From Cliona cf. orientalis (taxonomy: Eukaryota > Porifera > Demospongiae > Clionaida > Clionaidae), in assembly GCA_963930775.1 (NCBI GenBank), contig OZ005690.1:2960225-3024224 (forward strand): DNA of 64,000 nt, given 5' to 3'. Below, in pieces: positions 1 through 64,000 of the stretch. The notes below the pieces were generated by a model. It saw only the letters and a list, made by a program, of their open reading frames with translations, was not told the DNA's origin and ran no database searches. The position numbers and the translations under genes were made by a program. Within the stretch, counting starts at the first letter, position 1, and every line of letters starts with the position of its first letter.

Positions 1-2577
1 ATCTGCGGAGATTACAAAGTAACCGTCAACCAAGCAGCTAAAGTCGATCAGTACCCGATACCACGAATTGATGACCTCTTTGCGTCTCTATCTGGTGGGA
101 AGAAGTACACGAAACTGGACTTATCGCATGCATATCAGCAAGTCCCACTGGACGAAGCTTCTCGCCAATATGTGACAATCAATACTCACAAGGGGCTATT
201 TCGGTACAACAGGTTACCTTTTGGGGTATCTTCCGCCCCCTCCATCTTTCAACGGATTATGGAGACCTTGCTACAAGGAATACCAGGAGTGTGTATATAC
301 ATCGACGATATTTTGATAACTGGACGAACCGATCAGGAACATCTCGAACACCTCGCAGAAGTGTTGCGAAGACTACAGGAGGCAGGAATGAGGTTGAAAA
401 AGGAGAAATGTGCGTATCTACTTCCCTCGGTGGAGTATCTTGGCCACACAATTAGCGCAGAAGGCCTCCGAACGGCCGACTCGAAAGTGGAAGCAATTGT
501 CAATGTTCCGGCACCTAAGAACGTTGCCGAATTGCGCTCATTTTTGGGCTTAGTCAATTACTATTCTAAATTCCTACCGAACCTCGCAACTATTCTCTCA
601 CCTCTCTACGCGTTGTTACGGAAACGCCAGAAATGGAGTTGGGGTCGAAGCCAGAGTAAGGCATTCGACAAAGTGAAGAGCCTCCTACTGTCGTCCAGGG
701 TGCTAGTGCATTTCGATGACGCACTGCCCTTAATCTTGTCGTGCGATGCATCCCCTTACGGTGTGGGAGCTGTGCTGTCGCATCTAATGCCTAATGGCGA
801 TGAACGTCCGATCTCGTTTGCATCACGTACCCTTACCGAAACCGAAAAGAAGTACTCGCAACTCGAAAAAGAAGCGTTAGCGATAATCTTCGGTGTTCGC
901 AAGTTCCATCAGTACATCTATGGTCGCAAGTTTGAACTAAAAACGGATCACAAACCTCTCATGTATATCTTCAACGAAAAGAAGTCTATTCCAGCTATGG
1001 CCTCTGGCAGGATTCAGAGATGGGCCCTCACTCTAGGAGCCTATAGTTACGTTATTCGTTTTCAGAAAGGTAGCGAGAACACTACTGCTGATGCTGTGAG
1101 TAGGCTACCATTGCCAGTGACCAGAGCCGAGCCACCAAAGCCTGCTGAGGTGGTACACTTGATGGAGTACCTCGACACATCTCCTGTCACTAGTTCCCAG
1201 ATACGTCTCTGGACAAATCAGGATCCGATTTTAGCCAAGGTGAAGGAATGGATTCTGACAGGATGGCCTGAAAACTCCCCGAGCGATGAAAAGTTACGTG
1301 CCTATGTCAATCGAAAAAGTGAGTTAAGTGTGGAAGATGGATGTTTGTTGTGGGGGAGTAGGGTTGTGGTACCTGAGAAAGGGAGGAAACGAGTGATAGC
1401 AATGCTTCACCAAGCCCACCCCGGGATTACTAGAATGAAGGGTCTGGCTAGGTGTTATGTGTGGTGGCCGGGAATAGACAAAGAGATGGAATTGTGTGTT
1501 AAATCGTGTGAAGCATGTCAGGTTAACCAGAAAGCACCACCAAATGTTCCGCTACATCCGTGGTCCTGGCCTAGTAAGCCATGGTCGAGAGTGCATATCG
1601 ATTATGCCGGCCCATTCATGGGCAAAATGTTTTTGCTAGTGATCGATGCCTACACAAAATGGCTAGACGTGCATGTAACTACAACCTCTACGTCCACCGT
1701 CACAATTGAACTTTTGAGAAAATCGTTCTCCACGTATGGCTTGCCCGATGTCATCGTTTCGGACAACGCTACTAATTTTACGAGTGAGGAATTTGAAGCT
1801 TTTCTGAAATCAAATGGCGTGAAACATGTTCGCACTCCACCCTACCACCCTGCTTCGAATGGGGTAGTGGAGCGCGCCGTACAGACCCTCAAAAGCGGCT
1901 TAAAGAAGCTGAAAACAGGATCGATCGAGACCAAAGTGTCACGATTTCTATTTGCGTATCGAGTGACACCTCATGGGAGTACTGGTGTATCCCCTGGAGA
2001 GCTAATGTTTGGTCGTCGTATGCACACAGCTATGGACAATCTCCGTCCCGATCTTGGAAAGAAAGTGCGGCATGCACAGGATCAACAGACGAGAGCACGC
2101 GACAAAGGTGCTAGACCCAGAGACTTTTCCATTGGAGATTTAGTCTATGCCAAGAATTATGGTCCGGGAGTCCTGTGGCTACCTGGAGAAATCGTGAGCA
2201 ACATTGGCTCAGCAATGTATGAAGTCAAGTTAACTGATGGACGGAGAGTTCGGAAGCATGCCGACCAGTTAAGATCTCGAATACGAGTGGTACAGAATGC
2301 TGGGAATGTTAGTGGAGAAACTGATTCTGACATTGATGATTTTGATGCTAGGATTCCCCACTCAGATACTTCGGATAATTCAGATGATCCCTCACCAGCT
2401 GACTCTGATAATTCAGAGAGTGCTAACTCTAACGAACCAGCTATGGAGGAGACTGAAACACCTCAGGAACCGACTACCGCTACACCTGAGGATGAAACTG
2501 TTGAGCCGAGTTCGAATCCTCCTGAACTGAGACGATCTACACGTGTGAGACACCATCCAGATCGATATGGTCATTGA
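1..2577 (+). CDS. Ty3/gypsy retrotransposon Pol polyprotein, 5' partial (RT-RNase H-integrase)
   Basis: The frame is open from the first base to a TGA at 2575-2577 (858 residues), so gag, protease, the N-terminal RT and the 5' LTR lie outside the window. Domains in order: RT palm with the YIDD catalytic box at residues 100-103; RNase H with its first Asp at residue 249 (CDASPYGVG); an integrase HHCC zinc finger around residues 465-505; an integrase core with Asp534, Asp588 and Glu624, the expected D-D-35-E spacing; then an acidic Ser/Asp-rich tail ending in a basic RRSTRVRHHPDRY motif. This order (RT-RH-IN) is that of Ty3/gypsy elements. No chromodomain is visible. There are no frameshifts or stops in the visible part, so it is recent. 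A purine tract and LTR follow directly. Confidence 0.97.
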   Translation: MCGDYKVTVNQAAKVDQYPIPRIDDLFASLSGGKKYTKLDLSHAYQQVPLDEASRQYVTINTHKGLFRYNRLPFGVSSAPSIFQRIMETLLQGIPGVCIYIDDILITGRTDQEHLEHLAEVLRRLQEAGMRLKKEKCAYLLPSVEYLGHTISAEGLRTADSKVEAIVNVPAPKNVAELRSFLGLVNYYSKFLPNLATILSPLYALLRKRQKWSWGRSQSKAFDKVKSLLLSSRVLVHFDDALPLILSCDASPYGVGAVLSHLMPNGDERPISFASRTLTETEKKYSQLEKEALAIIFGVRKFHQYIYGRKFELKTDHKPLMYIFNEKKSIPAMASGRIQRWALTLGAYSYVIRFQKGSENTTADAVSRLPLPVTRAEPPKPAEVVHLMEYLDTSPVTSSQIRLWTNQDPILAKVKEWILTGWPENSPSDEKLRAYVNRKSELSVEDGCLLWGSRVVVPEKGRKRVIAMLHQAHPGITRMKGLARCYVWWPGIDKEMELCVKSCEACQVNQKAPPNVPLHPWSWPSKPWSRVHIDYAGPFMGKMFLLVIDAYTKWLDVHVTTTSTSTVTIELLRKSFSTYGLPDVIVSDNATNFTSEEFEAFLKSNGVKHVRTPPYHPASNGVVERAVQTLKSGLKKLKTGSIETKVSRFLFAYRVTPHGSTGVSPGELMFGRRMHTAMDNLRPDLGKKVRHAQDQQTRARDKGARPRDFSIGDLVYAKNYGPGVLWLPGEIVSNIGSAMYEVKLTDGRRVRKHADQLRSRIRVVQNAGNVSGETDSDIDDFDARIPHSDTSDNSDDPSPADSDNSESANSNEPAMEETETPQEPTTATPEDETVEPSSNPPELRRSTRVRHHPDRYGH

Positions 2578-2639
2578 ACTTCTTGAATGTTTATTTAGTT
2601 GAGTTTTGTGTCATGTACTGTTTTTGGTTTTGTAAACTT

Positions 2640-2651
2640 AAGAGGGAGGAA
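2640..2651 (+). other. Polypurine tract of the gypsy element
   Basis: The purine-rich run AAGAGGGAGGA lies directly before the LTR start TGTTGTA. This is the expected plus-strand primer position in LTR retroelements. Confidence 0.75.
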
Positions 2652-2652
2652 T

Positions 2653-2868
2653 TGTTGTATTTTTCATGTTTACTTCCTGTATTATTAATTTTATGTTATT
2701 CACTTATTTAGAGAGCGCCCTGCGCAAGCAGGCTCCATTGTTCTATTGTCTTGTATTGTAATATTGTATGTATTGTTTTTGTATTAGTTCAGTGTGTATG
2801 CATATTCAGTTGAGTCTCAATAAAAAAGTTTTATCTCGAACTCACGGTTTTGCGCAGAGAACGCAACA
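2653..2868 (+). mobile_element. 3' LTR of the gypsy element (216 bp)
   Basis: It begins TGTTG and ends CAACA, giving the 5-bp terminal inverted repeat and TG...CA ends typical of LTRs. An AATAAA polyadenylation signal sits at about 2819-2824. The bases immediately after it (CTATCACAATCATG) match the SEC31-copy intron at about 9902 (CTATCACAACCATG), so the right boundary of the insertion is exact. The target-site duplication cannot be checked because the 5' LTR is outside the window. Confidence 0.85.
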
Positions 2869-4545
2869 CTATCACAATCATGTACTGTATAATACATGTA
2901 TAACAGAGTACCTACATGACATTGTATAATCATAATATTATGTCGTCATTATACCTTCTTAATTAGTTACAATAAGAGGAGGATCATTCCAAGTCACGGG
3001 AGCATCGATAGGGTAGGTGGTCTCCCTACCCGGCTGCTGATTCCCAGTCCATGGGACGCCAGGCTGCATAGCTAATACCAGGCATAGTAGACGGGGTGTA
3101 CGTTTCGGTTGAGGGCTGCATGATGGCTGTACCATGAGACACCAATGGCTGGGTGATGGGAGGAGCATAGCCACCTCTGTGACCAAAATTTGGTTGAGGA
3201 ACTGGCTGAGGTGGATATCCACTAGTTGAAGTCATACCACCACCAACACCTTGCATATGGTAAGGGTTAGCAGTAGTAGTAGTGTTAGGCTGCTGTGTGC
3301 TGGTAACCATATTTGTCGAAGTAGCAATTGAACTGGTACTGGTAGCTGCTCCCTGGTTGGGTTGACTCGGTGCCGTGGGTTCAGGGGTATGAGATCCCTT
3401 GACTCCAACGGCGGCAAAGGGGAACTTTGGTCGAGGGGAGGAGGAGGACCCATGGGCCTGGTACATACGATCATGGAGGACAGCAGTCTTATTCTGCAGA
3501 AAAGTAAAAAATATACAAAGACTTATCAAATGACTTAAACAGAAGTTGCCACCAGCAAAAAAAAACAATACATTGTACAAAAGTAATATTTACATGTACA
3601 TGTACGTATTTAATAGCATCGCTCCAAAAATCTCCACTCTCCCACCCTCCGCCAACTTTCAAAATTGCTCTACCTACCTATAATAGCCAAAAATACATGT
3701 ACGTTATGCTACACTATAGTACTTACTTGCTCTCCAGCAGCCTGCTGTAGACAGTTGAGGGCAGTTCCCAGTGAACCCTGGGATGCCAGCAGACTGGCAT
3801 ACAGCCTCAGCTTCGACTGGAGTGTGTCGCTAGAAAAAGCATCAAACTGCTTCCTCTCCTTCTCCACAGCTTTCTTCAGAAGGACCACCTTCTCTATGAG
3901 GTCTTGGAGGGTAAGGGCATCGCCGTTGGACAAGGATGCTGCTGAGTCAGCATTCGAGGAATTCCTGGGAGGTTCGAATAATATCCATACTTACACATGT
4001 AAAAAATTCATATGCTCGATCTAATTATCACAAGTACAGATGCAGATGTGTCTATAGATACATGTACCTGTACATGTACATGCAGTGTTCTCCCCAGTAT
4101 ATAAGGCATGTCGGCCCAACAAGCCTCCGTACATAATTTCCTTTGATATGCAAATAGGGAGATTCCAAAAGCTTTGATGTGGCCACAGCATCCACCCATA
4201 GCATGCCCTACTGTCGTGCCTTGACATGTCCTGAATTTTGCTTGGGGAGAACACTGACATGTACTTACCACCATTCCACAAACTTCTCGATATCGACATT
4301 GCCAGAACATAATATATAGCTAGCAGAGGCCAGCACTGTCCTTCAACTGACCTTCCAACTCAGTCTCGAGCCTACCACCCAACACATCTGTGTACATAAT
4401 ACCAAGGAGAATGGGTTAATTAATTGAGTCCATCACATAATTAATTTTTTGCTAGTCAGTACACACGTGTAGTCACTGGAAGTAGCCTCATCTGCAGGCA
4501 TCCCGATCGTTTTTTGTGTGCATCAAAAAGATCGGGGTAGCTACC
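2869..4545 (-). pseudogene. SEC31 3'-half duplicate 1 (broken, cut by LTR element)
   Basis: Three exons match the full SEC31-like gene at 46640-52417: the Pro/Thr/Gln-rich exon at about 3493-2955, the helical exon at 3964-3727 (SNGDALTLQDLIEKVVLLKK), and the exon at about 4387-4269. The first has a 4-bp insertion (GCTA) near 3070 and an internal deletion that shift the frame. The last is 119 rather than 106 bp, also a frameshift. The middle exon is intact with good splice sites. The segment continues to the small foldback repeat at about 4480-4545, which other copies share. Its 3' continuation (the C-terminal exons) must lie left of the retrotransposon, outside the window. Confidence 0.85.
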
Positions 4546-4780
4546 TGGGTCAGCTGTAGGTGCTACATGTGTAAGCTATAGCTATGTACAGCCATGCTCA
4601 CCAATGTTATAACTCACGTTTGTGAGTATCACTACAAAGGTTATGACCGTATTAAGGGTTGCAACACATGCAGTACTATAGTGTAGTAGAATACTGTTAT
4701 GTTATAATACCGCAATGAATCTTATTAAGAGCAGTATCCACACACTTTATTATATTGCACAATGTCATGTATAGGCCATG

Positions 4781-4798
4781 CACACAAAAAGGGGCGTG
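4781..4798 (+). promoter_or_regulatory. Conserved 5' block of DEATH/NB-ARC gene A
   Basis: CACACAAAAAGGGGCGTG, followed by GAATCAGGAGTC, lies about 55 bp before the chosen ATG. The same block precedes genes B, C and D. Its ends form a CACAC/GTGTG dyad in the other copies. It could be core promoter or 5' UTR; this is inference from conservation alone. Confidence 0.5.
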
Positions 4799-4854
4799 AA
4801 TCAGGAGTCTAAGTGTGCAAACTGCTAAAGAAAACTATATATTCTTCTGAGAAG

Positions 4855-7473
4855 ATGGCAGAGTCAGAGGTCTCACAAACCTTTGGAATAAGCAAAGAAA
4901 CACTGAAGTGTGTTGTAAGTGACAAGTACAGCAATAAGATCGCAAAAAGGGTTCATGATGCTTGGGAGAGTCTGGCTACCTTTATCGGAATTCCCCATGA
5001 AGATGTGCATGATATAAAGGAGGAGTACAGGAAACCCCTGGACAGAAGGTTAGCCATGATGAGAAGGTGGCATGAGCTGTGGGGGAGTGAGGCTACTTAC
5101 CTCAGATTAGTAGAGGGTTTGAGGCAAATTGGAAGGAGGGATTTGATTGAATTACTCAAACAAGATACTCAGTTACAGCCATCAGCAAGTGGGTCAAAAC
5201 CACTTCTCAAACATCAAGATAATTACGATCTTCCTTGGGAATCAGCGGAACTCGAATGTAAGGGTACTAATTTAATAGCAATTCTTATCCTTTTCTTGGG
5301 TGCTTTATTCTTTTCATCTAACAACAATAATATTACTATACATAATATTGTAAGTCCTAATTGTAGCATTGACTGTGCTGACCAGCAAAACCTTACAAAA
5401 AATATTACCCATCATTTGAAGAAAGAAGCATTCAGCCACCGAATAGCCGAAAATTGCAGTTCTCCAGAAAGTGACCTACCTATAATTCATCCATTGTTTG
5501 TGGGTAGAGAGAATGAAGTCTTACTTAAAGTAGCCAGAGCTCACATTGTCAACATCAATGGTGCACCAGGGTTTGGAAAATCAACACTAGCGATTCATGT
5601 TGGTTATGAGGTAGTCAAAAATGGAACTTCAGTTCGATATATAAATGTCGAGGAAAAATTGTTTTCTATAGTGAGTCATTGGCAGAGGTCAACTGGGAAA
5701 ACTGAACATAAATTCAGCAATAATGATGTCCATCAGGTACAAACAAAATCTGTAATAAAGCATAGTAGATCATCGTTATCTGCAACAAATTCTCAATTAC
5801 CAACTAGCAAAACATTTAGCGGGAATCTCTTTGAAGAGCTACAAAGATGGAGTAAGGAAATGAAGTGTACAAATGTTCTTATTCTGGACAATTGCGACGA
5901 TATTCTGACAAGTGAATATCGTCGGAAATTTCTAAGCTTTATTGATGCACTAGTAATGAGGTCCAAGTTTAAACTACATGTGATAATAATTTCACAAGAG
6001 AAGTTATTGTATTTGGATGATTTTGATTGTTGGACAGTTAAAGAACTTGATCCACCAGAATCTATTGAAATGCTTGATAAAATAGCTCCAGCTATTGATA
6101 ATGAAACACTGCGGACAGCTGCTGAGTTAGTTGAAGGATGCCCCTTAGCTTTAAAAGTTATTGGACAATTGCTCCACATACATGGAGCAAAGTTGATTCC
6201 CAAACTGAAGGAAGAAATGATCACTCTTTTAGATGAAGCTAGCATTCCAAAGCAACGATTTCGTGTGATTATGGATGTTGCATTTGAAAGATTGGGAATT
6301 CTTAAGGATTGTGGATATGTACTCGGTTTATTTCCTGGCTCATTTGATGAACAAGCTGGTATTTCTATCATAAAAAAGGAGTGTTGGTTATTATATTTTA
6401 AACATTCTTTACTGAGCGTACACTCCTTTCCATACAATGATCGCTACAAAGTGCACAGGCTCATCAAAGAATATTTACAAGAAAAAATCTCAATTCACGA
6501 GAATACAACTTTCATAATCAAATTCGGAGCATATTTTGAATCATTGATGCTGACGCATGCAATGAGCGAAGAAAAGGAAAAATCACAGATTCAAAAGTAC
6601 TCATTATCTTTGGAATTACACAATCTTTATTATCTTAAAGAATTGCTACTAACTGACACACATTTATCATCCAAGGAACTTGCTGTCTTGGGACTTTTAA
6701 GTGACATAGACCTGATACAATTTGAACAACTTCACAGATACTATATAAATTATATTGAAAACATACATGAAGTGTGTCCACTTCTTAACAATTTGAAGTT
6801 ATGTGGGAAAATGTACTCAATTATTGTGCAGCACTTGTATAGGAAATGCAAATGTGATACAATACGGGCATACTTTCAGAACTTTTTCATATCACCATGC
6901 AAGGAATATTTCCAATGTAAAATGACTAACTATTTACACGACCTACACTCATTTGGAGTAATGCACTTATCACAAGATGAATTGTCATACATAGATATCA
7001 TACTTCACTTCCATTGCAACGAAGGATCATACCATATCGAGCGAAACCATTATATCTCCTCCAATGTGTTTATGTTATCAGTTTTGATTTTATCACTTAT
7101 GATAGGTCCGCTAGTTACTTTGCTTTGCAGGAATTATTGCAGACGTTTTTGTACGGGCTGCACCATTGTAATAATAGCAATAGTATTATGGATTATGTGT
7201 GCCTGTATATCATTTGCATGGTTTTCTTATAAAAAATTAAATTACACTGTAGCACATTATCAGTTTCTCAGAATCTTAGAAATTATATCAAAAGAGTTCT
7301 GTCTCTATGCAATACCGTTCTTTGCCCTCATGTTCATAACTTCATTGATGTTATCAAAAATACCAGTAGTGAGCAACTACTTCATTGTAATACTATCTAT
7401 TATATTAATATTACTGTTCATTAATCCACCTCTACCATATTATTGCTGTCAGTTCATTCCACTGTGTGTTTGA
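4855..7473 (+). CDS. DEATH/NB-ARC transmembrane NLR-like protein A
   Basis: Single-exon gene of 872 residues. The ATG at 4855 (AAGATGGCA) is chosen over one 14 codons upstream because a start followed by A/V-K/E is shared by all copies. Residues 1-105 form a DEATH domain (WESLATFIG, ELWGSEAT, LRQIGRRDLIELL). Residues 138-154 are hydrophobic (one membrane segment), followed by a linker with five N-x-S/T sites. Residues 205-440 are an NB-ARC-type NTPase: P-loop GAPGFGKST at 236-244, Walker B-like VLILDNCDD at 341-349, and GCPLA at 428-432. A winged-helix part follows with YKVHRLIKEYL at 531-541 in the MHD position, then a helical Cys-containing region. The last ~135 residues hold four hydrophobic segments and end CCQFIPLCV. 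No LRR, WD40 or ankyrin sensor is seen. The ligand is unknown; an immune or cell-death role is inferred from the domains. Confidence 0.88.
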   Translation: MAESEVSQTFGISKETLKCVVSDKYSNKIAKRVHDAWESLATFIGIPHEDVHDIKEEYRKPLDRRLAMMRRWHELWGSEATYLRLVEGLRQIGRRDLIELLKQDTQLQPSASGSKPLLKHQDNYDLPWESAELECKGTNLIAILILFLGALFFSSNNNNITIHNIVSPNCSIDCADQQNLTKNITHHLKKEAFSHRIAENCSSPESDLPIIHPLFVGRENEVLLKVARAHIVNINGAPGFGKSTLAIHVGYEVVKNGTSVRYINVEEKLFSIVSHWQRSTGKTEHKFSNNDVHQVQTKSVIKHSRSSLSATNSQLPTSKTFSGNLFEELQRWSKEMKCTNVLILDNCDDILTSEYRRKFLSFIDALVMRSKFKLHVIIISQEKLLYLDDFDCWTVKELDPPESIEMLDKIAPAIDNETLRTAAELVEGCPLALKVIGQLLHIHGAKLIPKLKEEMITLLDEASIPKQRFRVIMDVAFERLGILKDCGYVLGLFPGSFDEQAGISIIKKECWLLYFKHSLLSVHSFPYNDRYKVHRLIKEYLQEKISIHENTTFIIKFGAYFESLMLTHAMSEEKEKSQIQKYSLSLELHNLYYLKELLLTDTHLSSKELAVLGLLSDIDLIQFEQLHRYYINYIENIHEVCPLLNNLKLCGKMYSIIVQHLYRKCKCDTIRAYFQNFFISPCKEYFQCKMTNYLHDLHSFGVMHLSQDELSYIDIILHFHCNEGSYHIERNHYISSNVFMLSVLILSLMIGPLVTLLCRNYCRRFCTGCTIVIIAIVLWIMCACISFAWFSYKKLNYTVAHYQFLRILEIISKEFCLYAIPFFALMFITSLMLSKIPVVSNYFIVILSIILILLFINPPLPYYCCQFIPLCV

Positions 7474-8277
7474 GTAGATCACTATAATTTTGTTCGCCTA
7501 TATCTGTCAGTAATAGGTCACCAGGAATGAAATTGACCTTGAGATCTAGACACAAGGGCCTGAATATAATATACCTATATGCCATTCTCTAAGCGCATAA
7601 GTATGTGCACTGCATTCTCGTGGTCATCCATGGCATGCTCTTGATATCTAGTGCACAACAGCATCATGCAGGCTGCATGCTATACAATAGGCTGGACAGT
7701 GGACTAGTTAATCGTATAATTGCCAGCCCCTTCACCCAGACTAAGGCTGCATGGATAGGTTGCAAGTATGCCAAGGGTTTTGCATGATAGTGCTTCATTA
7801 CTCGAGCTTGAATCTGCATGATCACCAGAGTGCATGGCCAGACCCTCCCTCCTGTTGCAATACATCCAGCACTGTGGAGCCTCCGAGGGAATGGTCGAGA
7901 TTAATGCATGGCTTGCATAGATAACACATTATAGAGAACTCGCGGCACTTACTTGCCAGAGACTCATTCCCATAATTCACTCCTGCAATTTCAAAATTTA
8001 ATGTGTTGATTCCCATGCAGACTCACTATACGTATACTAAAATGTGTCCCCGGCCTGCACCCCCCTCTTTCACAACCGTAGGAAATAATCAGCTCGCAGT
8101 GCCTACATAAATACATAATATTATTTAATTTATGCTGATACATGTATTATTGCCTATTTCTTCATCATTTTTGAGCCATAGTGACAGAGGTTATACTTAA
8201 ATACTTCACACTCCAAATATTAATAGTCCCTAACAAAGCAGGTTCATTAGTTGAAAGTTATTACCGCCAATTACAAT
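7474..8277. other. Intergenic spacer between gene A and SEC31 copy 2
   Basis: No gene is seen. The first ~100 bp resemble the 3' flanks of genes C and D (GGTCACCA, then a GAGACAC-like run). The last ~150 bp match the 3' flank of the SEC31-like gene at 46500-46639, including an ATTAATAG stretch on the + strand that reads as a polyadenylation-like signal on the - strand. It is therefore part of the duplicated unit. Confidence 0.6.
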
Positions 8278-9637
8278 TCAAACCCTAAGTTGCATTCCCA
8301 GTTGCAGTAGTGTTTTGATTCCCGGCATGAAACTGCTGATCTCAGAGAAGTTGGTGGTCGTCACCATCTGATTGTACCGCATCAGCCCAGAGTTATAGTT
8401 CAGGCTCTGAGCATCTAATATGTGAAGGTTTTGGGAATAAATAATTTGAAACTGATTATCATAAAAAAATGCATAATATTGAGGACCTCTAAATAAGATG
8501 TGGCAAAGAAGCTAAAGAAGATATGTAAGCTCTTGTGCATAATTATTATGGCGACAATTTAATTCTCGACAACAAAATTACCTTGGCTGATGTAGTAAAG
8601 ACCTTGGAGCACATCAGGAGAGACCTGTAGATGAACAAAAGCGATGTATATTTATATACCATGCAATTCTTGTGTAGCTACATGTACATACCTTGGATTC
8701 TCTCAATAGATCATAGAGGATGGCCAACTTCTTTCCAATTTCGTCCAGCTTCCTCTTGATTGCCTAGATACATGTAAAATTACTATTATTATGATCGTTG
8801 CTGGCATATTAATGCTGTATTTCTTCCATGCAACCATTACACTCAGGATTGGGTATATATAGCCCTTCCATGTATTAAGTATGCATACATACATGCGAGT
8901 GTGTGATCAATTGCCATAATTATAACTTACAGTAGTGTTGGCTCGACCTTTGCACCTCTCCAGCATGGCATCAAAGGCCTGTACCATTGGCATGTGCTCC
9001 TGAGGAATGGGAGGCTTCTGCACAGGGGCGGGGCTGGGAGACTGCATAGACCAAGGAAGAAAACAATCACACAATAGATCAGTGTGCACAATAGTACGTG
9101 TATAGATTTTGGAACACTACCAGTATAATGGCTACAATATTTTAAATTTAGTATTGTTTTTTGCATCATTCTATACATGTGTCTTGATGATAGCACAGTT
9201 CCACATGTGAGCCTTACCTTACGCCGGACCATAGAGGAAGAAGTCTGACCCCCAGAAGGCTGGGAAATGGGTGGAGCATGTGGGCGTGGCTGAGTATCAG
9301 GCGTTGGCTGCAATGGATTCATAACAGGGTTCATGATCGGAGTCGGTCGAGAAGTGGACAGATCAGTGGCCTGTGAAACAAAGAGTATATTATACATGTA
9401 GCATTGGGAAGCTGAAACTACATAATAATATTATATTGTACTATGACTAGAGTAAAGATCAAAGGCACCGCCTGTAGTATATACCACTGTCTGCCCACTG
9501 TGCAAACTGTGGAGTAACCACAGCCATGGTACAACTGCCATATACCACAGCTGGCAGAAAACGCGTGTATTTACTATGGGCATAGAGCCGTGGTATAACT
9601 TCCATATACCACGGTTGGCGGTCATAGTACAAGCCAC

Positions 9638-9773
9638 TTAGACTATAGCCTTATCGTGCTTTATTTGAATTGTACGCTCGAAGCGTGCATTTAAACCACT
9701 CGGCTTCGCCTCGTGGTTTAAATGCCCGCCTCTCGCGTACAATTCAAATAAACCACTCAAGGCTATAGTCTAA
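9638..9773. mobile_element. Short foldback element (136 bp) in SEC31 copy 2 intron
   Basis: Ends TTAGACTATAGCC and GGCTATAGTCTAA are inverted repeats. A further inverted pair (TTTATTTGAATTGTACGC and its complement) lies inside. It is absent from the same intron in the copies at 35600 and 47900. Confidence 0.7.
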
Positions 9774-11118
9774 CTATAACTTATATTATATCAGGAGCAC
9801 ATGATTATATGTACATGCACAATGTAAACATACACATCGATGAGGTTCATCATACTGAGGAACCACAGCTAGGGTACAAGGTATACAATAAATTGTCATA
9901 GCTATCACAACCATGTACTGTACAGTATAACAGACTTCCACCTAGTACCTACATGTACATGTACAGTATACATTATCATAATAATTATTATGTCATACCT
10001 TTTTAGTTATAATAGGAGGATCATTCCAAGTCACAGGAGCATCGACAGGGTAGGTGGTCTCCCTACCCAGCTGCTGACTCCCAGGTGGCGGCACACCCCC
10101 TCCTCCAGGCCGGGGCACGCCAGGCTGCATAATACCGGGCATAGTAGACGGGGTGTAAGTTTCGGTAGATGGCTGCATGATGGCTGTACCATGAGACACC
10201 AATGGCTGGGTGATGGGAGGAGCATAGCCACCTCCGTGGCCAAAATTCGGTTGAGGAACTGGCTGAGGTGGATATCCACTAGTTGTAGTCATACTACCAC
10301 CAACACCTCGCATATGGTAAGGGTTAGCAGTAGTAGTAGTGTTAGGCTGTTGTGTGCTGGTAACCATATTTGTCGATGTAGCAATTGAGCTGGCACTGGT
10401 AGCTGCTCCCTGGTTAGGTTGACTCGGAGCCGTGGGTTCAGGGGTACGAGATCCCTTCGCTCCAACGGCGGCAAAGAGGAACTTTGGTCGAGGGGAGGAG
10501 GAGGAACCGTGGGCCTGGTACACACGATCATGGAGGACAGCAGTCTCATTCTGCAGAATATTCAAAGATTTAATTAAATGAGTTAAACACAAGTTGCCAC
10601 AAGCAAAAAAAACCCACATTGTACAAAAATAACATTTACATGTACATGTACATGTACACAGATGCTAATTTAAAAGCAATCTGTGTTTAACAGCATCACT
10701 CTAAAAATCTCCACTCTCCCACCCTCCACCAACTTTCATAATTGCTCTATAGTACCTACCTATAATATCCAAAAATACATGTACGTCATGCTACACTATA
10801 GTACTCACTTGCTCTCCAGCAGCCTGCTGTAGGTAGTTGAGGGCAGTTCCCAGTGAACCCTGGGATGCCAGCAGACTGGCGTACAGCCTCAGCTTAGACT
10901 GGAGTGTGTCGCTAGAAGAAGCATCAAACTGCTTCCTCTCCTTCTCCATGGCTTTCTTTAGAAGGACCACCTTCTCTATGAGGTCTTGGAGGGTAAGGGC
11001 ATTGCCATTGGACAACGAGGATGCTGAGTCAGCACTTGAGGAATTCTTGGGAGGATCGAATAATATCCATAGTAGCTACTTGCACATATAAAAGATTCAT
11101 AATATATGCTCGACCTAA

Positions 11119-11410
11119 GGCCATGACTTATAATATACTTGTTTCCCGTCCCCTGATTTGCCATCAACCCATGCGGGCGGGCGGATATTTTTTATTATTG
11201 TATTAATAATATTATTATTTTGCTACTATTAGTTGGCATACAGTTCAGTAACTTTGAGCCTGATCTTGCAAGCAAGAATCTGACCACACCCCTAAACCCG
11301 CCTTGAATTAGGGGTGTGGCCAACGAAACTGCCAATAATAAGTGAGGATGCGGGTGCTAAAATAGCATGCGGGCGGGGGACGGGAAACTATTATATTATA
11401 AGTGATGGCC
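11119..11410. mobile_element. PIF/Harbinger-like MITE (292 bp)
   Basis: Terminal inverted repeats GGCCATGACTTATAATATA / TATTATAAGTGATGGCC are flanked by TAA at 11116-11118 and 11411-11413. The other SEC31 copies have the empty site with a single TAA or close variant (CGACCTAATTTTC at about 49490). A 3-bp TWA duplication is the hallmark of PIF/Harbinger transposons. No transposase is present. Confidence 0.8.
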
Positions 11411-12144
11411 TAATATGAGTACAGATGCAGATGTATCTATAGATACATGTATGTATACATGTACTTACCACCATTCCACAAACTTCTCGACATTGCCAGA
11501 GCATATGTAGCAGAGGCCAGCACTGTCCTTCAACTGACCTTCCATCTCAGTCTCGAGTCTACCACCCAACATATCTGTGTGCACATATAGGCTGTAGCCC
11601 CCCCCAATATTCTAGGAAGGGGAGCGGATCCCCCTTTGTTCTCCAGCCCAGTATTGTTACAAGTTCAGTTTTTTAAACACTTACCAGGCCTGATTATGAG
11701 TGAATATACTTCAATAGCTGTCAAATCTATTCTACTCGACTTACAGTTTAGTTTTTCACCGAGAAACTCGTCTCGATCGTACAAAATGGGCGTGGTTTGA
11801 CCCTAAGTGGGCGTGGTCGTAAATTTTTCGCGCGCACTTCGCGCGCAATTGGATATTCAGCCCCCCCAATCATCAATATCTTCCTACGCCTATGTGTGTG
11901 CATACAATATTATAGAGAAGAACAGGTTAATTACTGTGGTTATGCAAATAAAACGCAAGATCTAATTAGTGCAAGAAAATTCACATTCTAGGATTTCTCA
12001 TAATACATATTAATGCACTAAAATTAAAATCATAATTTTTTTTAGCTTGCGTTTTGTTAGCATAAACACGGTAACCCCATCACATTATGATCATATTATT
12101 TCAGTGTCAATTGCTAGTCTGTACACATGTGTATTCACTATAAC

Positions 12145-12225
12145 TAGCTTCATCCCCAGGCACTCCGATCTTTTCAAATTCTCTGTGCATTGAAAATATC
12201 TGGTTGTCTGGGAACGAGGCTACAC
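12145..12225. repeat. Small foldback repeat shared by all SEC31 copies
   Basis: The pattern TAGCTTCATCCCCAGGCAC ... CTGGGAACGAGGCTA is an inverted repeat around a CCGATC core. Equivalent copies lie at about 4480-4545, 40340-40415 and 49735-49812, always in the same intron, so it predates the duplications and is useful for dating them. Confidence 0.7.
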
Positions 12226-12329
12226 TTTGCAGTAACACTGATGTATTATTTTCCTAAATGCTTACCACAGAGAGTAGCAAAGTCTGCAGGCCCAGCATAA
12301 GTAATGAGCTAGCTATAGCTATTAATAGT

Positions 12330-14084
12330 AGAGCTTAATATTATTATGTTAAAATTTTCAGTTGATCTTAAAAATGTAAGACCATGCTAACAGTTATAAT
12401 TACTTTGATCAGACATTAATTTTGATGCAAAATTAAAGGTTGGACATCACAACCAGTAAGCAGTTTTGAAATTTAATATGCAAATGCCAGCATCTTCATG
12501 CAAGTTTGTACAGCTGCAGCCATAATGTGGGTGTTAGGCCAACCCTCAACTAGCCTCCAAACCACTGCTTATACTTAGCTAGCTACAGCAAATTCAGTGG
12601 GTGCTGCCTAATCCATAGTAAACAGGATGGGAGCTGTTCGGATGACTATCAAGGAAATAGTGACGTGAGCAGAATTTCGTTTTCATTGGGTGATAAGACA
12701 CGCTATATTGCCAATTCAGCACCTGCTGGAACAGCACTGTATGCCATTAGAAGCACAATAAGAAGCTGTGGTCCATTTTACTTTTCAAAGAATTTTGCCA
12801 TTCTCAACTCAAATGTCTACTTGCTCAACTCTGATGGAGTTGTCAAGGGTGTGTTTGAACTAAATCACAACTTGGGATCTTTCTTTGCCTTCAATAGGAA
12901 CATTACCTTCTCTGGTTGCACTAGATTCTTCAACAATACTCCACCAGCGAACACTACAGTCAATTTCAAAGATGGAAGAGCACTCACTCTCTATCAGACA
13001 ATGCTGAGTCTCAATGGAGAGATCACATTCAAATATAATCACGCTGAGATTGGTGGTGCCATTGTAGCTACTGAAAGTGAGATCTATTTGAGTGACCATG
13101 TTAAGGTAGTCAACAACGGTGCGTCCATAAGTGGCGGTGGCCTATACCTAGCTCGGAGTGACCTCTTCAGCCTCCAGGACAGCAATTTAACCGTTTTGAG
13201 AAACATGGCCACCAAGAGAGGAGGAGGAATTCACGCTGTAAGTTCGTCAATTAAAAATGTTGTGACAGGAGAGTAAATGGATTTAAATAGAAAGAAGACT
13301 GAAGAATTTAGAGGAGCTACGCTAAATATCATAAAGAACTCGGCACAAAGGGAGGAGGGCTGTGCTTAGAAGCTAACTCAAAAGTCATCATATTGAAAGA
13401 TTCATGAGAAGTACTGTGAATTTTGTAAGAAATTCGGCTCAGTAGCTATGGTGGAGCAATTTACATCGATGATGAATCAAATTCTGGCTCATGTGCAAGG
13501 GCGGAGAACAGGTAGCAAAAGTGGGGGGGCTCAGACCTTTGACTGTGTACTGTGACAACCGTTAGGCTGTGGGCATGTGCCCACAGCCCACCTAGGGGGT
13601 CTGGGGGCATGCTCCCCCAGAAAATTTTGGAAATTTCGACTCCCTGAGAGCGTTTCTGATGCAATCTGGCACCAATTTTTGGACTGATTTTAGTAGCAAT
13701 TTTTACTTTAGCACTCTTTGCAAACACCTAGAATTATGACAGAATTATGTTGCTGTAATTTTGTAGTATGGGCATATGATAAAATGGGGGGGCTCAGCCC
13801 CCCTTGTTTCCAAAGTGGGGGGGCTGAAGCCCCCCCTGCCCCCCCCCCTATTTCTCCGCCCCTGATGTGTAAGCAACCCCTTTGAAATAAAATCACCGAA
13901 ATCAGAGTGCTTTATGAGTGTTGTGTCCACACAGACAATCGTCACTCCAATGACCAATTTTAGCTTAAATAATGTACTTTTTGATGGAAATTTGGCAACA
14001 GTGTTTGGGCCCACACTCTTTGGAGGACTACTGGACAGATGCATTGTCAGCCCATTTAGAACAATCGATCGAACAACAAATCAG
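12330..14084 (+). pseudogene. Beta-helix (Pmp-like) receptor gene, broken
   Basis: The frame 12665-13276 encodes repeats of the GGA(I/L)/FxxN type (RFFNNT, GGAIVATES, GGGLYLARS, GGGIHAVSS), the signature of right-handed parallel beta-helix proteins such as polymorphic-membrane-protein-like families, which are common in sponges. Coding similarity continues past the stop at 13276 (NSAQRGGGLCLEANS, then SYGGAIYIDDESNS at 13440-13480) but in shifted frames. It is interrupted by a transposon at 13495-13865 and resumes at 13912-14060 (FSLNNVLFDGN, GGLLDRC). The stretch 12330-12850 is duplicated at 30440-30960. Multiple lesions make it a pseudogene. The ligand and function of the family are unknown. 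Confidence 0.7.
13495..13865. mobile_element. MITE with CAGGGGCGGAGAA-type ends
   Basis: The left end CAAGGGCGGAGAACAGG and the complement of the right end, CAGGGGCGGAGAAATAGG, are inverted repeats. ATGTG flanks both sides. It interrupts the beta-helix frame. An internal stretch (GGGGGCATGCTCCCCCAG) recurs at about 14170-14190 and, inverted, at about 45320-45345. The ends resemble hAT-type MITEs, but an 8-bp duplication is not clear. Confidence 0.65.
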
Positions 14085-14330
14085 TGGTGTAGGAAGATGT
14101 TTTTGAACAGGGGGGCTGAAAGTAAGCAGGTGAAGACTTGCTTTATGCGCGCGTAGCGCGCGAAAGCTAGGGGGGTCTGGGGGCATGCTCCCCCAGGAAA
14201 ATTTTGGAGTTTTAGACCTTCTGAAAGCTTTTCTAGTGCATTTTCGAGGACATTCTGGACTCTTAGCTTGTCACATGTGAACACAGATCAGTAGTGACTA
14301 CTGATCTGTGTTCATATGTGACAATTATTG
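14085..14330. repeat. Repeat fragment with a 25-bp-arm hairpin
   Basis: It contains the GGGGGCATGCTCCCCCAG repeat motif shared with 13595 and 45330. At 14271-14321 there is an inverted repeat with 25-bp arms (one mismatch) and a 1-base centre, containing AACACAGATCAGTAG. It is probably another truncated transposon inside the beta-helix pseudogene. Confidence 0.55.
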
Positions 14331-15588
14331 ATATCTACACACCGTGGGGCTAAGATACACGAAACATGAATACCTCAACCCTGATTGTGGCAACAGATGA
14401 AAAAGAAAAGTGCAAACCTCAGAGGGTGAGCCCCACCCCCTGGCTTGTACAGCAGTCTAAAAATCAGAGGGGCTCTACATGGGAACAATCCAAACTCCTC
14501 CAGGCGTGAACATCCCTGCTGTACTACTACCTCTTCTTCAGGCCATGGCACAAACAGACAGACACAACCTTCCCTAGCTCTAGCTCTGACTTCTTTGTTG
14601 ATGGCAAAATTAATTTTGGTGTTATGGGTAGTTCAGAGTGCAAGTACTAGCGGCGGCCAACGATGCGCTGCGCCGCGTGAAAAGTGGGTGGGACCAATGA
14701 CGTAACCGTTTCAAACCGGGTGAACTTGGAGTGGCCTAAGAGATATAAACACATTCTTGCTGGCTAAAATGTAGCTTACCACTTTCGCCTAAACTTCACA
14801 GACACTAGCATGATTCAAACGTGGGATAGTTTCGATGATTGCTTGCTGAATGTCAGTTTCGCTGTCCAACAACTACATGTAGCCATCTCCGACCAGTAAA
14901 GTGCAAAGTACACAGTGAAGCATCGCAATCTTTTCTTGATGACGTGGCACCGTTCTGCAATCTGATTGGACGCGGCCAATCTCACCGCGCGGAACCAAAA
15001 TTGAATACGCAGACTCTTTTTCCGCGTGCGATAAAGAGGCTGGGCACGAGACTAGGTGAACTTAGTCGATCCCATATATACATGCATACTTGACATCGAT
15101 ATGTGCAGGTGGGCGTCACGCTATAGTGCAATCAAGGGCTTATGTACCAATGACCTGGCGCCCGAATAGATTGGTGCTGGGACGATTTCTAAAGAGAGCT
15201 ATAGGACATTTAATATAGTAAGTTTGCATGCTATATTATACTGTACTATTGTGATAATGATCGGTAACTACTAAAATTTAATGATGTTGTCTCAAGAGTA
15301 ATTTTGTAGTTTTCAGTCTGAGCTACGTCCATATCCGTGATAAAATTATGTTGGTCCAGCTTTTCCACTGTGAGAAATTAGTATTAGTCATTATGCACTC
15401 AGGATCAAGTTCTGTGGATGCTTGTGGTGTGCATATGTTTTTTACGCTTCCAGGAACCACCTAGCTAACTTGCAGTGATGGGCATCGGTACATAGTACTA
15501 CTAGTGATGAGAATTGGTGTTAGGGAGGGGGAAGAAGGACAGAGACGCAGGAGTGAGGAAGGAGAGAGAGAGGGAGGGAGATAGAGCC
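14331..15588. other. Non-coding stretch, no gene seen
   Basis: Short open frames have no recognisable composition. It includes a GA-rich tract at about 15520-15585. A GAGGCTGGGCACGAGACTAG run near 15040 resembles the end of the foldback element at 36492-36571. Nothing else is identified. Confidence 0.4.
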
Positions 15589-15879
15589 TAGTCTCGCAAG
15601 CCACACCCTTCAATCTCCAAGAGAAAGAGGGTCTGCTAACTTCGCATACATTGAGTTGTACACGCTCCAAGATCCTGGAGTGACCAATCAGATTGCAGAT
15701 TTTCAGCGTTACCATGGTCATGCGCACACGCAATGTTATTAAACATCGCGTGCCTATATGAATGGTAGGCAAGCTCGCGCCGCATTAATGTGACATCATG
15801 TAAAATGGTCCATTATTGCATTCCAGCAGCACAACTCGATGTACACGAAGTTACCAGACCCTCTTTCTCTTGGAGATTG
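15589..15879. mobile_element. Truncated MULE-like MITE (same family as 38020-38347)
   Basis: It starts TAGTCTCGCAAGCCACACC and reads in parallel with the full element at 38020-38347 through TCCAAGATCCTGGAG and CAGCAGCACAACTC. It stops inside the right terminal repeat at GGAGATTG, so it has lost its right end. It abuts the beta-helix gene fragment on the minus strand. Confidence 0.7.
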
Positions 15880-16412
15880 CATTAGTGGTCATTAACTTGA
15901 AAGATTCGACTGATTCCATGCATGATCGTTCCAAATTGGTTGCCTACGAACGTAGAGTCAATAATTTCAGCTGTTGGGTCAACTCAGATTGTTAAGGACG
16001 TTCCACTTCCATCTAGTCCCCTAAAGGTCACCCCTTGAAGGATAAATCTGCCTACATCTCTGACAAGATTCCTTCCGCAGCCAATAAAATTTATGTTTTT
16101 TAGAGAAATCTCTTCCGTGAATTCAAATGAAAATCGAGACGTTAAATCACACCTAATTGTTACATTATCATTCTCGGAGGTCATTGCCAAGTTTGTTAAA
16201 CCTGAAAAGGACAGATCTGTGTTCAAACTGTGATTACCCGGTAACATGATCACTGTTATGTTGGTATCATTGCTATTCTCAGTAGCAAATTTTAAGAGGG
16301 TTTGACATGGTTGTTCGTTTCCCGAGCAACGGTCGGTTTGGCTAGGCTTGATGTAATATGTTTTGCTCTGAGCAAGTCCCAATAGCGTTAATATCAACAC
16401 ACATGACCTCAT
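15880..16412 (-). pseudogene. N-terminal part of a secreted beta-helix receptor, truncated
   Basis: Read on the minus strand from an ATG at 16412 (upstream in-frame ATGs exist to 16583): a signal peptide MRSCVLILTLLGLAQS, then KTYYIKPSQTDRC and PCQTLLKFA, then LPGNHSLNTDLSFSG. This is the usual N-terminal layout of sponge beta-helix receptor-like proteins. The frame meets TGA near 15987, yet the same frame downstream still reads as family sequence (VDPTAEIIDSTFVGNQ), so the stop is a nonsense mutation. The rest of the gene is replaced by the MITE at 15589-15879. It lies opposite in orientation to the C-terminal fragment at 18000-18875. Confidence 0.65.
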
Positions 16413-16760
16413 TATAGATGGCCTAACCATCCTGGCTGGACGACGACTTGTACACTGAGGTGATTGGCAGTTGTAGTTGTTATGTACAGTAATATTATTG
16501 TTATGATCACTCATGTACCCAATAGTTAAAACAGCAACCACTGTGAACAAATATTTGCTGACCCTGATTAAAAACAACTTCAATTCCCAAAGTAATGATT
16601 TCTATTTTTTATTATCAGCAGTAGGATACATCTTCTATCATGAAAAATCATCACCTATGAGCCAAACATTGCACTAAGTGCAATAGCTAAGGCGTGCCTG
16701 CTATAATAATATTATATTCAATGGCTTATAGACTATCACTATCATCATTACTATGCAGTT

Positions 16761-17129
16761 TTTGACAAGCGCGATAATTTTAGTTTTCACATAGTCAATT
16801 TCCCTCACATGGATAGCAACATACCTAGCAAACCAGCCTATGGGGTTTATATCTCTCAGTTAATTAGAATAGGGCGCATATGCGATAGTTACGAGAGTTT
16901 TTACACCAGACACCACAAATTAACCTGTAGATTAGTCAAACAGGGTTTTTTATACGATAAACTAGTTACTACTTTTAAAACATTTTGTAGCAGGTATCCT
17001 GAGATTTTTTCCAAATTTAAAATTTCCATTAGAAAGCACGTACAGGATGGTATTTGCCTTCCCACTGTAGCTATCAGTAGTCTGCCGAATAAAGTAAACA
17101 TTAGATCTAGGTCTTCAAAAAAATCTTAG
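16761..17129 (+). pseudogene. Reverse-transcriptase ORF 3' remnant (non-LTR type)
   Basis: The frame gives FDKRDNFSFHIVNFPHMDS, then SKPAYGVYISQLIRIGRICD and LTCRLVKQGFLYDKL. This is recognisable as the C-terminal end of a widespread invertebrate reverse-transcriptase ORF (the YGVYISQLIR block). The catalytic part is absent. The frame ends at TAG 17127-17129. It is a 5'-truncated retroelement remnant; I cannot place it in a named clade with certainty. Confidence 0.6.
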
Positions 17130-17653
17130 TTTAAGGGGCGCCAATAGTCTGACATCAAATTAGTTACATTATAACACTAATTACCATACTGATAGCAACC
17201 TAAACGTATATAACTAGGGCCATTGGTTACAACAACTAATACAAAAAGTTCCAGAGCCTAAAGAAGTAGACTACTCCAGCTCCTGCATGAACACCCGGGA
17301 TTCGTGAGTTAACCCCTACAAAATTATGTAGTAGCTAGTAACAATACTGACTGGAGATTCTGTTAATTTCCCTGAATGTGTAATTATGGTCATATATGCA
17401 TGCTGCCCGTGTCCATGAGCCACTTAGGTGGGTAGGGAGAGTTTCCATGGAACAAAAGAGCTTTTCAACCTACCACCCCTAGTTCTCAAGGCTAGGCACC
17501 TATGTGGCTCTGCCTTTTGCTTAAATTAGGTTTGCCTGAGCAGGCAGTGAGATGGTTTTCCCCTTAGGTTTGGATTGGTAGTAGAAGATAAACCTACTGA
17601 ATTTTCATGTAACTTAGAATTATAAAACTTGAACTAGGGTAGCTATTTAATTA

Positions 17654-17811
17654 CCGTAGTGTCCTAGGTAAGCGATTTTGACCCACATGGGCACTTACCC
17701 GGGATATAATTTCCGTACGTTTGTATAGAAGCTGCTACATTGACACCTTCAAATGCGGCACATGCATGGGCGTGCTTATCCGGGAGTGGGCACTTGCCTG
17801 GGACACTACGG
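17654..17811. mobile_element. TACCGTA-type MITE (158 bp)
   Basis: The ends CCGTAGTGTCCTAGG and CCTGGGACACTACGG are inverted, and TA lies on both sides (17652-17653, 17812-17813). TA duplication and the CCGTA start match the pogo-like element at 25227-25582. Confidence 0.7.
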
Positions 17812-17999
17812 TAATAATAATTACAGTGGGCCTTACATTTATAATCAGAGTCACGACTGCTTTATATACTGAGATTTTATGACACTGTATGTATGCTCTA
17901 GCTCTGCATAATATAACTAACTTAAAGTGTTAAGAGTCATTCAGGCATGAATAACACACACATGAAACTCATAACTGCACACTCAGCTGAGGGTATTGT

Positions 18000-18875
18000 C
18001 AGCAGTATACGGTAAAGGTCACTTCTTTATGAAAACAGTCCTTCCTGCTTGGAGATCTTGTGGCTCCCTGATGGTACAGTTGGGTACCTTGCTCGAAAGC
18101 ACATATATATAGTTCTCTTTATTATTGCTCTACTGATTCTCGTCTTCTGCATAGCCTACAGCTTTCTAGTTTTGTGCTGGCAGCTGATTCTCTACTTACC
18201 AAGCTGGAAGGTCTTCAAGTGCATCAAAAGCCCAACATTTTACGTTTTTATGGAAGCGTACCGTGTTCCTTATACACCCAAGCACCGCTATTGGACTGGA
18301 TTACTTCTTTAGCTCGTGCAATTGTATACCTCATAGCTACTGCCAATGTATCTGGTGATCCTCAGATTCAGCTCTGAGTCATCTCGATTATCTTCATACT
18401 GATTTGCATTATCCTTCTTAAAATGTTTATTGCCACAAAGATATTCAACAGATGGCTAATCGATTCGCTTGAGTCATTCTTCTATTTCAATATAGTCTTT
18501 TTTGCTTCATTCACAGCTTATAACCTCAGCACGGGAGGGAATCAGGATGGTATTGCCTATACATCAGTGGTGCTGTCAATAGTAGTGACAACCTTCATTC
18601 TTTTCTACCACTTTTACACTTACACTTCGCTATTCTCGTGCATTCGTAAGAGCAAATTGGTCACAAACTTTAAGAAAAGGTTTACATCGAAGTCGAAGCC
18701 GAAATTTAATGAAGACAGTCATTATTCGATAACTGATTATGATTTATCTGTAGATATTTCCAGATATGATGATATTATGGACCTCACTGACAGTGATGCT
18801 GAGTACCACAGTGCTGACTCTTATTCTATAAAAAACAGATCAGGGCCCACAAGATCTGTTGTTGAAATAAACTAA
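18000..18875 (+). pseudogene. C-terminal membrane part of a beta-helix receptor, frameshifted
   Basis: The frame 18049-18312 encodes LPDGTVGYLARKHIYIVLF, a membrane segment and YRVPYTPKHRYWTGLLL, then hits TAG. One T is missing in the CTTCTTTAGCTCG run at about 18310. The other frame continues with ARAIVYLIATANVSGDPQ, and from 18423 the frame encodes IFNRWLIDSLESFFYFNI plus a cytoplasmic tail rich in Ser/Asp/Tyr (DSDAEYHSADSYS). This is the multi-pass C terminus that follows the beta-helix in this receptor family. The same segment recurs in damaged form at 40567-40930. Confidence 0.6.
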
Positions 18876-20916
18876 ACACAGATTCTGAAATACTTAGTTC
18901 ATGGACAATAATATTGTGTTTTATTGTGAGCTATTAATTTTATACCCCTTTGTTTTGCAACTATTATATTATCATGATCAAGAGCTTACTGATACAGCTG
19001 TAGATACATGTAAGTAGCACTCCATGAAGAAAATTCTGTGTGTCATTATTGAAATTAATCCACTTCAAACAGCACCAAAATGTGCACGTACTTAAGTACA
19101 TACTACTAGTAACAGTAGAACCCCTCTATATAATAGAATAAATTAAATAATGCTCGTGAAATCTATAGTCAATCCGCATCCGCTGACGGAGATAAAATCT
19201 GCAGCCATATGGAACCAAATCATAATGTAACATGGCTATACTATTATATTGGAAGTATCAGTTCATTATATTAATGAAAACCTGACCATGCCCTCAGTAG
19301 CTGCATAGTGGAAATGGTGTATGTGGTAAAGGTAGTCAATATAATATAGCTAGTGGGTTCACTGTACAATACGATGCCGGCACCTCAGTCGCAGACTAGC
19401 CTCGGATTATCGGGAATCTGTGAGTGGCTCTCGACCTCGATAGTGAAAAGTTTCAAAGCTAAGAACTCAACAGCGCAGTACAGCTAGATAAATTGGTTCG
19501 GCGGCATGCTACTCCGACATGGTGCGTGCTGTATATAGCGCAGGGCTAGCTATTATATAATATTATATCCATGCACGGGATTACGTCAGCCTAGAGAACG
19601 CATGAAGTTTGGCTGTCGCTGCCAGCGGCTCGTCAGAGAAAGCAACACGCTGCTTGTAAGGTAGCTATTCTCTGGATACACGTGCAAGATACTCTAGCTA
19701 CATATATCACTACATTTCAAGTCCCAGAAGGGTCCCATCAAGGCCCTGAATTTTCTCATAATTACCTAATAACCACAAAAAAGGAAATTGTTACTGAAGA
19801 CATAATTTCGACGATCTTTACCAGTCATAATTGGGGCGAGAAAATCGCTGTACTTATGTATGTATGTATGTATGTTTGTATGTAGCGATACGTCAAGCAC
19901 GTGTTCGCTAGCTCATAGCGCATGCGCATAATCATTGCGGTAAAGATCGTCAACGTTGGCCGCGCTAACTCTAAATGCTGCTCACCAAAAGATGCAGTTC
20001 GCGTCCAGCTCGGCTAGAAAACAAGCAAAGGTAAGGCATCAGTACACAAGAAAAGTTTCTACAGCAACAAGGCCATGTAGTCTATGTTGGGATTGGGGGG
20101 TGTGGCTTGCGAGACTACTACGAACGTGGGTCCAAGCTAGCCCAGACCAATTCTGTAGCTAGCCTCATAGGGGCCAAAGCTCCCGACATACTGGGAATGC
20201 AGTAGATTAAACTATACATTTTCCCTCCTTTCTTGATCTTTATAGCGACAATAGATTGTGCTCAGTTAATGATGATAGCTATAGCTACTTGTACAAATTA
20301 TCGTGTTTTGAGGGGGCAACCCTTTGCTATGCTATGAGCGAAGGCTCGCCCCCTCGATGGTTTACATCACCCTAGTATATTATTATTCTTGGCTACTTAG
20401 TTGTGCGCATGAGCAGAAAACACAATGGGCTGCATTGAGTAGGCACTGTAATAGGTGTGGCTACGTTAGCCAACAAAAAGGCACTATTTGTGACGCCCGT
20501 GGACCGTATCCATCGATTTGACACACACTGAAGCCAGTTTTTCGCCGAATTCGACTGATTCGTTGTGATTACGAGTCGCTTAGATGCCTACATCTCGAGA
20601 TATGGCGATTTTTATGCTCACGACAACGACACGACCGATTATATGTTACCCCTTGCGCATGCGCGAGGGGTAACTAATGTGCTCTGGGCAAGGTACATGT
20701 ACCCTTGGCGAGGCCGAGGCTGTCTACTTCCACGCGTTGTGAGCCAGTTGAGAAAGTATAGATACTAGATATAGGTATCTATACTTTCTCAACAAGCTAT
20801 ACTAACTTTTCATCGGATTGCTTTTTGATAGCTAGCATACAAAGATAAATACAACAAAAAACTGACTAGCTTTAGTACGGTAGACTATACACACTCATAA
20901 ATAGTAGCATGAATTA
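18876..20916. other. Non-coding stretch with repeat scraps and a hairpin
   Basis: No gene is seen. 20747-20793 is a perfect inverted repeat: GTTGAGAAAGTATAGATAC, a 9-base centre, then its complement. 20090-20125 (GGGTGTGGCTTGCGAGACTA) is the right end of a MULE-like MITE of the 38020 family. 19856-19880 is a short (ATGT)n microsatellite. Confidence 0.5.
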
Positions 20917-21285
20917 CCGTAGAAACTGGTTGTTAAGCGCATGCGCTTATAACACGCGGCAGCAAGAAAATATGCGCATAACAAAAAGTATGCGCTTAAC
21001 AGAAAGCATGCGCTTAATTAAAAGTGCTAAAACACGGTAGGTGGGGCATGCGTAAAGAACGTATCGAGGGTAGAAAGGCCTACAACGGTGGCCAAGAAGC
21101 GACCAGGGAGCATATTTTCGACGTTTTCTTCTCCAGCCTACTTCTAGCCTTCTTTCTGGGCTCGTGTAACAGATCGCTCGTCGTTCAGGTGGCATATGCG
21201 CCTAACAAAGAGCGGCAAAGCTCGCACAAAACTATGCGCTTAATAAAAAGTATGCGCTTAACAGCGAGCAGCGCAGTTTCTACGG
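20917..21285. mobile_element. TACCGTA-type MITE (369 bp)
   Basis: The ends CCGTAGAAACTG and CAGTTTCTACGG are inverted, flanked by TA at 20915-20916 and 21286-21287. The interior has several GCATGCGCTTAA-like repeats. The open frames inside are not conserved-looking and are treated as chance. Confidence 0.7.
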
Positions 21286-22670
21286 TATTAACGCTCGGCG
21301 CATGCGCACGAGGGGTAATTACAGTAGTCTGTTTGTCTGTCTGTCTGTTACCGCTCTACTGCCTGCGTAGGACATTTATGCAACAAAATGAACGTACCAG
21401 CCAACTTTGCGCCAAACTTCAAAGGTTTTCAACTGAGGGATTTCGCTAAAAAGCTTTCTCTTACGACTATTCTTTGTCTTTAGCATAGCGAGGTCAGCCA
21501 TTTTTCAGTTCCCAGTATAGTAAACTATGGTTAAACCCCTCCGTATACTACTTGTGGTAATGCCTATAACCATACTATGGCTACAGGATACAGTTCATAG
21601 GCTATATGTAGCTAGTATTGAGCATCTATATCTAGATGTATCTCAGGAATGCAATCTGTAATTGCCACGTGGCAGTGCATGTCTAATAAAAGCCCACCGT
21701 CATAGCTTTTCCTGAAGTGAGCCTGGGTTTGAGGCTAGATCATAGCTATGGTCTCATCTTAGAATTGAGTAAGTTGCATACATGTACTCACTATCCTGTC
21801 ATAGCCTTGTAGTGCATGAGGCCAAGCTTGCGTGCATATGGTTGTATCTTGATGACAGTAGCTAACTAGCTGTCTGCAGTCTAGCAACCTGGCCAGTATT
21901 AGCTACTGCTTTAATGAATAACAGCTCACACACATCAGCATAATTTAAAAAGTAATCGCAGCAAGAACACCCCAGAACATCATTTGCACAAAACTACTAT
22001 TCCATCTTGACTTGTGACTCACATTGCACAATCTCAGCATTATTAACTCATAAGTAGCTACGTAGCTACTGTTTTAATACGCTGAATTTGCGCCGAGCGT
22101 TTTGCACTTTAGTGCTTTCATTTTAGAAGAAGCAATCCGGTAGATCAGCTATTTACATCATGATAAACCTCTCTACGTACTCTCTCAAGGTAGCAATTCC
22201 AGATGTCTCGACGAGGCCTATTCAGCGCTGGGTGTTTCCTGTTGAAAGAACAAAGCTTGTTTGAGTTATGCACTGAAACAGATTTTTGCATGCAAATTTC
22301 CATAGAGCTAAAAATCTAAATCGTAAAGCGTGTGGTTAACCAATTTGCTTGATTCAAAGTTCAGAAGAAAGGCCATTCACTCAGCTAACTCTTGGTTTGT
22401 GTTTCCTGTTGATAGCTAAATCCATTACCAAGTTATGGCTGCTTTTATTGCCGGAGGTCGATCGTCTGGAAGGTAACGAAAAAATACCATTTTCCTGACC
22501 GCCTCTCCAGACACTGTCTTCAAGTTCTCCATAATTTGCAAGAGCCATTTCTACGGAGTCAACAGAGCAATTGACCTTTAACCCACATAGGCATAATGCA
22601 ATAATGGAGGGCGCCACGCTGGCGGGTGCGGTTAGTATCACCCACATACTTTTAAATTATGTAAGCAGGC
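21286..22670. other. Non-coding stretch upstream of pseudogene B
   Basis: No gene, RNA gene or clear repeat is recognised, apart from a short GTCT microsatellite at about 21330. Its last ~50 bp join the duplicated 5' flank of the DEATH/NB-ARC family (ATCACCCACATACTT). Confidence 0.4.
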
Positions 22671-22688
22671 CACACAAAAAGGGGTGTG
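22671..22688 (+). promoter_or_regulatory. Conserved 5' block of DEATH/NB-ARC pseudogene B
   Basis: CACACAAAAAGGGGTGTG with the CACAC/GTGTG dyad lies about 60 bp before the ATG at 22747. It is the same block as before genes A, C and D. Confidence 0.5.
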
Positions 22689-22746
22689 AATCAGAAGTCT
22701 AAGTGAGTAAGCTGCTGAAGAAAACGGTCTAATACAAGTAGAGAAG

Positions 22747-24970
22747 ATGGTTGAGTCAGAGATCTCACAAATCTTTGGAATAAGCAAGGAAACACTAAAG
22801 TGTGTTGTCAGCAACAAGCATAGAAACGATATTGCCAGCAGGACAGGTGATGCTTGGGAGAGTCTGGCTACTTTCATTGGAGTTTCCCCTGAAGATGTGC
22901 ATGACATAAAGGAGGAGTACAGGAAGCCTCTGGATAGGAGGTTAGCCATGATGAGAAGGTGGCATGAGCTATGGGGGAGTGAGGCTTCCTACCGCAGATT
23001 AGTAGAGGGTTTGAGGCAGATTGGAAGGAGGGATTTGATTGAATTATTCAAACAAGATACTCAGCTACGGCCATCAGAATCACATCTGATTCAAGATAAG
23101 GAATCAGTGGGACCCAGTGATACATGTGCAGTTGTTTATTCCGTGATAATTCTTATGCTTTTTTTAGCACTATAGTGATTTCATTTAAGAATAGTTATAA
23201 TACTCTACACATAATGAAAGTCCTATTTGTAATATTGACTGTTACAGTACTGATCAGCAATATCTTCTAAAAAATATTACCCATCATTCAAAAACATTAT
23301 TAACATTCAGCCACCGAATTGTGAAAAACTGCAGTTCTCCAGAAAGTGACTTACCTATAATCCACCCACTGTTTGTGGGTAGAGAGAATGATACACGTGA
23401 AGTCTTACTTAAAGTAGCCAGAGCTCACATTGTCAACATCAATGGAGCACCAGGGTTTGGAAAATCAACACTAGCAATTCATGTTGGTTATGAGGTAGTC
23501 AAAAATGGAACTTCAGTTCGATATATAAATGTCGAGGATAAAATGTTTTCTATAGTGAGTCATTGGCAGAGGTCAACTGGGAAAACTACGCCCAAATTTA
23601 TGAGCAAAAACGTTGTCCATCCTGAACAAATGACATCCCTGATGAAGCCTATAGTAGATCATTGATATCAAATTATCAAATTACGAATAGCTAACATGAA
23701 GACCTTCTGGAAGAGCTACAGAGATGGAGTAAGGAAATGAAGTGTACCAGTGTTCTTATTCTGGACAATTGTGATGACATTCTAATAAGTGAATATCGTC
23801 AAGAGTTTCTTAGCTTTATTGATGCACTAGTAATGAGGTCCGAGTTTAAACTATACATTATAATGGTTTCACAAGAGAGATTATTGTATTTAGATGATTT
23901 TGATTGCTGGACAATTAAAGAACTTAATCAATCAGCATCTATTGAAATGCTTGATAAGATAGCTCCAGCTATTGATAATGAAACACTACAGACAGCTGCT
24001 GAATTAGTTGAAGGATGCCCCTTAGCATTAAAAGTTATTGGATAATTGCTTCATATACATGGAGCCAACGTGATGCAAAATTGAAGAAAGAATTGATCAC
24101 CCTTCTAGATGAAGCTAGCATTCCAAAACAGCGTTTTCGTATGATCATGGATATTGCATTCAAAAGATTGGGTATTCTAAAAGATTGTGGATATGCACTC
24201 AGTTTATTCCCAGGCTCATTAAATTTGATGAACAGGCTGCTACTGCTATCATCCGAAAGGAGTGTTTGGAATTATATTTCAAACATTCTTTACTACACAA
24301 ATACTCATTTGCATATAACTATCGCTACAAATTGCATAGGCTCATTAAAGAATATTTACAAGAAAAAATTTCAATCCGTGAGAATATAACATTCATAATT
24401 AAATTCAGAGATTACTTTGAATCACTGTAACGGTTATTGAAATATGCAATGAGCCAAGAAAATGAAAATTTAAAATCAGAAATTGAAAAGTACTCATCAT
24501 CTTTAGAATTACACAATCTTCATTATTATAAAGAATTGCTTTTAACTAACATATCTTTATCATCCAAGGAACTTGCTATCTTGGGACTGTTAAGTGAATT
24601 AGATATACACCTGATACAATTTGAACAACTTCACAGATACTACGAACTTTATATTCTAAATGTACTAGAAGTATGCCCACCTCTTAATAACTTGAAGCTA
24701 TGTGGGAAAATGTACTCAACTGTTGTAAGGCACTTGTATCGGAAATGTAGATGTGAAACAATACTGGCATATCTTCAGAGTTTCATCACCTCGCCATGCA
24801 CGAAATATTTCCAATGCAAAGTAGCAACCCATTTACATGACCTAGACTCCTTTGGAGTAATGCACCTATTACAAGATGAATCGTATTACATAGATATCAT
24901 ACTTGGTTCACATTGCACGCGCAACAAAGGATACCGTATTAATAAAAACAAGAGACACCATAATATACCT
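22747..24970 (+). pseudogene. DEATH/NB-ARC NLR-like pseudogene B
   Basis: The DEATH domain frame is intact (22747-23175, WESLATFIGV, LRQIGRRDLIEL) but runs into TAG right after the first membrane segment. The NTPase resumes at 23321 (P-loop GAPGFGKS) and stops at 23665. 23737-24045 restores the Walker B and GCPLA region and ends at TAA in place of a conserved Gln (IGQLL becomes IG-stop). A frameshift follows, then an extra ~5 bp at about 24220 and a TAA at 24428. 24437-24970 keeps the helical region. The C-terminal membrane segments are missing: similarity ends near 24970. With at least six lesions it is a pseudogene. Confidence 0.9.
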
Positions 24971-25226
24971 ATCATCAACAGTAGGCACATGTCTGGTCTC
25001 TCATTTAAACGGATCTCAAAGGTTGAACGGTTCATTTCCGGCGCTCGCTCGATCTCCAACTTTGTTTACAAACTTTGTACTTCATCAGTACTTCCCACCT
25101 CAGAGTTGGAAAGGTGTAGCCTACAAAAAAAACACTGCCAGTAATGCTGGTAAAGGGTGGTAGGCCAATAAAAGCTCACGGTCGATAATCGATAACAGAA
25201 AACGTATGGGTGGGCGGTGATAGGTA

Positions 25227-25582
25227 CCGTATTTCCTCGAATAAACGCCGGGCCTCAAATAAACACCGGGTCATTACGGAGTGGGCGTGGCGCGAAGCAA
25301 ACAGGGCCACGTGTACGCTTGTGGGTGTGGCGATATGCTAGTCTAGTCTCGGTATCTGGCTACATGTACGATGGCGCAGCAAAGAAGCAAAGAAAAAGGT
25401 ACTCGTACGACCTAAGCTTTAAGCTTAAAGCGATCGAGTCGGCCGAAAAGACATCTAAAGAAGCAGCTGCTCGTCATTAATATTAAATGCCAGCCCCGAT
25501 TTAACGTCGGCCCCGTTTTAACGCCGGGTCAAAGAACTTTGTTAATAAATAAACGCCCGGGCGTTTAATCAAGGAAATACGG
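25227..25582 (+). mobile_element. pogo-like deletion-derivative transposon (356 bp)
   Basis: The ends CCGTATTTCCTCGAATAAAC / GTTTAATCAAGGAAATACGG are inverted and TA is duplicated at 25225-25226 and 25583-25584. Inside, 25364-25480 encodes MYDGAAKKQRKRYSYDLSF, then KLKAIESAEKTSKEAAARH and a stop. That is the N-terminal helix-turn-helix region of a pogo/Tigger-like or related transposase. The rest of the transposase is deleted. It points to the source of the other TACCGTA-flanked elements in the window. Confidence 0.7.
25364..25480 (+). pseudogene. Transposase N-terminal HTH fragment
   Basis: A 38-residue frame with a basic start (KKQRKRYSY) and a helix-turn-helix-like run (FKLKAIESAEKTSKEAAARH) ends at TAA. 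The catalytic DDE core is absent. It sits inside the TA-flanked element and is read as a remnant of its transposase. Confidence 0.6.
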
Positions 25583-25810
25583 TACATGGTGTCGATAGTT
25601 GGTTCTTACCCGTGAGCAGTCTCGGACTTGTAGCTCGAAGACAGATTGTCCTAGCGACTCCAAACAAAGACCAGTCGCTTCAGGAGACTTTAATCTGTGA
25701 GTTGATGCTTGATTGGTATCCTAGAACCGTTCCTAGCGCGAGTTACAAAACGAGGGGCAAAGTATGGCCGATAGTTGGCATTCTACGCTAGCTATTAATA
25801 GTATAGAGCT

Positions 25811-27055
25811 TTTTTTTTTTTTTTTTTTTCAAGGAGACCTGAACACTAAGCAGAAAAAAAAAATTGTCCAAAACCACCACATAGTTGAGCTGGATGCTTA
25901 GTAGAGCCATACAATGCAAGCAGGCACCCTATACTCCAATTTTGACCAAATTAGGTAAGGGTCGTCACGTTTGTGTGCGCGCGCCTAACGGGGATTCCCC
26001 GTTTTTCACGTAGCGCGTGGGCGGAAAACATTGCAAACGCATGGCTTCCCTATACAAACATATGGGAAAACTTTAAAGGGCCGTAACTTCAATTCAAAGG
26101 CGTGAATCAAAATTCTTTCAGGTCAAATCCCTAGTTTCGACCCATTCTGCGTGCCCATGTAAAAATTATGTCCCCAAGTACTCCCAAACCCCCCATGAAT
26201 TAGATTATTTATTTAATTATTTAAATCTTTTTTTTCAAGGCGACCTGAACACTAAGCAGAAAAAAAAAAATTGTCTAAAACCACCACATAGTTGAGCTGG
26301 ATGCTTAGTAGAGCCATACAATGCAAGCAGGCACCCTATACTCCAATTTTGACCGAAGTTGGTAATGGTCGTCACGTTTGTGTGCGCGCGCCTAACGGGG
26401 ATTCCCCGTTTTTCACGTAGCGCGTGGGCGGAAAACATTGCAAACGCATGGCTTCCCTATACAAACATATGGGAAAACTTTAAAGGGCCGTAACTTTAAT
26501 TCTAAGGTGTGAATCAAAATTCTTTCAGGTCAAATCTCTAGTTTTGACGCATTCTGCGTGCCCATGTAAAAATTATCCCGCCAAGTGCTCTCAAACCCCC
26601 CATGAATTACATTATTTAAATTCTTTTTTTTTTCTACTTAGTGTTTAATTTTCTACTTAGTGTTTAACAAGGCGACCAGAACACTAAGCAGAAAAAAAAT
26701 TGTCCAAAAACCACAATATAATCGAGCTGGGTGCATAGTGGAACCATACAATGCAAGCAGGCAGCCTAAATTTCAATTTTGTCAAAAAGTTGGTAAAGGT
26801 CGTCACGTTTATGTGCGCGCGTGGGCGGAAACATTGCAAACGCATGGCTTCCCTGTACAAATATATGGGAAACTTCAAAGGGCCGTAACTTCATTTCTAA
26901 GGCGTGAATCAAAATTCTTTCAGGTCAAATTTCTAGTTTCGACCCATTCTGCGTGCCCATGTAGAAATTATGTCCCCAAGTACTCCCAAACCCTCCATGA
27001 ATTAGATTATTTAATTATTTAAATAGTTTCTTTTTTTCTACTCAGTGTATAATTT
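25811..27055. repeat. Tandem triplet of ~400-bp repeat units (units 1-3)
   Basis: Three head-to-tail units, at about 25811, 26228 and 26641. Each has a poly-T start, ACACTAAGCAGAAAAAAA, GAGCTGGATGCTTAGTAGAG, CAATGCAAGCAGGCA, a GCGCGCG patch, GCATGGCTTCCCTATACAAA and TTCTGCGTGCCCATGTA. The edges TTTTTCTACTTAGTGT and ACACTAAGCAGAAAAA are inverted, so the unit is probably a MITE that inserted in, or expanded as, a tandem array. Open frames across it are not treated as genes. Confidence 0.75.
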
Positions 27056-27757
27056 TCAAGCAGACCACACACCAAGCACAGTGTACACTACAACTGCAAT
27101 TTTATCTGAAAAGCGGAAGAGGATGCATAATAGTGGTTTACAGCACACCTGGCATCGTGAATATCATTATCTAGTGGGGTCATGACCGTGTGGTTGACCA
27201 ATACTCCGTGTTTGCGCCCACAAAGTCAGTAATCTATGCAACACTAGGACCGTGCTACTGATCAGCAACTAGCTAGGCTTCATTTTTTGAGATTTTAGGG
27301 CCTTGGTTCTCCATACTTATGGTAGGTACTGGTTCCATTCCAAGGCTTCTAAAGGAGCTATATGGAAGGATTGTAAATCTCGAGTTTGAGAGTCTGGGGA
27401 TGTCTGTTACTGAAATGTACCACTTTTGAAGTTGACCTCAGACACAAGCGATCGAGATAGTGGCTATACTGCGAAGGCCACCGAAGTTTTGTTACTAGAG
27501 CTGGAGTCTTTCGAGTTGGGTAGTAGCTAGCGCTATGGTAGAGCTTCTATTTGTCGTTTACTAGACAACATTCTGGACAAAAGTTACGCGCTGTTGAATT
27601 GTACGTATTATCTTCGATGTTGATGTCTCTGTAACTCAGAAGATACTCGAGCAAAATCATTCTCGATTGTTGTACAAATAGTTCAAGGGTTCTTCTATGC
27701 CAGGTTAAAGCCGGTAAGCCTAAGCTTTACTGTTACTAAAATGTACCACTTAAAACC
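27056..27757. other. Spacer between repeat triplets, no gene seen
   Basis: No coding feature is recognised. The sequence is not part of the ~400-bp repeat and has no obvious inverted ends in itself. Confidence 0.4.
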
Positions 27758-28104
27758 CAGTGGCGTGTCCAAGGGGGGGGGGCTCCGGGTGCTCGAGCAC
27801 CCCCCTCAGCTCTGGCACAACAGCCAGATCAGTAGCTCAGTGGCAACTGTTTATGCTGATAATCGACAATTATTGGTAGCCAGAACCAAGAATAAACTTA
27901 CTGGCCTCTAAAATTCGCTCTCTAAACAACTCTTTCTCGTCGCTACTTGGCCAAAACAGCCTTCTTTGTCAGCCAGCTTTCTTCAAGAACGCGTTAGCGA
28001 GGGGCGTGGTCAACGTTTTGTGGGCGTGGCTTAAATTTTTGCGCGCGCGTACAGCGCGCGATTGGCTTAGCACCTCCCTCCTTCAAATCCTGGACACGCC
28101 ACTG
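27758..28104. mobile_element. hAT-like MITE (347 bp)
   Basis: The ends CAGTGGCGTGTCCA and TGGACACGCCACTG are inverted and AAACC flanks both sides. CAGTGGCG-type ends are common in hAT-derived MITEs. The target duplication is shorter than the 8 bp expected, so the class is tentative. Confidence 0.65.
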
Positions 28105-28385
28105 AAACCATACCCATATACAGTGAGAGGTGGTATGCCTCAGGCGCTGTTAGCTCGCTTGTTTGCCATCTGATGGCCTTGAAATGTATACCATCGTTTA
28201 ATACTACCTTCGAGCTACATTTTGAGCTCAAGAACAGCCTTCTTGGATGAACAGAAAAGTTGGTAGAGTTACATAAAAGTTGACACTAATTTAGTATGCA
28301 GGCGCGGTTTGCGCATATCATTATCTCCCATACATACTGTACAAACCATAAAATTCCTATAAACGTATGGACTTCTGGCAGTTGT

Positions 28386-29580
28386 AGCGTACACTGAGCA
28401 GAAAAAAAATGTCCAGAAACCACGACATAGTTGAGCTGGATGTTTAGTAGAGCCATACAATGCAAGCAGGCAGCCTATACTCCAATTTTGGCCAAATTTG
28501 GTAAAGGTCGTCATGTCTATGTGCGCGTACGCGTGGGCGGAAACATCGCAAATGCATGGCTTCCTATACAAACGTATGGGGAAACTTCAAAGGGCCATAA
28601 TTTTAATTGTAAGGTGTGAATCAAAATTTCCCGCCATCAAAATTCTAGTTTTGACCCATTCTGCGTGCCCATGTAAAAATTATTCCCCCAAGTGCTCCCA
28701 ACCCCCCCATGAATTAGATTATTTAATTATTTAATTATTTAAGTTTGCTTTTTTTTTCTACTTGTTGTGTAATGTAATTAATCAAGGGGACCACACACTA
28801 AGCAAAAAAATGGTCCGAAAACCACCACACAGTCGAGCTGGATCCATAGTAGAGCCATACAATGCAAGCAGGCACCCAAACAGCAATATGCACAATGTTC
28901 GGTAAAGGGTCGTCAACGTACCCCGCGCGCCCGTAAAATTTATCCCGTTCGCCCGTAAAAATTTTTTTGGAAAACATTGCAAGTGAATGGCTTCCTATAC
29001 AAACTTCAGAGCCATAACTTTAATTCTAGGGCGTGAATCAAAAAAGTCTCTCGATCAAAGTTCGTAATTTGAGCCATTCTGCGTGCCCATATGAAACTTA
29101 CGGTCCCAACCGCTCCCCAGAGTCCCAGTAATTAAAATCTTTTTTTTTTTTCTACTTAGTGTGTAATTTTTTTTTTCAAGGGGACCACACACTAAGCAGA
29201 AAAAAAATGGTCCGAAAACCACCACACAGTCAAGCTGGATGCATGGTAGAGCCATACAATGCAAGCAGGCACCCAAACAGTAATATACACAATGTTTGGT
29301 AAAGGGTCGTCAACGTACCCCGCGCGCCCGTAGAATTTATTCTGCGTGCCCGTAAAATTTTTGGCAAACATTGCAAGTGAATGGCTTCCTATACAAACTT
29401 CAAAGAGCCATAACTTTAATTCTAGGGCGTGAATCAAAAAAGTCTCTCGATCAAAGTTCGTAATTTGAGCCATTCTGCGTGCCCATATAAAATTTACGGT
29501 CCCAACTGCTCCCCAGAGTCCCAATAATCAAAATCTTTTTTTTTTTTTCTACTTAGTGTGTAATTAGTGTGTAATTTTCT
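28386..29580. repeat. Tandem triplet of ~400-bp repeat units (units 4-6)
   Basis: Three more units, at about 28386, 28776 and 29168, belong to the same family as 25811-27055. Units 5 and 6 are closest to each other (GGTCCGAAAACCACCACACAG, AAAAAAGTCTCTCGATCAAA), which suggests local duplication after insertion. Confidence 0.7.
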
Positions 29581-29648
29581 CTATAATAATTCAGCATCAG
29601 CTAGGACACATACAATAGCTAATAGCTAATACAAGGTAGTGCCCAAAT

Positions 29649-30431
29649 CTAAGTTTTAGAAGTTCTGGACCTAGTCCTGAGAGCAATGGGTGTCCATACA
29701 GGCCCTTTTCGATAGATATTAAGGCCAGGTACACCGTCTTTCTTATGGAATTCTACAAGTCTGGAACACGACACATCCACCTCACTTCCACTGCTATCAG
29801 AGTCAGAATCTCCTTCAGATACTTTTAGCTTGGTCCTTTTTCTCCTGACAACGGGTGTCCACTGCTCATTTCCTTCTAGTGTTTTGTAGCTAACTCCAGG
29901 AGTGTAGTCGCGGCTCTCATATTTTACATCCTCACAATCAGACAGATTGGGAACTGTACATGCAGAATCTTCAGAGATAGATATTGGGTCAGCTTCGGAT
30001 ACAAGCAGTGAGTGATCGTTTAAGTTTAGCTCAGGTTCAGGAGGTGGTGGATGGTGTGCAACAATTGGAGAATGGTCTAACAAACTTGCAGGTTTTGCAG
30101 GAGAACCAATATCACCAGGCTTCAGATGAGATGTAGTAGACTTGCTGGTGGTAGACACTGAAGCTTTCTTCCTATTGACCTTAGATTTCTTTGATTTCTT
30201 CTTCTTCTTGGTAGGTTGATGGTTATCCAGGGCTGGTCAGAAAAAAGAGATGGAAAAACCACCAAGGGAGTGCCTGGCAGTCCACTGAGCTTCATGTAGT
30301 TGTAAACCTAGTTGTTGCATTTGCAAACACACCGAAAATGGGACACCAAGGTCCCCTAGGCTAACATACTGACTCTCAAGAACTGCCACTCTAATCCTGG
30401 TTGTTTCCACCCTGATTTTTGGGGCTTGCAT
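29649..30431 (-). pseudogene. Unrecognised ORF with one in-frame TGA, possible retroelement ORF1
   Basis: On the minus strand one frame of about 260 codons runs from an ATG at 30431 to TAA at 29649, broken only by a TGA at about 30237 after GGFSISFF. It then continues with PALDNHQPTKKKKKSKKSK, a strongly basic run, a Pro-rich and acidic middle (EGDSDSDSSGSEVD) and a C terminus GLNIYRKGPVWTPI. No domain is recognised with confidence. Size, basic run and position between repeats suggest a gag/ORF1-like remnant. The fragment ends abruptly at the duplicated block starting at about 30440. Confidence 0.4.
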
Positions 30432-30439
30432 GGTGTTAC

Positions 30440-30970
30440 GCTTTATTATGTTAACATTTTCAGTTGATCTTAAAAATGTAAGACCATACTAAATTTGACC
30501 AGACATTAATTTTTGATGCAAAATTAATGGTCAGACATCATAACCAGCAAGCAGTTTTGAAATTAAATTTTAATATTATGCAAAAACCAGCATCTTCGTG
30601 CACGTTTGTACAGCTGCAGCCATCGTGTTAGGCCCACTCTCAACAAGCCTCCAAATCACTACTTATACTTACGTATACCGACAACGTTAACAAATTCAGT
30701 GGGTGCTATCAAATTAACCTATAGTAAACGGGATGGGAGCTGTTCGAATGACTATCAAGAAAATGCATGGAGACGTGAACAGAATTTCGTTTTCATTGCG
30801 GATGATAAGACATGCTGTATTGCCAATTCAGCACCTGCTGGAGCAGCACTGTATGGCATTAGAAGCACAATAAGAAGCTGCGGTCCATTTTACTTTTCAA
30901 AGAATTTTGCTATTTTGAACTCAAATGTCTACCTGCTCAACTCTGACAGAGTTAAGTTTTCACAGGTTCG
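30440..30970 (+). pseudogene. Beta-helix receptor fragment, duplicate of 12330-12850
   Basis: Non-coding and coding sequence match 12330-12850. The frame 30606-30983 includes DGSCSNDYQENAWRR, FIADDKTCCIANSAPAGAAL and RSCGPFYFSKNFAILNSNVY. It is cut off after LLNSDRVK, directly before the 5' flank of gene C, so only one internal exon-sized fragment remains. Confidence 0.65.
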
Positions 30971-31083
30971 ACGTGTATTATAGTAGAATACCTACATTTA
31001 ATACTCTTGTGCATATGAATAATTATACCACCGCAATGAATCTTATTAAGAGTAGCATCCATACACACATGATAGCTATAGGC

Positions 31084-31101
31084 CACACAAAAAGTGGTGT
31101 G
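31084..31101 (+). promoter_or_regulatory. Conserved 5' block of DEATH/NB-ARC gene C
   Basis: CACACAAAAAGTGGTGTG lies about 50 bp before the ATG at 31152. A second shared stretch (CCGCAATGAATCTTATTAAG) lies about 55 bp further upstream, as in gene A. Confidence 0.5.
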
Positions 31102-31151
31102 AATCAGGAGTCTGAGTGTGCAAGCTGCTAAAGAAACCTCTTTCTGAGAAG

Positions 31152-33746
31152 ATGGCAAAGCCAGACGTCTCACAAACCTTTGGAATAACCAAAGAAACAC
31201 TGAAGTGTGTTGTTAGTGACAAGCACAGTAATGAGATCGCAAAACGCGTTAGTGGAGACTGGGAGAGTCTGGCTACCTTCATTGATATTTCCAGCATGGA
31301 TGTTGATGACATTAAAGAGAAGTATGACGAACCTCTGGACAGAAGGTTAGCCATGATGAGAAGGTGGCATGAGCTGTGGGGGAGTGAGGCTACCTACCGC
31401 AGTTTAGTAGAGGGTTTGAGACAGATTGGAAGGAGGGATTTGATTGAATTCCTGAAACAAGAGACCCACCCACCATCAGCTAGTGGATCAAAATTGCTCC
31501 TAGTATGTAATGCTGCTTTTGTAGCAGTTATTATCATCATCTTTGTTGGTGCTTTCAATTACAATACATATAATGCAGTTCCTATTCATAACATCTCCGA
31601 GTCTGGCACTAATCAGCAATATCTGACAAAAAATACTACCCATTCTTCCAAGACAGTAGAAGTACACCACCAAATAGTGAGTAACTGCGCATGCAGTTCT
31701 CCAGAAAGTGACCTTCCAATAATCCACCCACTGTTTGTGGGTAGAGAGAACGATGTACATCAGGTGTTACTGAAAGTAGCCAGAGCTCACATTGTCAACA
31801 TCAATGGAGCACCAGGGTTTGGAAAATCAACACTAGCGATTCATGTTGGTTATGAGATAGTCAAAAATGGAACTTCAGTTCGATATATAAATGTCGAGGA
31901 TAAAATGTTTTCTATAGTGAATCAATGGCAGAGGTCAGAGGGGAAAGCTAAGCCCAAATTTATGAGCAAAAACGATGTCCATCCAGGACAAATGACATCC
32001 CTGATTAAGCCTAGTAGGTCCTCAGTATCAAATAATTATCAAACAATGAGTAGTGAGCATAATAATATTATTATGCACGGAGACCTTGAAGAGCTACAAA
32101 AATGGAGTAAGGAAATGAAGTGTACCAATGTTCTTATTCTAGACAATTGTGATGACATGCTGATAAGTGAATATCGTCAACAATTTCTTACCTTAATCAA
32201 TACACTGGTAATGAGGTCCAAGTTTCAGCTACATATTGTAATAGTTTCACAAGAGAGATTATTGTATTTAGATGATTTTGATTGTTGGACAGTTAAAGAA
32301 CTTAATCAATCAGCATCTATTGAAATGCTTGATAAGATAGCACCAGCCATTGGTAATGAAACACTACGGGCAGCTGCTGAGTTAGTTGAAGGATGCCCCT
32401 TAGCATTAAAAGTTATTGGACAATTGCTCCACATACATGGAGTCAACTTGACGTCTAAGCTGAAGAAAGAAGTAGTTATCACTATTCTAGATGACGCTAG
32501 TATTCCAAAACACCGATTTCGTACAATTATGGACATTGCATTTGAAAGATTGGGAATTCTTAAGAATTGTGGATATATACTCAGTTTATTCCCAGGCTCA
32601 TTTGATGAACAGGCTGCTACTGCTATCATCCAAAAGGAGTGTTTGGAATTATATTTCAAACATCCTTTACTAAACGAGTACTCCTTTGCATACAACTACC
32701 GCTACAAATTGCATAGGCTCATTAAAGAATATTTACAAGAAAAAATTTCAATTGGTGAGAATACAACTTTTATGATTAAATTTCAAGCATACTTCAAATC
32801 ATGGCTACTGGATCATGCAATGAGCCAAGAGAATGATAAATTGGTGACTGAAAAGTACTCATTATCTTTCGAGTTACATAATCTTAATTACCTTAAAGAA
32901 TTACTCTTAACTAACATGCATCTATCACCCAAGGAACTTGCTGTTTTGGGACTTTTAAGTGATATGGACCTCATACAATTTGAACAACTTCACAGATACT
33001 ATGCAATTTACATTCTAAATGTACAAGAAATATGCCAACTTCTTAATAACCAGAAGCTGTGTGGGAAAATGTACTCAACTGTTGTGAGATATTTGTATCA
33101 GAGATGTAAATGTGAAACAACGTGGGCATATCTTCAGAATTTTTTCAAGTCTCCATGTATGGAATATTTCCAATGCAAAGTGGTACGTTATTTAGACGAC
33201 CTAGAGACATACGGTGTAAAATTGTACCTATCACAAGATGCATCATCCTACATAGATATCATACTTGGCTCACACTGCAATGAAGTGCACCGTATCCAGA
33301 AAAATGATTTTATCACCTTCAAATATTTTTTAACATCACTTATGGGAATGGTTTCTACTGTAGGTTCTTCAATGATTTTACGTAGAAGGGTATTTCTCAA
33401 CCATTTTTGTATGGACTGTATAATAACAATATTATTATGCATTGTGTGTGCCTGTACGATAGCTTTTATACCTATAGTGCTTTATTATGATATAGCTGTT
33501 ATTAATACACATCATCAATTTCTCAGAATGCTAGAAATTACATCAAAAGTATTATGTCCCTCTGTAATATTGTTAATTGCCATTATTTTCATTACCACAT
33601 TTATACTATCAAGAGTGAGGAACTATTATTCAGATATTAATGATAAGTTGACCGTGTTATTTTTTTTTACATCAGTTATTGTACAGCTTATTAGTCTGTC
33701 TCTACCAGATTATTATTGCTGTCAGTTCATTCCATTATGCATTTGA
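31152..33746 (+). CDS. DEATH/NB-ARC transmembrane NLR-like protein C
   Basis: Single exon, 864 residues; the ATG at 31152 (AAGATGGCA) aligns with the starts of A, B and D. DEATH domain first (WESLATFIDI, ELWGSEAT), then one membrane segment (AAFVAVIIIIFVGAF), a linker with NIS and NTT sequons, and an NB-ARC NTPase with P-loop GAPGFGKST, VLILDNCDD and GCPLA. The winged-helix motif is YKLHRLIKEYL. A helical Cys-containing region (CKCETTWAYLQNFF) and four hydrophobic C-terminal segments follow, ending CCQFIPLCI. The 150 bp around the P-loop differ from gene A by only a few bases, whereas the stretch between P-loop and Walker B and the membrane segments differ much more. The SEC31 copy downstream is convergent. 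Confidence 0.88.
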   Translation: MAKPDVSQTFGITKETLKCVVSDKHSNEIAKRVSGDWESLATFIDISSMDVDDIKEKYDEPLDRRLAMMRRWHELWGSEATYRSLVEGLRQIGRRDLIEFLKQETHPPSASGSKLLLVCNAAFVAVIIIIFVGAFNYNTYNAVPIHNISESGTNQQYLTKNTTHSSKTVEVHHQIVSNCACSSPESDLPIIHPLFVGRENDVHQVLLKVARAHIVNINGAPGFGKSTLAIHVGYEIVKNGTSVRYINVEDKMFSIVNQWQRSEGKAKPKFMSKNDVHPGQMTSLIKPSRSSVSNNYQTMSSEHNNIIMHGDLEELQKWSKEMKCTNVLILDNCDDMLISEYRQQFLTLINTLVMRSKFQLHIVIVSQERLLYLDDFDCWTVKELNQSASIEMLDKIAPAIGNETLRAAAELVEGCPLALKVIGQLLHIHGVNLTSKLKKEVVITILDDASIPKHRFRTIMDIAFERLGILKNCGYILSLFPGSFDEQAATAIIQKECLELYFKHPLLNEYSFAYNYRYKLHRLIKEYLQEKISIGENTTFMIKFQAYFKSWLLDHAMSQENDKLVTEKYSLSFELHNLNYLKELLLTNMHLSPKELAVLGLLSDMDLIQFEQLHRYYAIYILNVQEICQLLNNQKLCGKMYSTVVRYLYQRCKCETTWAYLQNFFKSPCMEYFQCKVVRYLDDLETYGVKLYLSQDASSYIDIILGSHCNEVHRIQKNDFITFKYFLTSLMGMVSTVGSSMILRRRVFLNHFCMDCIITILLCIVCACTIAFIPIVLYYDIAVINTHHQFLRMLEITSKVLCPSVILLIAIIFITTFILSRVRNYYSDINDKLTVLFFFTSVIVQLISLSLPDYYCCQFIPLCI

Positions 33747-34314
33747 GTAGCAACACTATTATAATTATAATTATTTAGTATGGTTGTCTGTTTTAGTAAC
33801 AGAACTAGAAATGACTGATCATAACCTTAAGACACAACATGTACCAATGTATGAACTTGATCTGAAAGTGTAGGAAGGTTTCCTTAATATGTGCGAGGGG
33901 ATGCATGTGGGTGGGATTCTATGATAATAATATTATGTGTATAATAATAGCTATTAAATACAAAGTCTTAGAGGATAACTCCTAAATCATTTAGAGATTC
34001 TGTATAATGGATTTATATATATGCTCGACGAAATCCATTATACAAAGCTGAGTGAGGCATCAACAGCACGACTATATATCAACAATGAATGGCAACCATG
34101 ATCACATGCATGCAGGTGGAGCCAATGTATTATTCAGTGTTACGTCATTCGAGTATTGGGGAACATAAAATAATTTTTTAGCGTCGACCGCCAAAATCTG
34201 ACATCCCCGCCAATATTTTGGGCTATATAATATAGTAATACTTACATAAATTTTAATAGTCCCTAACAAAGCAGGTTCAATAATAATTCAGAAGTCAATG
34301 TAGTTGGTTATAAT
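33747..34314. other. Intergenic spacer between gene C and SEC31 copy 3
   Basis: No gene is seen. The left end resembles the 3' flanks of A and D; the right end (CCCTAACAAAGCAGGTTCA) matches the SEC31 3' flank. It belongs to the duplicated unit. Confidence 0.55.
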
Positions 34315-35910
34315 TCAAACCCTAAGTTGCATTCCCAGTTGCAGTAAAGTTTTGATTCCCGGCATGAAGCTACTGATCTCAGAGAAGTTGGTAGTCGTCA
34401 CCATCTGATTGTACCTCATCAGCCCCGAGTTATAGTTCAGGCTCTGGGCATCTAGAAAAATGTGAAGGCTTTGCTAATAGATATTATTTGAAAAGGAATT
34501 TTATATAGAAAAGCATACATATAGATAAGATGCGGCAATTAAAGTATAGCTAATAATGATTGCCCACCAAAAGTCCATTATGGAAGTCTTTAACATATTT
34601 ATTATGGTCTGCACATGATAATATTATAAAATTACCTTGGCTAATATAGTAAAGACCTTGGAGTACATCAGGAGAGACCTGCAGGTGGACAGAAACGATA
34701 AATATTTGCGTTTGTAAAATTAGTATGTAGCTATACATGTACATACCTTGGATTCCCTCAATAGATCATAGAGGATGGCCAACTTCTTTCCAATGTCATC
34801 CAGCTTCCTCTTGATTGCCTGGATACATGGAAAACCATTATTATTGTTATTGCTGGCATATTAATGCTTTATTTCTTCCAAAAATTGGAAAATTAAGATT
34901 ATGTAACCATTACACTCAGCTCTTCCATGTACTAAGTATACATACATACATGTATGATCAATTGCCATAACTAACGGTAGTGTTGGCTCGACCTTTGCAC
35001 CTCTCCAGCATGGCATCAAAGGCCTGTACCATTGGCATATGCTCCTGAGGAATGGGCAGCTTCTGCACAGGGGCGGGGCTGGGAGACTGCATGGACAAAG
35101 GAAGAAAATATATACTGAATAGAATATGTACATATAGATAGGTATTGGAACATTACCAGTATTATACTAGTGGCTACGAAAAGTAGCATTATTTTTTGTA
35201 TAAAAATATATTGAAACATGTCAAAAGTGACACTTCGATTGACATTAACACAAGACATGAACGAATATGTCAAGGCCTTCATTTACATGTACATACATAT
35301 TAGGCTAAACGTGAACTATCACAATGTCAGAGAATATTTCAGTGCTTGATGCCAAACTATTCATATAGATTGGCTTCATCATAATATCAAGATGTTTACA
35401 TGTAAGTATCAAATTGTTGCCCTCAGCTTTACGTACCTTACGCCGGGCTGCAGAAGCACCTTGGCCCCCAGAAGGCTGGGAAATGGGTGGAGCATGTGGG
35501 CGTGGTTGAGTATCAGGCGTTGCGTGTAGTGGATTCATAACAGGGTTCATGATCGGAGTCAGTCGAGAAGTGGACAGATCAGTGGCCTGTGAAACAAAAT
35601 TTATAGCATCAAAGCTGGAGCTATTATGTGCATGCATGTACATGCATAATGTAAATGTACACATCGATAAGGACGGTTCATCATACTGAGGAACCACAGG
35701 GTACAAAGTATACAGTAAATTGTCAATCAAGGTATATATGTACATGTATAACAGACTTCCACCTAGTACCTACATGTACATGTACATGTACAGTTTACAT
35801 TATCATAATGAATGCACAGGAGTGCAAAACCCTTACCGGCGCATGCATGACTCATGCACATATAGAGATCTATAGTAGCTAGCAGTATGTATGCCTGCTC
35901 AATATAAGGA

Positions 35911-35965
35911 GTATTGAACTAGATACATACTACCATAATATGGTAGTATGTATCTAGTTCAATAC
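35911..35965. repeat. 27-bp-arm perfect hairpin
   Basis: GTATTGAACTAGATACATAC..., its exact complement and a one-base centre make a perfect palindrome close to the left edge of the composite insertion. It may be the end of a foldback element. Confidence 0.75.
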
Positions 35966-36491
35966 TATATGCATACCCTGCACCTGAGGTACTCCAGTTT
36001 TCTTCAGAGTCAGTGCATGATATAGGCTAGGGGGAAGGCACCTGCCTATGTACTATAATAACTGAAAGCCTCTGTGACTACTTAAACTCAATTATGCACT
36101 TGAGAGCCACTGCCTGTTTACACTGTCACTGCAGTGACCAACAAGGCACAGAATGGCAAGCACAGCTGCACACTATTATACCACTGGGCAAGGACTTAAC
36201 GTGACCACTCTTCCTTGATGCCTGGTAATCCTCAGATGCGTACTTTCTCTCAGACGACCCTTACCATACGGACGGACGGACGGACGGACAAAAATCGCCA
36301 AACGATTGCAGTAACCCTCCGCCTACGCTTTGCGGCGAGGGTTAATAACTAGTGACATGCATGGCCTGTTTGGGGCGAGCCTGAGCTAAGAAAGGCTCTG
36401 TCGGACTGGATATAGATCTATGGACTGGAGTAGAGACTATTAAAAGCCGTAGATCGTCATGGAAGACCATGGACAATGAATCCAAGTACGA

Positions 36492-36571
36492 CAGTAGTCT
36501 CGTGCTCAGCCCCTCCTACGCAAAAAGGGAGAACCTTTCTCCTTTTGCGTAGGAAGGGCTGGGTACGAGAC
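36492..36571. mobile_element. 80-bp foldback element
   Basis: TAGTCTCGTGCTCAGCCCC... and ...GGGCTGGGTACGAGACTA are inverted with a CCTACGCAAAA/TTTTGCGTAGG inner pair; almost the whole length can form one hairpin. Confidence 0.65.
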
Positions 36572-38019
36572 TAGTATGACAGTTATAGTTGCTGTGTACC
36601 TACCTGATAGTCCACTCCACATACGTAGTGTTTATTCTATGCCAACTGTTGGCAAAATTAATTGGGGCGAGCCTGAGCGAGCCCCACATAGACGAGTCAA
36701 ACGCTCGCAATCCATATATTATTGGGGCGAGCCTGAGCGAGCCCCACATAGACGAGGTGAATGCTCGCAATCCATATATTATTATTATGTATGGTACGTC
36801 CGTCACGCGCGAACCGCCATAGACATTGTACAGCGCTGCGCGGTATATTTCAAAAGGCCGCATGAAAACATTTGCGTCAGCATACGCGCCGTATATACGC
36901 CTTTCTAATTTAGTGAATTGCAAATTTACACTCGTGCCTGCATGTAGTGCATGTAGTAAGCTAGCTAGGAGCTACCGCGTACCGTTGGTATCAAGCTGTA
37001 CCGCGCGGGACTCCAAAGGAGGAGGGAGCGAGACAGAGCTCGTCGTCAGCTCAACAGCGCAAGGACCAGCTAAGAATGCGATAAAGATAGACGTGCTGCT
37101 AACTGACTCTGACAATAGAGGCAGGCTAAATTTAAATTAACTTTCTCTTGATTCACGGTTAGCAGACACTATGTCGAGGGAACTAGCTATCGTGCAGATG
37201 TATAGGCCTACATAGCACTATGAGACTGTCTGTCATTGTCTGCTTGCATGGATATGTATCGGTGGTCTGCATGATCTATTGTGCTATGGCTTTGTTATTA
37301 GCTAAAAGTTTTCGAGTCTCAGCTACTGACGGAGACTTTCAGAGGCTCAGCTCAGGCTCGCCCCAAACAGGCCCTGCATGACACCAGTTATGTTTATGAT
37401 TTTATATGTATGGTACGTCCGTCACGCGCGAACCGCCATAGACATTGTACAGCGCTGCGCGGTATATTTCAAAAGGCCGCATGAAAACATTTGCGTCAGC
37501 ATAGTCACGTGGTTTTTTGACACATTGAATTATTTCAGTGAATTTCGCCACTTTTTTTGGCCACTTTATTACGACTATACTTGTTCTCTGCTACTGTTTT
37601 AGTATGAGTTCTACTAACACTCAATCTGCTGCTTTTACTTGTATGATCGAGCAAGCTACCGTATGGCGCCGTACAGAAGTAAGGCTCCAAGGAGGAGAGA
37701 GCGAGACAGAGCTCATCGTCAGCTCAACAGCGCAAGCACCACCTAAGAACGCGATAAAGATAGACGTGCTGCTCACCAACTCTGACAACAGAGGCAGTTA
37801 AAAATTATTCTGTTGGCACAAGCACTATGAGACTGTCTGTCATTGAGCCTGTATGGCCTGCTTGGATCTGTATTAGTGGTCTTCAAGATAGCTATTTGTG
37901 TGGCTATGATTTTAAGTTTTCAAGTTGCAGCTACTGACAGAGATTTTCAGAGGCTCAGCTCAGGCTCGCCCCAAACAGGCCCTGCGTGACACTAGTTATA
38001 GCGGCTGGCGGCGATAGTG

Positions 38020-38347
38020 TAGTCTCGCTAGCCACACCCTTCAATCTCCGCACGCGAGAAAGAGGGTCTGGTAACTTCGCGTACATCGAGTTGTACACGC
38101 TCCAAGATCCTGGAGCGACCAATCAGATTGCAGCTTTTCGGCGTTACCATAGCGCAATAACCGCGCATTGTTATTAAACATCGCGCGCCTATATTGAATG
38201 CCAGGCAAGCGCGCGCCGCGCAATTTAAACATAACGTGACGTCACGTAAAACGGTCCATTATTGAATTCCAGCAGCACAACTCTATGTACGCGAAGGTAC
38301 CAGACCCTCTTTCTCTCCGAGATTGAAGGGTGTGGCTTGCGAGACTA
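38020..38347. mobile_element. Mutator-like MITE with 9-bp target duplication
   Basis: Inverted ends TAGTCTCGCTAGCCACACC / GGTGTGGCTTGCGAGACTA extend inward about 45 bp with interruptions. GCGATAGTG is duplicated at 38011-38019 and 38348-38356. A 9-bp duplication is typical of Mutator-like transposons. Related, damaged copies lie at 15589-15879 and about 20095-20125. Confidence 0.75.
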
Positions 38348-38600
38348 GCGATAGTGCTAGTGAAAGCAAGAGTGTAAATTTACAATAAATTTTGCTAAAT
38401 TAGAGCGGCGTATATACGGCCCGTAGCCCAGGCATGAGAATGCGTATTGGAATATTTCGCGCTTATGTCCATAGAGCCATATGGAAATATATTTCGCGTG
38501 ACCGACGTACCATAATAATATATAATTCGCGCACAGCTGTACCGTTTATGTGGGGCTCGCTCAGGCTCGCCCCAATTATGTCATACCTTCTTAGTTATAA

Positions 38601-38838
38601 GGCCACTCCAAATTAATTCATTGTTTCTCATCCCCCCCTGAGCCAAAAACTGATGCGGGCGGGCGGCTGGAAATGGTCGTTTATTTACAAGTTTGATGGG
38701 AAATGGTCGTCAAAACCATAAGTTCAGCAGTCCAAAAAATCGAGGCGGTATACTTTTGTATTGTGCTAGTGCTGATGGAAATACATGCGGGCGGAAATCA
38801 AGGGGGGATGAGAAACAACTAATTGATTTGGAGTGGCC
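38601..38838. mobile_element. PIF/Harbinger-like MITE in SEC31 copy exon (238 bp)
   Basis: Ends GGCCACTCCAAATTAATT / AATTGATTTGGAGTGGCC are flanked by TAA at 38598-38600 and 38839-38841. The empty site GTTATAATAGG is present in the copies at 10010 and 48190. Confidence 0.85.
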
Positions 38839-38928
38839 TAATAGGAGGATCATTCCAAGTCACAGGAGCATCGACAGGGTCAGGGACCATACTCCCTCTT
38901 CCAGGCCGGGGCAAGCCAGGCTGCATAA

Positions 38929-39126
38929 GGCCACTCCAAATTAATTCATTGTTTCTCATCCCCCCCTGAGCCAAAAATTGATGCGGGCGGGCGGCTGGAA
39001 ATGGTCGTTTATTCACAAGTTTGATGGGTAATGGTCGTCAAAACCATAAGTTCAGCAGTCCAAAAAATCGAGGCGGTATACTTTTGTATTGTGGGATGAA
39101 AAACAACTAATTGATTTGGAGTGGCC
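38929..39126. mobile_element. PIF/Harbinger-like MITE in SEC31 copy exon (198 bp)
   Basis: It belongs to the same family as 38601-38838 and is shorter by an internal deletion. TAA is duplicated at 38926-38928 and 39127-39129. The empty site CTGCATAATACCGG is present at 10125 and 48310. Two insertions of one family lie within 330 bp of a coding exon. Confidence 0.85.
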
Positions 39127-40480
39127 TAATACCGGGCATAGTAGACGGGGTGTAAGTTTCGGTAGAGGGCTGCATGATGGCTGTACCATGAGACACCAAT
39201 GGCTGAGTGATAGGAGGAGCATAGCCACCTCCATGACCAAAATTTGGTTGAGGAACTGGCTGAGGTGGATATCCACTAATTGAAGTCATACCACCACCAA
39301 CACCTTGTATATGGTAAGGGTTAGGAGTAGTGTTAGGCTGCTGTGTGCTGGTAACCATATTTGTCGATGTAGCAATTGAACTGGTACTGGTAGCTGCTCC
39401 CTGGTTGGGTTGACTCGGAGCCGTGGGTTCAGGGGTACGAGATCCCTTCACTCCAACGGCAGCAAAGGGGAACTTTGGTCGAGGGGAGGAGGAGGAACCG
39501 TGAGCCTGGTACACACGATCATGGAGGACAGCAGTCTCATTCTGCAGAAAAGTCAAAAACACACAAGGACTTAATTAAACAAGTTGAATACAAGTTGCCA
39601 CCAGCAAAAAAACCACGTTGTACAAAAATAACATTTACATGTACATGTACATAGATGCCAAAGTAATCGGTATTTAACAGCATCACTCCAACAATCTCCA
39701 CTCTCCCACCCTCCACCAATTTTCAAAATTGCTCTACCTATTATAATATAATAACCAAAATACATGTATATCATGCTACACTATAGTACTTACTTGCTCT
39801 CCGGCAGCCTGCTGTAGATAGTTGAGGGCAGTTCCCAGTGAACCCTGGGATGCCAGCAGACTGGCGTACAGCCTCAGCTTAGACTGGAGTGTGTCGCTAG
39901 AAGAAGCATCAAACTGCTTCCTCTCCTTCTCCACGGCTTTCTTCAGAAGGACCACCTTCTCTATGAGGTCTTGGAGGATAAGGGCATTGCCATTGGACAG
40001 GGAGAATTCTGAGTCAGCACTTGAGGAATTTCTGGGAAGATCGAATAATATCCATACTTATACATGTAAAACTTCATATACTCAACCTCATTTTCATGAG
40101 TACAGATGCAGATAGATACTGGTACAGTTCTTACCACCATTCCACAAACTTCTCGACATTGCCAGAATATATGTAGCAGAGGCCAGCACTGTCCTTCAAT
40201 TAACTGACCTTCCATCTCAGTCTCCAGTCTACCACCCAACACATCTGTGTACATAATACAGAGGAGAATGGGTTAATTAATTAAGTTCATCACATTATGA
40301 TTAATTTTTTGCTAGTCAGTACACACATGTATACACTGTAACTAGCCTCATCCTCAGGCACCCCGATCTTTTCTCGTGTGCATTAAAAATATCGGGTTGC
40401 CTGGGAACGAGGCTACACTGTAACACTGATGTATTATTTTCCTAAATGCTTACCACAGAGTCTAGCAAAGTCATCAGGCC

Positions 40481-40531
40481 GCAATCTGGAGAGCTAGAGG
40501 GAGCTGTTGGCTGCCTTCGTTACTTATGCTG
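40481..40531. other. 51-bp microinversion inside a SEC31-copy exon
   Basis: Compared with the exon at 49851-49977, the stretch is present as its reverse complement (GCAATCTGGAGAGCT... on the + strand), while both flanks (GCAAAGTCATCAGGCC and CCAAACCATGGCAA) keep normal orientation. Short GGCC/GCC repeats sit at the breakpoints. Confidence 0.85.
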
Positions 40532-40566
40532 GCCAAACCATGGCAATTTTAGTCCACTGACAATTC

Positions 40567-40930
40567 GTTTTTATGGAAGCTTACCATGTTCCTTATATGC
40601 CCAAACATCGCTATTGGACTGGACTGCTGCTTTTAGCCAGTGCCCTACTGCCAATGTATTGGGTGATCCACAGATTCAGCTCATTTCGATTATCTTTATA
40701 CTGATTTGCAATATCCTTCTCAAAATGTTTATCACCACAAAGATATTCAACAGATGGCTAATCGATTCACTGGAGTCATTCTTCTATTTCAATATCGTCT
40801 TTTTTTTACTTCGTTTACAGCTTACAACTTCAGCATGGGAGCTAGGGAATCAGGATGTTATAGCCTATGCATCGATCAGTGGCACTGTCAATAGTAGCGA
40901 CAAAAATTTGGGGTGGAAGTGTAATAAATG
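40567..40930 (+). pseudogene. Beta-helix receptor membrane-part fragment, fused to SEC31 copy
   Basis: It starts mid-gene at VFMEAYHVPYMPKHRYWTGL, directly joined to the inverted-exon SEC31 fragment. It then reads in broken frames through LGDPQIQLISIIFILI and IFNRWLIDSLESFFYFNI, and ends at TGA 40929-40931. It corresponds to 18240-18600. Short deletions remove part of the first membrane segments. Confidence 0.65.
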
Positions 40931-41026
40931 AGTGGCAGCACGCCAAGTTCCTTGGGACATATTTTGAGGACAATTCCTCCAGCTCAGACTGTTTTGGATA
41001 ATTTTGATCATAGTGCAGTCAGCCTG

Positions 41027-41720
41027 TGTACACATTGAATTTCATTACCGGCAATTTGCAAGTAGTATTGTGGTTTGACAGCTAGGATATGCTTGAGCAT
41101 GACAAAGGTTGCATAACACTCCTACACATAATTATTTTGACAAAGGCTAGCTGTATAGTAATCTATTATATTAAGTCAATGGCTACATCATGATCTCATG
41201 CAAAAAATTAAAATTTTATTCATATTAATTAATTTTACTAAGTCTGAGCCCACAATGCATATGAATATTAAACTACTGCAATGAGATTAGTTAAGAGCAT
41301 CACCCACATACTTCAAATTATGCATGTAGGCCACACAAAAATGGGGTGTGATTCACTGTGTAGCTAGCTACACATTGAATTTCATTACCGGCAATTTGCG
41401 AGTAGCATTGTGGTAGGACATGCGCTTGAATATGATAAAAGTTGCATAATACTCCTACACAATGTCATAATAATTATTATTTTGATGAAGGCTAGCTGTA
41501 TATAGGACTTAGTCTATAACCATTATTATAATATTATTAAGTGATATTTTATCAATGGCTATAGCTATAGATCATGATCTCATGCAAAAAAATTTTTATT
41601 GACATTTTTACTAACTTAAAGTCTGAGCCCACAGTGCATATGAATATTAAACTACTGCAATGAAATTAGTTAAGAGCATCACCCACATACTTCAAATTAC
41701 ATATTATGTAGGCCACACAA
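41027..41720. repeat. ~345-bp tandem duplication of the gene D 5' flank
   Basis: The two halves (about 41027-41366 and 41368-41720) both start TACACATTGAATTTCATTAC and both end with the family 5' block, so an orphan block lies at 41332-41350, followed by no gene. Differences of a few percent indicate an older duplication. Confidence 0.75.
41332..41350 (+). promoter_or_regulatory. Orphan copy of the conserved 5' block
   Basis: CACACAAAAATGGGGTGTG is followed by GATTC and then unrelated sequence; no reading frame of the family follows. It is the upstream half of the tandem duplication. Confidence 0.45.
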
Positions 41721-41731
41721 AAAGGGGTGTG
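41714..41731 (+). promoter_or_regulatory. Conserved 5' block of DEATH/NB-ARC gene D
   Basis: CACACAAAAAGGGGTGTG, a perfect CACAC/GTGTG dyad, lies about 77 bp before the ATG at 41808. Confidence 0.5.
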
Positions 41732-41807
41732 ATTCAGGAGCCCAAGTGTGCAAGCTGCTAAAGAGAACTGTTACAATAATATTATCTTTGTAATACAAGC
41801 AGAGAAG

Positions 41808-44417
41808 ATGGCAGAGCCGGAGGCTGCACAAACCTTTGGAATGAGTGAGAAAGAACTGATGTGTACTGTTAGTGAAAAGCACAGGAATGAGATTGCAAAT
41901 GAGATTGGTGGAGACTGGGAAAGTCTGGCTACCTTCATCGGAGTTCCCCCTAAAGATGTGGATGGTACAAAGGACACGTACAGGAAGCCCCTGGATAGAA
42001 GGTTAGCCATGATGAAAAGGTGGCATGAGCTGTGGGGGAGAGATGCTACCTACAGCAGATTAGTAGAGGGTTTGAGGCAGATTGGAAGGAGGGATTTGAT
42101 TGAACTCTTGACAGAAAAGGCCCACCTGGTACTATCAGCTAGTGGGTCAAAATCATTCCTCAATTATTTTCGAAATCAGTGGTCCAGGAATGTACGTCAT
42201 GACTGTATATTATATATGAATGCTGCTTTGATAGTATTTGTTGCCATCTTATTAATTGTTATTATTCTTGATCGTAATACATACAATGCAATTCCCAATT
42301 CCGAGTCTGGCACTGATAGGCAATATCTGACAAAAAATATTACCTATCCTGTAGCATTACACCACCGAATAGTAAGTGACTGCAGCTCTCCAGAAAGTGA
42401 CCTTCCTAAAATCCATCCATTGTTTGTGGGTAGAGAGAATGATGTACATCAAGTCTTGCTTAAAGTAGCCAGAGCTCATCTTGTTAACATCAATGGTGCA
42501 CCAGGGTTTGGAAAATCAACGCTAGTAATTCATGTTGGTTATGAGGTAGTCAAAAATGGAACTTCAGTTCGATATATAAATATCGAGGAAAGAATGTTTT
42601 CTATAGTGAATCATTGGCTAAGGTCAAAGGAGAAAGCTAAGTCTGAATATAGCAGCAAAAATGATGACCATCCAATTAATACGACATCACTTACAAAGCC
42701 TAGTAGGTCGTCATTATCAAACTTGAATTATTCCGATCAAATGACGAGTAGTGAACATGTAGACTTGATTAAAGAGCTACAAAGATGGAGTAAGGAAATG
42801 AAGTGTACCAAGGTTCTTATTCTAGACAATTGTGACAACATCCTAAAGAGTGAATATCGTCAACAATTTCTTAGTTTAATCAATACACTCGTAATGATGT
42901 CCAAGTTTAAGCTACATATTGTACTAGTTTCACAAGAGAGATTATTATATTTAGAGGATTTTGATTGTTGGGAAGTTAAAGAACTTACTCAGTCAGCATC
43001 TATTGAAATGCTTGATAAGTTAGCACCAGCTATTGATAATGAAACATTGCGGACAGCTGCTAAATTAATTGAAGGCTGCCCATTAGCTCTAAAAGTTATT
43101 GGACAATTGCTCCACATACATGGAGCCAAGTTGATGCCCAAATTGAAGAAAGAATTGATCGCTCTTTTAGATGATCCAGAAGTTAGTGATCCAAAGCAAC
43201 GGTTTCGAATAATCATGGAAGGTGCATTCAAAAGATTGGGAATACTTAAGGATTGTGGATATGTACTCAGTTTATTCCCTGGATCATTTGATGAACAGGC
43301 TGGTACTGCTATTGTGCAAAAGGAGTGTTTGGAATTATACTTCAAACATTCTCTATTAAACGAATACTCACTTGCATATAACTACCGCTACAAGATGCAC
43401 AGGCTCATTAAAGAATATTTACAAGAAAAAATTTCAATCCGTCAGAATACAACATTCATCATGAAATTCAGAGCATATTTTGAATCATTGTTACTGAAGC
43501 ATGTAATGAGCCAAGGGAATGATAAATCGGAGACTAAAAAATATTCATTATCTTTAGAGTTACACAATCTTGACTATCTTAAAGAGTTGCTATTAACAAC
43601 TAACATGCATCTATCATCCAAGGAACTTGCTGTCTTGGGACTCTTAAGTGACATAGACCTCATACAATTCGAACAACTTCATAGATACTATACACTTTAT
43701 ATTGAAAATATACATGAAGTATGCCCACTTCTTTATAACTTAAAGCTATGTGGGAAAATGTACTCAACTGTTGTGAGGCACTTGTATCGGAAATGCAAGT
43801 GCGAAACAATATGGGCGTATCTTCAGAATTTTGTCAAGTCTCCATGCATGGAATATTTTCAATGCAAAGTAGCACGCTATTTACATGACCTAGAATCACA
43901 TGGAGTAATGCACCTATCACATGATGAATCAACATATATAGATATCATACTGAGCTGGCATTGCAAAGAAAGATACCATACTGATGATAAGATGAGAAAT
44001 CACTTGATCATCAACAATAACTTTACGCATATAGTTGCTGTACTGGTTGTTATTCTTGGTTTCTATATATTTGTTTTTTTGGGTAGTGGCAATAGTTGTG
44101 TGAAATACACTTTCATAGCTGCAATTATAGTGTTATGTGGCTGTATCAGTGTCATTACTGCAGCACCTGAAGTATTATATTATTATGAAATGATTATGCA
44201 TAATCAGTTTCTCAGAATATTAGAAATCCTGGCAAAAGCGTTCTGTCACTATGCAAATATCATTCTTTTTTTATTATGGCAATTATGGCATAATACTAAT
44301 AATAATATTGCTGCATTCAGAAAGAGGACTTTAATATTATTATTATTTTTTACAATTATTGTAATAACTATAACTCAAACAAATTTTTGCTGTCAGTTCA
44401 TTCCAGTATGTGTTTGA
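41808..44417 (+). CDS. DEATH/NB-ARC transmembrane NLR-like protein D
   Basis: Single exon, 869 residues from the ATG at 41808 (AAGATGGCAGAG), the start shared with the other copies; an in-frame ATG at 41748 is less likely. DEATH domain (WESLATFIGV, ELWGRDAT), one membrane segment (ALIVFVAILLIVIIL), a short linker, then an NB-ARC NTPase with P-loop GAPGFGKST, VLILDNCDN in place of NCDD, and GCPLA. The winged-helix motif reads YKMHRLIKEYL, that is MHR where plant and animal NB-ARC proteins usually have MHD. The C-terminal hydrophobic part is the most divergent of the family (IVAVLVVILGFYIFVFLG and others) but ends in the conserved CCQFIPVCV. Convergent with the longest SEC31 copy. Confidence 0.88.
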   Translation: MAEPEAAQTFGMSEKELMCTVSEKHRNEIANEIGGDWESLATFIGVPPKDVDGTKDTYRKPLDRRLAMMKRWHELWGRDATYSRLVEGLRQIGRRDLIELLTEKAHLVLSASGSKSFLNYFRNQWSRNVRHDCILYMNAALIVFVAILLIVIILDRNTYNAIPNSESGTDRQYLTKNITYPVALHHRIVSDCSSPESDLPKIHPLFVGRENDVHQVLLKVARAHLVNINGAPGFGKSTLVIHVGYEVVKNGTSVRYINIEERMFSIVNHWLRSKEKAKSEYSSKNDDHPINTTSLTKPSRSSLSNLNYSDQMTSSEHVDLIKELQRWSKEMKCTKVLILDNCDNILKSEYRQQFLSLINTLVMMSKFKLHIVLVSQERLLYLEDFDCWEVKELTQSASIEMLDKLAPAIDNETLRTAAKLIEGCPLALKVIGQLLHIHGAKLMPKLKKELIALLDDPEVSDPKQRFRIIMEGAFKRLGILKDCGYVLSLFPGSFDEQAGTAIVQKECLELYFKHSLLNEYSLAYNYRYKMHRLIKEYLQEKISIRQNTTFIMKFRAYFESLLLKHVMSQGNDKSETKKYSLSLELHNLDYLKELLLTTNMHLSSKELAVLGLLSDIDLIQFEQLHRYYTLYIENIHEVCPLLYNLKLCGKMYSTVVRHLYRKCKCETIWAYLQNFVKSPCMEYFQCKVARYLHDLESHGVMHLSHDESTYIDIILSWHCKERYHTDDKMRNHLIINNNFTHIVAVLVVILGFYIFVFLGSGNSCVKYTFIAAIIVLCGCISVITAAPEVLYYYEMIMHNQFLRILEILAKAFCHYANIILFLLWQLWHNTNNNIAAFRKRTLILLLFFTIIVITITQTNFCCQFIPVCV

Positions 44418-45155
44418 TTAGCATCACTATATTAATTATAATAATTATTACACTTCTTTCTTCTTTGTTTGCCAAAAGCAGGTCACCAAAAACAATTAAA
44501 TGACCTCGAGACACTAGGGGCTGTACCTCTGACCATGGCAATTTCTCTGAGAAACTATCACGGCAATGAAATCTACTGGCTCAATCAGATTGCAAACACA
44601 ACCAGCAATAATGCATGCCATTACGTATATTATTAAATTTTACATGACATTGTAGAAATCTGCAATTAGATAACCAGCTTATAATTATTAGTTTTCCCCA
44701 CAGGATGAACAATGATTGTACATAGTAGAGGGGCCGATCGATGCATGCATGAGTAGGCCTGGGCCAAATATTCGTGAATAATTTTTTGAATAATAGGCAG
44801 TTTCTTGAAGAAGTTGAATAATTGGCTTTTCAACTGCTCAAGGAAGTAGTGTGCATGCATACACAATGTGTGCTTAAAACAGAAAACTTTGTGTCATGTG
44901 ACATGAATCTGTGTTCAAATGAAGGAAGCACTTGTCATGAGCAAACAGCTCAGACAACTAGTCATTGATCATTTTTGGGAGTGCTATAGCCTCAGAACTT
45001 ACAATAAAGAGAAAAATTACATGTAATCCAGCACTTGTTGACCAAAATGTACATGTACATTCTGGTCATATTCAGGTTTCCAGGGTTTACTTCAAGGGGG
45101 AGGAGGGCAAGGGGGGGGGGGCTTTTGCCCCCCTAGAAATTTATTTATTGGTCCT

Positions 45156-45199
<44 letters not shown>

Positions 45200-46639
45200 T
45201 AGCTGCATAATAGTATAATGAATTTAATGGTAGCTAAAAGATTGTTGCCATCATCATCACATATGCTCTCAGAAGCTACCAGAAGCAATCTCAGGGTTGT
45301 GATTTTCCTGAGGAAGCATGCCCCCAGATCCCCCTAGATGCATGGGCATGCTTACGCACGCACTTTGCTGATTCTTCACTTGCCCCCCCCCCCCCCCCCC
45401 GCCCTAATATTTGGGTGCTATAAGCAATAATGGGCAAATTTAAGGTCCCAGGCCTATGCATGAGGGAGACATATTATTATACCCATGGGTGTGATTCTAT
45501 ACAGCTACAAAGGAATTGAACGTTTACTCTCAATTAAATCAGTCAGAGACCTTAGTGCACAATGTTTATGCTTGACCCTCAGGCTTTTAGACCCACTTCA
45601 CTCGGGATGCTATAGCCTCTAGCTAGGGCCTTAAAGTATAGGTTAGTGTTTGATCACACCTATAGTACATGTATCTACACATGCATATTATAATAATGCA
45701 TGCACTACAGGTGCATGGGTCAATATAATATATGCTTCTACAGAGCTCAGCTCTGGTTTCTAGTATACTTGATCAGGCGCCGTGGCTACTATTTATTTCA
45801 TTGCCTGAGTTTGTGCGACATTTATTATACCAGTAGTTGCCAGAGAGGCAATCCGTAAAGAAACAATGGGTACACCACTGAACTATATAGGAGATTCTGT
45901 CCCCTTTGCATGCTGAATCAGATGTAGACGAATGTTAGAACTTGTTCTAGAAGACTGCTAAGTATACTTTTCTTGTACCTGCACGCCATCGAGAATGAGT
46001 CGTGAGGCATGTTCACATGCTAACGAGCTACTTGAATAGTAGTACGTGCCTACTATTTGAGAGTGGCAACTATTTTGTTCAGCACTTCTGGAGGTGCGCA
46101 ACTATATTCGAGAGCGGCGTCTGATCGAGTGAATAATATTATGGTATTATATTAATACCAAGGAACCACTGGACCAGGTGTACGATTCCTCTCGTCAATT
46201 TTGCATGCCTTAAGGTGACAATCACTTGTTTTAAGTTATTTTTCAGTGATTTTGACTTACTAACTTACAAGTTGGGAGTACTAACTTTTGTATATGTACC
46301 TATACCGGGTATTATATTATAGTGTCAACATAATGTTCTATACTGCATAGAGCTATACTAGCAGATACAAACTTTCTTTTATTTAGGGCCAATCTGTTAG
46401 TACCTACAATAATAGTCACCTTAAGGTGCCAGTAAGTATTTTAGCAACAGTCAGCTGGCAGTGCCTATAATAGCAATAATTATTATGCCGAGACTAACGC
46501 CTATTTCTTTCAGTTTTTTATTAGCCATTATAGTGACAGAGGAAATTAATACTTAAATTCTTTACACACCAAATTTTAATAGTCCCTAACAAAGCAGGTT
46601 CATCAGTTGAGAAGTTATTACAGCCAGTTTGGTTACAAT
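44418..46639. other. Intergenic region between gene D and SEC31
   Basis: No gene is recognised. It holds a G-run (45107-45121), a (GA)n microsatellite (about 45158-45197), a C-run (about 45384-45401), and between them an inverted copy of the GGGGGCATGC... repeat found at 13600 and 14180, probably one transposon copy at about 45090-45410. The right ~150 bp are the SEC31 3' flank, with ATTAAA on the minus strand near 46577. Confidence 0.5.
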
Positions 46640-49600
46640 TCAAACCCTAAGTTGCATTCCCAGTTGCAGTAGAGTTTTGATTCCTGGCATGAAGCTGCTG
46701 ATCTCAGAGAAGTTGGTGGTTGTCACCATCTGATTGTACCTCATTAGCCCGGAGTTGTAGTTCAGGCTCTGAGCATCTAATATGTGAAGGTTTTGGGAAT
46801 AAATAATTTGAAACTGATTTCTATACATCATAATATATATTGAGGACCTCTAGATAAGACGTGGCAAAGTAGGTAATGAAGATATGTAAGCCCTTGTGCA
46901 TAATTATTATGGCTATAATTTCATTCTCAACAACAAAATTACCTTGGCTGATGTAGTAAAGACCTTGGAGCACATCAGGAGAGACCTGCGGATGGATAAA
47001 ATGATGCACTATGCAATTACTGTGTAGCTACATGTACATACCTTGGATTCCCTCAATAGATCATAGAGGATGGCCAACTTCTTTCCAATGTCATCCAGCT
47101 TCCTCTTGATTGCCTGGATATAATTATGTAAAATTACTATTATTATGATCTTTGCTGGCTAAATAATGCTGTATTTCTTCCAAAAATTACCATGCAACCA
47201 TTACACTCAGGATTGGGTATAGCCCTTCCATGTATTAAGTATGTATGATCAATTGCCATAATTATAACTTACGGTAGTATTAGCTCGACCTTTGCACCTC
47301 TCCAGCATGGCATCAAAGGCCTGTACCATTGGCATGTGCTCCTGAGGAATGGGCAGCTTCTGCACAGGGGCGGGGCTGGGAGACTGCATGGACCAAGGAA
47401 GAAAAACAATCATACAATAGATCAGTGTGCACAATAGTACATGTATGTAGCTAAATTTCGGAATACCACCAGTATAATGGCTACAATGCTTTAAATTTAG
47501 TATTGTTTTTCGTATATATGCATGTCTCTTGATGATAGCACAATTCTGCTACTAGCAATTAACACAGATATGAATGAAGGCCTCCATCTGTACTAAGGTT
47601 TAGCCTAACTACCATGCAAAACATTCCCATGATCATAGCAAAAATTTTTTTTGTATTCACCACTTGGTAGCTCCTTGCCCCATATCAAGGTGCTATCCTG
47701 ATAATTAGGCATCAAATTAACAATGTGAGCCTTACCTTACGCCGGACCATAGAGGAGGAAGTCTGGCCTCCAGAAGGCTGGGAAATGGGCGGAGCATGTG
47801 GGCGTGGCTGAGTATCAGGCGTTGGCTGCAATGGATTCATAACAGGATTCATGATCGGAGTCGGTCGAGAAGTAGGCTGATCAGCAGCCTGTGAAACAAA
47901 GATTATAGTATCAAAGCTTGGGAAGCTGGAGCTACATAACATTTATTATATTATTATTGTATTTATATTATGCATGTACATGTACATGTAACAACGTAAA
48001 TGTACACATCGATGAGGTTCATCATACTGAGGAACCACAGGGTACAAGGTATACAATAAATCGTCATAATATTATATATAGCTATCACAACCAAGGTATA
48101 CATGTACTAAACATGAATAACAGTAGTACCTACATGCATAGTTTACATTTGTCATTATCATAATAATTATTATGTCATACCTTCTTAGTTATAATAGGAG
48201 GATCATTCCAAGTCATAGGAGCATCGACAGGGTAGGTGGTCTCCCTACCCGGCTGCTGACTCCCAGGTGGCGGCACACCCCCTCCTCCAGGCCGGGGCAC
48301 GCCAGGCTGCATAATACCGGGCATAGTAGACGGGGTGTATGTTTTGGTAGATGGCTGCATGATGGCTGTACCATGAGATACCAATGGCTGGGTGATGGGA
48401 GGAGCATAGCTGCCTCCGTGGCCAAAATTCGGTTGAGGAACTGGCTGAGGTGGATATCCACTAGTTGTAGTCATACTACCACCAACACCTTGCATATGGT
48501 AAGGGTTAACAGTAGTGTTAGGCTGCTGTGTGCTGGTAACCATATTTGTCGATGTAGCAATTGAACTGGTACTGGTAGCTGCTCCCTGGTTGGGTTGACT
48601 CGGAGCCGTGGGTTCAGGTGTATGAGATCCCTTCACGCCAACGGCAGCAAAGGGGAACTTTGGTCGAGGGGAGGAGGAGGAGCCGTGAGCCTGGTACACA
48701 CGATCATGGAGGACAGCAGTCTCATTCTGCAGAAAATTCAAAGATTTAATTAAATGAGTTGAATGGAAGTTGCCACCAGCAAAAAAACCACGTTGTACAA
48801 AAATAACATTTACATGTACGTGTACATGTACATAGATGCTAATTTAAAAGCAATCTGTGTTTAATAGCATCACTCTAAAAATCTCCACTCTCCCACCCTC
48901 CACCAACTTTCATAATTGCTCTACCTACCTATAATACCGTATTTCTTTTAAATATTCGGCATGAAAATAATAATATTGCTTTAGCTTTGTCGAACTTTTA
49001 GAGGTTAATATTCAACATTCTGCCTGTGTGCGCATTCTATTCCTGTTTATAGCATATATTATGCGTGATGACCTTTGCCGAAAATTAGAGACTATTTTCA
49101 ATCATTCGGTAAAGGGTGCCGAATAATTAGAAGGGCCGAATTTTTAGAAGAAATACGGTAACCAAAAATACATGTACGTCATGCTACACTATAGTACTCA
49201 CTTGTTCTCCAGCAGCCTGCTGTAGGTAGTTGAGGGCAGTTCCCAGTGAACCCTGGGACGCCAGCAGAGTGGCATACAGCCTCAGCTTAGACTGGAGTGT
49301 GTCGCTAGAAGAAGCATCAAACTGCTTCCTCTCCTTCTCCACAGCTTTCTTTAGAAGGACCACCTTCTCTATGAGGTCTTGGAGGGTAAGGGCATTGCCA
49401 TTGGACAACGAGGATGCTGAGTCAGCACTCGAGGAATTCCTGGGAGAATCAAATAACATCCATACTTACTCATGTAAAAAATTCATACGCTCGACCTAAT
49501 TTTCATACAGATGTGTCTATATTGTACTTACCACCATTCCACAAACTTCTCGACATTGCCAGAGCATATGTAGCAGAGGCCAGCACTGTCCTTCAACTGA

Positions 49601-52417
49601 CCTTCCATCTCAGTCTCGAGTCTACCACCCAACACATCTGTGTACATAATACAGAGGAGAATGGGTTAATTAAGCCCATCATATTATTATGATGATCAAT
49701 ATTAATTGCTAGTCAGTACACACGTGTATACACTGTAACTAGCTTCATTTCCAGGCACCCCGATCTTTTCTCGTGTGCACTGAAAAGATCGGGGTACCTG
49801 GGAACGAGGCTATACTGTAACACTGATGTATTATTTTCCTAAATGCTTACCACAGAGACTAGCAAAGTCTTCAGGCCCAGCGTAAGTAACGAGAGCAGCC
49901 AACAGCTCCCTCCAGCTCTCCAGATTGCCAAACCTGGCAATGTCAGTCCACTGACGATTCACAACAGTTGAAATCAACTGGAAAATGATTGTGCAATCAA
50001 CAATCAATGGCAATAATAATATTATTATAGACCAAACCAATAATCAGAAGAGAGGGTCACCCGAACAAGTCTTTGTGAAATCAAGTAATTGATAGCCCCT
50101 AGAATTATTGTTTACATATCCTTGTCAGTATGGTAGTTTACTCTTATTGAATGTTATGCACACTACATGAAGCTTGCATAAAATTATTGGTACCAAATTA
50201 CATGAAAAGTAGATGACTCTGGCGTTTAAGTTAAATTAATACCTTGGTGACTTTAGACTGTTTCTTTTGAAAGAAGACCTGTTGAGTCCTCTGCAGGAGG
50301 TCAGAGCCACCAGCCACAGCTAGGATCACAGCCTCAGCCTACGGACAAAAACAGTATATATAATGCGACCAGCTACATGTATGAGAAATGGGATCATTTA
50401 GAATGTGTTTGTAGTAGATGTATGGAATAATCACCAGAAGCCATTAGGACAGCCGCAATTTTGGTCACTGTGTGGGGAACCACTGCCATTCAATGGCATC
50501 TGGTCCTCGTAATGATTATTAATAGACACTACAATGCACATTATGCATTTGCTCACCATTCTATCAGCACTGATGCAGATGTCCACAGCTGCCTCAAAGT
50601 TACCAACAAGCAGAGCCTGGGACAGCATCCCCTCTGTGTCTGTGAAACCAAGATGAGGTTGTAACACACTTTAGGGCATACATATAACTATTACATCACA
50701 CATAATATTATACATGTACAAAAGCATTTTGGGATGCAATGTATAACTGAAACCTTTCGCTTGACAATGAGAAAAAGTGGAGAAATTGGCAAAATTTTTC
50801 TCCTGGTGAAAATATCTGGCTCTATGGTACATGTACTACATGAATATGCCGTGTTACATATAGGAGTGTGTATATATGCTGACCGTTGTCAGTGCTGACT
50901 GATAGTTCTCGGCTGATGATGGAGGGAGGGGGAGTGCTGGGGAGATTCCCCATGAACGAGGCGTTGGACACCCTCTTCGAGGTACGAGCCGACACATCAG
51001 TAGATATATTATCAAATACACTCCCTATACAAAAGACAATGATAAAAAATGTACTGGAGTTGTTACTTGATACACCAGGATATTTGAAAGCTTCAATATA
51101 AATAACTTTGTATATGTCATAATGCTAAGATGTGTCTAAATGCAAGCAGATTGCACACATAATTTTATACATGATTGTACATGTACCTCCTTCAGATCCA
51201 AACACAGCAGCTGTGGAGCTATTCTCACTACTCTCCTGTTCCTTGGGCTGAGACTCCGCCCCTTCCTGTTCCTTTGGCTCCGCCCCCTCCTCGTAGAGGG
51301 TGGGGATGGTGGATAGCTTGTTGGATAGCTCGTCGACATCCAAGCCACCGGCAGCAGGTAGTGTGGACACAGCCATCTTACTCCACGTAGAAAACTGTAG
51401 TTACATGTACATGCATGTACATATACATACATACATACACGTACATGTACATGGATGTACACTCATAATAATTATGTGAATGAAATAAGTGCAGTATTTC
51501 AGAGCTGACGAATCTGGATCTATACATGTAGTTATTCCCCCCCCCTCCATCCCACCCCAACACCTCAAGACCAAGCTGTTCTCAAAATCACAGACTACAT
51601 ACACTATACATGTACATCTTTAGAAATATTGGATTTCCCATGGACGTGTTGAGTGTAATTATGTACAACAAACCGTAAGATAATATTGTGTACCTTCTTT
51701 GACAACTCTACTGCATCATACCCCAACAATTTCAAGTACTGGCGGCGTGGATCAGGCTCAAAGGTCACCTACATGATTTTACATGTCATTATAGAGATTC
51801 ACATACAATGTACATGTACATCTAGTAAGCCACAATAGAGCTAGCAATAATGGAGTGTTATGTACAGTACAGTATAGTAAAAGAACTCACGAACATTGTA
51901 TTATAATAGTTATCTGGGGTGCATGAGATGCATGGTCGAATGCACCTCAATTACTGTCAGATAACTATTTTGTTGGTAGTTGACCTCTGTTCATCATTGG
52001 TCTACTTTATAATGACCCAACCCCTTCCCACAGCTGGCAAATTGCCTATAAAAACTTTGGTTGCTAGGAAACTACCAACAAATGTATGCATACATGCACA
52101 TACATGTATGTATTATAGAGATTATATTGCTATCACGACAAAGACTTATCCTCTTAAGGCCATATTGCATACGTGTACATGTATAATATTATGTACATAT
52201 TTACCTTGAGAAAGCTCCAAATATTCTTTTCTTTCTCATCGTTGCTCTCTTGAACCTTCTTTTCGCAAAATTCCACAAACTGTTGCTGTGACAACGAATC
52301 CTCCAGGTCACATGACCTCTTCAGCAGCTCATGCTCGGTGGTCACCTGACTCACGTGGACCGTCTTTGGTGTGTTCTCACCACGAGTGTTGCCAAACGAT
52401 ACCAGTTTACCTCCAAA
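46640..52417 (-). CDS. SEC31: SEC31-like COPII coat protein, lacking N-terminal WD40 exons
   Basis: Fifteen exons on the minus strand: 52417-52205, 51768-51694, 51394-51187, ~50974-50884, 50639-50557, 50338-50243, 49977-49851, 49637-49532, 49439-49202, 48726-48181, 47888-47736, 47383-47273, 47113-47042, 46985-46943, 46776-46640 (TGA). They encode FGGKLVSFG, NIWSFLKV, the alpha-solenoid (EGMLSQALLVGNFEAAVDIC, NRQWTDIARFGNLESWREL, GNVEKFVEW), a Pro/Thr/Gln-rich linker with TWNDPP (in vertebrate SEC31 this region binds SEC23), and an SRA1-like C-terminal domain (KRKLDDIGKKLAILYDLL, TTTNFSEISSFMPGIK). SEC31 is the outer COPII coat of ER export vesicles. The first exon begins at an AG acceptor, so upstream exons are expected, but no WD40 repeats occur in the window. 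The junction of exons 3 and 4 is uncertain. Confidence 0.9.
48937..49158. mobile_element. TACCGTA-type MITE in SEC31 intron (222 bp)
   Basis: Ends CCGTATTTCTTTTAAATA / AATTTTTAGAAGAAATACGG are inverted, with TA at 48935-48936 and 49159-49160. The empty site (CTATAATAGCCAAAAATAC) is seen at about 3680 in SEC31 copy 1. It belongs to the same family as 57438-57606. Confidence 0.8.
49735..49812. repeat. Foldback repeat in SEC31 intron (reference copy)
   Basis: Inverted halves AGGCACCCCGATCTTTTC and GAAAAGATCGGGGTACCT. The same repeat at the same intron position occurs in SEC31 copies 1, 2 and 3. Confidence 0.75.
51915..52075 (+). repeat. Dispersed repeat, inverted partner at 61715-61860
   Basis: GCATGAGATGCATGGTCGAA ... 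CCTATAAAAACTTTGGTTGC matches the reverse complement of 61715-61860. This copy lies in a SEC31 intron, the other downstream of a TRAF-like gene. No inverted ends are seen; the class is unknown. Confidence 0.6.
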
Positions 52418-52789
52418 CTATGGGTGTGTGTTGTAAATGTGTGTACATGTATATTATGTACATGTAAACAGGTGTGCATATCGGACATGTCAGTACCGTA
52501 ACACATGTGTATAACTGCATTGACACTGCTTCACCAACATTATTCATAAACCACAGGTACATGTATACAGTGTACTACATTTGAGAGTGGTTCTTTCCCT
52601 ATCACATCACTGAAAGCACACAAAATTATCATTTATCATTATCAATATCATTTACATACTATTCATATTTTGTGCCCACTCTATCACGTGCCAGTTGTTA
52701 TTCAAAAATAACATCATGTGACCCAACCATTTGCTGAATCAGCAAAACCCATCACACAAAGAAGAGCAGTCTCTTGTTTTGAAATAGCC

Positions 52790-54058
52790 ATGGCAGCTGT
52801 TAAAGGAGGCTACCAGTGTGAGTTCACCTCCCCTCCCCCAGCCAATCTGCAACACTCCTGCTCCATCTGTAAGCTGGTCCTTTGTGAGCCCCACCAAACC
52901 AGCTGCTGTAATACGAGCTTCTGTCGTGTGTGCATCGAAAGAGTCGAGGCCAACAACAACCCTTGTCCCTCCTGCAAAAAGAGGGTGTTCAACAAATTTC
53001 CCGATGTCCAACTTCAGAGAGTAGTCAATGTGCTGGAGGTTCTCTGTACATACAACAGCCAGGGGTGTATGTGGGTGGGACTACTGGGAAATCTTGAAGA
53101 GCACTTAAATTTGAATCCTGAGCCAGAGAGGCAGCCTGAGGGGTGCCAGTTTGCTCCCATTCCTTGCATTCACTGCTTTGAGCCAGTGCAGAGGTTAAAC
53201 GCACAGTTTCATCAGACGGAAGAGTGCGAAAAGAGGCCGGCTAGATGCCAGTATTGCAACTACGAATCGACATTTGCCGATGTGACAAAGACGCACGACT
53301 GTGCTAATTATCCGACACTTTGTCATCAGTGCAAGCAGGCATTTCTGCGACAAGACTTCCAAAACCACATCGACAATGAATGTCCCTTTACGCCCATCGA
53401 TTGCGAATTTAAGCACGTGGGATGTGAGAGAGCTCTTTCTCGAAAAGACATGCCAGATCATCTTAGGGATAACGTGGTCACTCATGCGTCACTCCAGGCG
53501 GCCAAGCACAAAAAGTTGGAAAAAGAAAACGAAAAATTAAAGAAAAAGGTAGCCAAACAGCAGGATGAGATTGCCAATTTGAGAAAAGAAGTTGAAAATT
53601 TGCATATCCTATTCTCCGAATTCCACTCGATGATCCAGCCGATACAGTTGACCATGCCTCACTTCACCAAGCTAAGGCGAGTTGACAGCGACTGGATATC
53701 CACTCCATTCTACTCTCATCCACAGGGATACAAGCTGTGCATTCGAGTCCACGCGAATGGAATTCTCGCCGGCAAGGGAACTCACATATCCGTGTATGTC
53801 CACCTGATGAAAGGAGAGTTTGACGATCACCTAGTGTGGCCATTTCGTGGTCAAATCAACGTCCAGCTACTAGGTGGACGGGTGCAACACATGAGGGATA
53901 TAATTTGTGACGATAGCACGCCCAGCGAGTATGTGACGAGAGTGACTAGTGGAGAGAGGGCAAGCCAAGGATGGGGAGAGTCTCAGTTTATTTCCCACTT
54001 GCAAGCGGAACAGTATCTATGGAATGACTGCCTTATCTTTAGGATAAGCATAAAATGA
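52790..54058 (+). CDS. TRAF-like protein 1 (RING, zinc fingers, coiled coil, MATH)
   Basis: 422 residues; the ATG at 52790 has an ideal context (GCCATGG) and aligns with the other members (MAAVKGGYQCEF), so the in-frame ATG at 52718 is not used. RING: CSIC at 24-27, CCNTSFCRVC at 39-48, CPSC at 59-62. TRAF-type zinc fingers fill about residues 85-240 (ECEKRPARCQYC, HVGCERALSRKDMPDHL). A coiled coil rich in Lys/Glu spans about 243-285. A C-terminal MATH/TRAF-C domain follows (WISTPFYSHPQGYKLCIRV, VHLMKGEFDDHLVWPFRG). TRAF proteins link receptors to ubiquitin signalling; the MATH domain binds receptor peptides. Divergent from the SEC31-like gene with ~370 bp between them. Single exon. Confidence 0.92.
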   Translation: MAAVKGGYQCEFTSPPPANLQHSCSICKLVLCEPHQTSCCNTSFCRVCIERVEANNNPCPSCKKRVFNKFPDVQLQRVVNVLEVLCTYNSQGCMWVGLLGNLEEHLNLNPEPERQPEGCQFAPIPCIHCFEPVQRLNAQFHQTEECEKRPARCQYCNYESTFADVTKTHDCANYPTLCHQCKQAFLRQDFQNHIDNECPFTPIDCEFKHVGCERALSRKDMPDHLRDNVVTHASLQAAKHKKLEKENEKLKKKVAKQQDEIANLRKEVENLHILFSEFHSMIQPIQLTMPHFTKLRRVDSDWISTPFYSHPQGYKLCIRVHANGILAGKGTHISVYVHLMKGEFDDHLVWPFRGQINVQLLGGRVQHMRDIICDDSTPSEYVTRVTSGERASQGWGESQFISHLQAEQYLWNDCLIFRISIK

Positions 54059-54429
54059 ATATAACTATACAATGTCGTTACTGTAATTATTTTGTACTTT
54101 TGTGGGAGAATATAATAATTATTAGTGTAATACTGAATTAGATTAAAACATTATGTACATGTACCTGGTGGGCTTCTTATAAATCATATATCCCTACTTA
54201 TAGTCTACTAAAACTTCCTGTTCTAAAAATAGATTTACATGTGCAGTTCTAAATAAGAAACAATTAGTCCATACTTGTGGTGTCGGAACAGTCAGGTAAC
54301 TGTCAGATACCTGATTCTAAAGAGCCCTTGCACAGAAAGAGCCAACTCTTTGACAGATTATCCAAACTGGACTGAAGTTTGAAGCTTTTGTGCACAAAAA
54401 AAAGTATAATATTCAAAACTAGTTGCATC

Positions 54430-55659
54430 ATGTCTGAGAAGCTGCAAAAATTCGGCTGCAAATTCTACTCAAGATCTACTGACTTCAAGTGCTATCTCTG
54501 CAAAAACATTATTCGCGATCCTCACCAAGTTACTTGCTGTGGTACTGTGGCCTGCCGAGAATGCATCAATGTATACAAACAGGCACAGGACACATGCTGG
54601 ACATGCAAGGAAGCCTTGGGTGACTCGGTTCCCGATACACACTTCAACAACGAAAAGGTGAAATGTCCTAAGTGGTACAAGGGCTGCCATTGGAATAACG
54701 AGTTTAGAAGGCTAGAGGAGCACCTCAATCCAGAGCCAACGCCCGACAGGCAACTGACAGGATGCCAGTACTACAAAATCCAATGTCTCTACTGTAAGGA
54801 TCTTGTTCGCCGAGGTAGAATAAACCACCACCAAAATAATTGTTGCCCCAAGCGGCCTTTTACCTGCAAACGCTGCAAGCATGAGTCAACTTACGAAGAC
54901 ATCACCGAAAAACACGATGCTACATGTACTAAATTGAAGATAAGATGCCCTAAAGGATGCGGCAAAAAACTGCCTCGTGAGGATATACCAAAACATGATG
55001 ATGACTGTCCAGAAGTCATAATTGACTGTAAATATAAATATGCAGGGTGCACAGAAAGGATGAAGAGAAAGGAATTGGAATCACATCTGAAAAAGAATAA
55101 ATTCATACACAAGGCTGATCGCAATTATCTCAAAGATCAACGACTATTACAGGAACATCAACAAGGACAGGCATCAGGTGTCGACGACAACACACCTGCT
55201 CTCCCTGTTGAGTTGACACTCTCCAACTTCAACGATTATGAGCCAGGCAACAAGGACTGGTATTCAACACCATTTTGCACCCGTTCCGATGGTGGCTACA
55301 AGTTGTGTCTGAAAGCTAGCGTCTGTTCACGAGGTGATGGTGGCAGCAAGTACGTTTCGTTGAGTCTCCATTTGATGAAGAGTAGATTCGACAAGAATCT
55401 TCTATGGCCACTCAAAGGAAATTATATAGTTACCCTGCTGAGGTGTGGTTCCGACGAAGGGCATCACACAGACACAATCAAATTCGGAAATACCGAAGAA
55501 TGTTCTCTTGGTCTCCGCGTAATGGAAACAGAGAGGGCAACGAAAGGACCAGAGATCCACAATTTCATAGCTCTAACTCAGCTCAAAGAGAAATACTTGA
55601 CGCAGGATAAAGAGTGCCGCTTTCTAATCATGGAAAATAAGTCAGGAACATCATCCTAA
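54430..55659 (+). CDS. TRAF-like protein 2 (RING, zinc fingers, MATH; short linker)
   Basis: 409 residues from the ATG at 54430 (MSEKLQKFGCKF); an upstream in-frame ATG at 54379 does not align with family members. RING is CYLC ... CCGTVACREC ... CWTC. TRAF zinc fingers follow (CCPKRPFTCKRCKHESTYED, CPKGCGKKLPREDIPKH). The coiled coil is short or absent: only ~25 residues (NYLKDQRLLQEHQQGQ) separate fingers and MATH. MATH: WYSTPFCTRSDGGYKLCL, LHLMKSRFDKNLLWPLKG. The missing coiled coil may affect trimerisation (inference from family knowledge). It is the most divergent member of the cluster. Confidence 0.9.
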   Translation: MSEKLQKFGCKFYSRSTDFKCYLCKNIIRDPHQVTCCGTVACRECINVYKQAQDTCWTCKEALGDSVPDTHFNNEKVKCPKWYKGCHWNNEFRRLEEHLNPEPTPDRQLTGCQYYKIQCLYCKDLVRRGRINHHQNNCCPKRPFTCKRCKHESTYEDITEKHDATCTKLKIRCPKGCGKKLPREDIPKHDDDCPEVIIDCKYKYAGCTERMKRKELESHLKKNKFIHKADRNYLKDQRLLQEHQQGQASGVDDNTPALPVELTLSNFNDYEPGNKDWYSTPFCTRSDGGYKLCLKASVCSRGDGGSKYVSLSLHLMKSRFDKNLLWPLKGNYIVTLLRCGSDEGHHTDTIKFGNTEECSLGLRVMETERATKGPEIHNFIALTQLKEKYLTQDKECRFLIMENKSGTSS

Positions 55660-56524
55660 GTTACTGATTTAACTTTTTGCTTGTGTAACATTAAAATGGA
55701 AGCATGAAAACTAGTTGGTAGATTATAATTAATTTTTTGTACTTAATGTGAGCTACATATTGTTAATGAACAGTATACACACACACTTGTATACACATGT
55801 ACATGTACATGTACAAGCGCTATTGTTTATGATAATTTGATGAATATGTATAATGGCTACTGTATCTACTAAGATGTAACTGAGTATCATAAGTGGCATC
55901 ATTAATTTTCTCCACCGAAACATACATTTTCATGAATTCTTCAATAGTCGACGTCACTCTCACTAAAATCATAATAGTTATATGTACATGTAGATGTTGG
56001 TTTTGTACTACGAAGCCCTGAGTAGAATTACGAAACCAACATCTAACTATTTTGGTAGCAGTCACTACTAACCCATTAACATACTAAATTATATTGCTAT
56101 GGTAACTGCTGCCAAAACCTTACATGATAGCTGCATCGACAATTACTGGCTGGAATACTACTGCAGTTTCCTGCTTAGCAAACCCTGATAACAACTAATT
56201 CATTAATGAATACCAATAACACCTGCTGGTACTAAGATATGCAATCTTTAAGTGTACCCACTAAAGAACACCTGGAGACTCATAGACTCTTCCAAACCAT
56301 ATTATTTCTTATACATTGTAGGTACCAGTATGAGCAGGAAATGGCCCAAAAGTGAAGTTATATTCCCAGTTGCAATTCTCTTTTCTGAAGCAAGCAATAT
56401 TTACCCAGCCAGGTGACAGTATAGACAACTTTCTGTGAGTGACTGCAAACATTCAGCCTCTAGTAATTCTACGCTGTACATGTACATGTATTGTGTATTT
56501 AATCCAGGCTTCAATATACATTTT
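55660..56524. other. Spacer between TRAF-like genes, no gene seen
   Basis: AT-rich, with short ACATGT repeats; no coding or RNA feature is recognised. The last ~60 bp match the sequence just before TRAF-like gene 3 (CCAGGCTTCAATA). Confidence 0.45.
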
Positions 56525-56586
56525 ATGGTGGAAGGTGGTTATGATTGTGAGCTGGTAGCTAAGTCACCTAGTGCAGTTCAACACCA
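56525..56586 (+). pseudogene. TRAF-like 5' fragment, cut by a transposon
   Basis: ATG and MVEGGYDCELVAKSPSAVQH match the start of TRAF-like gene 3 (MEGGYDCELVDKPPSAVQH) and the frame then runs into the inverted-repeat element starting at about 56590. No RING remains. Confidence 0.75.
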
Positions 56587-56589
56587 CCC

Positions 56590-57436
56590 TTACTTACAGA
56601 CCTACATGGGAACTTCCTGTTCAAAAAAAAGATACGTTCTAAATAAAAAATAAATATAGGTTATAGTACAACCATGAGTGGTACTAGTGATTTATACTAC
56701 GATTGTGTCAGGATAATCAGATAACGAACATTAAGCATCTAAAGAGCTTGACACATGTAAGCTATCATAGCAACAAACTTCAATCCCTAAACAAGAGGGT
56801 CATTGGCATTTTGATTTTTAGTAATGGCTAATAACTAGTTACATGTATATGTATATACATGTGTGTATATAATATCTACATACAGTAGCAAAATTATGAC
56901 ACAACCAAACCATAATACCTTAAATCAAGAAATTTATGCATGAATCTTATTCATGCTAATTCATGCACTGTATAGCTTAGGTGCATGAATAAAATTACAC
57001 TATTTTAACTAATGCAATTATTACCCACACGCATGCCCCAGTGGTTTACCACAAGGTCACACACCAATGCATGCTAGTGCTAGTGTGCAGCTCCCTGCAC
57101 TACTGGTTATAAATTTGCTAAAAAAGGAAGCTCTGCCTATTAGCTAGGCAGAGAGAAACAGTGGAGGCTAATAAACTGAGTGTCAGTAATACTGAAAAGA
57201 TCAGTGATATTGGTTACCCATTTGTGATTCTGATTGAGAGACTCTAGCTGAAGAATAGTTGCTCTGGGAAGTATCTCAAGGTTGAAATGCACATGATTTT
57301 GATGACATTAATTTTTAATTTGATCAAAATGACACTGAACCGCATGACTTTAATGCAACACAAATTTCTTGATTTACGGTATTTTTAATTTAGAACATAT
57401 CTTTTTTTGAACAGGAAGTTCCCATGTAAGTTAACT
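56590..57436. mobile_element. ~845-bp element with ~46-bp inverted ends
   Basis: TACATGGGAACTTCCTGTTC near 56608 and its complement GAACAGGAAGTTCCCATGTA near 57420 are the outer inverted ends, extending through GTTCTAAAT. A second inverted pair (TTAAATCAAGAAATTT at 56920 / AAATTTCTTGATTTA at 57363) suggests a nested element. A related end fragment lies upstream of TRAF-like gene 2 (about 54210-54265). No transposase. Confidence 0.65.
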
Positions 57437-57437
57437 A

Positions 57438-57606
57438 CCGTATTTCTTCTAAAAATTTGGCATGAAAATAATAGTATTGCTTTAGCTTCGCTGAATTTTT
57501 AGAGGTTAATATTCATCATTCTGTCTGCGTACACATTCCATTCCCGTTTATAGTATATACGCATGATGACCTTTGCCGAAAAATTAGAGACTATATTCAA
57601 TCACAT
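57438..57606. mobile_element. Truncated TACCGTA-type MITE
   Basis: It starts CCGTATTTCTTCTAAAAA after TA and follows the element at 48937-49158 (GGCATGAAAATAATA, GCTTTAGCTT, TTTTTAGAGGTTAATATTCA) but stops at about 57606 without the right end. Confidence 0.7.
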
Positions 57607-57794
57607 AATGATGCTTATGAATAATTAAATGAACTCTCAATGGATAGTGTATACTGGTAGTTAGCACAATCATGATGATGTATACTTATTGACAGATTTC
57701 TTATGAAGACGACTGTAGAAAACTTCCTGCACAATGACTGAAAACATTTAGCTACTAGTATACATGTATATAATAATCCTGGCTTCAATAAAAG

Positions 57795-59317
57795 ATGGAA
57801 GGTGGCTATGACTGTGAGCTGGTAGATAAGCCACCTAGTGCAGTTCAACACGAGTGTCCAGTATGCTTGCTCGTTCTTCGAGAGCCTTATCAAGTTAGCT
57901 GCTGTGGCTACGGTTTCTGTAAGGCATGTATTGAGGTCATCAAAGACTCTAGCAAGCCCTGTCCGTGTTGCAAGACTGAAAATTTTGATCACTTTCACGA
58001 TAAGAGACTAAAACGATCGTTGAGTTATCTGAAAGTCTGCTGCACTAAGAGCAGCGAAGGTTGTGACTGGGATGGAGAACTAGGCGATCTGGATGAACAT
58101 CTGAACTTGGATCCACTGCAAGAGAGACAACTAAAAGGCTGCGAATTTGTTGAAATCCAATGTCTTCATTGCTCATCACTCATCAAACGCTCGGATATCC
58201 CGACACACCAGGCCAACTGTCCAAAGAGACCTTTTAGCTGTGAGCACTGTGAAGTATACGAGTCGTATTATGAAGATGTGATCACTAACCACTGGCCTTT
58301 GTGTGGACACTACCCAGTGAAATGTCCCAACAAGTGTGGAAAAACTCTGCAACGCCAATACATCGACAACCATGTTGCAAAAAGCTGTCCTTTGACTGTC
58401 ATCAACTGCGATTTCAGCTATGTTGGTTGTGATAAGATGCTAGCTCGCAAGGATATGACCACACACCTCAATGGTAGCACTGTCACACACTTATCCATGC
58501 AAGTCGCTCACTATAAGAAGAACGTGCTGAAAGTCGAAGGTGAGAATTGCCAGCTGAGAGAGCAGATGATGGAGTATCAGCAGATGCTACTTGGCTGTGA
58601 GGAGAAACTGAAAAGACTCGAGGAAGAGTTGAAGCCAAAAGTGGAGGGGCTGGTGAAAGACCTCCAGGCTTTGCTTCAGCCCAAAAAGAAGGAAGCAAAA
58701 AGAAGATGGAAGGTAGAAAAACTAATAGTGAGCCTAATTTGCACAATGATACAACATTAAATGTAGGAATTAAGAATACACGTATGTGAAGTTTAATCAC
58801 ATACATTGCAGATATGTATTCTTCTAACACAGTTGAATCGAAAATGGAATGGGAGGGTGTTAAAAATGTAGACTGGGGAGGGAGTGGGGCTAGTGATACA
58901 TGTATACCGTATAGCCGGAAAATTTGGCGGGGAACTAAATTCGGCGGCTTGGCGGTCTACATCACAACCGCCAAATTAAAATCCGCCAAAATTTCCTACT
59001 CGCATATACGTATGGCAATCCCGTACTGAACCACCAAATTTAAATCCGCCAATATTCTTGCAATAGCGATTTTGGGCTCAACCGCCAAATTTAATTCCCA
59101 TCAACATTTCCGGCTATACGGTATCACCTTTTTTGGACCGATACTACATGTCATGTATACATGTATAGATGTAGAAAGTATGCTTAATTACTGACTATTC
59201 TCTATGCAGAAACTGAAAAATGTGGCATCTGCTATTCAGAGGATGCAGAACACAGGGGGAGAGGAGCAGCAGCAGGAGGAAGAGAGGGAGACTGATAATG
59301 AACTAACAACAACATGA
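57795..59317 (+). CDS. TRAF-like protein 3, two exons, no MATH domain
   Basis: Exon 1 57795-58712 (306 codons) ends AAG|GTAGAA; exon 2 59210-59317 starts after TATGCAG and ends at TGA, giving 341 residues. RING: CPVC ... CCGYGFCKAC ... CPCC. TRAF zinc fingers (CPKRPFSCEHCEVYE, CPNKCGKTLQRQYIDNH, YVGCDKMLARKDM). A coiled coil covers about residues 240-305 (EKLKRLEEELKPKVEGL). Exon 2 adds KLKNVASAIQRMQN and a Gln/Glu-rich tail ending ELTTT. There is no MATH domain, and none is seen before the next gene. Without splicing the frame would end at 58760. It could act as a RING ligase or as a dominant-negative partner of MATH-containing members (inference). Confidence 0.8.
58907..59121. mobile_element. 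TACCGTA-type MITE in the TRAF-3 intron (215 bp)
   Basis: Ends CCGTATAGCCGGAAAATTTG / CATTTCCGGCTATACGG are inverted and flanked by TA (58905-58906, 59122-59123). Its interior is rich in CCGCCAAATT motifs in both orientations. Confidence 0.75.
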
Positions 59318-59985
59318 TCACTTATAAGAGGCAAGGTGACAGGCAGACAGACAGATACGGATGCGTGCACTCACATAATATAACACATACATGTAATTAT
59401 TACATATAACTCCTCTTACATACGTACATATTATGTGCATACACTATCATTCACCTGAAATAGTTTTGCTTGACTAAGGAAATGTTTTTTTCTCAATTAT
59501 TAATTATTCAAGATTATGAGTGTGAATGTTATCTTTTACAGTAAGACACTTGACAGTGGTACATGTACACACAAGTAGGAAAGCATAGTTCAATCACATG
59601 CGATACATAACATCATTTTGTATGGTAGCCAGAGGATTAGTGACAGCAAACAAGTAGATACATGTGTATCTCACTGGAGCATGTAATACTACATACACAG
59701 TAGACGCAGTAGCCAAGTTAATACTTATGTGAAATTGTGGGTGTAAAATCAATTGAGACTAATTTTATCATACATGTACACTGTAGATGACACAAACAAC
59801 CCAACCATATCACAGAACACATGCACAACCTTAACCACATACCTAGACACTGAACCACAGAGGGGAATCACTGAGCTTCCTGCAGGGCACACCACAGTGG
59901 TCAGTGGTCAATGTCATGGAAGTGACACACATAGAACTTGACCTATGTAGCAGAATAAGGCACATGACAGGATACAAGTAATAAA
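59318..59985. other. Spacer between TRAF-like genes 3 and 4
   Basis: AT-rich with ACATGTA repeats; no gene, and no MATH-coding remnant is found here. Confidence 0.45.
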
Positions 59986-61446
59986 ATGGCCGCTGAACAA
60001 GGTGGATTTGACTGCAAATTTCTACAGACTCCTCCCGAGGCGCTCCAGAGTGAGTGCCCAGTCTGTCTCCTAGTCCTGTGTGAGCCTCACCAAGCTAACT
60101 GCTGTGGATATGGGTTCTGCAAACGGTGTATCGAGAAGATAAAGCTTCTCAACAAGCCCTGCCCCTGCTGTAAGGCTGAGAAATTTGACAGCTTTGCCGA
60201 CAAGAGACTGAAAAGATCGCTCAGCGGATACAAAGTGTTGTGCACTAACGAAAATGAAGGCTGTGAGTGGTCGGGTGAATTGGGGGCACTTGAAAATCAT
60301 CTAAATTTGGAGCCAACGAGAGAAAAGCAGCTGGAAGGATGCCAGTTTGCCAAAGTGGCCTGTCTCTACTGTTTTGAGACCTATCTACGCTCCAATATCC
60401 ACACCCATCAACAGAAGCATTGTCAAAAAAGACCGTTTGGTTGCCAATACTGTAAGAATTTCGATTCTACCTACGATGATGTCACGATCAACCATTGGCC
60501 TGAGTGTGGCTACTATCCTATGCAGTGTCCCTTGGGGTGTGGGGAATCGATCGAACGAAGAAATTATCAAAATCATGTCAGTGATAATTGCGTACTGAAG
60601 TGCGTCGAATGCGAGTTTAGCCAAGTGGGATGTGACATGAAGCTACCACGCAAGGACATGCTAGCTCACCTCAACAATGCCCTTGGATATCACACGACTC
60701 TGCTACTCAAGAATCAGGGCAAATTACAGGGAGAGAACGAAATGTTGAAGGCAAAATGTGCAATCCTCGAAGCGGAAAAGGGACAACTAACGCTCGAATA
60801 CACACAGCTCAGCGAAAGGTACAAAGAACTGACTTTGAAACAGAAAAATTGTGAAAAATCGATCACACAGTTGGTTAGTCAACTATCATCAATTCAAGCA
60901 GGATTCACGAGTACGATAGACTCTCTTACGCAGGAAGTGAAGGCGCTAAAATTGGCTCAAGAAAATAGCCGGTCTATGCAGCAGAGATTTGGCACGCCAG
61001 TACTCGGTGTCGACTTTAAAATGTCCTCGTTCGACTACTATCGCAAGTACAACCAACCGTGGACCTCCCCACCGTTCTACACTCACCCCTATGGCTACAA
61101 AATGTGCCTGGTAGTTGACGCCAATGGATGGGGTATAGGCACTAGGAAGGTATTCGTTGCCGTACATGTGTACCTAATGAAGGGGGAGCACGATAACGAG
61201 CTAAGATGGCCACTGGTCTGCGATATCAGCGTTGAGCTGCTAAACCAAGAGGGAGATGGAAAGGGGATCACGAATGTCATTTCATTCCAGGAAATGTCGT
61301 CGTACGGTACCAGAGTGATGACAGGAGCCAAAGCTCTATCAGCACCGGGGAAATTAGAGTTTGTTTCCCATAGCGATCTTCAACCAAAGTACCTAAAGAG
61401 TGGCAATCTGATGTTTCGTATAAAAAAAGTTGAATTCAACTTCTAA
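59986..61446 (+). CDS. TRAF-like protein 4 (RING, zinc fingers, long coiled coil, MATH)
   Basis: 486 residues, single exon, ATG in good context (AAAATGGCC). RING: CPVC, CCGYGFCKRC, CPCC. TRAF zinc fingers about residues 90-245 (CQKRPFGCQYCKNFD, CPLGCGESIERRNYQNH, QVGCDMKLPRKDMLAHL). A coiled coil of about 80 residues follows (QGENEMLKAKCAILEAEKGQ; LTQEVKALKLAQENS). MATH: WTSPPFYTHPYGYKMCLVV, VYLMKGEHDNELRWPLVC. It has the full metazoan TRAF architecture. Of the cluster it is closest to members 3 and 5 in the RING and finger regions. Confidence 0.93.
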   Translation: MAAEQGGFDCKFLQTPPEALQSECPVCLLVLCEPHQANCCGYGFCKRCIEKIKLLNKPCPCCKAEKFDSFADKRLKRSLSGYKVLCTNENEGCEWSGELGALENHLNLEPTREKQLEGCQFAKVACLYCFETYLRSNIHTHQQKHCQKRPFGCQYCKNFDSTYDDVTINHWPECGYYPMQCPLGCGESIERRNYQNHVSDNCVLKCVECEFSQVGCDMKLPRKDMLAHLNNALGYHTTLLLKNQGKLQGENEMLKAKCAILEAEKGQLTLEYTQLSERYKELTLKQKNCEKSITQLVSQLSSIQAGFTSTIDSLTQEVKALKLAQENSRSMQQRFGTPVLGVDFKMSSFDYYRKYNQPWTSPPFYTHPYGYKMCLVVDANGWGIGTRKVFVAVHVYLMKGEHDNELRWPLVCDISVELLNQEGDGKGITNVISFQEMSSYGTRVMTGAKALSAPGKLEFVSHSDLQPKYLKSGNLMFRIKKVEFNF

Positions 61447-62563
61447 GAACACTATAACATTGATAATCAAAAATTGTAAATTGCTCCTTGGCATCTACAT
61501 GTAACCTGTTTACATCAATTGTTGATATAGTACAGTGTATTTACTACTCCTGACATACCTTTATGTGCATATTGTTTATGCATATAAATTCCTTGGGTTT
61601 ACTACAGTACATCTATCAACTACACAAACACTCCACCAGCATTCCTACATATGGATACTGTATAAGTCAACCACAATATCATGTGATGATCACTCTACCG
61701 TCTTTGGTGGCCATCACCTAGCAACCAAAGTTTTTATAGGGAAATCCCAGGGGTGTGGGTGATCATAGGGTAGGCCAATGGTGATAGGGGATGATGGGCC
61801 AACAAGACAGTTAGTTAATTGGCATGCATTCAACCATGTATCTCATGCATCGTAAGGACTTATAATAATTATAACGTGTTGATGCATGCACATAGCCCCC
61901 CAAGATTTCGTTCAAAATTTAAGACAATGGCTGCTATGGCTCATAACTAGTTATAAAAAATATCACAAGGAACTAGGCAATAGGATCAGATAGCTAGATG
62001 TAATCAAGAGTATTCTTGCGGTTAGTAAGTGTAGCTCAGAGGCAAGAGCACAGGCAGAAGAAATAGCATGGCCTACATTAGTCTAAGACTCTCTGGAGGC
62101 TATTCTGTCAACATGTCACAACTATGATAGAATCATAATGCCACACTAACAAAGTACAAAGTTTTCTTGTGTATATACATTTTCTACAGAATGTTCACAT
62201 TTCACACATACCTGTGTCAGTTTCTACACATACAGACTAAGTAACGGCACATTTTCTACAATTGATAAGCATAGTGAGCTATTAGCTAGCAACCATAAAA
62301 TCTTCCAATCATCCAGTTCTAGGGGGCCATAATCCAAAATTTGGCAATGCGTACCATTCACTATCTGCTAAGAATTATTAATTATATTGTACAATATTTC
62401 TATATTCAAACAATATTAGTTCCCCTTGCCCTCTCTGACCCCCCAAAAAGTTGAAAGCTATAAATGTTGCAACAAAATAGAATTTCAACAGTTGCATAAT
62501 TTGACAGTGCAGTAGTTGTTCATCCATTGGTACGTATTATAGTGAATGTATAGACTAGTGACT
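61447..62563. other. Spacer between TRAF-like genes 4 and 5
   Basis: No gene. It holds the inverted partner (61715-61860) of the repeat at 51915-52075. The rest is AT-rich and unremarkable. Confidence 0.5.
61715..61860 (-). repeat. Dispersed repeat, inverted copy of 51915-52075
   Basis: CTAGCAACCAAAGTTTTTAT ... CATGTATCTCATGCATCG, the reverse complement of the SEC31 intron repeat with moderate divergence. Confidence 0.6.
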
Positions 62564-64000
62564 ATGCCAAGCATGTCAACCACCGGTGGATTTGACTGTG
62601 ATTTTGTAGAAAAACCACCGAAGCAATTTCAAAGCAAATGTCCCAAGTGCCTTCTCACACTCAGAGAGCCATACCAAACTACTTGCTGTGGCTATGGCTT
62701 TTGCCAAGTCTGTATCGAACAGCTCAAATCCGAAAGCAAGCCATGCACCTCGTGCAAATCGGAGAAATTTGACTGTTTCGAAGACAAACGATTGAAGCGA
62801 TCGCTATACGAGTTCAAGGTCTACTGCTCCAACAAGAAGCGAGGCTGCAGGTGGATAGGAAAGCTGGGAGAGCTGGAAAATCACCTTAACTCGAATCCAA
62901 CGGATGTGAGGCAGCTAGAGGGATGCATGGCCGTTCAAGTTAACTGCCTACACTGCTCTAAGCTGTTTCAACGCTCGATTGTCAACGTTCACCAGAACGA
63001 CCAATGCCCAAAGAGGCCCTTCAGTTGTGTGCACTGCAAGGATTTTAAGTCGCACTATGACGATGTTGCAAGCAACCACTGGCCTACCTGTGGCTACTAT
63101 CCAGTGCAGTGCCCCAATAAATGTGGCAAAGCACCTCAGAGACAAAATTTCAACACGCACATTGCTAACGATTGCCCGCTGACAGTGGTTGACTGCAATT
63201 TCATGCACGTTGGTTGCGAGGTAAAACAGCCGCGAAAAGACATGCCAAATCATCTCATGGAGAGCATCGGTGCTCATCTTAAACTGCAAGCAGCGAGTCA
63301 CAAAAAGCTGGTTGCTACGCTGGAGGAAGAGAAAGAAAATATCGGAGAACTAGACCAAAAACAGCAGATAAAAAAGCTGACGGAGGGGATCAAACAGCTC
63401 TGTGATAGCACAGCTTCACACATGTCTCTTAATATTGCAAGCCACCAGCAGCTAGAGACCGAAAACAAGCAACTGACGACTAAATGCGGAAAACTGCAAC
63501 TCGAAAATGACCAATTCAAGAAGCAAATTGCCACACTGATGAAAGATGTCCAGGCTATCCAGATAAGCCTCATTCCTTCGTGCCCTGCAGAGGTGACAAT
63601 GACTGATTTTGAACAACACAAGAAAGATGATGATCAATGGTTTTCCTTGCCATTCTACAGCCATCCGAAAGGCTACAAGATGTGCCTACGAGTCGACGCA
63701 AACGGCCATGGTCAAGGAAAGCATACGCACACTTCGATCTACATACACCTCATGAAGGGAGAGTTTGATGATCAGCTAAAGTGGCCTTTTCGTGGCGAAG
63801 TCATCGTGAAGCTGCTAAACCAGAAACAAGATCGTGGGCATCACACTGGAACAGTGTCTTTGACTGACGATACACCAGGAGGGAGGGTGACAGAGGGAGA
63901 GAGAGCCAAGGACGGCTGGGGATCTTCGAATTTCATCTCATACACTGATCTGCAGGCAAAGTACTTGATGAATGACTGCCTCAGAGCTCGCATTAAAAAA
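62564..64000 (+). CDS. TRAF-like protein 5 (RING, zinc fingers, coiled coil, MATH), 3' partial
   Basis: The frame opens at the ATG at 62564 (a second ATG at 62573 is also possible) and is open to the window end, 479 codons, so only the last few residues and the stop are missing. RING: CPKC, CCGYGFCQVC, CTSC. TRAF zinc fingers (CPKRPFSCVHCKDFKSHYDD, CPNKCGKAPQRQNFNTH, HVGCEVKQPRKDMPNHL). A coiled coil spans about residues 245-330 (LEEEKENIGELDQKQ; LETENKQLTTKCGKLQLEND). MATH: WFSLPFYSHPKGYKMCLRVD, IHLMKGEFDDQLKWPFRG, ending LRARIKK. It follows the same orientation as the other four; spacing of about 1.1 kb. Confidence 0.92.
   Translation, partial: MPSMSTTGGFDCDFVEKPPKQFQSKCPKCLLTLREPYQTTCCGYGFCQVCIEQLKSESKPCTSCKSEKFDCFEDKRLKRSLYEFKVYCSNKKRGCRWIGKLGELENHLNSNPTDVRQLEGCMAVQVNCLHCSKLFQRSIVNVHQNDQCPKRPFSCVHCKDFKSHYDDVASNHWPTCGYYPVQCPNKCGKAPQRQNFNTHIANDCPLTVVDCNFMHVGCEVKQPRKDMPNHLMESIGAHLKLQAASHKKLVATLEEEKENIGELDQKQQIKKLTEGIKQLCDSTASHMSLNIASHQQLETENKQLTTKCGKLQLENDQFKKQIATLMKDVQAIQISLIPSCPAEVTMTDFEQHKKDDDQWFSLPFYSHPKGYKMCLRVDANGHGQGKHTHTSIYIHLMKGEFDDQLKWPFRGEVIVKLLNQKQDRGHHTGTVSLTDDTPGGRVTEGERAKDGWGSSNFISYTDLQAKYLMNDCLRARIKK

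Follow-up and report, generated by a model that had tools for sequence, protein, structure and literature searches.

The stretch of DNA analysed here (G000:C2:2960225-3024224, 64,000 nucleotides, hereafter the window) carries several copies of a gene in which a hydrophobic segment lies between a DEATH domain and a STAND ATPase, and the question that this locus raises is whether the two domains work on opposite sides of a membrane. STAND ATPases are generally regarded as switches of the cytosol. A switch that apparently sits across the membrane from its death-signalling tail would unite in a single protein the routes of death receptors and of apoptosome-like sensors, and it would make a further question testable, namely whether an NB-ARC domain can be switched by nucleotide outside the cytosol. 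We analysed the genes of the window and searched the genome, 216.8 Mb in 149 contigs, for their relatives.

Gene A is an intact single open frame of 872 aa on the plus strand (4855..7473), in the order DEATH domain, first hydrophobic segment (TM1), linker, NB-ARC ATPase with winged helix, Cys-rich helical region and four C-terminal hydrophobic segments, all on that strand. The DEATH domain occupies residues 27-103 (4933..5163), TM1 residues 135-153 (5257..5313), and the linker, with its five N-x-S/T sequons, residues 156-200 (5320..5454). The ATPase and winged helix follow at 5464..6549, with the P-loop GAPGFGKS at residue 236, and then the helical region at 6535..7029, which has seven cysteines conserved among the paralogs (C641, C650, C665, C667, C682, C688 and C721). 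The four C-terminal segments lie within residues 738-856 (7066..7422). Gene C (31152..33746, plus strand, 864 aa, TM1 at 31494-31550) and gene D (41808..44417, plus strand, 869 aa, TM1 at 42207-42263) have a layout like that of A, to which they are 68% and 65% identical respectively. A fifth copy, E, 67% identical to A, is found at C2:2952955-2955546 and ends 4.7 kb before the window start. Gene B (22747..25144, plus strand) is a broken copy. Segments and their boundaries were called by a KD hydropathy scan (19 residues) rather than by a trained topology predictor.

The original prediction had A, C and D sharing a DEATH domain, a membrane segment, an NB-ARC NTPase, a winged helix and a helical region, with parts of the same layout readable in B. 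This was borne out: the three genes each have the whole layout in a single open frame, and in B the DEATH domain and the hydrophobic run are present before frame shifts and stops set in. Two details fared less evenly. Four C-terminal segments are present in A and in D, where one is weak at 1.65, but C has three at a threshold of KD 1.6 or above. Several N-glycosylation sites had been seen in the linker, and there are indeed five in A, but two in C and one in D, so that the number five is peculiar to A.

Pfam Death matched all four copies in the window, with E values of 1.6e-12 for A, 1.5e-12 for C, 4.3e-12 for D and 6.8e-13 for the DEATH ORF of B (46-49 bits, against the Pfam cut-off of 22.6), and the closest solved chains to the A domain are CRADD and PIDD. 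With Pfam Death, the order DEATH-TM-NB-ARC was established in A, B, C and D and also in three relatives (L014, L022 and L023) that hold the DEATH domain, the hydrophobic segment and the ATPase in one ORF; L023 is intact and on another contig. The order is evident directly from the sequence of E, and in L021 and L035 it is divided between frames. The DEATH domain of L015 is in a separate ORF 2.6 kb upstream, L031 has a Death ORF (L043) 5.5 kb upstream, and an ORF upstream of L013 gives a borderline Death match of 22.3 bits against the cut-off of 22.6. No DEATH domain was found near L009-L012. A candidate DEATH domain in L016, similar when judged by eye, was rejected, as it reached 39 bits only with a profile that included L016 itself and was found neither by Pfam nor by the leave-one-out profile.

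The NB-ARC assignment made in the original prediction stands through the family and not through A, C and D taken singly. Each of the three scores 17-19 bits with Pfam NB-ARC, under the cut-off of 23.5, and the NPHP3_N and nSTAND models do equally well or better. However, that cut-off is passed by 8 of the 11 relatives scanned (L009-L016, the exceptions being L022, L023 and L031). In addition, a core profile built from the aligned ATPase and winged helix of 14 family members matches APAF1 (1z6t) with an E value of 1.5e-10, positions 6-357 of the profile against 124-470 of the chain, and it also matches NRC4, AfsR, NRC2 and Roq1. Because of the match to APAF1 and plant proteins and the eight relatives above the cut-off, we assign the ATPase of the family, from sequence comparison, to the NB-ARC type. 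Nucleotide binding also seems to be kept, since the Gly, Lys and Ser of the P-loop and the Asp of Walker B are invariant in all 14 cores. A winged-helix His at position 331, which we take to be the MHD-like His, is near-invariant (at least 90%) in the 14-row core alignment. In a tree built from the 14 cores the four TPR-type rows share a single branch (support 90/95), while L016, L031, L015 and L013 form long, unsure branches.

No Pfam match to LRR, WD40 or TPR was obtained in A, C and D up to an E value of 1, none to CARD or TNFR in the same three proteins, and none to LRR in the 11 relatives scanned. The claim that these proteins carry no LRR, WD40 or TPR sensor is thus upheld for A, C and D but does not extend to the family, as there are relatives of A with TPR-like sensors (L010, TPR_2 at 29.6 bits).

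How firmly the hydrophobic segment is predicted differs from gene to gene. TM1 of C (KD 2.94) and of D (2.93) surpasses every one of 500 shuffles made of the first 700 residues. The value for A, 2.01, falls within the shuffles, whose 95th percentile is 2.35; being weak when taken alone, the A segment rests on the conservation of its position in relatives. These are numerous: searching the genome with A returned at least 52 matches and searching with the TPR-type relative L010 at least 26, and the P-loop can be recognised in at least 18 loci (A, B, C, D, E, L009-L016, L021, L022, L023, L031 and L035), so the layout is no local quirk. Of the 17 loci scored, 16 have a hydrophobic segment ahead of the ATPase and in frame with it, and in the remaining one, L021, the segment is found in the neighbouring frame (KD 2.33 there, 0.76 in the ATPase frame). 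B, with its hydrophobic run before the stop, is outside these 17 loci. Among 16 of these loci, 15 have a segment with KD 1.80-3.56 located 39-101 residues ahead of the P-loop, the distance from the end of TM1 being 71-101 residues in the A-type rows; L035 has its segment in the ATPase frame with KD 2.85. The segments of C, D, L014, L022 and L023, with KD 2.9-3.6, look like plain spanning helices, and the three relatives in this list share 31-49% identity with A over the stretches that match. As a control we used 11 NACHT ORFs of the same genome, namely L046 from the search with A and ten taken by frame length among 104 listed, and in none of the 11 does any segment ahead of the P-loop exceed KD 1.5. 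Kinship is a stronger argument for the predicted membrane segment than the hydropathy of A, C and D.

An objection to a membrane segment in the protein is that TM1 and the linker could be a retained intron or belong to a rare isoform, the main product being a soluble DEATH-NB-ARC protein. This would agree with the poor conservation of the region among A, C and D, with the separate upstream ORF that holds the DEATH domain in some relatives (L015 and, borderline, L013), and with an AG dinucleotide that each of the four window copies has just ahead of the conserved SSPESD. We nevertheless consider it very unlikely. From SASGSK to SSPESD the frame is open over 86, 67 and 77 codons in the three intact copies, with 5-10 stops in each of the other two forward frames, and an open frame arose in 11, 73 and 22 of 5000 shuffles of the DNA of this stretch. 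The dN/dS values of this stretch are 0.42, 0.77 and 0.56, and a segment in the ATPase frame is present also in L014, L022, L023, L013, L015 and L031. The linker thus looks like coding sequence that evolves fast, but as protein. For comparison, dN/dS is 0.32-0.37 in the ATPase of A, C and D and 0.50-1.03 in the C-terminal hydrophobic bundle, which evolves fastest and where the alignment is poor. We also looked by eye for an intron in A around SASGSK...SSPESD and rejected the sole obvious pair (GT in AGTGGG, AG before TTCTCC), which would break the frame.

The same figures bear on the idea that this is a decaying tandem family without present function. Besides the broken gene B, there is an in-frame TAG near the end of L022 and another TAG within the match of L012 to L010, the frames of L014, L021 and L035 are split, and L026 is without its N-terminal half in frame. 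However, 860-870 codons are unbroken in each of A, C, D, E and L023 and the ATPase of A, C and D has the dN/dS values given above, and we give general decay scarcely any credence.

On which side of the membrane the ATPase lies was judged from sequons, cysteines and charges. In 12 non-redundant members we counted 95 sequons after TM1, compared with 58 for the reversed motif and a shuffle mean of 57.7, and 0 of 5000 shuffles reached 95; before TM1 the same members have 5, against 7 reversed. The 11 NACHT controls have 39, with 43 for the reversed motif and a shuffle mean of 38.3. By region, counted over 16 rows with close copies included, there are 17 sequons against 13 in the linker, 62 against 29 in the ATPase and winged helix, and 44 against 28 in the helical region. 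The excess over the reversed motif is absent from 3 of the 12 members (L014 with equal numbers, L031 and L010 with fewer), and family and control differ modestly in the ratio of forward to reversed motifs (odds ratio 1.8, one-sided p 0.023).

Conservation of cysteines was measured pairwise over six A-type rows (D, L021, L022, L023, L015 and L031). In the helical region 75 of 123 pairwise Cys positions are kept at 25.5% identity, in the linker 15 of 30 at 18.9% and in the winged helix 25 of 40 at 36.3%. For the ATPase domain the share kept, 19 of 61, does not exceed the identity of 35.6%; the corresponding figures are 22 of 122 at 16% for the C-terminal bundle and 1 of 20 at 29% for the DEATH domain. 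In each of the seven cysteine columns of the helical region, 10 or 11 rows have a C out of the 10-11 that bear a letter, and L023 has lost both C641 and C650. Among the TPR-type rows two pairs are conserved, C608/C613 (4 and 5 of 5) and C852/C865 (4 of the 4 rows bearing a letter). Against the NACHT control, the family keeps more cysteines in the identity bin 0.30-0.40 (120/375 versus 81/518), and the excess is smaller in the other bins (128/717 versus 86/621 at 0.24-0.30; 28/50 versus 61/145 at 0.40-0.60). This is the pattern that disulfides in an oxidising compartment would leave, although the ATPase domain itself does not have it.

The charges point in the same direction. Within 15 residues of TM1, summed over 15 rows, there are 38 K+R on the DEATH side and 18 on the ATPase side; the DEATH side is higher in 10 of the 15 rows, the sides are equal in two (A and L010) and the order is reversed in three (L015, L012 and L013). 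In the C-terminal loops of seven rows (A, D, E, L022, L015, L031 and L026, of which A, D and E are close copies) the predicted cytosolic side has 32 K+R in 170 residues and the other side 10 in 204, in the same direction in all seven, the sides having been assigned after reading the loops and called cytosolic on the assumption that the helical region is outside. From the 14 rows this count omits C and L023, in which three segments are called, L014b, which leans slightly the opposite way, and L009-L012, in which the parsing is unclear. An AlphaFold model of the three window proteins was set aside (pLDDT 32.8, pTM 0.22).

Because of the sequons, the cysteines, the charges at TM1 and those of the C-terminal loops, we hold it somewhat more probable than not that the DEATH domain is cytosolic and that the ATPase, the winged helix and the helical or TPR region face the lumen or the outside. 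The placement of DEATH domain and NTPase on opposite sides that had been proposed at the outset is supported by these signs, and of the three options then offered, an unusual topology, a segment that does not span the membrane, or an NTPase working in an organelle or outside the cell, the last appears to fit best. Sequence signs of N-glycosylation and of disulfides following a signal anchor, as would mark extracytosolic glycoproteins, are positive for the most part. As the anchor seems to place the ATPase across the membrane from the DEATH domain, the family may act as membrane receptors rather than as cytosolic sensors.

The mechanism that we consider most likely would be as follows. The N-terminal DEATH domain would lie in the cytosol with TM1 as signal anchor, and the NB-ARC ATPase, the winged helix and the Cys-rich helical (or TPR-like) region would be lumenal or outside, anchored again by the C-terminal membrane bundle. 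A ligand, or a rise of ATP on the ATPase side, might flip the NB-ARC domain from closed to open by nucleotide exchange; the ectodomains would then assemble into oligomers, as other STAND proteins do, and the DEATH tails would cluster beneath the membrane, recruit death-fold partners and seed a death-fold signal. We infer the trigger, the oligomerisation and the output by analogy with STAND proteins, and the topology from the signs described above; extracellular ATP as the trigger is a guess. An ATPase outside the cytosol needs ATP there, which is a point against the extracytosolic reading. In its full form the proposal is an inverted apoptosome encoded by a whole gene family of an animal, probably a sponge. 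In it an APAF1-type NB-ARC domain outside the cytosol, for which ATP set free by damage in the lumen or the extracellular space may be the switch, would relay its oligomerisation through a single membrane helix to the cytosolic DEATH domain. We put it forward tentatively, with a likelihood somewhat short of even.

Two other readings accept the hydrophobic segments and differ on what they do. All the working parts could be cytosolic, with TM1 a hairpin, re-entrant or peripheral and the protein an ordinary NLR held at the membrane by its C-terminal bundle. Such a protein would agree with the weak hydrophobicity of TM1 in A (KD 2.01), with the ordinary conservation of cysteines within the ATPase domain and with the NB-ARC proteins that we know of, which work in the cytosol on cytosolic ATP. 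Against it stand the sequon enrichment, the conserved cysteines of the linker, winged helix and helical region and the charges of the C-terminal loops, and in C, D, L014, L022 and L023 the segments, at KD 2.9-3.6, resemble plain spanning helices; we therefore find it unlikely, though worth keeping in mind. Alternatively, TM1 could be buried at rest and insert on oligomerisation to form a pore, as plant resistosomes or bacterial TM-STAND effectors do. Resistosome pore models exist, and across the family the segment does lie shortly ahead of an ATPase of the oligomerising kind. However, the helices of pore effectors are amphipathic and at the extreme N terminus, not behind a DEATH domain, and with its C-terminal hydrophobic bundle the protein would be an integral membrane protein even before insertion. 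Insertion on demand is thus rather improbable.

The extracytosolic reading was also compared with known systems. The proteins have in common with APAF1 and the plant NB-ARC NLRs (NRC2, NRC4, Roq1) the NB-ARC domain with winged helix, the P-loop, Walker B and the winged-helix His. They differ in having a DEATH domain instead of CARD, CC or TIR, in having no WD40 or LRR match in A, C and D, and in the hydrophobic segments ahead of the ATPase and at the C terminus, with an ATPase predicted to be extracytosolic. The C-terminal LRR of a bona fide NLR gave no Pfam match in A, C and D or in the 11 relatives scanned, and in A, C and D neither the N-terminal CARD nor the C-terminal WD40 of APAF1 was matched. 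In death receptors such as Fas and TNFR1, clustering of the ectodomain drives clustering of the DEATH domains; the TNFR ectodomain is cysteine-rich and there is no ATPase. The family would work alike, with the chain in the opposite orientation and with no TNFR match in A, C and D. KAP P-loop NTPases also combine a P-loop NTPase with membrane helices in one chain, but their helices interrupt the NTPase domain, whereas here they flank it.

The statement that known NLRs are soluble, made when the layout was first noticed, proved too strong, because membrane-bound NLRs and an extracellular NACHT domain have been reported. Sponge NLR architectures are reported to include transmembrane domains, 'as first reported in A. 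queenslandica' (PMC12909245), an induced NLR of D. avara has a predicted transmembrane domain (PMC6208332), and Halichondria panicea has membrane-bound members among all receptor classes (PMC8242945). These sponge NLRs, including NLRD (DEATH-NACHT-LRR), resemble the present family in combining a DEATH domain with a STAND ATPase and in their membrane-bound forms; they have NACHT and LRR where we find NB-ARC and no LRR. In placozoans there are 39 NB-ARC genes, and the C-terminal repeats of the NLRs are TPR or WD40 (PMC6321704). We found one published animal example of an extracellular STAND domain, the sea cucumber AjNLR-new, described in PMC13133943 as a membrane protein of NLR type with NACHT extracellular and an Ig domain intracellular. 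It is like the present family in having the STAND domain outside and another domain inside, and unlike it in being a NACHT protein with a different signalling domain, in its TM segments around the Ig domain and in its role in phagocytosis; no DEATH domain is mentioned in the passages on it that were consulted. A precedent for an extracellular STAND domain thus exists in print, and the present family appears to be a further variant, distinct by its order DEATH-TM-NB-ARC. That order was not found in the sections surveyed of the literature (including PMC8195603, PMC12723187 and PMC2575513), and an earlier Amphimedon description (Yuen 2014) is possible. Patterns of close relatives found no relatives in GTDB genomes or IMG/VR, and no Rfam family reached the gathering score in the window.

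Pieces of beta-helix (PMP-like) membrane proteins adjoin B, D, E and L013. A functional link to these neighbours was considered and rejected; the genome has 1741 beta-helix candidates, of which 77 were scored, so nearness is no evidence beyond the tandem unit. Four TRAF-like ORFs are located 8-17 kb downstream of D, the first of them matching MATH (2e-26) and zf-TRAF (5.5e-13) in Pfam, and these might be partners or might be there by chance.

The intact DEATH - TM1 - NB-ARC genes A, C and D, the broken copy B and the fifth copy E, which lies on the same contig, have in common a conserved stretch directly 5' of the ATG, cacacaaaaagg..gtgaatcaggagtc...gctaaag, found at about 4790-4854 in A, 22660-22746 in B, 31080-31151 in C and 41710-41807 in D. 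This stretch is likely to be a common 5' UTR or promoter.

Elsewhere in the genome, the TPR-type relatives L009, L010, L011 and L012 present the hydrophobic segment TM1, NB-ARC, a long TPR-like region containing conserved Cys pairs, and then C-terminal hydrophobic segments; we could not find DEATH in the sequence examined upstream of these four loci. Pfam NB-ARC has nine matches genome-wide, and one of these, at L008 (C2:7548602), falls in a reading frame of 64 aa.

Four consecutive TRAF-like ORFs were identified on the plus strand at 52718-61446, the first by Pfam and the remaining three by eye in the ORF list. In the first, MATH and zf-TRAF pass the Pfam cut-off and RING scores only below it. 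Perhaps these ORFs encode signalling partners of the DEATH proteins, or else they are chance neighbours.

Four mutually similar Pro/Thr/Ser-rich minus-strand ORFs (3026-3580, 9993-10619, 39107-39562 and 48175-48741; by eye in the ORF list) are probably a dispersed repeat inside the array, and a Gypsy-like retroelement ORF with reverse transcriptase, RNase H and integrase occupies 172-2577. Pieces resembling beta-helix (PMP-like) membrane proteins alternate with the tandem gene copies, seen by eye at 12665-13276, 15984-16583 (minus strand) and 30606-30983, and at 18040-18875 and 40446-40931 with tblastn matches at 18040-18872 and 40698-40877 respectively. Further pieces were found by tblastn at L018:1-883 and L013:1-3969. 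With 1741 candidates genome-wide, this is a very large family.
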